Made by a program: the position numbers and the translations under genes
Source: a virus
Virus record (IMG/VR): IMGVR_UViG_3300024346_000242
Location: 1-35,802 of that record
Reading direction: 5' to 3' (one strand)
DNA length: 35,802 bases
Notes under the pieces: generated by a model
Database searches by the model: none
What the model saw: only the letters and a program-made list of their open reading frames with translations
What the model was told of the DNA's origin: nothing
Shown here: piece after piece, positions 1 to 35,802 of the stretch
How positions within the stretch are numbered: the stretch's first letter is position 1
Layout of the letters: the number at the start of each line of letters is the position of its first letter

Positions 1-162
1 AAGACTACGAGTTCATCGGGTCATGACTCCCGATTATGGTTGGGGTTAATTACTCCCCTCTGCTGCTCCCGAAGGCTATACATTTACCATAGAAAAACAC
101 ACTCAACTTTCTGCCCTTGATTCACTACTGCTACTAGGGGCATGTTCTAATGTGTTTATCTA
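1..162. other. Non-coding region downstream of the tRNA cluster
   Basis: No convincing gene is visible here. It holds two GC-rich hairpins: ATCGGG at 15-20 pairs with CCCGAT at 29-34, and GGGG at 42-45 can pair with CCCC at 55-58. I tried to fold both strands as a tRNA and found no T-arm consensus (TTCRANY) and no acceptor stem, so I do not call one. It may be a decayed tRNA, a folded RNA at the end of the tRNA transcript, or the start of a feature continuing outside the window. Confidence 0.4.
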
Positions 163-238
163 TGGTAGGGGCACAGGGACTCGAACCCTGAATTGGCAGA
201 TTAAAAGTCTGCTGTGATAACCATTTCACTATACCCCC
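163..238 (-). tRNA. tRNA-Lys (anticodon UUU)
   Basis: A complete cloverleaf is readable on the minus strand: a 7-bp acceptor stem starting GGGGGTA (one G-U at the end), a 4-bp D stem, anticodon stem GCAGA/TCTGC with loop CTTTTAA (anticodon TTT), T stem CAGGG/CCCTG with loop TTCGAGT, discriminator A and an encoded CCA (TGG at 163-165). Length is 76 nt. It reads AAA and AAG codons, which are frequent in these AT-rich genes. It is the last of three tRNAs in the cluster. Confidence 0.95.
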
Positions 239-241
239 ATA

Positions 242-316
242 TGGTCCACTCGCTGAGACTTGAACTCAGAACTCGATGATTAAGAGTCATGTACGTTACC
301 ATTACGCCACGAGTGG
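242..316 (-). tRNA. tRNA-Lys (anticodon CUU)
   Basis: The minus strand folds into a 75-nt cloverleaf with a perfect 7-bp acceptor stem (CCACTCG/CGAGTGG), D stem GCGT/ACGT, anticodon loop CTCTTAA (anticodon CTT), T stem CTGAG/CTCAG with loop TTCAAGT, discriminator A and an encoded CCA. The anticodon stem has one C-C mismatch at pair 27-43. It lies 3 nt from tRNA-Lys(UUU), so the phage carries two lysine isoacceptors side by side; this one reads AAG. Confidence 0.93.
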
Positions 317-428
317 TTGTACGTATTTTTTTGATTTTACGTGCCAACTAAGACCATACGGGGGATCTTAGCGACACTAGCTTTTACCAGATTTTCGCTT
401 CATACAATTTCCTTTTTAAATTATCTAA
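317..428. other. Spacer between tRNA-Lys(CUU) and the folded RNA element
   Basis: No gene is supported. It contains a 6-bp hairpin (CTAAGA at 348-353 with TCTTAG at 366-371). A tiny ORF of eight codons on the minus strand is probably chance. The region would be transcribed as tRNA-cluster spacer RNA. Confidence 0.4.
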
Positions 429-513
429 CCAAATAAAAGTACACTCAAGTCCGTGGCTCGGAAGGAACTATACCCACGATGGCTTGCGCCAGTCCTAGTG
501 TACTTTTATTTGG
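429..513 (-). ncRNA. Candidate structured RNA joined to the tRNA-Gln 3' end
   Basis: An 85-nt segment is closed by a perfect 17-bp inverted repeat: CCAAATAAAAGTACACT at 429-445 and its exact complement at 497-513. On the minus strand the inner part forms two hairpins: TGGC-GCAA-GCCA, with a GNRA-type loop (480-491), and CGTGG/CCACG (452-456 with 474-478), giving a three-way junction. The outer arm includes the encoded CCA of tRNA-Gln (511-513), so the element starts exactly at the tRNA end. Phage T4 also has stable RNAs of unknown role in its tRNA cluster. I do not recognise a named RNA family. Confidence 0.6.
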
Positions 514-584
514 CACCCGAAGTAAGAATCGAACTTACAATAACAGATTCAAAGTCTGCTGTGTTACCACTACACCATTCGGGA
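511..584 (-). tRNA. tRNA-Gln (anticodon UUG)
   Basis: A 74-nt cloverleaf on the minus strand: acceptor TCCCGAA/TTCGGGT with an unpaired first position (a weak 1-72 pair is usual for glutamine tRNAs), D stem GTGT/ACAC, anticodon stem GCAGA/TCTGT with loop CTTTGAA (anticodon TTG), T stem GTAAG/CTTAC with loop TTCGATT, discriminator G and encoded CCA. It is the first tRNA after the promoter at 652-680. Its CCA overlaps the long inverted repeat that continues downstream. Confidence 0.95.
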
Positions 585-651
585 ACATTTGGTACGCAAA
601 TTTTTAAAGATCTAAAAGCTAAGTAGACGATGCCACTCAACCAGAACACTT

Positions 652-680
652 ATTCTACATCAAGTAAGAATAAAAATCAA
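652..680 (-). promoter_or_regulatory. Sigma70-like promoter for the tRNA cluster
   Basis: On the minus strand TTGATT (675-680) and TAGAAT (652-657) are separated by exactly 17 bp. It is preceded by a hairpin at 695-713 and lies about 60 nt upstream of tRNA-Gln, so it should drive all three tRNAs and the folded RNA. Confidence 0.75.
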
Positions 681-694
681 CAACTTTCTGAAAG

Positions 695-713
695 ACCCTA
701 CATCATGTAGGGT
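695..713 (-). terminator. Hairpin upstream of the tRNA promoter
   Basis: ACCCTACA (695-702) pairs with TGTAGGGT (706-713) around a 3-nt loop. The following minus-strand bases (CTTTC) make only a weak U tract, so it may be a backup terminator, a processing site or a protein-binding hairpin. The same motif recurs at 957-975 and, in part, at 28913-28929 and 18131-18154. Confidence 0.5.
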
Positions 714-721
714 AAAACAAA

Positions 722-754
722 AAAACCCTCTGGATTTTCATCTCAGAGGGTTTT
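722..754 (-). terminator. Intrinsic terminator after the 43-codon ORF
   Basis: AAAACCCTCTG (722-732) and CAGAGGGTTTT (744-754) form an 11-bp stem. On the minus strand it is followed by a long T-rich tract (about 725 down to 713), the classic intrinsic terminator layout. Its 5' arm is also part of a competing 15-bp stem at 746-797. Confidence 0.85.
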
Positions 755-797
755 GGTAAAGAGACTTGTAGTCTTACATCTTTTTACCAAAACCCTC
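746..797 (-). promoter_or_regulatory. Antiterminator-like stem competing with the terminator
   Basis: The minus-strand RNA can pair 797-783 with 760-746 as a perfect 15-bp stem (GAGGGTTTTGGTAAA with its complement), with a small inner stem (AGAC/GTCT) in the loop. The downstream arm contains most of the 5' arm of the terminator at 722-754, so the two structures are mutually exclusive. The upstream arm is coding sequence for the last codons of the 43-codon ORF, whose stop lies in the loop. A ribosome reaching the stop would cover the upstream arm and free the terminator. This is the geometry of a translation-coupled attenuator; the function is inferred. Confidence 0.6.
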
Positions 798-905
798 CGC
801 ATCAATCTCATATGATAGCGCAAATGATGGGCGTGTGCTATTCCAGCCAGCTACGAGTGGTAACTGCTTATGCATTCTGGATTGTAAACACTGTATCGAT
901 TTCAT
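774..905 (-). CDS. Small ORF (43 aa), possible leader peptide
   Basis: ATG at 905-903 opens 43 codons ending in TAA at 774-776; the product starts MKSIQCLQSR and ends EGFGKKM. The promoter at 913-941 places the predicted transcription start within 1-3 nt of this ATG and there is no Shine-Dalgarno sequence, so translation would be leaderless. The last codons overlap the 5' arm of the antiterminator-like stem, and a strong terminator follows the stop. I recognise no homolog. It could be a true small protein, an attenuator leader peptide, or chance coding inside a small RNA of about 185 nt. Confidence 0.45.
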   Translation of the reverse strand: MKSIQCLQSRMHKQLPLVAGWNSTRPSFALSYEIDAEGFGKKM

Positions 906-912
906 AGTAGAA

Positions 913-941
913 ATTATACTTCCCTTTTGATTTAAAGTCAA
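913..941 (-). promoter_or_regulatory. Sigma70-like promoter for the 43-codon ORF / small RNA
   Basis: TTGACT (936-941) and TATAAT (913-918) on the minus strand with a 17-bp spacer. The bases upstream of the -35 (TTGTTG) match those at 6263-6268. The expected start lies at about 905-907, next to an ATG. Confidence 0.85.
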
Positions 942-956
942 CAACAATTTTGTAAG

Positions 957-975
957 ACCCTACACACAGTAGGGT
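957..975 (-). terminator. Hairpin between tandem promoters
   Basis: ACCCTAC (957-963) and GTAGGGT (969-975) form a 7-bp stem with a 5-nt loop. It would end or stall a transcript of only about 40 nt from the promoter at 1000-1028, and sits directly upstream of the next promoter. The U tract is weak. Confidence 0.5.
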
Positions 976-999
976 TTTACTTATATTCTATTTAGGTAT

Positions 1000-1028
1000 A
1001 TTATACGCTCAAACCACTTGCAAGTCAA
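1000..1028 (-). promoter_or_regulatory. Sigma70-like promoter at the end of the dCMP deaminase gene
   Basis: TTGACT (1023-1028) and TATAAT (1000-1005) on the minus strand with a 17-bp spacer. It overlaps the last codons and stop of the deaminase gene. The flank GTGTTGACTT is shared with the promoter at 33406-33434. Confidence 0.8.
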
Positions 1029-1485
1029 CACTTTTTGAAATATATTTTTCAACTTCAATATTACACTTGGTCAAAAAGTCAGTGCCAAGTGTATCACGAT
1101 ATGACTCTCTGTAGTAAACTTTCCTCACACCTGCGCCATAAATGAGTTTAGCGCAATTGATGCAAGGAGCATGAGTGCAGAATAAATCGGCACCATTGCC
1201 TGATTCGCCATCACGTGCAAGTTTAAGAATAGCATTAGCTTCTGCATGAATAACCTCATCTTTCGTTTTTGTTCTGAACTCAACAATATTACCACAGTCG
1301 TCTAGTACATGACCAATTTCTTCTTCACATACATTGGTCCAACCAGCTGGCATACCATTGTAACCAATTGAGATGATACGATTGTCTTTTACAACAACAG
1401 CACCAACCTTCAATCTTTTTGCACTGGACAACTCTGCGAATCTCTCCGCAGTGTCCATGAATGCATCAACCCACTTTTGTTTCAT
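1009..1485 (-). CDS. cd: dCMP deaminase
   Basis: A zinc-dependent deoxycytidylate deaminase that converts dCMP to dUMP, the substrate of thymidylate synthase. The 158-aa protein shows the catalytic zinc motif HAE at residues 80-82 and PCINC at 107-111 (Cys108 and Cys111 as ligands), in the order typical of the ComE/dCMP deaminase family. T4 carries the same function in gene cd; this protein is shorter than the T4 enzyme. It is the last gene of its transcription unit and starts inside the end of the 2OG oxygenase gene (20-bp overlap). With ThyX and NrdA/B in the same window it forms a dTTP supply route. Confidence 0.93.
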   Translation of the reverse strand: MKQKWVDAFMDTAERFAELSSAKRLKVGAVVVKDNRIISIGYNGMPAGWTNVCEEEIGHVLDDCGNIVEFRTKTKDEVIHAEANAILKLARDGESGNGADLFCTHAPCINCAKLIYGAGVRKVYYRESYRDTLGTDFLTKCNIEVEKYISKSVDLQVV

Positions 1486-2170
1486 TTTTACTTTTTTTTA
1501 TTTGATACTTAGAATTAACTTCATCTTTAAATTTCCCTGTGCCACCTTTCTCATGAGAATACATGTGGTTTAGAAAATTATCAGACTCTGTTTTCATAGA
1601 AGGTGGAATATTCATTAAAAAACAATTTGTGCTATATCTACTACCAGATAGAATCGGACTAACTTCATGTACCCAAAAGAAATCAGCAGGAAATATTAAA
1701 CCATCTCCAACACCCAGAGCAACTTTATGTTTTCCATTCCAAAATTTAAAGTCGCCACCAGTATATCCATCATTTAAATTAAAAGTGCAGCTACCGTATA
1801 CATGTGTATGATGATCTGTATGTGGATGTATTTTATTTCCAACATCATATCGTAATAATCTATGCATATGACTATACAGCATACTATCTCGTAAAGCTAT
1901 ATGGAACATACCCATATCTTCAAGATAATCCATATATTCATTTATGATCTGTTCAGTTTTTTTATGAGAAAGATTAAATGCTTCAGATCCATATTGTAAC
2001 TTAACACGTTTAAATGTAGAGTATGTGTCTATCCCAGAAGTAGCTTCTAGGCAATGCTCTAATTCAATCGTAGACTCTAATTTTTTGTGTTCATCAATTA
2101 AAAACTCACATTCTTCTTTTGTAAAGAACTGGTGTTTATGATAAATTAGCTGTGTTAAATTTATAGTCAT
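1466..2170 (-). CDS. 2OG-Fe(II) oxygenase, prolyl-4-hydroxylase-like
   Basis: A 2-oxoglutarate and iron dependent oxygenase of 234 aa. The facial triad is readable: His117-x-Asp119 and distal His168 (WVHEV), followed by Arg178, the expected 2-oxoglutarate ligand, in SGSRYS. The spacing fits the P4H-like double-stranded beta-helix fold. The substrate cannot be told from the sequence. It follows the flavin-dependent halogenase by 13 nt and overlaps the dCMP deaminase gene, so it is cotranscribed with both. Similar oxygenases occur in cyanophages, sometimes near halogenases (recalled, not checked). It is distinct from the TET/JBP-like fragment at the right edge. Confidence 0.85.
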   Translation of the reverse strand: MTINLTQLIYHKHQFFTKEECEFLIDEHKKLESTIELEHCLEATSGIDTYSTFKRVKLQYGSEAFNLSHKKTEQIINEYMDYLEDMGMFHIALRDSMLYSHMHRLLRYDVGNKIHPHTDHHTHVYGSCTFNLNDGYTGGDFKFWNGKHKVALGVGDGLIFPADFFWVHEVSPILSGSRYSTNCFLMNIPPSMKTESDNFLNHMYSHEKGGTGKFKDEVNSKYQIKKSKNETKVG

Positions 2171-2183
2171 TTATTATTCTCTG

Positions 2184-3683
2184 TTACTGTGTGCAAAAAT
2201 TCAGAAAGTCTTTGTGAGACATGCAAGTCGTGGAAACATTTTTTTGATTGATTAACAATGCATTTGTAATCATAGCAATATCATCACTACTATACTGCTC
2301 TATATTGTGTATAAATTCATTAGCATTAAGTAAATTTAAACCAGATGCAACTTGAATCCAGCTTTTTGGTGGGAATAAAATGTCACTAAAACTAATAGTA
2401 GAATTTGGATTTACATTCAATAATTCTAGAGTTTCTCGCACACTATCACGCATTTTATTTTTCACTCTAAATTCTTTCCAGAAATCAGAATCATTTCTAT
2501 TTGTTAGGTAGTGTAAATATAAAAAGTTAACAACTTCTTCATTTTTATCTTCACAGTATTTGTTAAATTTATTAGCAAATGTAATATTACCGTAATTATT
2601 TACACCATTTGAATTTAAGAATTCATTCAAATTAGTGTAACTAACCCAAATAGAAGTTGCTTCTAATGGCTCAACAAAACTTTGAGATAAACCCACCGCC
2701 ATACAGTTTTTAACTAAAGTAGATTTAAAGGAACCTGCTTCAAATTTAAAAGTTCTCGGGCTATTCAATGAACAACCGAAATATTCTTCAACTTCTTTTA
2801 GTGCATCTTCTTTGGTGATATACGAAGAATCAAAAACATATCCACATCCATATCTTCCTTGAACTGGAATTTTCCACACCCAACCATATTTCATGGCAAT
2901 AGACTCAGTTACTGGAGACACATTATTGTCATGCTCTATAAAGAATGGAAGTGCAGTATCCATGGGAAGACTGTCATTGTATGAAACCCATGGAGTACCA
3001 AAATGATCACCCACGATTAATCGAGCAAATCCAGAGCAATCAAAAATAAAATCACATGAAACTTCTTTTCCATTTTCCAAAGAAAGAGCTATAATATTTC
3101 CAGAGTCATCGTTTTGAAATTTATTAACCTTACCTTCTACTCGATAAATACCTCGAGATTCAGAGACTGCTCTTAAGTGCTTGGCAAGCAAAGTCGCATC
3201 AAAATGTAGTCCATAGCTTCCATGTCGGTCAAACATCATTCCTTCATTATTGATGTATGTGTTAATATTATTTTTAAACGATAGACAAACTTTATTTACA
3301 TAAGAAAGTTTCGCAGCAAAACTTAAGTCACTTAAATTTCTGTCATTATGAATATGATTTAATGGAATTATGTTATCACCGAAAAACTCAGTTAATCCTG
3401 GTTCAGAATTAAAGCTATGAAAATAGCTATTACCATCATTATTCCAGTTTACAAAATTAATACCTAACTTAACAGTACCACGACAGTGACGAATAATATC
3501 ACCAACTCCAACACCAATACTATCCAGCATATCAAGAAATTGAGTAGTAGTTCCCTCACCAGCACCAAGAATTCCAATCTCATCACTTTCGACGACAGTG
3601 ATACTTGCATTTGGATATTTAACTTTTGTTAATAACGCTGTCATCCATCCAGCAGTGCCGCCACCAAGAACTACCAATTCCAT
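2184..3683 (-). CDS. Flavin-dependent tryptophan-type halogenase
   Basis: A 499-aa enzyme of the PrnA/RebH family, which uses FADH2, oxygen and halide to halogenate aromatic substrates. Visible signatures: FAD-binding GGGTAGW at residues 7-13; the lysine expected to carry the haloamine, Lys72 in TVKLGINFVNW; the halogenase motif WVWKIP at 268-273; and a PLEAT motif with Glu341, where PrnA-like enzymes have an active-site glutamate. All key residues are present, so it looks active. A cyanophage relative, VirX1, has been reported to halogenate (iodinate) a range of substrates, so tryptophan need not be the natural one. A good ribosome site (AGAGG) precedes the ATG. No flavin reductase is visible in the window; host FADH2 is presumably used. 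Confidence 0.92.
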   Translation of the reverse strand: MELVVLGGGTAGWMTALLTKVKYPNASITVVESDEIGILGAGEGTTTQFLDMLDSIGVGVGDIIRHCRGTVKLGINFVNWNNDGNSYFHSFNSEPGLTEFFGDNIIPLNHIHNDRNLSDLSFAAKLSYVNKVCLSFKNNINTYINNEGMMFDRHGSYGLHFDATLLAKHLRAVSESRGIYRVEGKVNKFQNDDSGNIIALSLENGKEVSCDFIFDCSGFARLIVGDHFGTPWVSYNDSLPMDTALPFFIEHDNNVSPVTESIAMKYGWVWKIPVQGRYGCGYVFDSSYITKEDALKEVEEYFGCSLNSPRTFKFEAGSFKSTLVKNCMAVGLSQSFVEPLEATSIWVSYTNLNEFLNSNGVNNYGNITFANKFNKYCEDKNEEVVNFLYLHYLTNRNDSDFWKEFRVKNKMRDSVRETLELLNVNPNSTISFSDILFPPKSWIQVASGLNLLNANEFIHNIEQYSSDDIAMITNALLINQKNVSTTCMSHKDFLNFCTQ

Positions 3684-3711
3684 AATATCCTCTTTATTTT
3701 ATCTTTAAGAC

Positions 3712-4179
3712 TTAAGGGTTTTCTGTAGATTCGGCTCCACTCGGAGCCTTTAAGTTTTTTGCTTTCTTTTCCTTTGCAACAGGTGCAGGAATAAATCCAG
3801 CTTCAGCAACTAACTTATGTGTAATTTTTGGATACATTTTAGTTAGCTTCTGATCTTTAATTGCTAGTACCAATTCAGCTTCTGATGGATGTATACTCTC
3901 CAGCAACTGCACAAACAAAGTTTCTTTACGTAGTGGTTTTAAATCAGTACGACAGAAGATATAAAGTTTACGTGTTTCTTGATACAGATTCGCAGGTGTC
4001 ATACCAATCGGTGCTGCATCTTTCTTGAATGGTGGATCACCTTCAGGTAACGCAAACTTCTTTTCTTCCAAGAATGCATGTTCAAAGATTAAACGTAAAG
4101 CACCATTGCCCTTATACTGATCAATCTTTTTAGGATCCGTATTGATTTCCTGTAGAATTTCAGTGATATATTTCGCCAT
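3712..4179 (-). CDS. Conserved phage protein, DUF6433-like
   Basis: A 155-aa protein starting MAKYITEILQEINTD, with a Lys/Pro/Ala-rich, probably disordered C-terminal tail (about residues 132-155). It resembles the DUF6433 proteins of T4-like aquatic phages; their function is not known to me. There are no membrane segments or catalytic motifs. It lies 9 nt downstream of RNase H, which suggests an early or replication-period role. Confidence 0.7.
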   Translation of the reverse strand: MAKYITEILQEINTDPKKIDQYKGNGALRLIFEHAFLEEKKFALPEGDPPFKKDAAPIGMTPANLYQETRKLYIFCRTDLKPLRKETLFVQLLESIHPSEAELVLAIKDQKLTKMYPKITHKLVAEAGFIPAPVAKEKKAKNLKAPSGAESTENP

Positions 4180-4188
4180 GTTTTGTCC

Positions 4189-5082
4189 TTAAAAGTCATC
4201 AAGTTCATCCAACAGCAAACGACAACGATTCTCGATCAAATAATTCATGACCGACATCTTGTCGCCAGTTGGCTTGTTATTTAGATATGCATCAACAATA
4301 GACTGTGCCACATCTTCTGGGATAAATTCAAAGTCAATCAGTTGTAGATTACGATGCCAGTTGCGACGCTCATCATCATTACGGCATGCGTTAAAACCTT
4401 TTTCAAGAAAGTCATCGAGTCGCTGCGAACTAATGCGTTTTTGGCGCACACCTTCTTGTAAGAAGATATCGTCTGGTGACAAGATGTTTGGAATACCATC
4501 ATCACCTGCTTTTACTACATGTGTGATAAACTTCTCATGCAACTCTCGCTGGGTCGCTTTGATCTGTTTCTTTTGCATTGGCGAGTACTGCGAAACATTA
4601 CCCCACTTTTGCAACTGAATAAAGTCACCATCAGATGAAAGAATCAAAACCTTTTGTGGATCTTCCATCAATCCCTGTTGAACGAATCCATTCGTTTGAG
4701 ACCACTTAGCCATAACAGCAATGACGTCATCTGCTTCAGCACGATCGATGTGGATAACTTTCCATGGAAAATGCTTGGAGATATCATTACGCATCTCGGA
4801 TAGCGTATCAAAGATTAGAGTCCAATCCAATTCAGAAGCATCACGTGCTTTCTTACGACCAGCTTTGTAGTATTGGAATACATCTCTGCGCCAGTACTTA
4901 CGACCATCGCAACAGATGATTAACTCGCCATATTCTTTACCATACTTTTTCTTGTATGACTTGATTGTTGATAGGGTTACATGGCGAATAAGGTTTTTAA
5001 CCTCAGACTCAGTACCTTTCAACTCTCTCTGGAATGTCAAGATGGCAGATAGTGCCACCTGACTATAATCAACTAAAATCAT
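4189..5082 (-). CDS. rnh: RNase H, 5'-3' exonuclease (T4 Rnh-like)
   Basis: A 297-aa FEN-1/5'-nuclease family protein that in T4 removes RNA primers and adjacent DNA from lagging-strand fragments. The metal-binding acidic residues appear in order: Asp5 (ILVDYSQ), Asp59 (CCDGRKYWRR), the Glu116/Asp118/Asp119 cluster (AEADDV), and Asp151/Asp153 (SSDGDF). Length matches T4 RNase H (about 305 aa). The start overlaps the stop of the upstream gene by 1 nt. With the gp61-type primase it represents the phage lagging-strand machinery; polymerase, clamp and helicase are outside the window. Confidence 0.92.
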   Translation of the reverse strand: MILVDYSQVALSAILTFQRELKGTESEVKNLIRHVTLSTIKSYKKKYGKEYGELIICCDGRKYWRRDVFQYYKAGRKKARDASELDWTLIFDTLSEMRNDISKHFPWKVIHIDRAEADDVIAVMAKWSQTNGFVQQGLMEDPQKVLILSSDGDFIQLQKWGNVSQYSPMQKKQIKATQRELHEKFITHVVKAGDDGIPNILSPDDIFLQEGVRQKRISSQRLDDFLEKGFNACRNDDERRNWHRNLQLIDFEFIPEDVAQSIVDAYLNNKPTGDKMSVMNYLIENRCRLLLDELDDF

Positions 5083-6212
5083 TAAAATGCTCCAAGGATA
5101 ATTGTTTCTTCGTTAATACGACCATTTGGTACAGCTGACTTTGTAGTCAGTGTCTTCATTTTAGCATTCAATGGACGTTTGCCGATTGTTAACCCTTTGA
5201 AGAAATCTGCTGGTTTACGCAGAGTAAATTGTTTAGATTCAGTCACTGAGAATCCAAGAATCGTAGTGCCTTTGACAGCCAATGCACCATTCTCGGCTTT
5301 GTAAACACTAATACGACGATACTTGGTATTGTATACCCATACCTCTGTTGAGTTGATAATACTTTCTGGTTTTGCAGACTTGAGATTCAACTCAGCAAAC
5401 TCTTTAAGATACTTCATACGTGCCACTTGCACAGAGGCAGGTTTCTCTTTACGCTTACGTGGTGCACGATTAGCCTTGGCAGTTTGCACTTGCTGATTGC
5501 AGTCAGAGATAATGCCTTCAACAAACTCGGCAAACTTCTTCAGTTCTCGTTTGGTAAAGTGTGAGTAACCTTCAACGAGTTGCTCATCTGTTCCTTCGAT
5601 AGCCCCACGCAATTCTTCGGCAGTGGCGACGTACATCTCACCAATTCTTTTTGCAATAGGTGCTGCGACGAGATTCGCAAGAAGATAGTTTTTTGTAGAG
5701 AAATCATTTTTCTTATTGATCATAAAGTCGTCAATGGCACCATCAATTTCAGATGCCAATTCACGTGCTTTTTCTTCCATACGTTGTTGGATTGAAATTA
5801 CATTAGAAGGTGCAGCTGCTGCCAAAGCATCGGCTGTTTTCTTGTCTAGTTTGTCTTGGGATTTTTGACGAGAACCAACTTGTTCTTTCAATTTAGCAAT
5901 GCGTTCATTGAAGTAGTTGGCTTCTTTTTCTTCAAGTTCAGAACCACCATCCATTAGACGAGCAAGAATGCCAGCATAGCGGAAGTGATACTCATCAACC
6001 TTTAGCAACTCAACAGCCAATTTCTTGTCTGTCTTAGCCATGTGGCTGATCAGCCATTTCTTTTTATCTTTATCATCATGATTGGCATTGTAGTAGTTCA
6101 ATGCCATAATCAAATCACGCATGTAGTTGTTAGGGTTGAGTTGACACTCAGCACCCTTCATCATGCGATCGACTTTTTCAATCAGTTGTTTACGTTTTGC
6201 AGTAGTAGCCAT
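5082..6212 (-). CDS. Conserved phage protein of unknown function (376 aa)
   Basis: The frame is open from 6251, but the promoter -10 at 6240-6245 lies inside that extension. The first usable start is ATG at 6212, with a strong GGAGG (6223-6227) 10 nt upstream. The product is basic and largely helical, with Lys/Arg-rich stretches (around RAPRKRKEKP) and a C-terminal region of beta character. Similar proteins sit next to RNase H in T4-like aquatic phages, but I know no function. As first gene of an early-type unit it may act in replication or host takeover. Confidence 0.75.
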   Translation of the reverse strand: MATTAKRKQLIEKVDRMMKGAECQLNPNNYMRDLIMALNYYNANHDDKDKKKWLISHMAKTDKKLAVELLKVDEYHFRYAGILARLMDGGSELEEKEANYFNERIAKLKEQVGSRQKSQDKLDKKTADALAAAAPSNVISIQQRMEEKARELASEIDGAIDDFMINKKNDFSTKNYLLANLVAAPIAKRIGEMYVATAEELRGAIEGTDEQLVEGYSHFTKRELKKFAEFVEGIISDCNQQVQTAKANRAPRKRKEKPASVQVARMKYLKEFAELNLKSAKPESIINSTEVWVYNTKYRRISVYKAENGALAVKGTTILGFSVTESKQFTLRKPADFFKGLTIGKRPLNAKMKTLTTKSAVPNGRINEETIILGAF

Positions 6213-6239
6213 AGGTTTAGAACCTCCATAGTATAACTT

Positions 6240-6268
6240 ATTATACCGCAAAACGGAATAAAAGTCAA
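6240..6268 (-). promoter_or_regulatory. Strong sigma70-like promoter of the RNase H to dCMP deaminase unit
   Basis: TTGACT (6263-6268) and TATAAT (6240-6245) on the minus strand with a 17-bp spacer. It follows the hairpin at 6281-6304 immediately and leads to a 5' leader of about 20 nt with GGAGG ahead of ATG 6212. Confidence 0.9.
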
Positions 6269-6280
6269 CAACAATTTGGA

Positions 6281-6304
6281 AAGACCCTCAAACATGAGGG
6301 TCTT
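6281..6304 (-). terminator. Terminator hairpin after the DsbA-like gene
   Basis: AAGACCCTCA (6281-6290) and TGAGGGTCTT (6295-6304) form a 10-bp stem with a 4-nt loop that touches the stop codon of the gene. The U tract on the minus strand is short (CTTTCC). It separates the upstream unit from the promoter at 6240-6268. Confidence 0.75.
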
Positions 6305-6564
6305 TATTTCGGTACTACCTTGGTGAGATCTTCGTAGAGATCCACGAATTCTTCATGTTCCTGATTAACCTGCGTCAAGTTCTGTTTGTGGAAAGTGACT
6401 GCAATTTTCTTGACAGTTTTCCTAGGAATCTGGTAGGTATCAGAAATCTCTTTAACGATCTCTTTGATTAGATCACGTTCTGCTTCAGCACGCAACATTG
6501 AATTGCTGATCTCACGAACAGCATCAAAAATCTTTTTCTTATCTTCAGGGGATGAAATGCTCAT
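6304..6564 (-). CDS. dsbA: DsbA-like double-stranded DNA-binding protein
   Basis: An 86-aa charged, helical protein. Its C-terminal half (TFHKQNLTQ followed by acidic EHEEFVDLYEDL) resembles T4 DsbA, an 89-aa double-stranded DNA-binding protein linked to late transcription. The middle (SDTYQIPRKTVKKI) looks like a helix-turn-helix type segment. It ends a run of seven small genes and is followed by a terminator. Identification rests on remembered similarity over a short protein, so it is moderate. Confidence 0.7.
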   Translation of the reverse strand: MSISSPEDKKKIFDAVREISNSMLRAEAERDLIKEIVKEISDTYQIPRKTVKKIAVTFHKQNLTQVNQEHEEFVDLYEDLTKVVPK

Positions 6565-6565
6565 A

Positions 6566-6760
6566 TTATTTCTTAAAGGTTACAAAATGATTGCCACTAA
6601 CAATACCACTTAACAATACTGCAGCACACCATGTATCAAATGCAAATGGAATAGCCAGAGCAGGGAATAATGTGTTCAATGACCAAATTGCCGCAAACGG
6701 CATTAATACAATTAGTACTAAAGCCACAGCAACAAACATCAAAATTTTTGTAGTAGTCAT
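6566..6760 (-). CDS. Small membrane protein, two TM segments
   Basis: 64 aa with two hydrophobic segments (about residues 6-30 and 33-56) and a short basic tail (FKK). GAGGTGA lies 5 nt upstream of the ATG. Proteins of this type are common in T4-like aquatic phages; the function is unknown. The start overlaps the end of the upstream DUF2693-like gene by 4 nt, implying coupled translation. Confidence 0.75.
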   Translation of the reverse strand: MTTTKILMFVAVALVLIVLMPFAAIWSLNTLFPALAIPFAFDTWCAAVLLSGIVSGNHFVTFKK

Positions 6761-7053
6761 AGTGTCACCTCAACTTTAATTACTGAGTCCCAACGGAAAG
6801 ATCTCCAAGCACTAATTTCGGTATCAAAAACTCGGCATGCTGCGTCAGTAAACGTGCTTGCTGTTCCTTCTGTTTTTGGCTGGAATTCTTTTGGGATATT
6901 ACTTTCTGCAAGGGTACAACGCATTGCACGTTGTGCTCCGTCTTTTTTGGTAAAAGTAATGCACAGATCTTTTGATGATTCATCTCTTAGTAGTCCTAAC
7001 GTCCAAGTTTTAAAGTCTTCAAATTCTTTGTCTGTTTTAAACACTGTTTGCAT
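6757..7053 (-). CDS. DUF2693-like small phage protein
   Basis: 98 aa from ATG 7053; a TTG two codons upstream is less likely, and GTGAG lies about 9 nt upstream of the ATG. The second half carries the pattern seen in DUF2693 proteins: MRCTLAESNIPKEF and then VFDTEISAWRSFRWDSVI. The family is predicted to have a small SH3-like beta-barrel; its role in phages is unknown. It starts inside the 3' end of the preceding gene and overlaps the next, as expected for a compact early unit. Confidence 0.75.
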   Translation of the reverse strand: MQTVFKTDKEFEDFKTWTLGLLRDESSKDLCITFTKKDGAQRAMRCTLAESNIPKEFQPKTEGTASTFTDAACRVFDTEISAWRSFRWDSVIKVEVTL

Positions 7054-7270
7054 TTTCAAATCTCACTTTCAAATCATTAATAATCGGTTGAAAAAAATCT
7101 TCAAATTCTCTATTCGAGAAAAACATCTGATTGGTACTGTCAACTATCACCTTACCATTCTCATCAGTTAACTTCTTTGTTATACTATATTCAACTACAT
7201 CATAGTCATGATCTTTAATAACAAGTGTAGTTAGTAGACCATTTCTACTTAGTTCGTAAGTACTGTTCAT
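7037..7270 (-). CDS. Small protein of unknown function (77 aa)
   Basis: Two adjacent ATG codons (7273 and 7270) follow AAGGAG (7277-7282). The second, with 6-nt spacing, is the better start. The product has an N-terminal beta-rich part and a C-terminal NREFEDFFQPIINDLKVRF helix. I do not recognise a family. Its start lies within the 3' end of the 50-aa gene at 7245-7397 and its end overlaps the DUF2693-like gene. Confidence 0.65.
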   Translation of the reverse strand: MNSTYELSRNGLLTTLVIKDHDYDVVEYSITKKLTDENGKVIVDSTNQMFFSNREFEDFFQPIINDLKVRFENANSV

Positions 7271-7397
7271 CATGTGCTCCTTTGTGCTTAGCTTTGCGAG
7301 TGTACTGAACCTTGCTCTCAACTACACGCATTCGGTACTTGGGAGTTCGAAGATCTTTAGCAACAAGATCTCTGGGTTTCAGTTTTATATTATACAT
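7245..7397 (-). CDS. Small basic protein, DUF7230-like (50 aa)
   Basis: Missed by a 60-aa length filter, but well supported. ATG at 7397 follows AAGGAAATATC, the frame is open for 50 codons to TAG at 7245-7247, and the product contains KDLRTPKYRMRVV then a Lys/Arg-rich YTRKAKHKG. That pattern matches the very small DUF7230-type proteins of T4-like phages. It overlaps the next gene by 26 nt in another frame. The high positive charge suggests nucleic acid binding, which is inference. Confidence 0.75.
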   Translation of the reverse strand: MYNIKLKPRDLVAKDLRTPKYRMRVVESKVQYTRKAKHKGAHDEQYLRTK

Positions 7398-7406
7398 GAT
7401 ATTTCC

Positions 7407-7628
7407 TTACAAGGCAAATTTCTTTAATACTTCTTTTGCATCTTTAAAGTCACCCATTACATTATCCATCTCTGCGAGAATAATCATCTGTTGCAAACTA
7501 TCTGCAAGTTGTTGGTCTTGTTCATCCAATAGATCATACCATTCTGCGTACTCTTCCTCTGAGTCCAAAGACCACATATGGTCTAGCATCTCCACCTGAT
7601 ACTCAGTTAGGTTTTCTATTTGAATCAT
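7407..7628 (-). CDS. Small acidic phage protein (73 aa)
   Basis: A strongly acidic, probably helical protein (MIQIENLTEY, then SLDSEEEYAEWYDLLDEQDQQ). Acidic small proteins of this kind are common in the early regions of T4-like phages, where some bind host enzymes; that role is a guess. Its start overlaps the stop of the MazG-like gene by 4 nt. Confidence 0.7.
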   Translation of the reverse strand: MIQIENLTEYQVEMLDHMWSLDSEEEYAEWYDLLDEQDQQLADSLQQMIILAEMDNVMGDFKDAKEVLKKFAL

Positions 7629-7924
7629 ACCATTTCCTTAATGTTAGACCACTTGGCTAACTTTAATCGCTTTGCTTGTGATGCATGTGCAACTTCACCA
7701 GCATCGATGATTCCTTCTTCGACCATCATGTCAATCATACAAAGTAAGTCACCGATTTCTTCTTCGAGTCGTTCACGATTAGATACATCATTATGTAAAC
7801 CATCAACTCCGAATCGGAATACTTTACTTATTGCTTGTGCAACTTCAGCGCATTCTTCTTGACAGATAAGCATGATTTCTTCTTGTCTTTCTGTCTTCAT
7901 TCTTTTTACTGCAAATTTATTCAT
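7625..7924 (-). CDS. MazG-like nucleotide pyrophosphohydrolase
   Basis: 99 aa from ATG 7924, which overlaps the stop of the preceding gene (ATGAATAA). A longer frame to 8134 exists, but its N-terminal part lies wholly over the preceding gene. It carries the MazG/NTP-PPase metal motif: EECAEVAQA (residues 23-31), then ERLEEEIGDLLCMID (51-65). The family hydrolyses nucleoside triphosphates to monophosphates. Possible roles are cleansing of unusual dNTPs or lowering host alarmone pools; both are known proposals for phage MazG proteins. Confidence 0.8.
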   Translation of the reverse strand: MNKFAVKRMKTERQEEIMLICQEECAEVAQAISKVFRFGVDGLHNDVSNRERLEEEIGDLLCMIDMMVEEGIIDAGEVAHASQAKRLKLAKWSNIKEMV

Positions 7925-8147
7925 AATCTTTCTTCCCACCAAATTCTTCATTGTAATCATAACCTGCATTGTACTCAGCGACTTCTTCGTCACACAATTC
8001 AGAAATACGTCCACCGTATCCAGTACCTTCTGGATACCAATGTGGATCACGTTCACGTGAATACCAAGAGTCAGCACCGCCCCGATCAAATAAAGATCCA
8101 TGACGCTTACGATCAAATTGCGGAAGCATCTCAAGTGTTACAGTCAT
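7917..8147 (-). CDS. Conserved small phage protein (76 aa)
   Basis: ATG 8147 is chosen because AAAGG lies 7 nt upstream and because the upstream GTG (8177) lies at the predicted transcription start. The product has a typical pattern of widespread phage proteins: RGGADSWYSRERDPHWYPEG, then a segment ending in EVAEYNAGYDYNEEFG. Such proteins recur in many tailed phages with no known function. It is the first gene of the unit driven by the promoter at 8182-8210. Confidence 0.75.
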   Translation of the reverse strand: MTVTLEMLPQFDRKRHGSLFDRGGADSWYSRERDPHWYPEGTGYGGRISELCDEEVAEYNAGYDYNEEFGGKKDYE

Positions 8148-8181
8148 AACGAAACCTTTCATAATCAAACCCAACACATTT

Positions 8182-8210
8182 AGTATACATCAGAATCGAA
8201 TAAAAATCAA
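8182..8210 (-). promoter_or_regulatory. Sigma70-like promoter of the small early-type unit
   Basis: TTGATT (8205-8210) and TATACT (8182-8187) on the minus strand with a 17-bp spacer. It lies between the terminator at 8232-8261 and ATG 8147. Confidence 0.82.
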
Positions 8211-8231
8211 CACTTATTTCATGTGCAAAAA

Positions 8232-8261
8232 ACCCCTGTAAAAACAACAACTTACAGGGGT
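8232..8261 (-). terminator. Intrinsic terminator after the holin-like gene
   Basis: ACCCCTGTAA (8232-8241) and TTACAGGGGT (8252-8261) form a perfect 10-bp stem with a 10-nt loop, followed on the minus strand by six T residues. It closes the membrane-protein unit that ends at 8286. Confidence 0.9.
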
Positions 8262-8285
8262 CTAAAACCTTACTACAGTAGGGGA

Positions 8286-8756
8286 TTAATAGTCGTTTCG
8301 CATATTTCGGTGCGTTGGATCACCTGCTTCAAAGACTGGCATGCTTGTAGCGTCTGCGAGAGGGTTACGCATAGATGGCATAGATGAACTCATACTTCTT
8401 TGCATTCCTACTGGTTGCGGAGAGCCATATGTTGTTGTGACACTTTGTGCCACTGGTTGCATACCGCCATTATTCGCTCCTCCTAATTTTTCTTGTGTTC
8501 TCCCCCATGCTGCAAGACCTAACACTGCACCCATGGCTATGTGGAATAAACCAGCACCTTGTAGGGTTAGTGGAGTCCATTGTGTGATTGGACTATGAGT
8601 GAATGTCTGTAATAGACTCCACAGAATTGGAAATATAACCATGTCCATAGTACATACTACCATGTACATCCAACCCATCATTGGACGCCATTTGGAATTC
8701 ATCCAGTCTTCTTTTTTTTGTTCGCTTGCGCTTAACACTTTAACTTCTTCTGACAT
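8286..8756 (-). CDS. Putative holin-like membrane protein
   Basis: 156 aa with two clear hydrophobic segments (about residues 26-50 and 67-85) and a long Met/Ser/Pro-rich polar tail. The start of the first segment, WRPMMGWMYMVVCTMDMVI, resembles the RP-x-x-GW opening of holin families such as the 3TM holins of gene transfer agents. It is the last of a run of membrane proteins and is followed by a strong terminator. No endolysin is adjacent; the spanin-like pair lies near 18.5-19.3 kb. The holin role is likely but not proven. Confidence 0.6.
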   Translation of the reverse strand: MSEEVKVLSASEQKKEDWMNSKWRPMMGWMYMVVCTMDMVIFPILWSLLQTFTHSPITQWTPLTLQGAGLFHIAMGAVLGLAAWGRTQEKLGGANNGGMQPVAQSVTTTYGSPQPVGMQRSMSSSMPSMRNPLADATSMPVFEAGDPTHRNMRNDY

Positions 8757-8772
8757 GGTTCGCTCCTGTTGG

Positions 8773-9297
8773 TTAGATTATCCAAAGCCAAATACCTTGG
8801 CTCATTAATATAGCACCAATAATTCCGACTCCAATGCTAGCCCAGAACATACCCATACTAACTGCCAATATGGCAGCAGACAATAGAACGATGCTTAATT
8901 GAAAAGCTGAACCAGCGAATGTTAGCCATGGACTGTGTAGTTTAGCCTCATCACGTGCTTCTTCTAATGCTTTAGCTTTGACAAACAATTCTTTCTTACC
9001 TTCACCCTTATCAGGTTCACTTTCGTAACGATCAATTTTAGCAGTTAATTTAGCTACTTTTTCATTATCGTTCCGTGCTATGGCATCATCACGTGCTGCT
9101 TCTGCAATAGTTTGTTTGATACTTTTAGCCTGATAGAAATTCCATGTATCGTTGGCTTTGATGGTATTGGTCAGTACACTACTACTATATCCATTGGCAA
9201 GATATGTGTTTACTGCCAGCAATGCGGCAACGACAGTGATTACCCATCCTGCCTTGTCCTTGATGTGTGCTTCTCGTTCGCTTCGTGATTCTGCCAT
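8773..9297 (-). CDS. DUF4337-like membrane protein
   Basis: 174 aa with an N-terminal membrane segment (about 18-36), a soluble helical part containing NDTWNFYQAKSIKQT (about 49-63), and two closely spaced C-terminal membrane segments (about 127-173). This layout and the W-x-F-YQAK motif match DUF4337, a family of bacterial and phage membrane proteins of unknown function. It starts 2 nt after the preceding gene's stop, in the membrane-protein operon. Confidence 0.75.
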   Translation of the reverse strand: MAESRSEREAHIKDKAGWVITVVAALLAVNTYLANGYSSSVLTNTIKANDTWNFYQAKSIKQTIAEAARDDAIARNDNEKVAKLTAKIDRYESEPDKGEGKKELFVKAKALEEARDEAKLHSPWLTFAGSAFQLSIVLLSAAILAVSMGMFWASIGVGIIGAILMSQGIWLWII

Positions 9298-9299
9298 GA

Positions 9300-9677
9300 T
9301 TACTTCTTCCCACCATTGTTACTTTGTTTCTCTTTGTGCTTCTCCAACTCTTGCACACGCCATATTAGAGTGTCCAGTACTGCTTTGTTGGCACCGCTTC
9401 TTGCTAGTGCTTCTGTGTTGGATTGCATAAAGTCTTGGCGCAGTTTTTCACGAGCCAGTTCAGCACCCATGTTTGGTGCTTGTTTGTTGTCTGATGTCAC
9501 CACCAACTGCATCTTGCTTTCGAGAATGGTCAACTGATGATTAACATGACTCAGCGCATTCATCAAGTACACCACACAGGCAAACATGATGGGTAGCACA
9601 GCAAATGTTACCTTTTCAATCAGTGCGCCCTTGGCTTCGCCAGCACTCATCTTTTCTTTGATTTGTTCCAATTCCAT
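9300..9677 (-). CDS. Single-pass membrane protein with coiled-coil tail (125 aa)
   Basis: The first ATG (9677) is used; a TTG upstream at 9701 would overlap the 38-aa gene. One membrane segment (about residues 24-42) is followed by a long charged helix (about 43-118) and a Gly/Lys-rich end. There is no signal peptidase site. Its topology would place the helix in the periplasm or cytoplasm. I recognise no family. It is part of the membrane-protein run between the GIY-YIG-like and holin-like genes. Confidence 0.65.
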   Translation of the reverse strand: MELEQIKEKMSAGEAKGALIEKVTFAVLPIMFACVVYLMNALSHVNHQLTILESKMQLVVTSDNKQAPNMGAELAREKLRQDFMQSNTEALARSGANKAVLDTLIWRVQELEKHKEKQSNNGGKK

Positions 9678-9687
9678 TTTATTCTTC

Positions 9688-9804
9688 TTATTTTTTAGCA
9701 ATCATTGCTTGTATTTTTTCTTGCATCATTTTAGCCCAGAATGGTTGTGGAAAATTCCAGCCTATAAATGCTCCTACTGCTAACCAAAGTAAAATATCTA
9801 ACAT
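9688..9804 (-). CDS. Small membrane protein (38 aa)
   Basis: Below common length cut-offs but well supported. AAGGAG lies 5 nt upstream of ATG 9804 and the frame stays open to TAA at 9688-9690. The product begins MLDILLWLAVGAFIGWNFPQ and has one membrane segment followed by an amphipathic basic tail. Near-identical openings occur in small proteins of T4-like aquatic phages (recalled). A T4-type late promoter motif sits 18 nt upstream of the start. Confidence 0.8.
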   Translation of the reverse strand: MLDILLWLAVGAFIGWNFPQPFWAKMMQEKIQAMIAKK

Positions 9805-9821
9805 AGTTTCTCCTTTTTTAT

Positions 9822-9829
9822 TATTTATA
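9822..9829 (-). promoter_or_regulatory. T4-type late promoter motif
   Basis: TATAAATA, the exact T4 late promoter core, occurs on the minus strand in the short gap upstream of the 38-aa gene. This fits late expression of the membrane/holin genes downstream. It is the only exact copy I noticed in an intergenic position; in AT-rich DNA a chance match is possible. Confidence 0.55.
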
Positions 9830-9834
9830 AAATA

Positions 9835-10605
9835 TCATCTTCCCACATAAACCTGTGGTTGCGCTTCTCTGCGACGTTGTTCATCGGTCTTGGGAATAAA
9901 TTCATTGCCGTATTGCGGGTACATCTCTATTCTCATTTGTGCTACCAGCATCATCATAAAACCAAAGAACATAATTATTGTGAAAATAGCAATACCTGTT
10001 GCGGCTTGTTCAATAGCTTGGGCTTTTTTAGCTGCTTTTCTGCGATTCTGTACATCCTGAATCTGCATTTGTTTAATGATAAGAACTTTTTGTTCCTTGC
10101 CTACAACCTGCATCATTTGCTCAACCTCAGTCCACAACGCACCGAGTTCAGGTGGGCTTTGATATACCATCAGTTCACGTAACTCTGTACCCATTTGCTC
10201 TAATTGTTTCTTCATAAGAACACGCTTTAGAGCACGTTTACCTATACTATCATCCCCTTTGTATATTTCAGTTTTTGCTTTTCGCTCTTCATCTTCAAAT
10301 ATAGCTATACACTTATATAAGTTATCGTAATATGTTCCTAGATGCTCTCCAATTTCAGTATAGATGTTTGCTGTCTCACCATCTTTTTTATTAAGTTCAA
10401 TAACACGATTTTTTTCAGTTATGTAAGCATTGCGCTGCGCTGTAGTAGCACCTGATGGATATAATTTATGAAATTGATCGTCAAGATCCTTTAACACATC
10501 TTTTATGTCACCTGCAGCACCCTTTATATCTTTATAAAGTTTACATCCCGCTTTAACTGCGGAGACCGCTGCATTGGCTAAAGCAAATAAGGTTAGGGGA
10601 TCCAT
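9835..10605 (-). CDS. Coiled-coil membrane protein, MDPLT type (256 aa)
   Basis: It begins MDPLTLFALANAAVSAVKAG, an Ala-rich amphipathic helix, followed by long charged helices and one strong membrane segment at about residues 203-225 (GIAIFTIIMFFGFMMM), then a polar Arg/Gln/Pro-rich tail. It has the same architecture and N-terminal pattern as the protein at 10731-11348, so the two look like diverged paralogs. The start codon follows directly on the stop of the 40-aa gene and has no ribosome site of its own, implying coupled translation. Function unknown; virion-associated or membrane-remodelling roles are possible. Confidence 0.75.
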   Translation of the reverse strand: MDPLTLFALANAAVSAVKAGCKLYKDIKGAAGDIKDVLKDLDDQFHKLYPSGATTAQRNAYITEKNRVIELNKKDGETANIYTEIGEHLGTYYDNLYKCIAIFEDEERKAKTEIYKGDDSIGKRALKRVLMKKQLEQMGTELRELMVYQSPPELGALWTEVEQMMQVVGKEQKVLIIKQMQIQDVQNRRKAAKKAQAIEQAATGIAIFTIIMFFGFMMMLVAQMRIEMYPQYGNEFIPKTDEQRRREAQPQVYVGR

Positions 10606-10728
10606 TTACTTGTATCGGTCTTTATCTTTCAACCAGTCAGAGAACATTACACAGAATACTGCAACCAAAGGCAGCATGCATAACATGAACAACATATCAT
10701 TGAATGTGATTATGATATTAAAATACAT
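10606..10728 (-). CDS. Small membrane protein (40 aa)
   Basis: ATG 10728 follows GGAGGATAGCT, a strong ribosome site, and the frame is open to TAA at 10606-10608. The product has one Met/Leu/Phe-rich membrane segment (about residues 10-30) and a charged end (DWLKDKDRYK). It sits between the two paralogous coiled-coil membrane proteins, touching one and 2 nt from the other, so all three are likely translated together. Confidence 0.75.
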   Translation of the reverse strand: MYFNIIITFNDMLFMLCMLPLVAVFCVMFSDWLKDKDRYK

Positions 10729-10730
10729 AG

Positions 10731-11348
10731 CTATCCTCCACCAATTGCTTTGTCACGTTCTGCTCTTTCTTTTAAATCTCGTTCTTTTTGTTGCTGACGT
10801 ATGAGTAAATTTCGTTTAGCAACTTTTTCTTCATAAATTCTTTTTTCTTCTGCTGCACCATATATTGCTATACCACCCATAGCCATGCAGAAAACAATAG
10901 CAGACCCTGCTATGAAATACAAGGCAAATATAAACATATCTGCCATTTTCTTTTTATGCGCTAATTGACGCTCTGCTTCAGCCTGTTCAGCTTCTGCACG
11001 TTCCCTGAAAAGTCTGGTACGCTCGGCAATCATCTGTTCCCAGATTTGCGGCTTGCCCAATTGCCAAAGAATCATGTCTTTGAGATCACGCTCTGCTTGG
11101 CGCAGAGCATCGCTGTGCATGGCAATTTGAAGTGCTTCATGACCTAACTCTGCATCAGTCTTGCCGAGTCTGCTGGCTTTGGCTTTTATCTTTGTTCGTT
11201 CACGATGAATGGCATCTGATGATTCAAAGAATTTGCTGAACTGTCCTACTAGACTGTTAATGTCCTTACCAAGAGCAATTGCTTGCTTGATATGTCCAAC
11301 TGCACTTTGGGCAGCAGCAAATGCTAATCCAATAGTGATTGGATCCAT
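10731..11348 (-). CDS. Coiled-coil membrane protein, MDPIT type (205 aa)
   Basis: Opens MDPITIGLAFAAAQSAVGHI, closely matching the start of the 256-aa protein downstream. A charged, Glu/Arg-rich helical body (about 40-133) leads to a membrane segment (about 136-165) and a very basic/acidic coiled-coil tail (about 168-200). Similar pairs are found in T4-like aquatic phages, with no assigned function that I know. The N-terminal Ala-rich amphipathic helix could insert in membranes. Confidence 0.75.
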   Translation of the reverse strand: MDPITIGLAFAAAQSAVGHIKQAIALGKDINSLVGQFSKFFESSDAIHRERTKIKAKASRLGKTDAELGHEALQIAMHSDALRQAERDLKDMILWQLGKPQIWEQMIAERTRLFRERAEAEQAEAERQLAHKKKMADMFIFALYFIAGSAIVFCMAMGGIAIYGAAEEKRIYEEKVAKRNLLIRQQQKERDLKERAERDKAIGGG

Positions 11349-11350
11349 TA

Positions 11351-11683
11351 TTAATTACCACGCTTACATATTTCTTTATGCAATCTTTGTGAGCAATCTT
11401 TTATTGTCCACTTGATACAAACTGCAGGTGAATTTTGACTAGGGTCAGCCGACCCTCTCCATGCGGTGCAAACCCATGCTTCATCAGGTTTAAGTTTTTG
11501 CCCATCTGTGCTTGTGCTGGTACTAGCACTTAAATAAGTACTGTCATTATTTGAATCTATTGTGCTTGTGCTGGTAGAATTACTATTAGTGCCATCTACC
11601 AGAGTTTTCGAGTCATAAGTCGATTGAGCGACTGTTAATGTAGACATGACAAAAAGCACCGATATCGGCAACTTTTTGAACAT
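11351..11683 (-). CDS. Secreted Ser/Thr/Asn-rich protein with four cysteines (110 aa)
   Basis: A signal peptide is visible: MFKKLPISVLFVMSTLTVAQ, positive start, hydrophobic core, likely cleavage after VAQ or close by. A low-complexity Ser/Thr/Asn region follows (about 22-60), then a compact C-terminal part with four Cys (VCTAW, AVCIKW, KDCSQR, EICKRG) that could form two disulfides in the periplasm. I recognise no family. Being exported from a phage operon of membrane proteins, it may act at the envelope during lysis or superinfection exclusion; that is inference. Confidence 0.65.
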   Translation of the reverse strand: MFKKLPISVLFVMSTLTVAQSTYDSKTLVDGTNSNSTSTSTIDSNNDSTYLSASTSTSTDGQKLKPDEAWVCTAWRGSADPSQNSPAVCIKWTIKDCSQRLHKEICKRGN

Positions 11684-11744
11684 TTTCTTGTTCTCTTTTA
11701 ATTCTTTTTAATCGAACATCCAACATAACGTATTGGGTGTAAAA

Positions 11745-12803
11745 TTATTTAGGTTTTTGCAGTTGTTCGACGTCAGTTTCTATTGTTTGTGCAGTTACTT
11801 CAGCTAAGTATCTACCCATTTCCTTTTCAGGCTGGTTTCTACTTGGTGTAGCTTCTGAATGTGCTTTGTCAGCGGAGAATCGCTCTTCGATGCCTATTTC
11901 ATCTTCGAGGTTTATATTGATGGGTGTTGATTCTTGTTCTACTTGAACAATTTCTTCTTCTGGTTTTACTACATCGGCAACGTAAAGTGGGACAGTTGGA
12001 TGAACCAACTCTTCCCTTTCTTCTTTACGCATTTGCCAGTTTGCTGCAATTAATAATAAAACTGCCAGTGGATCAAACACTAGCACAATCATCATTATTA
12101 CAATTCTTACGGCTTTTTCGAGTATGTCTTGGCTGGCGGTTTCTTCGTAGATGAAGGCAGCGATGTACTTGATTGGACCGACTTCGGCTTCGACTTTACG
12201 GACTTCGCTGGCGACTGGCGCACGTTCTTCGTTGAGCCTTGCGATCTTGGTTTGGGTTGTTCCAATTTCGTTGAGGATTCTGGCTCTGTCTTTTTGCTGG
12301 GCTCTGCGGATGGCAATGGATCTTTCAATGCCACTGATTCCGTTACTATTGGAGCCAATGCTGGAGCCACTTCCACTGTTTCCACTGCGGGAGATGGTTT
12401 CGTTGACTTGCGAATCCAATTGATTAAGTTCTGCACGATTTGCATTTAAGTTTTCCTTTTCTGTTTTAATTTTCTCGTCAATTAAGGCGAGTTTAGCGGA
12501 GACATCGCCAGTCGGGACTGCTTGATCCAAGTGTGCCTTTGATAAGAAACCAAAGATACCCATGGAAGTCAGCATCATCAAAACGACTAATGCAACTGTG
12601 AAATATGACTTCATCAGAAATGGAATTTCTCTCCATGAACGATAAAGCCATGATGCAACTACAAGTTTTGATACTTCCAATAACGAACCCATGATGAAAA
12701 TGGGCAAAGCTGCTGCTGCAAAGATAGCAACTAAGCCCATGATCGAGTAGTATGCAGCTACAGCAGACAATGCCAATGCAGTTGCGAATAATAGATACGT
12801 CAT
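11745..12803 (-). CDS. Multi-pass membrane protein with central coiled coil (352 aa)
   Basis: Three N-terminal membrane segments (about residues 1-22, 24-50 and 66-88) are followed by a long coiled coil (about 100-210) with a Gly/Ser/Asn insertion (SGNSGSGSSIGSNSNG), then another membrane segment (about 232-255, containing VFDPLAVLLLIAANW) and a long acidic cytoplasm-type tail. This type is common in cyanophage-like myoviruses without known function. The start overlaps the stop of the GIY-YIG-like gene by 4 nt. A 112-codon frame lies inside it in another frame of the same strand and is treated as a shadow. Confidence 0.75.
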   Translation of the reverse strand: MTYLLFATALALSAVAAYYSIMGLVAIFAAAALPIFIMGSLLEVSKLVVASWLYRSWREIPFLMKSYFTVALVVLMMLTSMGIFGFLSKAHLDQAVPTGDVSAKLALIDEKIKTEKENLNANRAELNQLDSQVNETISRSGNSGSGSSIGSNSNGISGIERSIAIRRAQQKDRARILNEIGTTQTKIARLNEERAPVASEVRKVEAEVGPIKYIAAFIYEETASQDILEKAVRIVIMMIVLVFDPLAVLLLIAANWQMRKEEREELVHPTVPLYVADVVKPEEEIVQVEQESTPININLEDEIGIEERFSADKAHSEATPSRNQPEKEMGRYLAEVTAQTIETDVEQLQKPK

Positions 12804-13225
12804 ACTTTCCCTATGATATGAGAACCATGCACTCTTACGGAAATTTGTCCGTTATAGTAATCGTCTGATTCTAATACCTTCCTTCCAAATTGTTCTCTTG
12901 CTTCGACATAAGAGCATTCTGCTTTAGACTTACAAAAGAACATTATTTCTCTAAGAAAGTTTTCTTTTCCAAGTACCTCAACATCTTTATTTAATTCAAT
13001 GCTAGAACCGTAATACTCTAACCAATCAGAATCTATCTTTGATCTGATTTTCTTTTTCTTTTTAGTTCCGTTCTTTAAGACCACAGTTTTAGTTGTAGTC
13101 TTAGAAAACTTTGCTAATTTTTTACCTATGTATTTTCTGCTAGTGGCAAGGTTTGTGATTAGATACACGAAACCAACGCAGTCATCAGGTAGTTGTTCAA
13201 TAATTTCTTTGTTATACAGCCACAT
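12800..13225 (-). CDS. GIY-YIG-like putative nuclease
   Basis: 141 aa. Residues 18-38 read VGFVYLITN then KYIGKK, matching the two halves of the GIY-YIG core (here FVYL and KYIG). A conserved downstream Trp/Tyr segment (DSDWLEYYGSS) and an acidic residue in EAREQFG fit the rest of the small domain. Related phage proteins are annotated as Seg-like or putative endonucleases; homing is possible but unproven. A very basic loop (TKKKKKIRSK) lies within the domain. The start codon has no Shine-Dalgarno sequence and directly abuts a 10-bp hairpin. Confidence 0.7.
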   Translation of the reverse strand: MWLYNKEIIEQLPDDCVGFVYLITNLATSRKYIGKKLAKFSKTTTKTVVLKNGTKKKKKIRSKIDSDWLEYYGSSIELNKDVEVLGKENFLREIMFFCKSKAECSYVEAREQFGRKVLESDDYYNGQISVRVHGSHIIGKV

Positions 13226-13226
13226 T

Positions 13227-13258
13227 AATAATAGACAAGTTGTTCATAGTCTATTATT
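13227..13258 (-). promoter_or_regulatory. Hairpin filling the gap before the GIY-YIG-like gene
   Basis: AATAATAGAC (13227-13236) and GTCTATTATT (13249-13258) form a perfect 10-bp AT-rich stem with a 12-nt loop. It runs from the stop codon of the zinc-ribbon gene to 1 nt before the next ATG, leaving no room for a ribosome site. It could control translation of the next gene or act in mRNA processing. Confidence 0.5.
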
Positions 13259-13407
13259 TATTCTTCCTCTTCCACGTAGTCATCTTCCTCATAGATGTCA
13301 GCCGAACAAACAGGGCAGTAAACTATGTCCTCAAGTCTTTCTTCAGACTTGAGAATAATTTTACCCCTTGCTTCACATTGATTACATTCAAAAATTTTAG
13401 TTGCCAT
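13258..13407 (-). CDS. Small zinc-ribbon protein (49 aa)
   Basis: Too short for a 60-aa filter. ATG 13407 lies 9 nt downstream of the NrdB stop and the frame runs to TAA 13258-13260. It carries CNQC at residues 8-11 and CPVC at 31-34, a four-cysteine zinc-binding pair, and ends in a very acidic tail (EEDDYVEEEE). Its place directly after nrdB suggests it is cotranslated with ribonucleotide reductase. The function is unknown. Confidence 0.75.
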   Translation of the reverse strand: MATKIFECNQCEARGKIILKSEERLEDIVYCPVCSADIYEEDDYVEEEE

Positions 13408-13416
13408 AGAATCCTT

Positions 13417-14403
13417 TTATTTTGCCCAAACATCGTCCCATGTACCAGATAATGCACCTTTGGCGTAATCGGTAACACGATTCTCAAAGAAGTTCCCATG
13501 CACTGGAGCATTAATCATTTCTTCGACCCATGGAAGTGGATTCTTTTTAACTTTAAAGATACCTTTCATACCAAGTGAGATTAAACGACGATCTGCGATG
13601 TAACGAATATATTTCTTAACATCTTCTGAAGATAGTTCACGCATGTCTCCATCTTGATAACAAAGATCAATAAACTTATCTTCTAATTCTACCATCTTTT
13701 CCGCAATGGTATAAATTTTACCCTTTAAATCATCATTCCAGATCTCAGGATTTTCTTTAACATATTCACGGAATAGCTTAATCATTGACTCAGCATGGAT
13801 TGTTTCATCAGCAATAGACCATGTAACAATCTGCCCCATACCCTTCATCATGCCATGGCGTGGGAAGTTCAACAACATAATGAATGATGAGAACAACTGC
13901 ATGCCTTCAGTAAAGGCAGAGAAAACAGCAATATGCTCAGCAGTACTGGCGATAGTGCCATTGCGACTAGAAAGGTCAAGTACATAGTCATGCTTATCTC
14001 TCATCTCCTGATACTCTAGGAATTGATTGTAAGTAGATTCTGGTAAACCCAATGTTTCAATCAGATGAGAGTATGCAGCAATGTGTAATGCTTCCCTTGC
14101 AGCAAACCCCATTAACATCATACGAACTTCAGGTTGAGGAAAGTATGGCAGATAATTATTAACATAACCACCAGCCACATCGATATCACCCTGTGTAAAG
14201 AAACGAAAGATGTTCGTTAAGAACTGTTTCTCTTCTGGTGTAAGTTTCTTTTTCCAATCTTTAACATCCTCTGCCATTGGAACTTCTGAATGTAACCAGT
14301 GTGCTTGTTCATGCTTTAACCATGCATCATATGCCCATGGGTAGTTGAATGGTTTAAATGAGTCACGTGTATCCGTTAAACGTGAAGTAACCTTTTTGAT
14401 CAT
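13417..14403 (-). CDS. nrdB: Ribonucleotide reductase small subunit NrdB
   Basis: 328 aa, the class I beta subunit that houses the diiron centre and radical. Ligands of the first iron are readable as Asp73, Glu104 and His107, with the expected 31-residue spacing from Asp to Glu, and Tyr111 lies four residues after His107, where E. coli NrdB has its radical Tyr122. The second ligand set is present in DETIHAESM. It should therefore be a tyrosyl-radical enzyme. It partners with the NrdA encoded upstream; a 62-aa ORF lies between the two. Confidence 0.95.
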   Translation of the reverse strand: MIKKVTSRLTDTRDSFKPFNYPWAYDAWLKHEQAHWLHSEVPMAEDVKDWKKKLTPEEKQFLTNIFRFFTQGDIDVAGGYVNNYLPYFPQPEVRMMLMGFAAREALHIAAYSHLIETLGLPESTYNQFLEYQEMRDKHDYVLDLSSRNGTIASTAEHIAVFSAFTEGMQLFSSFIMLLNFPRHGMMKGMGQIVTWSIADETIHAESMIKLFREYVKENPEIWNDDLKGKIYTIAEKMVELEDKFIDLCYQDGDMRELSSEDVKKYIRYIADRRLISLGMKGIFKVKKNPLPWVEEMINAPVHGNFFENRVTDYAKGALSGTWDDVWAK

Positions 14404-14404
14404 C

Positions 14405-14593
14405 TTATTCCTTATCTAATTCTAATTCTATTGAGCCATTTACTATTTGAACACCAACAACTTCACGATAACCATATTCAGTGCTGACTAGAACTTTAAT
14501 CTTTGTCATTGGTTTTGGTAAAACTCCACTATGTTTAGGGTAGAGATCTATCCAACATTTTTTTATTTTATCTGATATATCGTAAGCATCCAT
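14405..14593 (-). CDS. Small protein between nrdA and nrdB (62 aa)
   Basis: ATG 14593 follows AAGGA at 7-nt spacing. Longer starts in the same frame would overlap the end of nrdA and lack a ribosome site. The product starts MDAYDISDKIKKCWIDLYPK and has a beta-rich second half (VLVSTEYGYREVVGVQIVNG). No family is recognised. Its conserved place would suggest a link to ribonucleotide reductase or simple hitchhiking. Confidence 0.6.
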   Translation of the reverse strand: MDAYDISDKIKKCWIDLYPKHSGVLPKPMTKIKVLVSTEYGYREVVGVQIVNGSIELELDKE

Positions 14594-14597
14594 AAAA

Positions 14598-16394
14598 TCA
14601 TCCTTCGCATGCCAAACACTCATTGCCTTGAGCAAGTGCACTTAGATCAATCTCTTTAATTACCTCACGTTCAATACGCTTGGAAACTTTGTCAGCTTTG
14701 GCAATCTTATCAGAACGACAGTAATACATTGTCTTCAAACCTTGCTTCCATGCTTGGAAGTGCACAGCATGTATATATTTTATGTGGCTGTCTGGTCTGA
14801 AGAATACATTGAGCGATTGTGCCTGATCGATATATTCTTGACGATCTGAGGCATGCTGTACAACCCATCGTTGGTCGATTTCCATTGAAGTTTTGAAAAC
14901 ATCTTTTGTCCAGTCGTCAAAGATGTCAAGATGTTGAACACTTCCATCGTTGGCGATAATACTTGACCAGATTTCGTTATAGACCAGCTTACTGTCTGCA
15001 TCACATTTCTCCTTAATAATAATATCCAAATAACGATTTTTGTTTAGGTGAGAACCCGAAAGAGTGTCTTGACGATAAGCATTGGCACGATAAGGTTCAA
15101 TACTAGGACTAGTATTGCCCATGAGAATGGAAGAAGAAGCATTGGGAGCAATAGCCATAAGATGACTAAACCTATTCCCAGTACCCACTGCATCCAGTGC
15201 TTCACCTCGCTCCAATCCCAACTTCTTATTCGCTTCATCTAATTGTCCTCTAACATGAGCAAAGATTTGTTTGTTCTTTCCTACTGCGATACTTGATTCC
15301 CATGGGAGATTGTTTTTCTGCAAGTAGGCATGCCAACCCAACGCACCGATTCCGATCGATCGCTCACGCACTGCGGAATATTTTGCTCTTTTGATTGCGG
15401 AAGGTGCATGATCAATAAAATACTGAAGAACATTGTCAAGCATTTCTGCAATATCAGAAAGGAAATCAGGATCGTTTTTCCATTCATCATAGTACTCCAA
15501 ATTCAAAGAAGACAAACAACAAACAGCAGTACGCTTTTCGTTTGTTGGCAGAATAATTTCAGAACAAAGATTAGACTGATTTATTTTTAGTCCACGATCT
15601 TTCAAGTGCTGTGGCATTTTACGATTAGATTCATCGATAAAGTGTAGGTATGGTTCACCAGTTTGCATGCGCATCTCAAGAATACGTTGCCACAGTTCTT
15701 TGGCTGATACAGCTTCACGGATCTCATTAGAATGTGGGTCAATCAAATTCCATGAGTCATCAAAGTTTGGATCAAGCATCGACTTCTCAATAAGCTGCAT
15801 AAATGCATCAGGTATGTTAATACCATGGTGGAGATTCAGACAACGCATGTTCTGATCACCAGTTGGTTTTCTCATTTCCAGAAAATTGATAATATCTGGA
15901 TGATCAATAGACAAGTAAGCAGCGTAACTGCCACGACGAGTCCTACCTTGTCTATAAGCGAGAGATGATGCATCGTACATTTTAAGGTGGGGCATAACTC
16001 CAGTAGATTTATCATCCGCTGAGCGAATACCAAAGCCAATACCGACGCCACCGCCCAACATCGAAAGCCAGTTTGTTTCAGATAGATTATCAACTAAACC
16101 CTCCGCAGTATCTTCAATATAATTTAAGAAACAGGAAATCGGCAAACCACGTTTGCTCCTTCCAAACGATAAGATTGGGGTAGAATAAGACAACCAGTGT
16201 TTGCTGCTGTACTCATACAACCGCTGAGCATGCTCAGGATTACTACCAAATGTACTTGAAACAAAAGCGAATCTTTCTTGCGGAGATACTTCTTCATCTT
16301 TCATGTAACTTTCTTTTAAACGAATTTTACCCAATTCGTCAAATAAACCATCTCTACTGTAATCTACATTAATACCATGCACAGTATCTGTCAT
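14598..16394 (-). CDS. nrdA: Ribonucleotide reductase large subunit NrdA
   Basis: 598 aa from ATG 16394, which has AAGG at 6-nt spacing; an ATG two codons upstream is too close to that site. Active-site features are clear: Cys88 (GLPISCFLNY), the NLCSE motif at 275-279 with catalytic Cys277, a partner Cys in AVCCLSSLNL, and the C-terminal redox pair CLAC (593-596). The N-terminus begins almost directly with catalytic-domain sequence and lacks an ATP-cone domain, so the dATP off-switch of the E. coli enzyme should be absent. Reduction of ribonucleotides would then continue at high dATP, which suits a phage making much DNA. Confidence 0.95.
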   Translation of the reverse strand: MTDTVHGINVDYSRDGLFDELGKIRLKESYMKDEEVSPQERFAFVSSTFGSNPEHAQRLYEYSSKHWLSYSTPILSFGRSKRGLPISCFLNYIEDTAEGLVDNLSETNWLSMLGGGVGIGFGIRSADDKSTGVMPHLKMYDASSLAYRQGRTRRGSYAAYLSIDHPDIINFLEMRKPTGDQNMRCLNLHHGINIPDAFMQLIEKSMLDPNFDDSWNLIDPHSNEIREAVSAKELWQRILEMRMQTGEPYLHFIDESNRKMPQHLKDRGLKINQSNLCSEIILPTNEKRTAVCCLSSLNLEYYDEWKNDPDFLSDIAEMLDNVLQYFIDHAPSAIKRAKYSAVRERSIGIGALGWHAYLQKNNLPWESSIAVGKNKQIFAHVRGQLDEANKKLGLERGEALDAVGTGNRFSHLMAIAPNASSSILMGNTSPSIEPYRANAYRQDTLSGSHLNKNRYLDIIIKEKCDADSKLVYNEIWSSIIANDGSVQHLDIFDDWTKDVFKTSMEIDQRWVVQHASDRQEYIDQAQSLNVFFRPDSHIKYIHAVHFQAWKQGLKTMYYCRSDKIAKADKVSKRIEREVIKEIDLSALAQGNECLACEG

Positions 16395-16406
16395 TGCCAT
16401 CCTTTA

Positions 16407-17111
16407 TTATTCTTGTGAAACAAAACTTCCCGCCATGGGGAAAATTTCAGAAATTACTTTGGCACATTCACGTGCCACTTCCATGTGTTCTTTTTGTGTA
16501 CCATTACCTGCACGCACTTGGATAAAATGGATCCATGAGCGCAGAGTGCCATTCATGTATAAACGAGAAACAGTCAGTCCTTCTGGCAATACTGCTCTTG
16601 CTTGTTCTTTGGCAATACCATTGGCGATTGCCCACTTGTATTCTTTTTCAACTGCATAAAGAACACGCTTTTGTGCACGTTCCCACTCAATTGCCAACAG
16701 CTTTTGTTGTTCATCAGTATGATCTAATTCAACTGAGTTTTGTCGATTCTTTGTATCTTGTATTCTTGCTTCACGAAGTACAAATGCTTCTCCAATTTCT
16801 TGTGTTGGATCAGCGTATCGTTGACTAAACTCTTGGAATGAGAACGAACGATGTCGTAAAATTTGTCGAGCAATATCACGTGTAGTTGTGATTTCCAAAC
16901 AAACTGAAACCATTTCAAGTGGTGACCAATGCTGGTGTTTGACGAGATAGCTAATTAGCTTCTCAGATGTCTGTGTGTTGAACTGATTACTTGGGTTACT
17001 AACTCTTGCACAGAACGCAATCAACTCCTGTACATCCATCAAACCTTCATCATACATTTCTCGAGATGGCTTCGAGTAACTAATCATTTTAATTTTCAAA
17101 TTTTTCTCCAT
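16407..17111 (-). CDS. thyX: Flavin-dependent thymidylate synthase ThyX
   Basis: 234 aa. It methylates dUMP to dTMP using methylene-tetrahydrofolate and FAD. The diagnostic ThyX motif is complete: RHRSFSFQEFSQRY at residues 86-99 (RHR, Ser91 and SQRY). Two starts are possible: ATG 17111, overlapping the primase stop by 16 nt, or ATG 17087; neither has a well-spaced ribosome site. It replaces the ThyA-type enzyme of T4, and no ThyA homolog (which could act as a hydroxymethylase) is seen in the window. It lies between primase and NrdA. Confidence 0.95.
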   Translation of the reverse strand: MEKNLKIKMISYSKPSREMYDEGLMDVQELIAFCARVSNPSNQFNTQTSEKLISYLVKHQHWSPLEMVSVCLEITTTRDIARQILRHRSFSFQEFSQRYADPTQEIGEAFVLREARIQDTKNRQNSVELDHTDEQQKLLAIEWERAQKRVLYAVEKEYKWAIANGIAKEQARAVLPEGLTVSRLYMNGTLRSWIHFIQVRAGNGTQKEHMEVARECAKVISEIFPMAGSFVSQE

Positions 17112-18118
17112 GTTGCGAATTTCAATTTTGCTTCCATGCCAGAGAAGGTATGGGTATTTATGTATTCTACGATTTCCCCTACTGACTTACCAGAAAGGAA
17201 CATATCATTAATGTCTTTAGATTCTAAGTTGTCTGGGAACATACAAACATTATACCCCAAATCAATATACTTTTCAAGTTGTCTCACGATATCTTTATTA
17301 CGTGGCTCATTATCCATTATGATTGTTGCATTAGTAAGCAACTGACGGATAGTAGGGGTATCGAAACTTGATCCTGAAACAGCAATAGCATTCGGTAGAA
17401 ATAAAGAATCGATTGGTCCCTCCACAACATAAATTCTTCGAGAAAAGTCCAATCTATCCAAACCATAAATCTTCTCCTGTGTTTCATCTACCTTGATTGT
17501 GTAATACTTAGGCTCTTCATCTCCATACGCTCTAGCCTGGAACGCAAAACATTTTCCAGCAGATGTAAAGAATGGAATAATCATCCTTGGATGATCACCT
17601 TCAATGGGCTCATGGAATTTTGGCGAGACAGAATTGGTGAATGCTTTAAACTTTGGAGCAAAGTAAAGAAGATTCCATTTGTCTCTGGGAATTTTACGTT
17701 TAGACACGTATTGAACCGCAGGATGATTTTCATCCATAGCATCAATACGAGACAAACCTTCAAGCACAGAGTCTTCAAGAAACTGTACTGGTTTGGATTC
17801 AGGAATGAATTGCGTTACGTCTTTGTGTGAGTTATACTTCGACGCACCAGAAGTGTAGCGTTCAAGCACATACTCATCATACAAGATTGAATCAACACGT
17901 TTGATTAGATTGCCAAGATTACTACCATAACCACAATTGTGACACTTACAAAATAACTCTGTCTTTTTACGATAGATGTAACCACGTGCCTTTAATTTAT
18001 TAGTTGTGCTATCCCCGCAAACTGGACATGAATAGTTCCAGAGATAGTCTTTCTGTTGTTTAAAGTTGCGTAAACGACTGCCAACGAAAGCAGCGTATTT
18101 TTGATCAATGTATAACAT
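17096..18118 (-). CDS. 61: DNA primase, T4 gp61-like
   Basis: 340 aa. The N-terminal zinc-binding domain is visible as CPVC at 31-34 and CHNC at 59-62, followed by a Toprim-type catalytic part with VVEGPIDSLFLP and IIMDNEPRN, matching the metal-binding Glu and Asp-x-Glu-like positions of primases. T4 gp61 (342 aa) has the same length and pairs with the gp41 helicase. It is the first gene after the promoter at 18142-18170, and a GGTGGA ribosome site lies 5 nt before the ATG. Confidence 0.92.
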   Translation of the reverse strand: MLYIDQKYAAFVGSRLRNFKQQKDYLWNYSCPVCGDSTTNKLKARGYIYRKKTELFCKCHNCGYGSNLGNLIKRVDSILYDEYVLERYTSGASKYNSHKDVTQFIPESKPVQFLEDSVLEGLSRIDAMDENHPAVQYVSKRKIPRDKWNLLYFAPKFKAFTNSVSPKFHEPIEGDHPRMIIPFFTSAGKCFAFQARAYGDEEPKYYTIKVDETQEKIYGLDRLDFSRRIYVVEGPIDSLFLPNAIAVSGSSFDTPTIRQLLTNATIIMDNEPRNKDIVRQLEKYIDLGYNVCMFPDNLESKDINDMFLSGKSVGEIVEYINTHTFSGMEAKLKFATWRKI

Positions 18119-18130
18119 AATAATCCACCA

Positions 18131-18154
18131 TGTAGGGTATAATTATACCCTACA
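18131..18154. promoter_or_regulatory. 24-bp perfect palindrome over the primase promoter -10
   Basis: The half-site TGTAGGGTATAA is followed at once by its exact complement (18131-18142 and 18143-18154). The centre contains TATAAT in both directions, so the -10 element lies inside the palindrome. It has no U tract and lies upstream of the expected start, so an operator or a bidirectional promoter core is more likely than a terminator. Confidence 0.65.
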
Positions 18155-18170
18155 ATTCATTACAAAGCAA
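18142..18170 (-). promoter_or_regulatory. Sigma70-like promoter of the primase to NrdB unit
   Basis: TTGCTT (18165-18170) and TATAAT (18142-18147) on the minus strand with a 17-bp spacer. The -35 is weaker than at the other promoters and the -10 is embedded in a perfect palindrome, which suggests regulation. Confidence 0.75.
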
Positions 18171-18173
18171 GTT

Positions 18174-18530
18174 TTATTTTAAGAACCTTACAACTTCTTC
18201 GATGTGTCCTAGAATAAAACCTACAGTTGCCGCACCACCAACTACATACCACTTCCACTGCTCAAGAGCAGATACTCTGGCATTCATTTTCTCTAAATCT
18301 TGCACAACTTCTTTTTTGATTTCCGCATGTTGCTCTTGTGAGATTTGAGCATTGGCTTGCATCTTATGTTCAATGCGTGTTTGCATATCGTCAATCTTGT
18401 CAACGATTTCTCTGTTGGATGTGGTGACTCGAGAGTGTACCTCTTTGATATCAGCCTTCAACTCTTTAACATCCTCTTTTATGGTTTCTACTTGTGATTC
18501 CAATTTAGCAAGTCTTTCTGGTGATTCCAT
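18174..18530 (-). CDS. Coiled-coil protein with C-terminal membrane segment, XhlA/holin-like
   Basis: 118 aa from ATG 18530. About 90 residues of charged coiled coil (MESPERLAKLESQVETIKED onward) lead to a single membrane segment near the end (WYVVGGAATVGFILGHI) and a short tail. This is the layout of hemolysin XhlA-type and related holin accessory proteins. It follows the two spanin-like genes directly, so a lysis role is plausible. A longer frame to 18587 would overlap the lipoprotein gene. Confidence 0.65.
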   Translation of the reverse strand: MESPERLAKLESQVETIKEDVKELKADIKEVHSRVTTSNREIVDKIDDMQTRIEHKMQANAQISQEQHAEIKKEVVQDLEKMNARVSALEQWKWYVVGGAATVGFILGHIEEVVRFLK

Positions 18531-18534
18531 TTTT

Positions 18535-18795
18535 TTATTTCTTATCAAATTCTTGTTGTTGATTGTTATACCATTCAATCCATGCATCTACTTTAAATCT
18601 GCACTGATGGTATTCCGAATAATTTTTAGTAACCACAATTAAAACATCACTAAGTTTTTCAGTTTCCTTGACTTCTATTAAGTCAGAGCATGACGTCATT
18701 AAACTTTGTGACGCAGGTGGAAACTTCTGTTTGACTGGAACTACTGTGGAGCAGCCAGCCAATAGAATGATAAAAATAGGCAGTAAGAATTTCAT
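18535..18795 (-). CDS. Outer-membrane lipoprotein, o-spanin (Rz1-like)
   Basis: 86 aa with a lipoprotein signal: MKFLLPIFIILLAGC, lipobox LAGC with Cys15. The mature part starts with a proline-containing segment (VPVKQKFPPASQ) and has the pattern LSDVLIVVTKNYSEYHQCR then WIEWYNNQQQEFD, which I recall from Rz1-like phage lipoproteins. Its start overlaps the stop of the preceding i-spanin-like gene. Together they would bridge and fuse the two membranes in the last step of Gram-negative lysis. Confidence 0.8.
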   Translation of the reverse strand: MKFLLPIFIILLAGCSTVVPVKQKFPPASQSLMTSCSDLIEVKETEKLSDVLIVVTKNYSEYHQCRFKVDAWIEWYNNQQQEFDKK

Positions 18796-19253
18796 TTCTT
18801 ACCTACAGGAAGTTTTGCTGCTTCGTTTAAAATACCAATTGCTTCTGGTGCTACTTTGCATCCAGAGTCAATCAGCTTTTCTTTCTCAACAATCTTCTCT
18901 TGAATTATAACTTGAACGTCTTTGACAACTTTCACTTTATCAATAAATTTATATTCAATCTTAGCACTAGCCTCTGCTGCCTTTTGTTCGGCAATCTTTA
19001 CTTGGGCTTGTGCTTCTTCAACTTTCTCTCTCCAATACATCTCAGTATTGTATGATCCTTTTAGGTATACACCAAGAGCAAGAATCAGTACGCTTACTAC
19101 TTGTAGTGCTGTTCTATATGGGATTAAAGTTGGAGCAAATTTGATTATGTGCTTGAATAATGAAGATACTACTACACCTACTACACCAATAAAAAGTATA
19201 GCATTAACTATGAATGCTAGAAATGCTGATGGAAGAAGCGCAAGTACCCACAT
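18792..19253 (-). CDS. Inner-membrane spanin-like protein (Rz-like)
   Basis: 153 aa with two N-terminal membrane segments (about residues 8-32 and 46-64), followed by a periplasmic coiled coil (about 72-130) and a short C-terminal segment with a single Cys (IDSGCKVAPEAIGILNEAAK). This, and the 4-nt overlap with the lipoprotein gene, fits a two-component spanin pair. Classical Rz has one membrane segment, so two here is a variation. The start overlaps the previous stop (TAATG). Confidence 0.7.
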   Translation of the reverse strand: MWVLALLPSAFLAFIVNAILFIGVVGVVVSSLFKHIIKFAPTLIPYRTALQVVSVLILALGVYLKGSYNTEMYWREKVEEAQAQVKIAEQKAAEASAKIEYKFIDKVKVVKDVQVIIQEKIVEKEKLIDSGCKVAPEAIGILNEAAKLPVGKK

Positions 19254-19786
19254 TACTTCATCTCTACTGGCACAGAACGAAGTGCCATTTTCTGATATTT
19301 CTTGATATCTTTTTTCTTAACAACAGGCTCAAGAACTGAAGCACCTGCTGTATTGTTTGTTGGTGGACCACCTTCACCATCTTCAGAAATATACTGTAAA
19401 AAACTTTTAACTTCTATTTCTTCTTCTACTAGAATTACGCCTTCTTCCAGTTTAAAAAGAATGCGGATTAACTTTTCTTCCATTAAAGAAGTTGTGCGGT
19501 CTTTGCTTTGATAGTATTCTTTAACTAGCCACAGCCCAGCGATAAGATTCTTTAGTTTAGAATCACCACCTGGAAGTCTCAACAGAATCTTTTTCATGTT
19601 GAATACTAAACGATGCAAGTAAGTATATGCATCACGCTCTTCAGAAGTCTTTAGGGTAGAAGTCTTTTTTAAATTCTTGCCATTGGCATCAATGATATTA
19701 AGTTTGAATGCATCTGTGTCGATGAATGGTGTCACCAACATATAAAGGATACGGTAAGCAATTAAGTTGTCAATAATTCTTGACAT
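19253..19786 (-). CDS. Conserved T4-like aquatic phage protein (177 aa)
   Basis: Starts MSRIIDNLIAYRILYMLVTP and contains KTSEERDAYTYLHRLVFNMKKI, then an acidic hinge and a Gly/Pro/Asn-rich linker (GEGGPPTNNTAG) before a basic tail. Proteins with the same opening are common in T4-like aquatic phages, usually unannotated. It is not clearly structural or enzymatic. It is joined to its neighbours by overlapping start/stop codons, so it is cotranslated with the DUF7207-like protein and the spanin pair. Confidence 0.65.
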   Translation of the reverse strand: MSRIIDNLIAYRILYMLVTPFIDTDAFKLNIIDANGKNLKKTSTLKTSEERDAYTYLHRLVFNMKKILLRLPGGDSKLKNLIAGLWLVKEYYQSKDRTTSLMEEKLIRILFKLEEGVILVEEEIEVKSFLQYISEDGEGGPPTNNTAGASVLEPVVKKKDIKKYQKMALRSVPVEMK

Positions 19787-20166
19787 TAAATTTTCCTTAG
19801 TACAGAAATTACAGTTTCATCCAACGCAATATCAGACAATTTAATAGAATGCTGGGTAACCTGTTCAGGCATACGTTCTAGATAAACTAAAAACGTAACC
19901 AAAGTATCCCAGCAATCTTCATCTACTTTATAAAATAACATGTTAGTGGCAGCATCGCCAAACACGTTATATAAAACAATAATATGATTGAGAATCAATC
20001 GTTCACGTAACTCTCCATCTTTCTTATAACGAGAAAGAAGTTTCTTAAGATACAGGAATTTCTTTAAATCTTCTTCAAATTCTTCTAGACTATGACATTG
20101 TGGATTGTCATAGTGATGCATGGCATAGAGTAAAAAATTACTGTCACTTAATTTATCTTGTAACAA
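19786..20166 (-). CDS. Conserved phage protein, DUF7207-like (126 aa)
   Basis: A helical protein beginning MLQDKLSDSNFLLYAMHHYD, then CHSLEEFEEDLKKFLYLKKL and LILNHIIVLYNVFGDAA. This pattern matches DUF7207-type proteins of T4-like phages, where a copy is usually present; the function is unknown. It is the first gene after the terminator at 20191-20212. I see no clear sigma70 promoter in the 60-nt gap. Confidence 0.7.
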   Translation of the reverse strand: MLQDKLSDSNFLLYAMHHYDNPQCHSLEEFEEDLKKFLYLKKLLSRYKKDGELRERLILNHIIVLYNVFGDAATNMLFYKVDEDCWDTLVTFLVYLERMPEQVTQHSIKLSDIALDETVISVLRKI

Positions 20167-20190
20167 AACAATTAACCTTCAAATCAAAAT

Positions 20191-20212
20191 GAGGGGAGAA
20201 AAACCTCCCCTC
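20191..20212 (-). terminator. Intrinsic terminator after the virion protein gene
   Basis: GAGGGGAG (20191-20198) and CTCCCCTC (20205-20212) form an 8-bp GC-rich stem with a 6-nt loop, followed on the minus strand by ATTTTG. It closes the structural unit. Confidence 0.85.
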
Positions 20213-20225
20213 TCATTGCTATTTA

Positions 20226-21497
20226 TTAAGCGTCTGGATATTGGATATCGTCAGCCTGATCGCCAGTCATTGAACCCATGGCAACCAAGACTTCTTGATT
20301 GACACGACCAGCACGACCGCCAGTACCAACAGTACGACGAACCCAACCAGCGTGAGTCAAAGTAGTACCGCCAGCACCAGAACCCAATGATGCAGTAGCA
20401 GTAGCTTGATCAGCAGTAGCTTGAATTTCAAAGTACTGAGCATTGTTACCAGTAGCACTAATATCGATAACTGTTTCAGTTGTATAAGTTAAACCAACCA
20501 AAGTACCAGCAGTACTAACAAGTGCAACAGCTGCTTCAGTAGTTAGTGTGAAACCAGTAACAGATGGTGAAGTACCAGTAACGGCAGAAACTTTATATGT
20601 ATTGCCAGTTGCGTATCCAGTAATAGTGCCAGTACCAGTATTTGTACCAGTAATCTTAACACGATCACCAACAGCAAGAGTAGATGCACCGCATGTAAAC
20701 TGACCAGCAGTACCAGAAGTAGCAACAGTAGCTACAAGAGTACCAGAAGTAGCTGCAGCCTTAACTTCGAATGCATTGGCAACTAAGCCTGCATTGGCAA
20801 CAAAGTAAGATGTAGTAGAAACTAAACCAGTGGCAGAAGTACCACCACCATTGTTATACTTAACTTCTTCATCAGCAACTAAGCCATGAGCAGTGTAAGC
20901 AATAGTATCAGTAGCAGTAGTAATTCCAGATGTTGGAATTACACGACGAGGTTTCGCAATAGTAACAGTTGGTGCTGAAGTATATGCAGAACCTACGTTA
21001 GTAACAGCGATTGATGTTACCACGCCACCTGCGATAGATGCAGTAGCTGCAGCTGAAGAGCCTGCACCACCAGAGAATGTAACTGCTGGAACTTCTAGGT
21101 AACGAGTTCTACCAGCAACAATAGCTACGTTGGTAACATTATCGCCACCAGCTGAATCTTCAGTGCCATCAACACCGAAAACACTTGAAGATGCACCAGA
21201 TACAGATGAAGATGATGCAGATTCGTGAGCAACGAATGCTGGCTTCTCAGACAATGTATATGATTGAGCAGAACATGTGGTAACTAAACCATTACCATTG
21301 TTTGTACCCATGATTACTTTTGCAACTGTGTCGCTAGTAATTGTTACGATTTGATAATCAACACTAGCTGCACGAATAGTGTTGCCGATTTTTGCTTCTG
21401 TAGTAAACAGAGTGCTTGATCCAGTTACCACGCCAGTATCGGCAATGCTAACTGTACCAGTTGCTGTTTTACTATCTTTATTTCCCCATAGAGCCAT
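20226..21497 (-). CDS. Probable virion structural protein (423 aa)
   Basis: Starts MALWGNKDSKTATGTVSIAD and is very rich in Ala, Ser, Thr, Gly and Val with many short beta-type repeats (for example TSGTLVATVATSGTAGQF). It ends in the motif QADDIQYPDA. Proteins with the same two ends are found in T4-like aquatic phages as virion proteins (recalled), with middles of variable length. There is no membrane segment or catalytic motif. AAGGGGA lies 6 nt upstream of the ATG, a strong ribosome site fitting an abundant product, and a terminator follows. Confidence 0.75.
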   Translation of the reverse strand: MALWGNKDSKTATGTVSIADTGVVTGSSTLFTTEAKIGNTIRAASVDYQIVTITSDTVAKVIMGTNNGNGLVTTCSAQSYTLSEKPAFVAHESASSSSVSGASSSVFGVDGTEDSAGGDNVTNVAIVAGRTRYLEVPAVTFSGGAGSSAAATASIAGGVVTSIAVTNVGSAYTSAPTVTIAKPRRVIPTSGITTATDTIAYTAHGLVADEEVKYNNGGGTSATGLVSTTSYFVANAGLVANAFEVKAAATSGTLVATVATSGTAGQFTCGASTLAVGDRVKITGTNTGTGTITGYATGNTYKVSAVTGTSPSVTGFTLTTEAAVALVSTAGTLVGLTYTTETVIDISATGNNAQYFEIQATADQATATASLGSGAGGTTLTHAGWVRRTVGTGGRAGRVNQEVLVAMGSMTGDQADDIQYPDA

Positions 21498-21512
21498 TTG
21501 ATTTCCCCTTAA

Positions 21513-23699
21513 TTATTTTGGTAGGTTGAGAGTGTGGGTAGCGATGCCACCATATGATTTGCCAGAAGAGACCTTCTGATTTGCGCCAGATTTAGCGCCA
21601 GCTGGGCGACCACGACCACGTTTTACCGCAGATGGATCTGCCTTGCTTGGCTTGTCATCGTCTTCACTATCGTATGACTTACCATAAGAACCTTTAGTGT
21701 GGACGTATTTGCCACTGCTATCAGATTCATATTCTAACAACTGTTCAACGAACTGGCTGTATGTTTTCTTTTGTGCCATTAGATTTCCTTCTTCATCGAA
21801 ATTTGCATCTTCTTTAACATTAGTCGGCATACCATTGATAGGTTTGCGTGCTGCCTTGAGTGCTTTGTTTTCAGGAGTTCCCTTGATATATTTTCTATCA
21901 GGTACTGGAGCAACTGGTGCTTGTTCATTCTGTTGCTTTGGTAAGTTTGTTGACACTTCGAATCGATGAGTCTTACCAGAAGTGTCTTTGATATGAACAG
22001 CTTTGCCATCGTTCTTAGTTACTTTACCAGAAACTTTATCGCCAGAACCATGTGCATAAAAGTCAACAGTATTGCCAGTGACCTTATGAACTGCAGAAGC
22101 AGCATGATCTGGGTGCATCAAGCCATGTGATGCATATTCACGACCATTGATCATGGCTTCATCAATTGTTTCTTCTTTGTTTAAACGATTCTTTGCAGCG
22201 CCAATACCAGTTAATCGTTTTACCATACGGTCTTTAGCATACTTAGCTTCATCTTTGTCACCAGACTTGCGAGAGTCGGCATGGTCTTTATTGTCTTGTT
22301 GTGCAGAAGCAACATACGAATTTAAAGTGTTCTTTGACAGCTCATCAATTGCTTCTTCTTTACGTAGTAGCTTAAAGTCATGGGAATCAACTTTACCATT
22401 TTTGTTCTTGTCAATATTGTGCTGGTTACCCTTCAATGCTTCATTCATTTCTGAAGTCATGTAGTCACATGCAGTCTGCAAGTAATCAGTTGCAAGAGTA
22501 ATCTTTGATTGCACCCACTCAGGTAAGTCTGTGTCAGGCTTCAACATATCTTTGAGATATGTAGCATGACGAATAGAAGTTTCCAACTGAGTCATGGCCA
22601 TATCACCTTCGTAACCATATTCTTGCTCATCTTTAGCTTCCACCACAGTTTCTTCTTTAGTCAAACGATCAACTGCTTTATCGAGACCATCTCTGCGCTT
22701 CCATGATTTTGATTTGTATTTTTGGGAAAGTTCATTGCTGGCTGCTTTCATTCCTGGGCTTCTTGCTTTGTCAGCCTTGTTTTCAAAGTCTGCTCCAATT
22801 TTGCGTGTGATTACGGCATCACGGGATGCTTTCTTAGCATAAGAACCAAGAGTGGACTTTGACAATTCATCAATTACTTCAACTTCTTCTTTTACACCAC
22901 CAGCTTTAAGCATGGCAATACGGTCTCTGTAGCCAGCAATACCAGGTTTGATATCCTTGGCAGCTTTCTTAAGTGCAGGTGAAGGATTTGGAATATGTTT
23001 CATCGTTGTCTTTGACTGATGACTTTCTTCTTCAACTGGTTTCTTTTTAACTTGATCCAGTGCACGTTGAGCCAATGAACGAGCAGAATCCATTCCAGTG
23101 CGATTTGGATTATTTGGTTTCTTAAAAGATGAGGTATATGGACCATCAAAAGGTGGTTCATCTTTCTTAACTTCTTCTTCCATGGTTTTTTTAGCAGCCA
23201 TGTATGCAGCGATTCCCATCATACGTTTCTTCTCCTTGGTTTTACCTTTGAATTGTGGTGCGTCAGATTTTTGGAAATCTTTAATGTACTCACCTGCACC
23301 CATAGATGGGTTTAACTCTTCACGTTTAAGTTTGTCGTCTTTTTCTTGGCTACTATCACCATTATGAAAGACGATTTCTTTATGAGACTTTTTACCTGCC
23401 TTGTCTAACTTGTAGTCAGAACGTGGTATAATATCGAGACCCTCATTTAGGTCTGCATAAACAGATTTATGTGGTGCGCTATCTACATGCTTCTTAAATG
23501 CTTGAGCATCAGAATGCGATTTGAATTTAAAGAAAGCACCCTTATCAGAGTTTCCATCATGCTCACCATTATGTTTTTTAGCACCAGCCATAACATGCTC
23601 TACATCTTTTGGATGTGGTTTGTCGCCATAATTGCTACCGTCATTAACATGAACTAGATGCTCTTCGTTCAATTTATCCATGAATTTTTTATAGTCCAT
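21513..23699 (-). CDS. Large modular Lys/Glu-rich protein, probable head-internal or structural
   Basis: 728 aa, highly charged. Readable modules: an ELS-type repeat at about residues 276-350 (IDELSKSTLGSYAKKA to KAVDRLTKEE) and a second at 451-510 (IDELSKNTLNSY to KNRLNKEE); a helical block at 361-420 (YEGDMAMTQLETSIRHAT onward) typical of cyanophage structural proteins; an EF-hand-like loop at 430-441 (DKNKNGKVDSHD); and a final segment with an AT-hook-like RGRGRPAG. The ELS repeat recurs in the next two large proteins upstream. A role as internal head or core protein is inferred. Confidence 0.65.
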   Translation of the reverse strand: MDYKKFMDKLNEEHLVHVNDGSNYGDKPHPKDVEHVMAGAKKHNGEHDGNSDKGAFFKFKSHSDAQAFKKHVDSAPHKSVYADLNEGLDIIPRSDYKLDKAGKKSHKEIVFHNGDSSQEKDDKLKREELNPSMGAGEYIKDFQKSDAPQFKGKTKEKKRMMGIAAYMAAKKTMEEEVKKDEPPFDGPYTSSFKKPNNPNRTGMDSARSLAQRALDQVKKKPVEEESHQSKTTMKHIPNPSPALKKAAKDIKPGIAGYRDRIAMLKAGGVKEEVEVIDELSKSTLGSYAKKASRDAVITRKIGADFENKADKARSPGMKAASNELSQKYKSKSWKRRDGLDKAVDRLTKEETVVEAKDEQEYGYEGDMAMTQLETSIRHATYLKDMLKPDTDLPEWVQSKITLATDYLQTACDYMTSEMNEALKGNQHNIDKNKNGKVDSHDFKLLRKEEAIDELSKNTLNSYVASAQQDNKDHADSRKSGDKDEAKYAKDRMVKRLTGIGAAKNRLNKEETIDEAMINGREYASHGLMHPDHAASAVHKVTGNTVDFYAHGSGDKVSGKVTKNDGKAVHIKDTSGKTHRFEVSTNLPKQQNEQAPVAPVPDRKYIKGTPENKALKAARKPINGMPTNVKEDANFDEEGNLMAQKKTYSQFVEQLLEYESDSSGKYVHTKGSYGKSYDSEDDDKPSKADPSAVKRGRGRPAGAKSGANQKVSSGKSYGGIATHTLNLPK

Positions 23700-23703
23700 T
23701 TAA

Positions 23704-24150
23704 TTACCCTATGTTCTTTGCAGATGAACGTAACATCCAACCATGCTTTTCATGCGTGTCCAGCCTATTTGCAATAAAATCACATAGACCTTGTTTGTTT
23801 TCTCTTGTTCCAAGAGCGAATACTCTATTTAGGCTTGCAATGACTTTATCGTTATCCATAATTAGGGTTGCCAGCATATCACGCAGCAACACAACAAGAG
23901 TCTCATTCTCATCAACTGTCTTATAGTTATAGAGTTCAGTTAAACTAATTGGAGCATACGCATCTAATTTACGGATATTCTCTGCAGTTGGGTCTGTTGA
24001 AGCATAGATGTCTGTATAGAGTTCACCAAAGAAATCATGGTACTGAGAAAATTCAATACCCTCGATATTCCAGTGATAGCTATGAGTTTTATAATACATG
24101 AAGGTTTGATTAGCCAACAATACCTTCAACGCTGTAACTAATTCTTCCAT
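23704..24150 (-). CDS. dps: Dps-like ferritin, DNA protection during starvation protein
   Basis: 148 aa, the usual Dps length. The ferroxidase residues are conserved with correct spacing: His26, His38, Asp53 and Glu57, the equivalents of E. coli Dps His51, His63, Asp78 and Glu82. Motifs SYHWNIEG and HDFFGELY are typical. Dps forms a dodecamer that oxidises and stores iron and can coat DNA. Here it lies between two structural-type genes (5-nt and 2-nt gaps), so it is made with virion proteins rather than with metabolic genes. It could protect DNA from peroxide or be packaged. Confidence 0.88.
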   Translation of the reverse strand: MEELVTALKVLLANQTFMYYKTHSYHWNIEGIEFSQYHDFFGELYTDIYASTDPTAENIRKLDAYAPISLTELYNYKTVDENETLVVLLRDMLATLIMDNDKVIASLNRVFALGTRENKQGLCDFIANRLDTHEKHGWMLRSSAKNIG

Positions 24151-24151
24151 T

Positions 24152-25285
24152 TTAACAATTCCATTTTCTTAGTGCCAATGCTTTGCGAGTTGGCTCACCA
24201 TTTGGTTTCTTCATTGATCCTTCCATCCCACCCATGCGTGCACAGAAAGACTTACGACGATTGGCAGCTTTGCTACCAGCTTTTAATTTTGATGGTGGAG
24301 TAGTGACTGGTGCTTTAAGATTTCCACCAGACTGTCTGTTATAGTAATCACGACCCTTTTGTGTCAGACCACCAGTAGAACTTTTATGTCCTTTAGCATC
24401 AACTGCTGCTTCTAGCAGTTCATCATCAGTGATGCTTTCCAAGGTTTCCCAAATAGTTTCTGAGTCCATGTTATGAACCAAAGCAAGTTCTTCTACATAC
24501 TCTTCAATTAGATCAAACTGGGCTTCAAATTCTTCGTTCTTTGGTACACAATCAGGAACCATGCGGTTACCTTTCTTCTTCATACCAACTTGCTTGTGAG
24601 TATCCCAGCATGCTTCGTAGATTTCTTCATCCATGTCTTCACCAAACATTGCATGATACTTTAATGTGTGCTTGCTTGGTTTAGTTTTGGCAGTGGCATC
24701 TCCAGGTGCTGGCTTGTATGCCGCTGGATCTCTGTCAGATAACTTATCAGCTTTAGCAAAGTGAGCAGCACGTGCCTTTGCTGTTGAAGTAGAAAGACCA
24801 GCAACGTATTTCTTTGGCAGACCAGACTCTTTATCTTTTGGTACTGCTTCTTCTAGGTGTTCTTCTTTGACCTGTTTCTTCATATCATTATCAAACTGTT
24901 TATTAGTTGCTTTAATGATACCACTGAATCTTTTATTACCTTTAGCATAGTTACCAGCTTTGTCAGCTGCACTTGCATCTGCACTTGCAGCTTTTTTATA
25001 CTGTGCTAATTTGTCAGTGCTAAGTTCTTGTAGATCTTCTTCACGTAGATCTTTATCAGCACCATGATAAGTTCCCTTACCTTTACCAATGTAAGAATTT
25101 ACACGAGCCATACCCCATTGCTGTGGAGTAGTTCCTGGACGATGACCAGAGTTCCATGCAGCAACACCACGACGATATACTTTACGTAGTGTACCAATTG
25201 AAATACCAGACTTGCTTGCTTTAGCAGCAAGACCAGCATCAGCTGTTTCGCAGATAGAGTTGTTAAATTCTTTAAATGCTAACAT
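24152..25285 (-). CDS. DUF5824 / DUF6321 two-domain phage protein
   Basis: 377 aa. Residues about 17-80 (AKASKSGISIGTLRKVYRRG, then GHRPGTTPQQWGMARVNS) match DUF5824, and about 290-377 (KGHKSSTGGLTQKGRDYYNR, then KPNGEPTRKALALRKWNC) match DUF6321; both are small basic domains of phage structural or DNA-associated proteins with no known activity. Between them lies one copy of the ELS-type repeat (about 86-135, LQELSTDKLAQYKKAA) and an acidic linker. The start overlaps the end of the upstream fusion gene by 14 nt. Confidence 0.75.
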   Translation of the reverse strand: MLAFKEFNNSICETADAGLAAKASKSGISIGTLRKVYRRGVAAWNSGHRPGTTPQQWGMARVNSYIGKGKGTYHGADKDLREEDLQELSTDKLAQYKKAASADASAADKAGNYAKGNKRFSGIIKATNKQFDNDMKKQVKEEHLEEAVPKDKESGLPKKYVAGLSTSTAKARAAHFAKADKLSDRDPAAYKPAPGDATAKTKPSKHTLKYHAMFGEDMDEEIYEACWDTHKQVGMKKKGNRMVPDCVPKNEEFEAQFDLIEEYVEELALVHNMDSETIWETLESITDDELLEAAVDAKGHKSSTGGLTQKGRDYYNRQSGGNLKAPVTTPPSKLKAGSKAANRRKSFCARMGGMEGSMKKPNGEPTRKALALRKWNC

Positions 25286-27599
25286 TTGGAGTAGAGCCTT
25301 GTGTGAATTTAGTATGAGTCATGCGTGCTTTTTCGATCTTACGAACACGTGGAGCCAAACGCATTGCTAAACGACCAATGACTACCTTACGCTTCTCAAT
25401 CGTGCGCTCGATTCTTTCTTTCTCTCCAACTGAAACTTTCGTTGGATCACGACCACGCAATAGACGTGTCTTCATTAGCTTGATAGCTAAACGACGTGCA
25501 CGTTTGTTAATCTTTTCTGAGCCAGAGTATGTCCTAAGAGCAATCTTAGTGGCACGTTGACGTTTAGCCGATGTACGCTTAATACGCATCTTGGCACGCA
25601 TGCGCTCCACACGAGACAAAACTTCCATAATGGATTGTTCATTAAATTGGTTTTCTTCATCAGTGTCTGGGATTTCTTCACCAGTGTCGTCATCAACAAT
25701 GGCCAATTCATCTTCGTCATACATATCAATAACATCATCGATGTCATTAATCTCTGCAGCCATCTTATCTAATTCTTCGTCAGAGAGTTCTTCACCTTCC
25801 ATGTTGTGATCATAGTCACCTTCATAGGCAGACAGGTCAACAACTGGGGACTTTACAGGCTCACCTTCAGATTCTTCTGCAAAGAATGGATCGAATGTAG
25901 GTTCCATTGCTTTACTGTAACCATGAGTAGCTTCTTTACAATTAGCAGAGTTGCAGATTGGGCATGCTGGCATCATTGAATCAGCATCTTCTTCGTCAGT
26001 TGATTCTTTAGTTAAACGATCTAAAGCACGATCAACACCAGCTTTACGTTGCTTTCCCATATCTTTCTCGATACGATCATACATGTTTCGCTTCATGCCA
26101 ACTTTATCTACATGTTTCTTTGTAGCTGCAGCATAGTAATTACCAGCAAGTTTCTGAGAGATTTCATCAAGAGTTTCTTCCGCCACACCTTTGTTTCCTT
26201 TTGCCATTTTCAATGAGGTTTTTAGTGCTGCCGTTTTTCCTCTAGGAGTTTTAGCATCATTTGCGGTATCTGCTCTGCGTTGAAGTGGATCGTACCCAAA
26301 CTTTGGGCTATTAGGATTGCGTGGTGTTTTGTTGCCTTCGTCATCTACATTATACGCATCTGGATTGCTACGCCATTTAGCAGCCTCCGTCACACCTTCT
26401 GATGTATTCATTTTCTTCAATTTAACAAAGTCGGAATAACGTAAACGATCTTTGGCAATATTGAATTTGCTATTTTTATTAACAACTGGCGAGTCAGCAT
26501 GACTTGATTCAAGAACACCTTCTTTTAATTTAGAAGGTTTCAATGTAGCATCATACTGAATACCAACTTCAGTAGCCAGTGCTAACATCTTGTCGAGAAT
26601 CTTAAGTGCTTCTGGGTTTAATGCTTTGCTACGAATTTTACGTAGTGCAGTATTAACCAACATCTCAGGATTGGCTGATGTTTCAGCATTATCAGTACCA
26701 AGCATTGTTGCGATAATTCTAGCAACCTTAATCTTATCTGTTGGCTTAAGTGTCTTGTCTGTTAGTTCTTCTGGAAGCATACTTTCCTTTAGGTGTAGTT
26801 CTTTGGCCATTGAAACATCTTGGATCCACTTGGAAATAAGTTTACCAGATTCTTCTTTTAGCAGTAAGTGATTTGATCCACGCTTAACGATTTCGTATGA
26901 TTGACCATTATTCTCTACGATGTCGCCAATGTTGAAAATCTCGCCATGGAAATACTGCTCACGCAGATCATTCTTGACGAGATTGATTTGTTCTTTGATT
27001 GATTCAAGTCCCATACCCATACGAACGTCATTCATTAAACGACGACCATCAATGTCACGCATTGTGGATGGTAAACCTTGTTTGAAGTGGGAGTAATCTC
27101 CCTTGGATGCTGCGGCTCGCATCTTACTGGCAGACATACCAGAAGCATCATCGGCATCTGGATCACGTTCACCAGCAGAGATAACTTGCATAGTGTCATA
27201 GTGGAATTCTTTACCATTATATTTGGCAAGGATCTTCTCATATTCTGGAACACGATCGCTACCAGCAACCATGATCAGACTTTTATATTTCTTGTTTAGA
27301 TTTATTATAGCTTCAACAAAGGTACGTTCTTGTGCATTCGCTGCCACGAAATTTGTACCTGGAAACATCAGGTTCAAATAATGAACCTTCTTGTCCACTG
27401 CAAGTGGATTCTTTTTAGAATCTTGGGTCTTTGATGCGTAGATAGCATGGTCAGCTTTATGTGTAGCTGCTAGCTTTTTGACTGCTTTAATTAGCAGTTC
27501 ATGTCCCGTAGTCGGGGGATTGAACCTGCCGAAAGCAAATACTACTGTTTTGTTTGGTAGTTCCTTTAGGAACTGCGAATACTTTTTCATGTGACCCAT
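25272..27599 (-). CDS. Nucleotidyltransferase fused to a structural-type region
   Basis: 775 aa. Residues 20-165 form a HIGH-superfamily nucleotidyltransferase: GRFNPPTTGHELLI at 24-37 (the GH of the HxGH-type motif), VAGSDRVPEY, and SGMSASKMR at 153-161 (the second, ISSTxxR-like motif). Such domains are annotated as cytidylyltransferase or NMN adenylyltransferase-like in related phages. The remaining 600 residues are not part of such enzymes: a beta-type segment (221-262), an ELS-type repeat (476-532), CPIC and a further Cys at 546-554, a strongly acidic stretch (590-650) and a very basic helical end (660-775). A start three codons later is possible. Confidence 0.75.
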   Translation of the reverse strand: MGHMKKYSQFLKELPNKTVVFAFGRFNPPTTGHELLIKAVKKLAATHKADHAIYASKTQDSKKNPLAVDKKVHYLNLMFPGTNFVAANAQERTFVEAIINLNKKYKSLIMVAGSDRVPEYEKILAKYNGKEFHYDTMQVISAGERDPDADDASGMSASKMRAAASKGDYSHFKQGLPSTMRDIDGRRLMNDVRMGMGLESIKEQINLVKNDLREQYFHGEIFNIGDIVENNGQSYEIVKRGSNHLLLKEESGKLISKWIQDVSMAKELHLKESMLPEELTDKTLKPTDKIKVARIIATMLGTDNAETSANPEMLVNTALRKIRSKALNPEALKILDKMLALATEVGIQYDATLKPSKLKEGVLESSHADSPVVNKNSKFNIAKDRLRYSDFVKLKKMNTSEGVTEAAKWRSNPDAYNVDDEGNKTPRNPNSPKFGYDPLQRRADTANDAKTPRGKTAALKTSLKMAKGNKGVAEETLDEISQKLAGNYYAAATKKHVDKVGMKRNMYDRIEKDMGKQRKAGVDRALDRLTKESTDEEDADSMMPACPICNSANCKEATHGYSKAMEPTFDPFFAEESEGEPVKSPVVDLSAYEGDYDHNMEGEELSDEELDKMAAEINDIDDVIDMYDEDELAIVDDDTGEEIPDTDEENQFNEQSIMEVLSRVERMRAKMRIKRTSAKRQRATKIALRTYSGSEKINKRARRLAIKLMKTRLLRGRDPTKVSVGEKERIERTIEKRKVVIGRLAMRLAPRVRKIEKARMTHTKFTQGSTPNVSI

Positions 27600-27636
27600 C
27601 TATAAAATTGTAACTGTATATTATTTAGCGAATTTA

Positions 27637-28860
27637 TTATCGCTGCCAGCCCTTGATAATCTCTGGCGAGAAGTTAGACTGGCTAAACTCCATACGGTTA
27701 ATGATCTTAACAGCACCACCTGTCATGTGGTCAATAGCCACGAAACCCTCAACCCCAGTGACTTTAAAGCCATTGGTAGTCTTGAGGAAGGTAGAGATAT
27801 GACCAGCCTGATTCATCTTATCAACAATCATATGCTTGGCATCAACCAGCGCATTTGCCAGATCGAAAATCTTAACGATCTCTTTCTTATCATGGTTGGC
27901 AAAGAATGCCATGATCTTCTTACGTTTTTCTTCACCAGCAGCAATACCCTTTTCGGTTTTCTGCTTTGGTTCCAGCTTCTCATGAACGTAGTTGAACAGT
28001 TCTGTAACATGCTTGCTGGTATCGGTAATCTTTTCACCAGCACGGATCTTGCTATTGCCAAAGGTTTTAACCAACAACAGTAGGTCAGGATTCTGACTGA
28101 TGCCATTTAACGTGGCAGTTTGAATAGAATTAACAAGAGTATCTGCTTTGTTGATAATACCATCTAGAGTCACAGTTTCTTTTTTAGTGAAGGTGGCAGT
28201 CCCAGAATAGTCTTTGTAGTTCGCATCATCCATCCAGATGCTAGGTACAGCTTTGAATTTCTCAACAATACCTTTACCGAAAGAAGCAGTCATTGACTCA
28301 AAGCTGTTACCAGTATAAGTGGTATGCCAAACTACACCGATCTTTGCTTTCTTAATCTGCTTGGCTAAATCACTTTCAGCTGGCACTGCATAAACAATAG
28401 TGTTGGGATGGAAGGTAACATACTTGGATCCTTCTATGTTTTCTATCTTCAGGTCTGATTGAGTAAACATTAGATCACCCTGATAGACGCCATTTTTAAT
28501 TCCCAACTTGCTAAACTCTTGCAGTGCAACTTTAAACTTTGCTGCCAAATCACCATCGGTATCAGCGTCAATCTCAGCAACTGTTTTGTATATCTTTGGC
28601 TCTTTGTTGAACACACCCTTTTTGGCGATAAAGAATTTACCATCACGTGGATCAATACCAGCAAAGATTGCTGGAGCACCATCCCACTTTACAGTGGAAG
28701 TGACTTTAGCTTTTGCACTGCTGGCAAGCATGTCACGTAGATCACGGAGAAACTTGATCGCTTGTTTTGTTCCCGCAACACCCTCATTGAAGATCAGATC
28801 TTCTAGGTGCTCCATGTGAGTGTTTTTTTCTTCTTTTATGTACGACTTAAGATTCAGCAT
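27637..28860 (-). CDS. DUF6267-like protein with nucleotidyltransferase (ligase-type) motif
   Basis: 407 aa starting MLNLKSYIKEEKNTHMEHLE. VKWDGAPAIFAG holds Lys58 in a KxDG setting like motif I of DNA/RNA ligases, followed by FFIAKKGVF and by GVYQGDLMF (125-133), which resembles motif III. This suggests a covalent-nucleotidyltransferase fold; ligation activity is inference. ATG 28860 lies only 8 nt after the -10 element, so the message would be nearly leaderless. The N-terminal residues upstream of the next ATG look conserved among relatives (recalled), so I keep this start. Confidence 0.7.
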   Translation of the reverse strand: MLNLKSYIKEEKNTHMEHLEDLIFNEGVAGTKQAIKFLRDLRDMLASSAKAKVTSTVKWDGAPAIFAGIDPRDGKFFIAKKGVFNKEPKIYKTVAEIDADTDGDLAAKFKVALQEFSKLGIKNGVYQGDLMFTQSDLKIENIEGSKYVTFHPNTIVYAVPAESDLAKQIKKAKIGVVWHTTYTGNSFESMTASFGKGIVEKFKAVPSIWMDDANYKDYSGTATFTKKETVTLDGIINKADTLVNSIQTATLNGISQNPDLLLLVKTFGNSKIRAGEKITDTSKHVTELFNYVHEKLEPKQKTEKGIAAGEEKRKKIMAFFANHDKKEIVKIFDLANALVDAKHMIVDKMNQAGHISTFLKTTNGFKVTGVEGFVAIDHMTGGAVKIINRMEFSQSNFSPEIIKGWQR

Positions 28861-28868
28861 ATACTCTT

Positions 28869-28897
28869 ATTATACCCTATTTTGGAATTTCCGTCAA
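28869..28897 (-). promoter_or_regulatory. Sigma70-like promoter of the structural-type unit
   Basis: TTGACG (28892-28897) and TATAAT (28869-28874) on the minus strand with a 17-bp spacer. The predicted start is about 28862, within a few bases of ATG 28860. Confidence 0.85.
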
Positions 28898-28912
28898 GCG
28901 ATTTCTTAATAA

Positions 28913-28929
28913 CCCTACAGCTAGTAGGG
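28913..28929 (-). terminator. Hairpin after the 350-aa unknown gene
   Basis: CCCTAC (28913-28918) and GTAGGG (28924-28929) form a 6-bp stem just past the stop codon at 28934, followed by TTATTAAG on the minus strand. It is a moderate terminator and belongs to the same hairpin-then-promoter arrangement seen near 700, 960 and 6290. Confidence 0.6.
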
Positions 28930-28933
28930 GCAT

Positions 28934-29983
28934 CTAACCTGTTGTTTTAGTGGAGGTTTTAATCATCTTCATTCCAATTCTATTTCCAACTGGGTTAGGT
29001 GTGCTTGATGGTGAATGAAATTTAAAGTCTGCGTCCGAAAATGTATGTATACTATAAGTCAGCATATTTGATTTATAGTCCAAATATATTTGATTAACAG
29101 TCAATGTTCTTGCAGCCATGGTTAGTATGTCTGTTGCTCCGTTTTTCGTATCATTTAACCAGCCCATAACTTCACTGGTAATGGGGAAATGTAAAATACC
29201 CCACTTCTTATAACGAGAGCCTGCAGTTCCTGCGAATACAGATTCCATTTTGTCCATTCCACCAATTTCAAATTTAGCAGCTGTGAACAGTGGCTTGAAT
29301 TGTTTCATGGCGTTGGCGAAACTACCAATATTATCACTAGCCTTTATAAGACTATCCTGTGGTGGTATCCCTACTCCAGTATATCCAGTTTTTAAAGAAG
29401 GCTTCGATACTATGGCAACTAATGCCGTATATCCAGGTAATTTTAAAAACTTTGCTACTTCAAGAACACCACCATATAATGTTCCCTTGCTAATCATCTG
29501 TAAAACTTTTAATGCTTTTTTATTCTTAGCACTAAGTGTATTTTCATCCATATCATTGAATGCCTTCTCAACAGCAGTAATAGCTGGTGCACCACCCGCA
29601 CCTGCTTTTGCAGAAACCTTTTCATCAATACCATCTCTTACTAGATAATAATCAACTAGACGTTGGTTTTCATCTGTAGGGAATTTAGCATGAGTATATC
29701 CCTGTCCAGAATTCAACATGTATAGAGAACCACTCACTTCTCCAAAATCAGAAGTAATCACTCCCATATCCTGTGCAGTTAATCCAGGAAAGTTTGCTGC
29801 GAAACTTTTAGAACCAGATACTGATTGTTTGATAATATATTCGCATGCGTCTTTAGCAGCAGGGGTGAGATCTAATGTCTTAATACGTTTAGACACAGCT
29901 GCTTGTATTTGAGCAGAAGTCAATGGGTCCATTGTATTTAAATTAAACTTAGACGGAGTTAGTAGTTTTTTCTTTATCGTCAT
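28934..29983 (-). CDS. Unknown protein at the end of the modification unit (349 aa)
   Basis: ATG 29983 is preferred because GAGG lies 5 nt upstream; an ATG directly before it is too close. The protein is mixed alpha/beta and contains TSDFGEVSGSLYMLNSGQGY near residue 85 and a Lys-rich part near VSKPSLKTGY. I do not recognise a family; the acidic DFGE element with later lysines could fit a nuclease-like fold, but that is weak. It is the last gene of the unit that also holds the kinase and transferase of the hypermodification island. Confidence 0.55.
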   Translation of the reverse strand: MTIKKKLLTPSKFNLNTMDPLTSAQIQAAVSKRIKTLDLTPAAKDACEYIIKQSVSGSKSFAANFPGLTAQDMGVITSDFGEVSGSLYMLNSGQGYTHAKFPTDENQRLVDYYLVRDGIDEKVSAKAGAGGAPAITAVEKAFNDMDENTLSAKNKKALKVLQMISKGTLYGGVLEVAKFLKLPGYTALVAIVSKPSLKTGYTGVGIPPQDSLIKASDNIGSFANAMKQFKPLFTAAKFEIGGMDKMESVFAGTAGSRYKKWGILHFPITSEVMGWLNDTKNGATDILTMAARTLTVNQIYLDYKSNMLTYSIHTFSDADFKFHSPSSTPNPVGNRIGMKMIKTSTKTTG

Positions 29984-30013
29984 CATATCCTCAACATGTA
30001 ATTATTATACTAT

Positions 30014-30727
30014 TTATTTGCGCTTGGAGGCACGAATAACTCTATCATATTTACGATCCCACTTAATTATTTGTTGTATAATCTTGTGTGTAGCTACGTT
30101 ATTTTTATAGTCGTAATTAAAAGTCTTTAGGAAGTAGTGCAGAGTTTTGGAATCATGATGCTTGGTGGAACGACTAATTAGTTGTTCTGTGCTATATTTT
30201 GGTTTGTAGAATTTATAGTCTAGCAGAACACAATGCGCATATGCTTGAATCTCATCGAACTCGGATAGATACTTGCGCTCTTTATCTACCTTAGCATGAC
30301 CAACTTTTTTATAAGGAACAACATAATTGCTCCACTCATCGTATCTTCTATCGTACTGCATGAAGTGTATCAACTCATGCATGTGTACTTGTATCACTTT
30401 ATACTTAAACTGTTTCCAAGAAGAATCAGTAAAGTTAAAGTTATTGTAATAGTGAGTGTAGATTTGTATGACGCATTGGCGATCTTCGGGAGAGTATTCT
30501 CCACCAACACATACGTAGTTGTCAAACATCTTTGCGTTTGACTTTTCTTTAAACCATTCTATCCTAGTGCGCCACTTTTTAAAGTAGTTAGCAAGACCGA
30601 CCGAATCATTGCGATATCGATCTAGATCTTTCCACACTTTTGCTGGAATGTACTTAGCCCTAAATGGACGCTCATGAAAATTGAGTAGATCCATCCAGTC
30701 GAAGGTTGCTGTTTCTAGGAAATACAT
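30014..30727 (-). CDS. HExxH metallopeptidase-like protein
   Basis: 237 aa. HELIH at residues 117-121 is a zinc-binding HExxH motif inside a helix (VHMHELIHFMQYD), and YLSEFDEIQAYAH (about 153-165) provides Glu156 or Glu159 as a third ligand about 35-40 residues later, as in gluzincin-type peptidases. There is no signal peptide, so it would act in the cytoplasm or inside the virion. The substrate is unknown. It lies 24 nt downstream of the kinase gene in the same unit. Confidence 0.65.
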   Translation of the reverse strand: MYFLETATFDWMDLLNFHERPFRAKYIPAKVWKDLDRYRNDSVGLANYFKKWRTRIEWFKEKSNAKMFDNYVCVGGEYSPEDRQCVIQIYTHYYNNFNFTDSSWKQFKYKVIQVHMHELIHFMQYDRRYDEWSNYVVPYKKVGHAKVDKERKYLSEFDEIQAYAHCVLLDYKFYKPKYSTEQLISRSTKHHDSKTLHYFLKTFNYDYKNNVATHKIIQQIIKWDRKYDRVIRASKRK

Positions 30728-30750
30728 TCATATCCCAGAAAACCCTTGCA

Positions 30751-31353
30751 TTAGACTAAGTGTTGATTCATAAATGCAAGAACTTTCCCTTGCTCCTCTA
30801 AGTTGGTGTTTACAAACTCAGTAATATAGGGCATCAACTCGAAGTTAGAGAGGATGTTACTATATTTAGTCGCCCTACCTTTTAGGAATGTCTCAGACTG
30901 ATCAGATCCACGATCTACATAACGCTGTCTAAGAATAGCATCTGGAACCTTTAGATAGATGACTTGGAGATCTATGTTCTCAAGATCCATTGAGAACTCT
31001 AGAAACGACTGATTAAAGATTCGGTCGCCTTCGAACAGGATATTTGAGGTGGTTTCTTTGGCAAACTCTTGAGCCACTGGTTGGACTGCCATGGACAAAC
31101 GATCTGTGCCAGCAAAGGTTTCACCATCCTCATACTTACCTAGGATGTATAGATCAAGTGCCTTACAATAGAGTGCAGGTAGCATCTTCTTAGGCTCCAC
31201 CCTTTCCCACTCATGTGCTTCCATAAACTTACGGAACAGTGTAGTCTTACCAGTTCCTGGCTGGCCACCCACTGCCAGCAGTTTACGCTTCTTTACATTA
31301 CCTTTAATTAGTTGGACAGAAATAACATCTCCAACTCCAAACTTATCATGCAT
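30751..31353 (-). CDS. P-loop kinase, 5-hydroxymethyluridine DNA kinase-like
   Basis: 200 aa from ATG 31353, whose ATG overlaps the preceding stop (ATGCATGA) and which has GAGGAAG upstream. Walker A is GGQPGTGKTT at residues 29-38. LGKYEDGETFAGTDRLSMAV and ILFEGDRIFNQSFL resemble the phage 5-hmdU DNA kinase (HMUDK) family, which phosphorylates hydroxymethyluracil in DNA to make a leaving group. RQRYVDRGSDQSETFLKGR looks like the arginine-rich lid. The assignment draws on remembered family features and on its transferase neighbour; a generic nucleotide kinase is the alternative. Confidence 0.75.
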   Translation of the reverse strand: MHDKFGVGDVISVQLIKGNVKKRKLLAVGGQPGTGKTTLFRKFMEAHEWERVEPKKMLPALYCKALDLYILGKYEDGETFAGTDRLSMAVQPVAQEFAKETTSNILFEGDRIFNQSFLEFSMDLENIDLQVIYLKVPDAILRQRYVDRGSDQSETFLKGRATKYSNILSNFELMPYITEFVNTNLEEQGKVLAFMNQHLV

Positions 31354-31780
31354 AACGTGCTTCCTCAATCAATTGAATCAATTCTTCCTTAGTGAAAACA
31401 TAAACTCTGCCATAGAAGTGATGCGTGTCATCATCGATTAGTTTCTTCTTAGTGAATGTCATTTTATTAATGACTTCTGTGGTAGCTTTCTTAGCAATAT
31501 TTAATTTAATATGATCAGCATAGTCTGGTTGAACTTCTTTCAGTTTCAGCATTTCCATTTCTGAAATTTTATGATCAACTACAATAAGATTCATTTCTCG
31601 TCTATCAAGAAGTTCTTGTGCTGAAGTTGTAATAGTAAGTGTTGATGTAGCCGTAGAATTAGTATAACTAGTATAATTAGAACTTCCTATCATAATTCCA
31701 CCAGTAATACTATTAGAAGTAGGTGTAATCATATCTTGTGGTAGTGTAGTAACAGTACTACCCATATTCATATCGCTCAT
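31346..31780 (-). CDS. Conserved T4-like phage protein (144 aa)
   Basis: A Ser/Thr/Asn/Met-rich low-complexity N-terminus (about residues 1-50) precedes a conserved C-terminal half: VVDHKISEMEMLKLKEVQPD, then VINKMTFTKKK and FYGRVYVFTKEELIQLIEEA. The C-terminal pattern is common in T4-like phages, function unknown. GGAG lies 8 nt before the ATG. It overlaps the transferase gene upstream and the kinase gene downstream, so all three are cotranslated; a role as partner of the modification enzymes is possible. Confidence 0.7.
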   Translation of the reverse strand: MSDMNMGSTVTTLPQDMITPTSNSITGGIMIGSSNYTSYTNSTATSTLTITTSAQELLDRREMNLIVVDHKISEMEMLKLKEVQPDYADHIKLNIAKKATTEVINKMTFTKKKLIDDDTHHFYGRVYVFTKEELIQLIEEARYA

Positions 31781-32796
31781 GTAAATATCTCCAATCCTAA
31801 AGGTTGCGGTTGCTCATCATCAAACATCCAGTATAAGTTTTCTATTCTACCTGATCTAATAAAATTAGGAAACTTTTCTTTATCAATACCATGTTCATGA
31901 TCTAAACGCAATTCAAGAGTTTCGTTTCTTGCTTGCCATAAAACATTCCAATCAATGCCATACCAACCATCTGATTCGCATTGTTGGATTTCTTCACATT
32001 GACGATCTAAGTAGTAACCCAAATAGCGTCCATGTTTCTCTCGGAAGATCTTCTTGAAAGAACACAAGCAAGTTTCCATTGTAAAGAAGTCTACTTGACT
32101 TTCCACTTCTGGGAATCTATCTCGTACTTCTTCAAGAATACTTCTGCCATGCGCCTCAAGTCGTTGATACTCCAATGTAGTGAGTTTTCGATCCACATCG
32201 TCTTCTTGTCCAAGGGCATAAAGTAATCCATTACGATGAGAACGAGAGCCATCATAATCGTCCAACATAAGACTAGTGGGCTCAATACGAACACCAGCAG
32301 TGTGCTTGAGATGTTGCATATAGAACCAAGTAGAATAACGCCCAAACTTATGCAGGCTTCCCTTAAGTATCTCCCACAATCGTGTAAAGTTTTGTTCTTC
32401 TGTATCTCCATAATAACTCTGTAATTTCTCACGCTGTGATTTATCGCCAATGAATTCTTGATAAGAAGCAAACATCGTAGGTAAGTGCCCTTTGTTCCAC
32501 TTTGTATCAGTTTGATAACGAAGTCGTTTATAGTTGGCAGTGTTCCATTGGGTAATACGATCTACTGTTGCTAACTCAAAGTCTGGGAATTCATTCATGA
32601 GAACCCATGCAGTTGGAAGGTAGTAAGTATTACCGTAAAGCCATGCTAGCCATAAACGCTGTTCATCATTGTGTTCGTATCGTTTGTTTAGATAGTTAGT
32701 CGCCCATACCGCTGGATCACAGTCATCATATTTCATTGACCATGCATACCAGCGGATGAATGCTTCACGTCGATTTTCTTTTAGTCTATAATCCAT
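31777..32796 (-). CDS. Amino acid:DNA transferase / thymine pyrophosphorylase-like protein
   Basis: 339 aa, rich in Trp and Tyr. It shows a pattern I associate with phage base-hypermodification enzymes (ADDT and aGPT-PPlase type): IRWYAWSMKYDDCDPAVW, EQRLWLAWLYGNTYYLPTAW, then NYKRLRYQTDTKWNKGHLP. In that scheme the enzyme replaces the phosphate on phosphorylated hydroxymethyl-dU in DNA with an amino acid or polyamine. The kinase for the preceding step lies two genes downstream, with overlapping genes throughout. Exact clade and donor cannot be read from the sequence. ATG 32796 overlaps the previous stop by 1 nt. Confidence 0.75.
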   Translation of the reverse strand: MDYRLKENRREAFIRWYAWSMKYDDCDPAVWATNYLNKRYEHNDEQRLWLAWLYGNTYYLPTAWVLMNEFPDFELATVDRITQWNTANYKRLRYQTDTKWNKGHLPTMFASYQEFIGDKSQREKLQSYYGDTEEQNFTRLWEILKGSLHKFGRYSTWFYMQHLKHTAGVRIEPTSLMLDDYDGSRSHRNGLLYALGQEDDVDRKLTTLEYQRLEAHGRSILEEVRDRFPEVESQVDFFTMETCLCSFKKIFREKHGRYLGYYLDRQCEEIQQCESDGWYGIDWNVLWQARNETLELRLDHEHGIDKEKFPNFIRSGRIENLYWMFDDEQPQPLGLEIFT

Positions 32797-33374
32797 TATT
32801 TACAGAATAATGTAACATCATCACATACATAGCTACCATATTTTTTAAAATAATTGTTTTTCATAGTGCCATCAAAATTGAACTCGAAATTCAAATTACC
32901 ACCTTTGTCTGTAAGTTCATTCCACTGAGGATAAGGAATACGTACAAGTAGAATTCTACTAAGTGTTTCATCTTCTGGATTGTAAACAGTGATTGCTATT
33001 CGCAGTGTTCCAACTTTATTGCGAAGTGACTTACCAGAAAGACAGCAGTTTAGCATTCTAGACTGATAATGCGAGACTGTTCCATCTTTTTTTGTATGAT
33101 AGGAGTTGGTGACTTTGATTCGAGTTGACATATACTTAGCATCACTCTTGTCAGTAAAATCCATGCCAGTTTCGTTGGATCTTTTTTTCTTGGGATTAAT
33201 TAGAGTAATAAAATTTTCTAACACATTGGATAAAGATAAGTCTCCACCCGCAGTCATTTGCAGAAAAACTTTTTTACTCATTCCAGAGTATTTGTTTTTA
33301 TAACCATGTTCCCAGAAGTATTCAGCTGCGATACGTTCAGTAATAGCAGATGCTTTAGTATGATTAGAAGCCAT
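32796..33374 (-). CDS. PD-(D/E)XK nuclease-like protein (192 aa)
   Basis: GMDFTDKSDAKY holds Asp72, then Asp78-Ala-Lys80, resembling the D...(D/E)xK metal site of restriction-type nucleases, and Glu13 in an N-terminal helix could complete it. The rest is beta-rich (RIAITVYNP, ILLVRIPYP) as expected for that fold. It could be a nuclease that spares or targets DNA according to modification; a non-catalytic structural role is possible. It is the first gene after the promoter at 33406-33434; the leader of about 25 nt has no clear Shine-Dalgarno sequence. Confidence 0.5.
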   Translation of the reverse strand: MASNHTKASAITERIAAEYFWEHGYKNKYSGMSKKVFLQMTAGGDLSLSNVLENFITLINPKKKRSNETGMDFTDKSDAKYMSTRIKVTNSYHTKKDGTVSHYQSRMLNCCLSGKSLRNKVGTLRIAITVYNPEDETLSRILLVRIPYPQWNELTDKGGNLNFEFNFDGTMKNNYFKKYGSYVCDDVTLFCK

Positions 33375-33405
33375 AATATATAAAAGATCAAGTTTCGATA
33401 AGACT

Positions 33406-33434
33406 ATTATACTACAAAAACGAATTTAAGTCAA
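33406..33434 (-). promoter_or_regulatory. Sigma70-like promoter inside the GNAT gene
   Basis: TTGACT (33429-33434) and TATAAT (33406-33411) on the minus strand with a 17-bp spacer. The -35 and spacer overlap the last codons and stop of the acetyltransferase gene, so the kinase/transferase unit can be expressed separately from the amidoligase unit. Confidence 0.87.
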
Positions 33435-33966
33435 CACTTTCTTGCATGATGTAGGACAGGGCTAGGCTTCCCTTTCGACCACTATAAAGTGCTTTTTGCA
33501 GAACTGGGTCTTTGTCGTCGTAAATGCCCTCTAGAATAGTATCGCCTGCAATCTTAAACATGCTTAGACTACATCCACTTTTTTGTTTACCCCAGAACTT
33601 GAACCCAATGCTTTCATAAAATGCAACAGCTTCTGGTTCTGCAGAAACTCTAAAGTAAACTGCACCAGCAAGTTTAACAACTTGATATGATGTTAGGGTT
33701 AATTCTTTGGCAACACCCCTACGACGATGTTTATTGAATGTGTGCAGCAATTGTAGGTTTGCCACTCTTGGATTAGTTTTTCCAAGAGTGGTAATAATTG
33801 CACCCATTAACTCGCCATTATTATTAAATGCACCATAACATTCATCCCACTGCTCTTGCATATCTGCTTTGGCTCTGAATGTCTTGGCGAAACCATCGGC
33901 TTTGTCGTCAGTGATAGCTGCGACAAATTCATCTCTGGAACATTTACGCAACTGCAAGGTATTCAC
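33412..33966 (-). CDS. GNAT-family N-acetyltransferase
   Basis: 184 aa from GTG 33966 (an ATG at 34023 would overlap the amidoligase gene by 80 nt). The GNAT core is visible: LQLLHTFNKHRRRGVAKELT with the acetyl-CoA binding R-x-x-G pattern, followed by VSAEPEAVAFYESIGFKFWG, the usual end of the fold. It transfers an acetyl group from acetyl-CoA to an amine; the substrate is unknown. Its place after an amidoligase and a glutamine amidotransferase makes a modified-base or peptide-like amine a reasonable candidate. Confidence 0.85.
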   Translation of the reverse strand: MNTLQLRKCSRDEFVAAITDDKADGFAKTFRAKADMQEQWDECYGAFNNNGELMGAIITTLGKTNPRVANLQLLHTFNKHRRRGVAKELTLTSYQVVKLAGAVYFRVSAEPEAVAFYESIGFKFWGKQKSGCSLSMFKIAGDTILEGIYDDKDPVLQKALYSGRKGSLALSYIMQESVDLNSFL

Positions 33967-34822
33967 GTTGTTTGTTACCACGCTCTTTATCCCACTTTGT
34001 GTTAATCCAACCAATATACTCATTGAGATCCCAAACGAATGGCGGGAACTTGTAGTTATCTGCTGCTAGAATTTCTTTAACACTTGGTCCATCGTTCAAT
34101 GCCGCATCAATAAACTTCTCTGCAAAACGGAACTGTGATTCAATCTCATCATGTTTGGTTGACGAACGGAAACAACGGAACTCGATTGTACCTGTGTGCT
34201 TCATACAGTAAGTATTGATGGCATAGCGGAATGGACGACCCATTGATACACCATCTTTGCCAGCAGCATGTAACTTGATAAAGTGGTCAAAGTCTGTTGC
34301 TAGATTGATGATATTGTCACACATATATTCTGGCATTTCTCGTCCGCCATCATACTTGAGATACATCTTAGCACCCTTGGAACCTTTCATCTGTCCAGTC
34401 TCATAGAAACCATAACATGACTCAATGGTATCTTTTTGGTTGGCTTTGATATAAGCAACAAGTTTCTTCAATGAAGCTACGTCATCTTTAAGTCCTGGAA
34501 CGAACACATGAAGGTGACCATGATTGACGCATGAAGCAGAAGGTTGATTGCCATTATCAACAAAGAACTGATGTAGTTCCATTACACGATCTACTTGTTC
34601 TTTCCAAGTAGCAGTTGGCTTGGTGTTAATCTCTCCACCCATCCATGGTTCAATGCCAAGAGGATCACAAGCAATATACTTGACTGGTTCATGAATGTTA
34701 ACAATATCAGTTTCAGCAAATTCCCATTTACCAAGATGCTCAGGTGGAGTTAAACGACGATCTACATCACCCCACTCAATTTCATAACCCCATGTAAATT
34801 TATCAGATGCGTACTGTTTCAT
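33944..34822 (-). CDS. Amidoligase-like (COOH-NH2 ligase) protein
   Basis: 292 aa. Features of glutamine-synthetase-fold amidoligases: FTWGYEIEWGD near the N-terminus (metal-binding Glu), GGEINTKPT (second Glu), HGHLHVFV (about residues 101-108), and NTYCMKHTGTIEFRCFRSS (C-terminal Glu and Arg). These enzymes join a carboxylate to an amine using ATP. The start overlaps the glutamine amidotransferase stop by 20 nt. Published analyses of this family describe phage operons with a glutamine amidotransferase and acetyltransferase, as here. The product is unknown. Confidence 0.8.
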   Translation of the reverse strand: MKQYASDKFTWGYEIEWGDVDRRLTPPEHLGKWEFAETDIVNIHEPVKYIACDPLGIEPWMGGEINTKPTATWKEQVDRVMELHQFFVDNGNQPSASCVNHGHLHVFVPGLKDDVASLKKLVAYIKANQKDTIESCYGFYETGQMKGSKGAKMYLKYDGGREMPEYMCDNIINLATDFDHFIKLHAAGKDGVSMGRPFRYAINTYCMKHTGTIEFRCFRSSTKHDEIESQFRFAEKFIDAALNDGPSVKEILAADNYKFPPFVWDLNEYIGWINTKWDKERGNKQREYLAVA

Positions 34823-35504
34823 ATTCTAGTCCTTGCAAATCAGCATTATTAGTATATACTTTCTGGATCGTAACGGCTAAGTCTTGATCAATATTCATAT
34901 ATGTATTCATTGGAACTTCTACAGTCATATCTAATCCTGCACGTTTGGCAACGTCTTCAGTAGAAGTAATTATATACCCATTAGATAAAGAAGTAAAATA
35001 AATTGGTCGTTTTCCATTACGATAAAATCTTAACCTTTTACAAAACCACAATTCACAAACTGCCAAAGAAGATTCAACCCATGTTGTGATTGGACATTTA
35101 TCATCTTCTATTGTATGAAGAAGTAATTCACTGTCGTTTTTGGTAACACAGTCGTAACCATAAAGATCTTTCCACTTCTCTGGCAACTCTTGAGTAATCA
35201 CACCATTGTGGACTATCGACAAAGTATCATTATTAAATGGCTGATTAAATTCAAGATCACTAGTACTATAACGACAGTGCCCAACCATGTATAGATTCCC
35301 ATCTTCATTAAGATACTTTGGGAAATCAAAAGGAAATTGATCAGCAGCAACTGGCAACTTCTCAGTATGGATTTGATATTCCTTAACATACGATAATCCT
35401 GTAGCATGCATTCCTCTAATTTTAGATTCAAGGAATACATGTTTGATGGTATCAAAATCTTCTTGAGAAGGTTTCTTAATAATTACACCAATGATACCAC
35501 ACAT
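34803..35504 (-). CDS. Class II glutamine amidotransferase
   Basis: 233 aa, a single-domain N-terminal-nucleophile amidohydrolase. Cys2 follows the initiator Met (MCGIIGV); RGMHATG (30-36), GHCRYST (75-81), HNG (99-101) and NDSE (123-126) are the glutamine-binding and oxyanion elements of the GlmS/PurF type. There is no synthase domain, so the ammonia must be passed to a separate enzyme; the amidoligase encoded next, with overlapping genes, is the obvious partner. Its ATG overlaps the stop of the upstream gene (TGATG). Confidence 0.9.
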   Translation of the reverse strand: MCGIIGVIIKKPSQEDFDTIKHVFLESKIRGMHATGLSYVKEYQIHTEKLPVAADQFPFDFPKYLNEDGNLYMVGHCRYSTSDLEFNQPFNNDTLSIVHNGVITQELPEKWKDLYGYDCVTKNDSELLLHTIEDDKCPITTWVESSLAVCELWFCKRLRFYRNGKRPIYFTSLSNGYIITSTEDVAKRAGLDMTVEVPMNTYMNIDQDLAVTIQKVYTNNADLQGLEYETVRI

Positions 35505-35802
35505 CAGAAGAATCCTTCAAGTGAAGATGCTTTCTCTGCTTCTGGATGATACTTTATTAGAGTTTCACGACCAAGTTTCTTTTCACAGTATTCATACCAC
35601 TCATCAGATACCCACATAGATGCTGAAACGCCATTCCAAAGATGACGCCACTCTGGATGTTCTTTGTTTAGTCTACGTGATTCGACAAAGTTGAAACGAC
35701 ATTCTTCATATTCTTTACTACCCAACTCAAGCATTTTCTCACGGAAGTAAACTACCAAAGAGATACGCTCAGATCCTTCTTCGCAAACGATAGGTGTATT
35801 GC
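35504..35802 (-). CDS. TET/JBP-like DNA base dioxygenase, C-terminal fragment (cut by window edge)
   Basis: The frame is open to the window edge (first whole codon at 35800), so the visible 98 residues are the C-terminus only. They begin NTPIVCEEGSERISLVVYFR. This closely resembles the end of the catalytic fold of TET/JBP 2OG-Fe(II) dioxygenases, where the distal His is followed by a TTP-like turn and then the 2OG-binding Arg in RISLVxY. If correct, the enzyme oxidises the methyl group of thymine (or 5-methylcytosine) in DNA. The HxD part and distal His lie outside. A TTG at 35758 could start a short ORF, but continuity with the edge makes truncation more likely. Confidence 0.72.
   Translation of the reverse strand, partial: NTPIVCEEGSERISLVVYFREKMLELGSKEYEECRFNFVESRRLNKEHPEWRHLWNGVSASMWVSDEWYEYCEKKLGRETLIKYHPEAEKASSLEGFF

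Follow-up and report, generated by a model that had tools for sequence, protein, structure and literature searches.

The halogenase-oxygenase pair and its insertion site

The window, by which we mean the whole 35,802-nt (35.8 kb) fragment analysed here (record IMGVR_UViG_3300024346_000242, positions 1 to 35,802), comes from a T4-like virus and carries genes for RNaseH, a DUF6433 protein, a gp33-like regulator, NrdA/NrdB, ThyX and primase, all on the minus strand. On the same strand lie a gene for a 499-aa flavin-dependent halogenase (2184..3683) and, following it, one for a 234-aa 2OG-Fe(II) oxygenase (1466..2170); both are intact, and together they span exactly the interval 1466-3683 that the initial annotation had given for a halogenase/2OG cassette. 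The pair is flanked upstream by the gene for the DUF6433 protein (3712..4179, minus strand) and on its other side by that for dCMP deaminase (1009..1485, minus strand; PF00383, 1.3e-22), which borders the site with or without the cassette. Gaps of 28 nt between the DUF6433 and halogenase genes and of 13 nt between the halogenase and 2OG genes, together with a 20-nt overlap between the 2OG end (..NETKVG*) and the deaminase start (1466..1485, minus strand), make cotranscription plausible, and we infer from this tight spacing that DUF6433, halogenase, 2OG oxygenase and deaminase are likely to share one transcript. A second contig from another metagenome (L001) carries the same pair with 99.8% identity over 4 kb, which rules out an assembly artefact; the two halogenase genes differ by four substitutions, all synonymous. 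The pair was found in these two near-identical contigs only.

To place the pair in context, we compared the window with loci carrying a related RNaseH gene. The three closest relatives (L083, L084 and L085, with RNaseH 98, 96 and 94% identical, respectively) share the order RNaseH-DUF6433-dCMP deaminase, and in all three the site is empty. Collinearity of the window with them extends to 3704-3725 and resumes at 1485, the deaminase ATG, which delimits an inserted segment of approximately 2.2 kb (1486..3711, minus strand, the left edge being approximate within 3704-3725) whose right edge falls exactly at the deaminase start codon and whose GC content is 31.9%, vs 38.6% for the window. Other relatives carry different, unrelated genes at the same DUF6433/deaminase site, and the inserts of L086 and L223, which from reading their sequences we take to be an SDR and a carbamoyltransferase, respectively, terminate in the same way, with ..ETKMG overlapping the deaminase start. 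A stem-loop at the left junction (3733..3748) is kept in relatives. In the empty site of L084 it is followed by a sigma-70-like promoter (TTGACT-17-TATAAT) ahead of the deaminase gene; the left junction of the window retains the stem-loop, but no promoter-like site was seen there. Mobile regulatory cassettes of T4-type phages, with an early promoter and a stem-loop at a shuffled site, were reportedly described by Arbiol et al. 2010.

These comparisons indicate that the two genes arrived in the T4-like virus together, at a DUF6433/dCMP deaminase hotspot, and a horizontally moved cassette, an accessory tailoring 'moron', is the best reading of its history. Because the locus is shared with close relatives that lack the pair, and because unrelated genes occupy the same insertion point, the link of the pair to nucleotide metabolism is positional and reflects its landing place. 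Cotranscription with the nucleotide-metabolism genes, as initially proposed, is compatible with the gene spacing. As the reason for the presence of the pair, a functional tie to dCMP deaminase is ruled out by the empty sites and by the unrelated inserts ending at the same codon.

Two predicted enzymes with complete active sites

The halogenase matches PF04820 over nearly the whole profile (positions 2-445 of 458; E=1.5e-106, 357 bits vs a cut-off of 21) and phrog_2928 at 3.5e-102. Its flavin site GGGTAG (GxGxxG, residues 7-12) and the WxWxIP motif WVWKIP (268-273) are in place, and K72 and E341 align with the catalytic Lys and Glu of PrnA (K79 and E346), so that the complete active site claimed initially for this enzyme is borne out. 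Loss of either catalytic residue in relatives, which the same annotation had regarded as telling against its proposal, was seen for the glutamate alone: in an alignment of 75 halogenases encoded by viral contigs and phages Lys72 is kept throughout (75/75), while Glu341 is mostly kept (64/75) and replaced in 11 by His (7, among them a freshwater clade, L037-L051), Gln (3, all cyanophages) or Asp (1). A tunnel motif, Fx.Px.Sx.G, has been reported in active flavin-dependent halogenases (PMC8407142); the window enzyme reads F336..P339..A342.S344 at these positions, and its Ala at the motif Ser (56/75 of the aligned sequences) and Ser at the motif Gly (57/75) are common to most of its clade. BrvH, a proven enzyme, also departs from the motif with Ser at the Gly position, and for the PF04820 family the motif is diagnostic more than defining. 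We thus assign the protein, from its sequence, to the PF04820 flavin-dependent halogenases with catalytic residues intact, and predict FADH2-dependent halogenation.

An AlphaFold model of the halogenase (pLDDT 87) has flavin-dependent halogenases as its best PDB matches without exception, with structural Z scores of 48-52 for SttH, 9LUQ, Xcc4156 and BrvH. Of these, BrvH (6FRL; phmmer 2.3e-63), Xcc4156 (6Y1W) and the Pseudoalteromonas enzyme 9LUQ are the best sequence and near-best structure matches (VIA Z 48-50.5 for the group); all are stand-alone bacterial enzymes that share the GxGxxG and WxWxIP motifs, the Lys and the Glu with the window halogenase, but are only 27-29% identical to it over the structural alignment and are not phage-borne; the window enzyme moreover has A342 in place of the motif Ser. 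The sequence alignment stops short of the Trp-binding C-terminal region of PrnA/RebH. Highest in identity (45-47%) are enzymes encoded by metagenome-assembled genomes of gammaproteobacteria, relatives on viral contigs reach at most 46%, and the closest homologue from an isolate phage is the tryptophan halogenase of Pelagibacter phage HTVC008M (AGE60413, 39.6%), which likewise sits directly beside a 2OG-type gene, although that gene lies upstream and belongs to another subfamily, and the locus lies between terminase subunits.

The halogenase had initially been called VirX1-like, a label that finds no support in any specific sense. VirX1 of cyanophage Syn10 (6QGM, identified as L082:5499-7091) is likewise a PF04820 halogenase encoded by a phage, and its catalytic residues are the same, but it is only 25% identical to the window enzyme, scores a structural Z of 38 and falls in a separate, supported clade: in our tree the window halogenase groups with the gammaproteobacterial sequences and the phage loci L002 and L254 (SH-aLRT 97), far from VirX1, which rules out membership of the VirX1 group. 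VirX1 moreover reads ESTG (ESTG/ESNG in its group, with the Ser and Gly kept) where the window has EATS, and its gene follows tail-fibre-like genes beside phrog_7084. Biochemical data on the clade of the window halogenase were not found in the open-access literature.

Other members of the same flavoenzyme superfamily include LooH (the second best PDB sequence match), MibH (a structure match titled lanthipeptide Trp halogenase) and the flavin monooxygenase QhpG (the best NCBIfam match, sub-cut-off). All three are enzymes that modify peptides or peptide-bound Trp; they belong to bacterial biosynthetic clusters, whereas the window pair has no precursor peptide nearby.

The oxygenase matches PF13640 (3.1e-8, 34.9 bits vs a cut-off of 27) and phrog_61 (2.6e-25), and its active site is likewise complete, with H117-x-D119, H168 and R178 invariant in 14 of 14 aligned sequences. 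Its predicted model is of moderate confidence (pLDDT 77), and the top Foldseek matches are prolyl 4-hydroxylases (P4H) rather than DNA-base oxygenases. The fold matches comprise an algal P4H with a Ser-Pro peptide (3GZE), the P. putida P4H (4J25/4IW3), a viral collagen P4H (PBCV-1 vCPH, 5C5T), PHD2, PiuC/PKHD and a P4H acting on EF-Tu; P4H-type oxygenases share the HxD...H triad and the 2OG-binding Arg with the window enzyme at 14-19% identity. The fold is therefore predicted to be prolyl-4-hydroxylase-like, prolyl hydroxylation itself being suggested at the level of fold resemblance. By sequence, the protein belongs to a marine-phage subfamily, whose closest members (approximately 51% identity) come from the viral loci L054-L069. 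In 12 such loci there is a 4-bp overlap between this gene and a downstream halogenase gene of a different lineage, 27% identical to that of the window, and the same oxygenase subfamily is thus found beside two halogenase lineages in opposite gene orders.

Recurrence of the pairing and genomic neighbourhoods

That phages encode halogenases has been established since VirX1: such enzymes were reported in 20 of 153 cyanophages (PMC10452541), and prnA together with many 2OG genes was described in T4-like cyanophages (PMC3037559). In the open-access literature we found halogenase-2OG cassettes as such not reported, and no source giving a natural substrate for any phage halogenase. Pairs nonetheless recur among the loci compared here. 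In four of the nearest gammaproteobacterial kin of the halogenase (L248, L251, L252 and L260) another type of 2OG gene lies 23-53 bp upstream, with PF13640 confirmed in L248 and L251, and in the genome of a related phage (that behind L175) nrdA and nrdB enclose a divergent halogenase gene with a DUF6445 (2OG-like) gene after it. A PhyH (PF05721) profile search across 50 halogenase contigs returned nothing over the cut-off.

We compared these occurrences with chance in two ways, both of which leave deeper relatedness uncorrected. For the 24 halogenase loci contained in 21 records of isolate or single-cell phages, set against random placement, a 2OG gene lies within 2.5 kb of 16 loci vs 5.4 expected (p about 2e-6), while within 700 bp the count, 5 of 24 vs 3.0 expected, is not significant. 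Among 50 halogenase lineages (60% identity clusters, not fully independent of one another), each with an expectation derived from its own local 2OG density, a 2OG gene is the immediate neighbour in 12 vs 7.2 expected (p about 0.02). The association is thus real but regional; strict adjacency is a minority pattern, weakly above background, and on its own modest evidence, because phages of this kind commonly carry 2OG genes. Nor is the pairing obligate, since the oxygenase subfamily of the window is often seen without a halogenase (L062, L070-L079), as in the AG-345-F15 record, where no halogenase is present. The initial view of a two-gene tailoring cassette accordingly stands as regards co-localisation above chance and entry as one unit, and gives way as regards strict adjacency; the two genes being rarely neighbours, which it had named as an argument against itself, holds true in part, with adjacency in 12 of 50 halogenase lineages.

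The neighbourhoods of halogenase genes fall into three recurrent types. Halogenases of Sf-CH11, S-WAM1, S-CREM1, S-SRM01 and DSL-LC01, and those of the loci L006, L255 and L263, lie in tail-fibre, glycine-rich or collagen-like blocks, often with 2OG genes. Two loci whose halogenases belong to the same clade as that of the window (L005 and L049) resemble peptide clusters: each encodes a Cys-rich precursor-like protein of 128-133 aa (16-19 Cys, Trp at the end, 42% mutual identity) and a SPASM radical-SAM protein (66% identical between the two), whose best matches, sub-cut-off, are mostly peptide maturases, and in both 2OG genes surround the halogenase; L049 has an additional B12-type radical-SAM protein. 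Replication or nucleotide contexts are seen in the window, in L275 and where the halogenase gene adjoins that for dCMP deaminase (L175, L181) or dUTPase (L022), or is flanked by nrdA and nrdB (L276) or by the genes for sliding clamp and clamp loader (L274). Tail-fibre-type and peptide-cluster contexts point to protein or peptide targets, and the replication context leaves the target open; beside the window pair itself, in a replication/nucleotide region and not a tail module, we found no candidate substrate gene and no precursor peptide. The window also encodes an ADDT-type DNA-modification gene and a P-loop nucleotide kinase. Long relatives that carry ADDT have no halogenase.

Candidate targets of the two enzymes

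The reading we favour, at somewhat short of an even chance, is that both enzymes tailor side chains of one protein or peptide. A protein target is preferred because the predicted 2OG fold resembles that of prolyl 4-hydroxylases, among them a viral collagen P4H and the P4H acting on EF-Tu, and because clade relatives of the halogenase sit with a Cys-rich precursor and SPASM maturase or in tail-fibre blocks. From what is known of the two families, the halogenase would form HOX from O2, halide and FADH2, the last supplied by a flavin reductase of the host; relayed through Lys72, the HOX would halogenate an aromatic ring rich in electrons, assisted by Glu341 close to the substrate. The oxygenase would depend on Fe(II), 2OG and O2 and would hydroxylate a C-H bond that is not activated. 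The least certain part of this proposal is that the two share one protein or peptide, most likely a protein made by the phage, on which Trp or Tyr would be halogenated and a Pro-like or neighbouring residue hydroxylated.

The main competing explanation, which we regard as rather improbable yet deserving of weight, holds that during infection the cassette modifies a small molecule of the host, for instance tryptophan, indole, a pigment, a signal or a phenolic compound, and a host small-molecule target is the usual suggestion for cyanophage halogenases. The predicted halogenase fold fits free-Trp halogenases as well as it does BrvH and Xcc4156, and a location in an early/replicative-type gene block is more in keeping with a role in metabolism than with decoration of the virion; VirX1 in vitro also accepts many small aromatic and heterocyclic substrates (PMC8407142). 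Yet the predicted 2OG fold is nearest to protein prolyl hydroxylases, and the clade neighbours are often peptide- or virion-associated.

It is unlikely that the two are simply accessory genes travelling together without a common substrate. A hotspot receiving unrelated genes in relatives, the richness of such phages in 2OG genes and the weak excess of strict adjacency all speak for such an arrangement, but the single PF13640 gene in the whole 35.8 kb window is the halogenase's neighbour, two separate halogenase lineages pair with the same 2OG subfamily, and pairs of a halogenase with a 2OG gene are seen again in bacteria and, in related phages, at a second type of locus.

Modification of nucleotides or DNA bases, yielding a halogenated or hydroxylated pyrimidine, has very little probability, and the nucleobase entertained initially as a target is not favoured. 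Halogenases of related phages do lie beside genes for dCMP deaminase, nrdA/nrdB, clamp proteins and dUTPase, and ADDT and a nucleotide kinase are present in the window; the closest relatives, however, retain deaminase and DUF6433 without the pair. As a main reading it is countered by a 2OG fold whose best structural matches are prolyl hydroxylases and not DNA-base oxygenases, and by ADDT-bearing relatives that lack the halogenase. That the genes are inactive or newly acquired passengers, as the altered Fx.Px.Sx.G motif and the restriction to two near-identical contigs might suggest, is the least credible account given full-length frames, an invariant catalytic Lys, conserved Fe-binding residues and halogenase copies differing by synonymous changes only.

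The proposal of a shared protein or peptide target can be extended beyond the window. Phages of these lineages may carry mobile cassettes that halogenate and hydroxylate their own proteins or peptides, the window pair being a minimal two-enzyme version, a possibility we consider clearly less likely than not; equally tentative are the candidate targets that it would imply, namely tail-fibre-type proteins or the Cys-rich RiPP-like peptides matured by radical-SAM enzymes at the sister loci. We know of no description of halogenated phage proteins as a modification. Taken together, the empty site, the repeated company of a 2OG gene and the precursor and radical-SAM genes of the sister loci replace the 'broad metabolite halogenase' by a specific and testable idea, in which halogenation of a protein or peptide is coupled to hydroxylation. 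If this idea is false, the same loci still supply a short list of candidate substrates; if it is true, the pair would represent a new class of phage protein modification.

RiPP-like clusters with halogenases related to that of the window

Two phage contigs carry RiPP-like clusters (L005:2280-7521 and L049:637-7033) in which a halogenase of the window clade is found together with 2OG genes, a SPASM radical-SAM maturase and a Cys-rich precursor-like protein featuring an NCxNGNC... motif and a C-terminal Trp. The two maturases share 66% identity, and both clusters also encode a ~210-aa protein, while L049 contains an additional B12-type radical-SAM protein. A set similar to these is present in a Bacteroidetes MAG contig (L261), without the precursor in the stretch viewed.

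Gene neighborhoods of other phage and bacterial halogenases

Several halogenases reside among replication and nucleotide metabolism genes. The 165 kb T4-like phage record that includes L175 (loci L275, L276 and L277) encodes three different halogenases: one adjoining a clamp-loader gene, one between nrdA and nrdB together with a DUF6445 gene, and one downstream of dCMP deaminase. The halogenase within L274:4648-7756 is flanked by gp45-like sliding clamp and clamp-loader genes. In a clade of viral contigs (L037-L051), where His replaces the active-site Glu (motif EPLHATS), each halogenase gene has a primase-like gene on one side and a DNA polymerase III alpha-like gene on the other.

A protein of 230-290 aa, phrog_7084, is repeatedly encoded close to phage halogenases. 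Its gene lies at L082:7075-7863, near VirX1 of cyanophage Syn10, at L034:5273-5977 and at L254:3185-4006, and also accompanies the halogenase in L232, L235, L238, L175 and L181. In many phages phrog_7084 fills the hotspot between the DUF6433 and dCMP deaminase genes, with no halogenase in view there. A second family, phrog_17480, adjoins the halogenase in L002 and L254.

A sulfotransferase-like gene directly adjoins the halogenases of L007, L012 and L254, and the first two loci also feature cupin/JmjC-like genes and several 2OG genes. The genes for gammaproteobacterial kin of the window halogenase (L248-L253) have large conserved genes nearby, TonB-receptor-like or of other kinds, and in some of these loci a PF13640 gene immediately precedes the halogenase.

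A candidate DNA-modification island in the window

In relatives, an ADDT gene is present without a halogenase. In the window itself, positions 30751-35504 encode a P-loop nucleotide kinase (PF18751), an ADDT amino acid:DNA transferase (PF18724, 1e-21), a GNAT protein, a class II glutamine amidotransferase and a protein with weak likeness to amidoligases, and could possibly represent a DNA-base hypermodification island.

Follow-up and report, generated by a model that had tools for sequence, protein, structure and literature searches.

What does a phage make with a dioxygenase of the TET/JBP type, a P-loop kinase and an amino acid:DNA transferase (ADDT, formerly aGPT-Pplase2) that are encoded side by side with a glutamine amidotransferase, an amidoligase and an acetyltransferase? 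The genes in question lie at positions 28934-35802 of IMGVR_UViG_3300024346_000242, within the window (i.e. the whole stretch of 35,802 nucleotides that was analysed). What we observed directly are the gene content, the conservation of active-site motifs and the synteny; our reading is that the region is likely a cassette for the post-replicative hypermodification of thymidine in a T4-like (Kyanoviridae-related) aquatic phage. From the TET/JBP end through position 28934 every gene is on the minus strand, with overlaps or gaps of at most 37 bases, and the clustering of genes in the region is far above chance expectation. In their minus-strand order the features are:

35504-35802, minus strand: C-terminal end, at least 98 aa long, of a 2OG-Fe(II) dioxygenase of the TET/JBP type, its gene cut by the window edge (phrog_24024, 3.9e-31)
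34803-35504, minus strand: protein with a class II (Ntn, Cys-2) glutamine amidotransferase (GATase) domain, a core gene of the cassette (PF13522, 7.5e-10; motifs; synteny)
33944-34822, minus strand: amidoligase of the glutamine-synthetase/COOH-NH2 ligase superfamily, accessory and swappable (weak Amidoligase_2 match; fold; homologues)
33412-34023, minus strand: GNAT acetyltransferase (PF13673, 3.4e-10; PF00583, 1.1e-5), its gene overlapping that of the amidoligase by 80 bases
32796-33374, minus strand: variable-slot protein; in relatives the slot holds unrelated genes or none
31777-32796, minus strand: ADDT (PF18724, 1e-21; fold; motifs)
31346-31780, minus strand: small partner protein, its gene overlapping those of the ADDT and the kinase; in many relatives a homologue occupies the same position
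30751-31353, minus strand: P-loop kinase, candidate 5-hmdU DNA kinase (PF18751 Ploopntkinase3, 1.5e-8; profile match to M6 gp54)
30014-30727, minus strand: conserved downstream protein with an HExxH (zincin-like) motif, possibly only co-transcribed (MHExxH in 26 non-redundant homologues)

An earlier sequence-only reading of this DNA had named nearly all of these enzymes, and its calls of a dioxygenase end, a class II GATase, an amidoligase-like protein, a GNAT acetyltransferase, an amino acid:DNA transferase and a conserved partner-like protein agree with the matches obtained here. In Pfam and PHROG searches the kinase, the transferase and the edge fragment fall into PF18751, PF18724 and the TET/JBP family phrog_24024, respectively, rather than into unrelated families. 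Two parts of that reading were not confirmed: the PD-(D/E)XK-like protein at 32796-33374, for which we found no Pfam or PHROG match, and the division into two adjoining transcription units, since all genes from TET to 28934 lie on one strand and the count of promoter- and terminator-like sites in the region is near the shuffled-sequence expectation. The variable-slot protein c2 (contig L122) has no Pfam, PHROG or phage match; by eye only, it may resemble GIY-YIG/ParB. The partner gave no significant family match (Pfam, PHROG), and neither 28934-29986 nor 30014-30727 is recognisable as a modification enzyme.

The window contains only the C-terminus of TET, the fragment starting right behind the distal iron-binding His (HG/NTP). 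The full gene, expected past position 35802, is found in close contigs, which encode a 433-aa protein; the full-length homologue in contig L006 matches PF12851 Tet_JBP (4e-25) and is 99% identical to the window fragment across the shared part. The HxD, H and R residues are kept across 48 non-redundant homologues, and in contigs L119, L123 and L124 the gene is relocated, still inside the cassette. For the ADDT, the best match of the predicted structure (pLDDT 91) is the 5-PmdU glycinyltransferase (8z2n/8z2m, prob 1.00, TM 0.49-0.57), and the FG and E-x3-C-x2-K motifs are common to this protein and gp51 of phage M6. Direct profile comparison of these two gave no match; PF18724 is matched by both, and the fold search connects them. 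Relatives of the ADDT were also sought in bacterial genomes, as a pointer to the host, and none were found. The kinase, whose start (ATG at 31353) is backed by the starts in relatives, matches the profile of M6 gp54 (PF18748, 5-hmdU DNA kinase) with E 1e-8 and prob 95.6. It scores above threshold in Ploopntkinase3, and PF18748, the characterised HMUDK family, is absent from the listed matches; the proposed HMUDK-like kinase is a P-loop kinase with profile similarity to gp54 and a candidate 5-hmdU DNA kinase. Related kinases occur also in Melnitz (in a cytosine-type cluster) and in mycobacteriophages. HMUDK_hel, the kinase partner present in M6, was considered as the missing partner and discarded, as none was found in the cassette family.

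The remaining enzymes are those with potential tailoring functions. In the GATase, the N-terminal Cys follows the Met, and the motifs MC, GHxRYSTSD, HNGVI and NDSE are conserved in 53 non-redundant homologues. The amidoligase itself has only a sub-threshold Pfam match (0.0055), but 32 of its 33 homologues match Amidoligase_2. The top fold matches of its AlphaFold model (pLDDT 87) all belong to the glutamine-synthetase/glutamate-cysteine-ligase superfamily (best E 3e-3, prob 0.98) and include glutamate-cysteine ligase, YbdK, GS and PafA; residues E14, E16, H101, H103, H105, R199, E214 and R216 are invariant. Sequence searches of the PDB with the amidoligase, the ADDT and the kinase returned no significant match.

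To describe the conservation of the cassette we used 116 distinct ADDT contigs, limiting each count to those with enough upstream or downstream sequence. TET and GATase are both present in 59 of the 59 contigs with enough sequence upstream, and the kinase in all 60 with enough downstream. This synteny partly reflects common descent, because all relatives are allied phages. The unusual feature of the cassette is its tailoring, in which the GATase is core and the amidoligase-GNAT pair alternates with a different GNAT-like gene: among 96 contigs, 56 possess the amidoligase and 40 the alternative GNAT-like protein, with none possessing both or neither, and at least three switches between the two types have taken place. 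The GNAT comes after the amidoligase in most relatives; its relationship to the other GNAT is distant (E 8e-5, prob 61). A GATase and a GNAT-fold protein accompany both variants, and as the GATase is retained in contigs that lack the amidoligase, it may serve another step. The "tailoring trio" proposed earlier does not behave as a unit, with the GATase present in every relative tested and the amidoligase-GNAT pair replaced in 40 of the 96 contigs.

The pathway that we propose would begin with TET/JBP, which would hydroxylate some of the thymines in DNA at their methyl group and so give 5-hydroxymethyl-uracil, the hydroxyl of which would be phosphorylated by the P-loop kinase to give 5-phosphomethyl-uracil. 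The ADDT would then replace the phosphate by an amino acid, attached through its amine, or perhaps by ammonia that the GATase delivers. These three steps we infer from named families with characterised members; the fourth step and the exact product we can only surmise. In that step, the amidoligase and the GATase might convert a carboxylate of the adduct to an amide, or join a further amine to it, and the GNAT might acetylate an amine of the adduct. The product is probably an amidated or acylated aminomethyl-uracil adduct and may well be a base not yet described, which would shield virion DNA from host nucleases and bacterial defences. The same order, from T via 5-hmU and 5-phosphomethyl-U to an adduct, had been put forward from the sequence alone; the family matches, the ADDT fold, the profile match of the kinase to M6 and the lack, in large relatives, of genes for ThyA-type enzymes and C5-methyltransferases agree with it.

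The most far-reaching reading, which we hold to be slightly less likely than not, is a TET-initiated pathway with a core GATase and a swappable amidoligase that would yield thymine with an amide- or peptide-like side chain (carboxamide, acyl-aminomethyl or amino-acyl) absent from characterised phages; phages would diversify the base by trading the contents of the tailoring slots (amidoligase-GNAT, another GNAT, radical SAM, halogenase, 2OG oxygenase). In a variant of the proposed pathway, which we regard as possible but rather unlikely, the GATase passes its ammonia to the ADDT and not to the amidoligase. The GNAT would then acetylate a core product, 5-aminomethyl-dU, and in some phages an acyl or amino acid group would be attached by the amidoligase. 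The presence of a GATase and a GNAT-fold protein in both cassette types, and the distant relationship of the two GNATs, speak for this variant. However, the closest solved relative of the ADDT is a glycinyltransferase, characterised ADDTs use amino acids, and no GATase-ADDT fusion was seen.

Another explanation restricts thymine modification to TET, kinase and ADDT and assigns GATase, amidoligase and GNAT, as mere neighbours in the operon, to an unrelated pathway for a small molecule or peptide. Iyer 2009 is said to place class II GATases and amidoligases also in metabolite and protein modification. Caulobacter phage Cr30 possesses relatives of TET (47% identical), ADDT (30%) and kinase (40%) and differs in a TET-associated glycosyltransferase-like gene; a tblastn search of its 24-kb region revealed no relative of the GATase or the amidoligase. 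In Rhodococcus phage Tonitrus a TET/JBP-like protein, aGPT-Pplase2 and a 5-hmU DNA kinase form one cluster described as a five-gene thymidine hypermodification system, which includes a ParB-like and a hypothetical protein and for which no GATase, amidoligase or GNAT is described (PMC11955845); the combination of TET/JBP oxidation, kinase and transferase is thus already known. Against an unrelated pathway stand the GATase found with TET and ADDT in 59/59 contigs, the overlap of the TET, GATase, amidoligase and GNAT genes, and relatives of the amidoligase in two other DNA-modification clusters, and we consider it improbable. One of these clusters, in phage Simon (PQ683277), combines the amidoligase relative (27% identical) with an ADDT and a P-loop kinase-like ORF, but differs from ours in a ThyA-type enzyme, HMUDK_hel and a FAD-dependent-like ORF, with no GATase detected; in the other, from Vibrio phage 2.275.O, the relative lies beside 7-deazaguanine genes and a GATase. 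Amide ligation to a DNA base, as in the pathway that we propose, is further supported by the precedent of CmoY: the CmoX/CmoY carboxymethylcytosine system forms an ATP-dependent amide bond on a DNA-base carboxylate, and some of its ligases carry a glutaminase domain, although the base is cytosine, the enzymes are a carboxymethyltransferase and an asparagine-synthetase-type ligase, and no TET, kinase or ADDT is described (PMC12783734).

As to the source of hmU, a ThyA-type hydroxymethylase (PF00303) was rejected, as none was found in ten relatives, three of them of 165-171 kb, in records that are possibly incomplete; ThyX is present in six of the ten. With the same reservation about the records, no C5-methyltransferase (PF00145) was found in 15 cassette-bearing contigs (these ten and five further ones) or in the window, and the profile did detect the enzyme in Melnitz. 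The absence of both genes makes TET acting on T in DNA the best source of hmU, and without PF00145 there would be no phage-made 5mC for TET, leaving 5mC made by the host as a possible substrate. Cytosine hypermodification, in which TET would oxidise 5mC to 5hmC before phosphorylation and substitution, is accordingly very improbable: Melnitz does combine a C5-methyltransferase with a TET, and its kinase there shares 36% identity with that at 30751-31353, but it is without ADDT, and the ADDT of our cassette is a member of the 5-PmdU transferase family.

Most known thymidine hypermodifications come from phages in which hmU is synthesised at the level of the free nucleotide. Those of phages M6, PaMx11 and ViI, reportedly the subject of Lee et al. 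2018 and 2022, resemble the present case in a P-loop protein (a 5-hmdU DNA kinase there, a candidate one here), an ADDT, post-replicative substitution of phospho-hmdU and further tailoring enzymes. M6 differs in its ThyA-type hydroxymethylase and HMUDK_hel, with no TET annotated within the M6 stretch examined, whereas relatives of the window phage possess TET, GATase and amidoligase and lack ThyA and HMUDK_hel. The cassette would represent a T4-like phage family, widespread in environmental viromes, in which hmU is apparently made in DNA by TET/JBP and amide chemistry is apparently added. If true, this would extend the range of DNA base chemistries, provide new enzymes for DNA labelling and help to predict restriction-resistant phages. 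Since tailoring genes are swapped at one position, their contributions to the chemistry can be tested one by one.

The window comprises an entire IMG/VR record, a linear fragment of 35,802 bases, and every gene of the cassette lies on its minus strand:

35504-35800, minus: edge fragment of a TET/JBP dioxygenase (TET; phrog_24024, 3.9e-31)
34803-35504, minus: class II glutamine amidotransferase (GATase; PF13522, 7.5e-10)
33944-34822, minus: weak match to Amidoligase_2 (0.0055)
33412-34023, minus: GNAT protein (3.4e-10)
32796-33374, minus: no match in Pfam and PHROG family searches
31777-32796, minus: amino acid:DNA transferase (ADDT; PF18724, 1e-21)
31346-31780, minus: nothing significant in Pfam and PHROG family searches
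30751-31368, minus: P-loop nucleotide kinase 3 (PF18751, 1.5e-8)

The same searches gave nothing significant for 30014-30727 and 28934-29986. The former (minus strand) encodes a conserved protein without family match that carries an invariant HExxH-like motif (MHExxH). The latter (minus strand) and the equivalent place in relatives (slot proteins c6, c7, c17, c18) form a hypervariable slot bounded by the HExxH protein and a DUF6267 gene, in which the proteins differ from contig to contig and some show, by eye, restriction-enzyme-like motifs.

The cassette very probably functions in thymine hypermodification, a well-supported assignment. TET, aGPT-Pplase2 (the former name of ADDT) and 5-hmU DNA kinase occur together in phage Tonitrus, where they are described as a thymidine hypermodification set (PMC11955845), and in M6, ViI and phi W-14 5hmdU is phosphorylated and then substituted (PMC6449724). 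The GATase and GNAT named by the sequence-only reading are both recovered by family searches, as are matches for its transferase, kinase and TET/JBP-like end. The putative transferase yields an AlphaFold model (pLDDT 91) whose top three PDB matches are the 5-phosphomethyl-2'-deoxyuridine glycinyltransferase gp46/PUGT (8z2n, 8z2m; probability 1.00, TM 0.49-0.57, E 0.05-0.1), with DNA glycosylases among the next. M6 gp51, which Pfam places in the ADDT family, shows clear sequence similarity to 8z2m, and an alignment reveals an E-x3-C-x2-K motif common to the window ADDT, M6 gp51, Cr30 and Montesquieu, as well as an FG motif in every sequence except Montesquieu. The HMUDK-like kinase resembles M6 gp54, which matches PF18748 ("5-hmdU DNA kinase"): a profile built from 25 window-type kinases can be aligned to gp54 (E 1e-8, probability 95.6) over a region including GKYE-GETFAGTDRL. 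HMUDK_hel, the helical partner in M6, was found neither in ten relatives nor in Cr30. The TET/JBP-like end, of which the window keeps only the portion after the distal H, belongs to a 433-aa protein in near-identical contigs running beyond the window edge (Tet_JBP, 4e-25); an alignment of 48 non-redundant homologs shows conservation of the HxD, the distal H and the R. Relatives in phages DLP6, Cr30, C48C1 and S-CBWM1 match Tet_JBP at 3e-17 to 8e-21; their records label them "SNF2 DNA repair protein" or hypothetical. The former label, carried by the dioxygenases of KU682439, KF301602 and NC_048106, is apparently a name inherited from JBP2.

Melnitz, a T4-like relative, carries a C5-methyltransferase and TET together with an uncharacterized 427-aa protein and a relative of the window kinase, and has no ADDT; this looks like a cytosine counterpart of the window cassette. 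ThyA-type enzymes and C5-methyltransferases are absent from ten relatives, some of them with records of 165-171 kb, and ThyX is present in six of the ten and in the window. The difference from Melnitz favors a thymine substrate for the window cassette, short of proof, the records being possibly incomplete. The set at 4010-8090 of Melnitz-2 (C5-methyltransferase, TET/JBP, 427-aa protein, kinase) is a candidate cytosine hypermodification cassette; the methylase is its only member taken up in the publication on this phage.

Searching viral contigs with the ADDT and the amidoligase as queries yielded 246 and 218 relatives, and synteny was counted in the 116 distinct ADDT contigs among the best 80 of each. 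TET and GATase occur in every one of the 59 contigs that reach 4.3 kb or more upstream, and all 60 that extend 2.6 kb or more downstream carry the kinase. Close relatives are over-represented in this sample, and common descent therefore accounts for part of the synteny. The stretch from GATase to ADDT holds the amidoligase in 56 contigs, as a rule together with GNAT, and in 40 it holds another, distantly related GNAT-like gene (PF00583, 4e-4); none has both or neither, and well-supported branches of the ADDT tree force at least three switches between these states. TET is relocated inside the cassette in three contigs, and genes swapped in beside ADDT encode a 434-aa protein without known family, another whose PHROG match is weak and HNH-like, and a 2OG-Fe(II) oxygenase. 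The ADDT-kinase interval contains a tryptophan-halogenase-like enzyme in contig L012 and a radical SAM enzyme in L049 and L070 (both 11020-12450), the latter recalling that of phage M6. Elsewhere in the window, a tryptophan-halogenase-like protein (2184-3683, minus; PF04820, 1.5e-106), related to that of L012, adjoins a 2OG-Fe(II) oxygenase (1466-2170, minus).

The amidoligase-like protein was correctly recognized: Amidoligase_2 is matched weakly by 32 of 33 homologs, and the AlphaFold model (pLDDT 87) matches glutathione synthetase/glutamate-cysteine ligase, YbdK, glutamine synthetase and PafA (best E 3e-3, probability 0.98). A search of 50,697 phage records found relatives of it in only two phages. 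In Vibrio phage 2.275.O the relative adjoins a GATase-like protein and 7-deazaguanine genes; in phage Simon its cluster also has ADDT, HMUDK_hel and a ThyA-type enzyme, along with ORFs that resemble, by eye, a P-loop kinase and an FAD-dependent enzyme. These modification clusters tie the amidoligase independently to base modification. The Simon record is unannotated, and its cluster is an M6-like thymidine hypermodification cluster.

Carboxymethylcytosine provides a described case of ATP-dependent amide ligation to a DNA base; the systems include ligases predicted to depend on glutamine and have ParB proteins associated with them (PMC12783734). In the literature searched, which did not extend to key papers, we came across no TET-based system for thymine that is described as including GATase and amidoligase. 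We infer that GATase, amidoligase and GNAT carry out tailoring chemistry. Since the amidoligase is optional whereas GATase belongs to the core, the latter may supply ADDT, giving an aminomethyl base, or may work with whichever tailoring enzyme is present.
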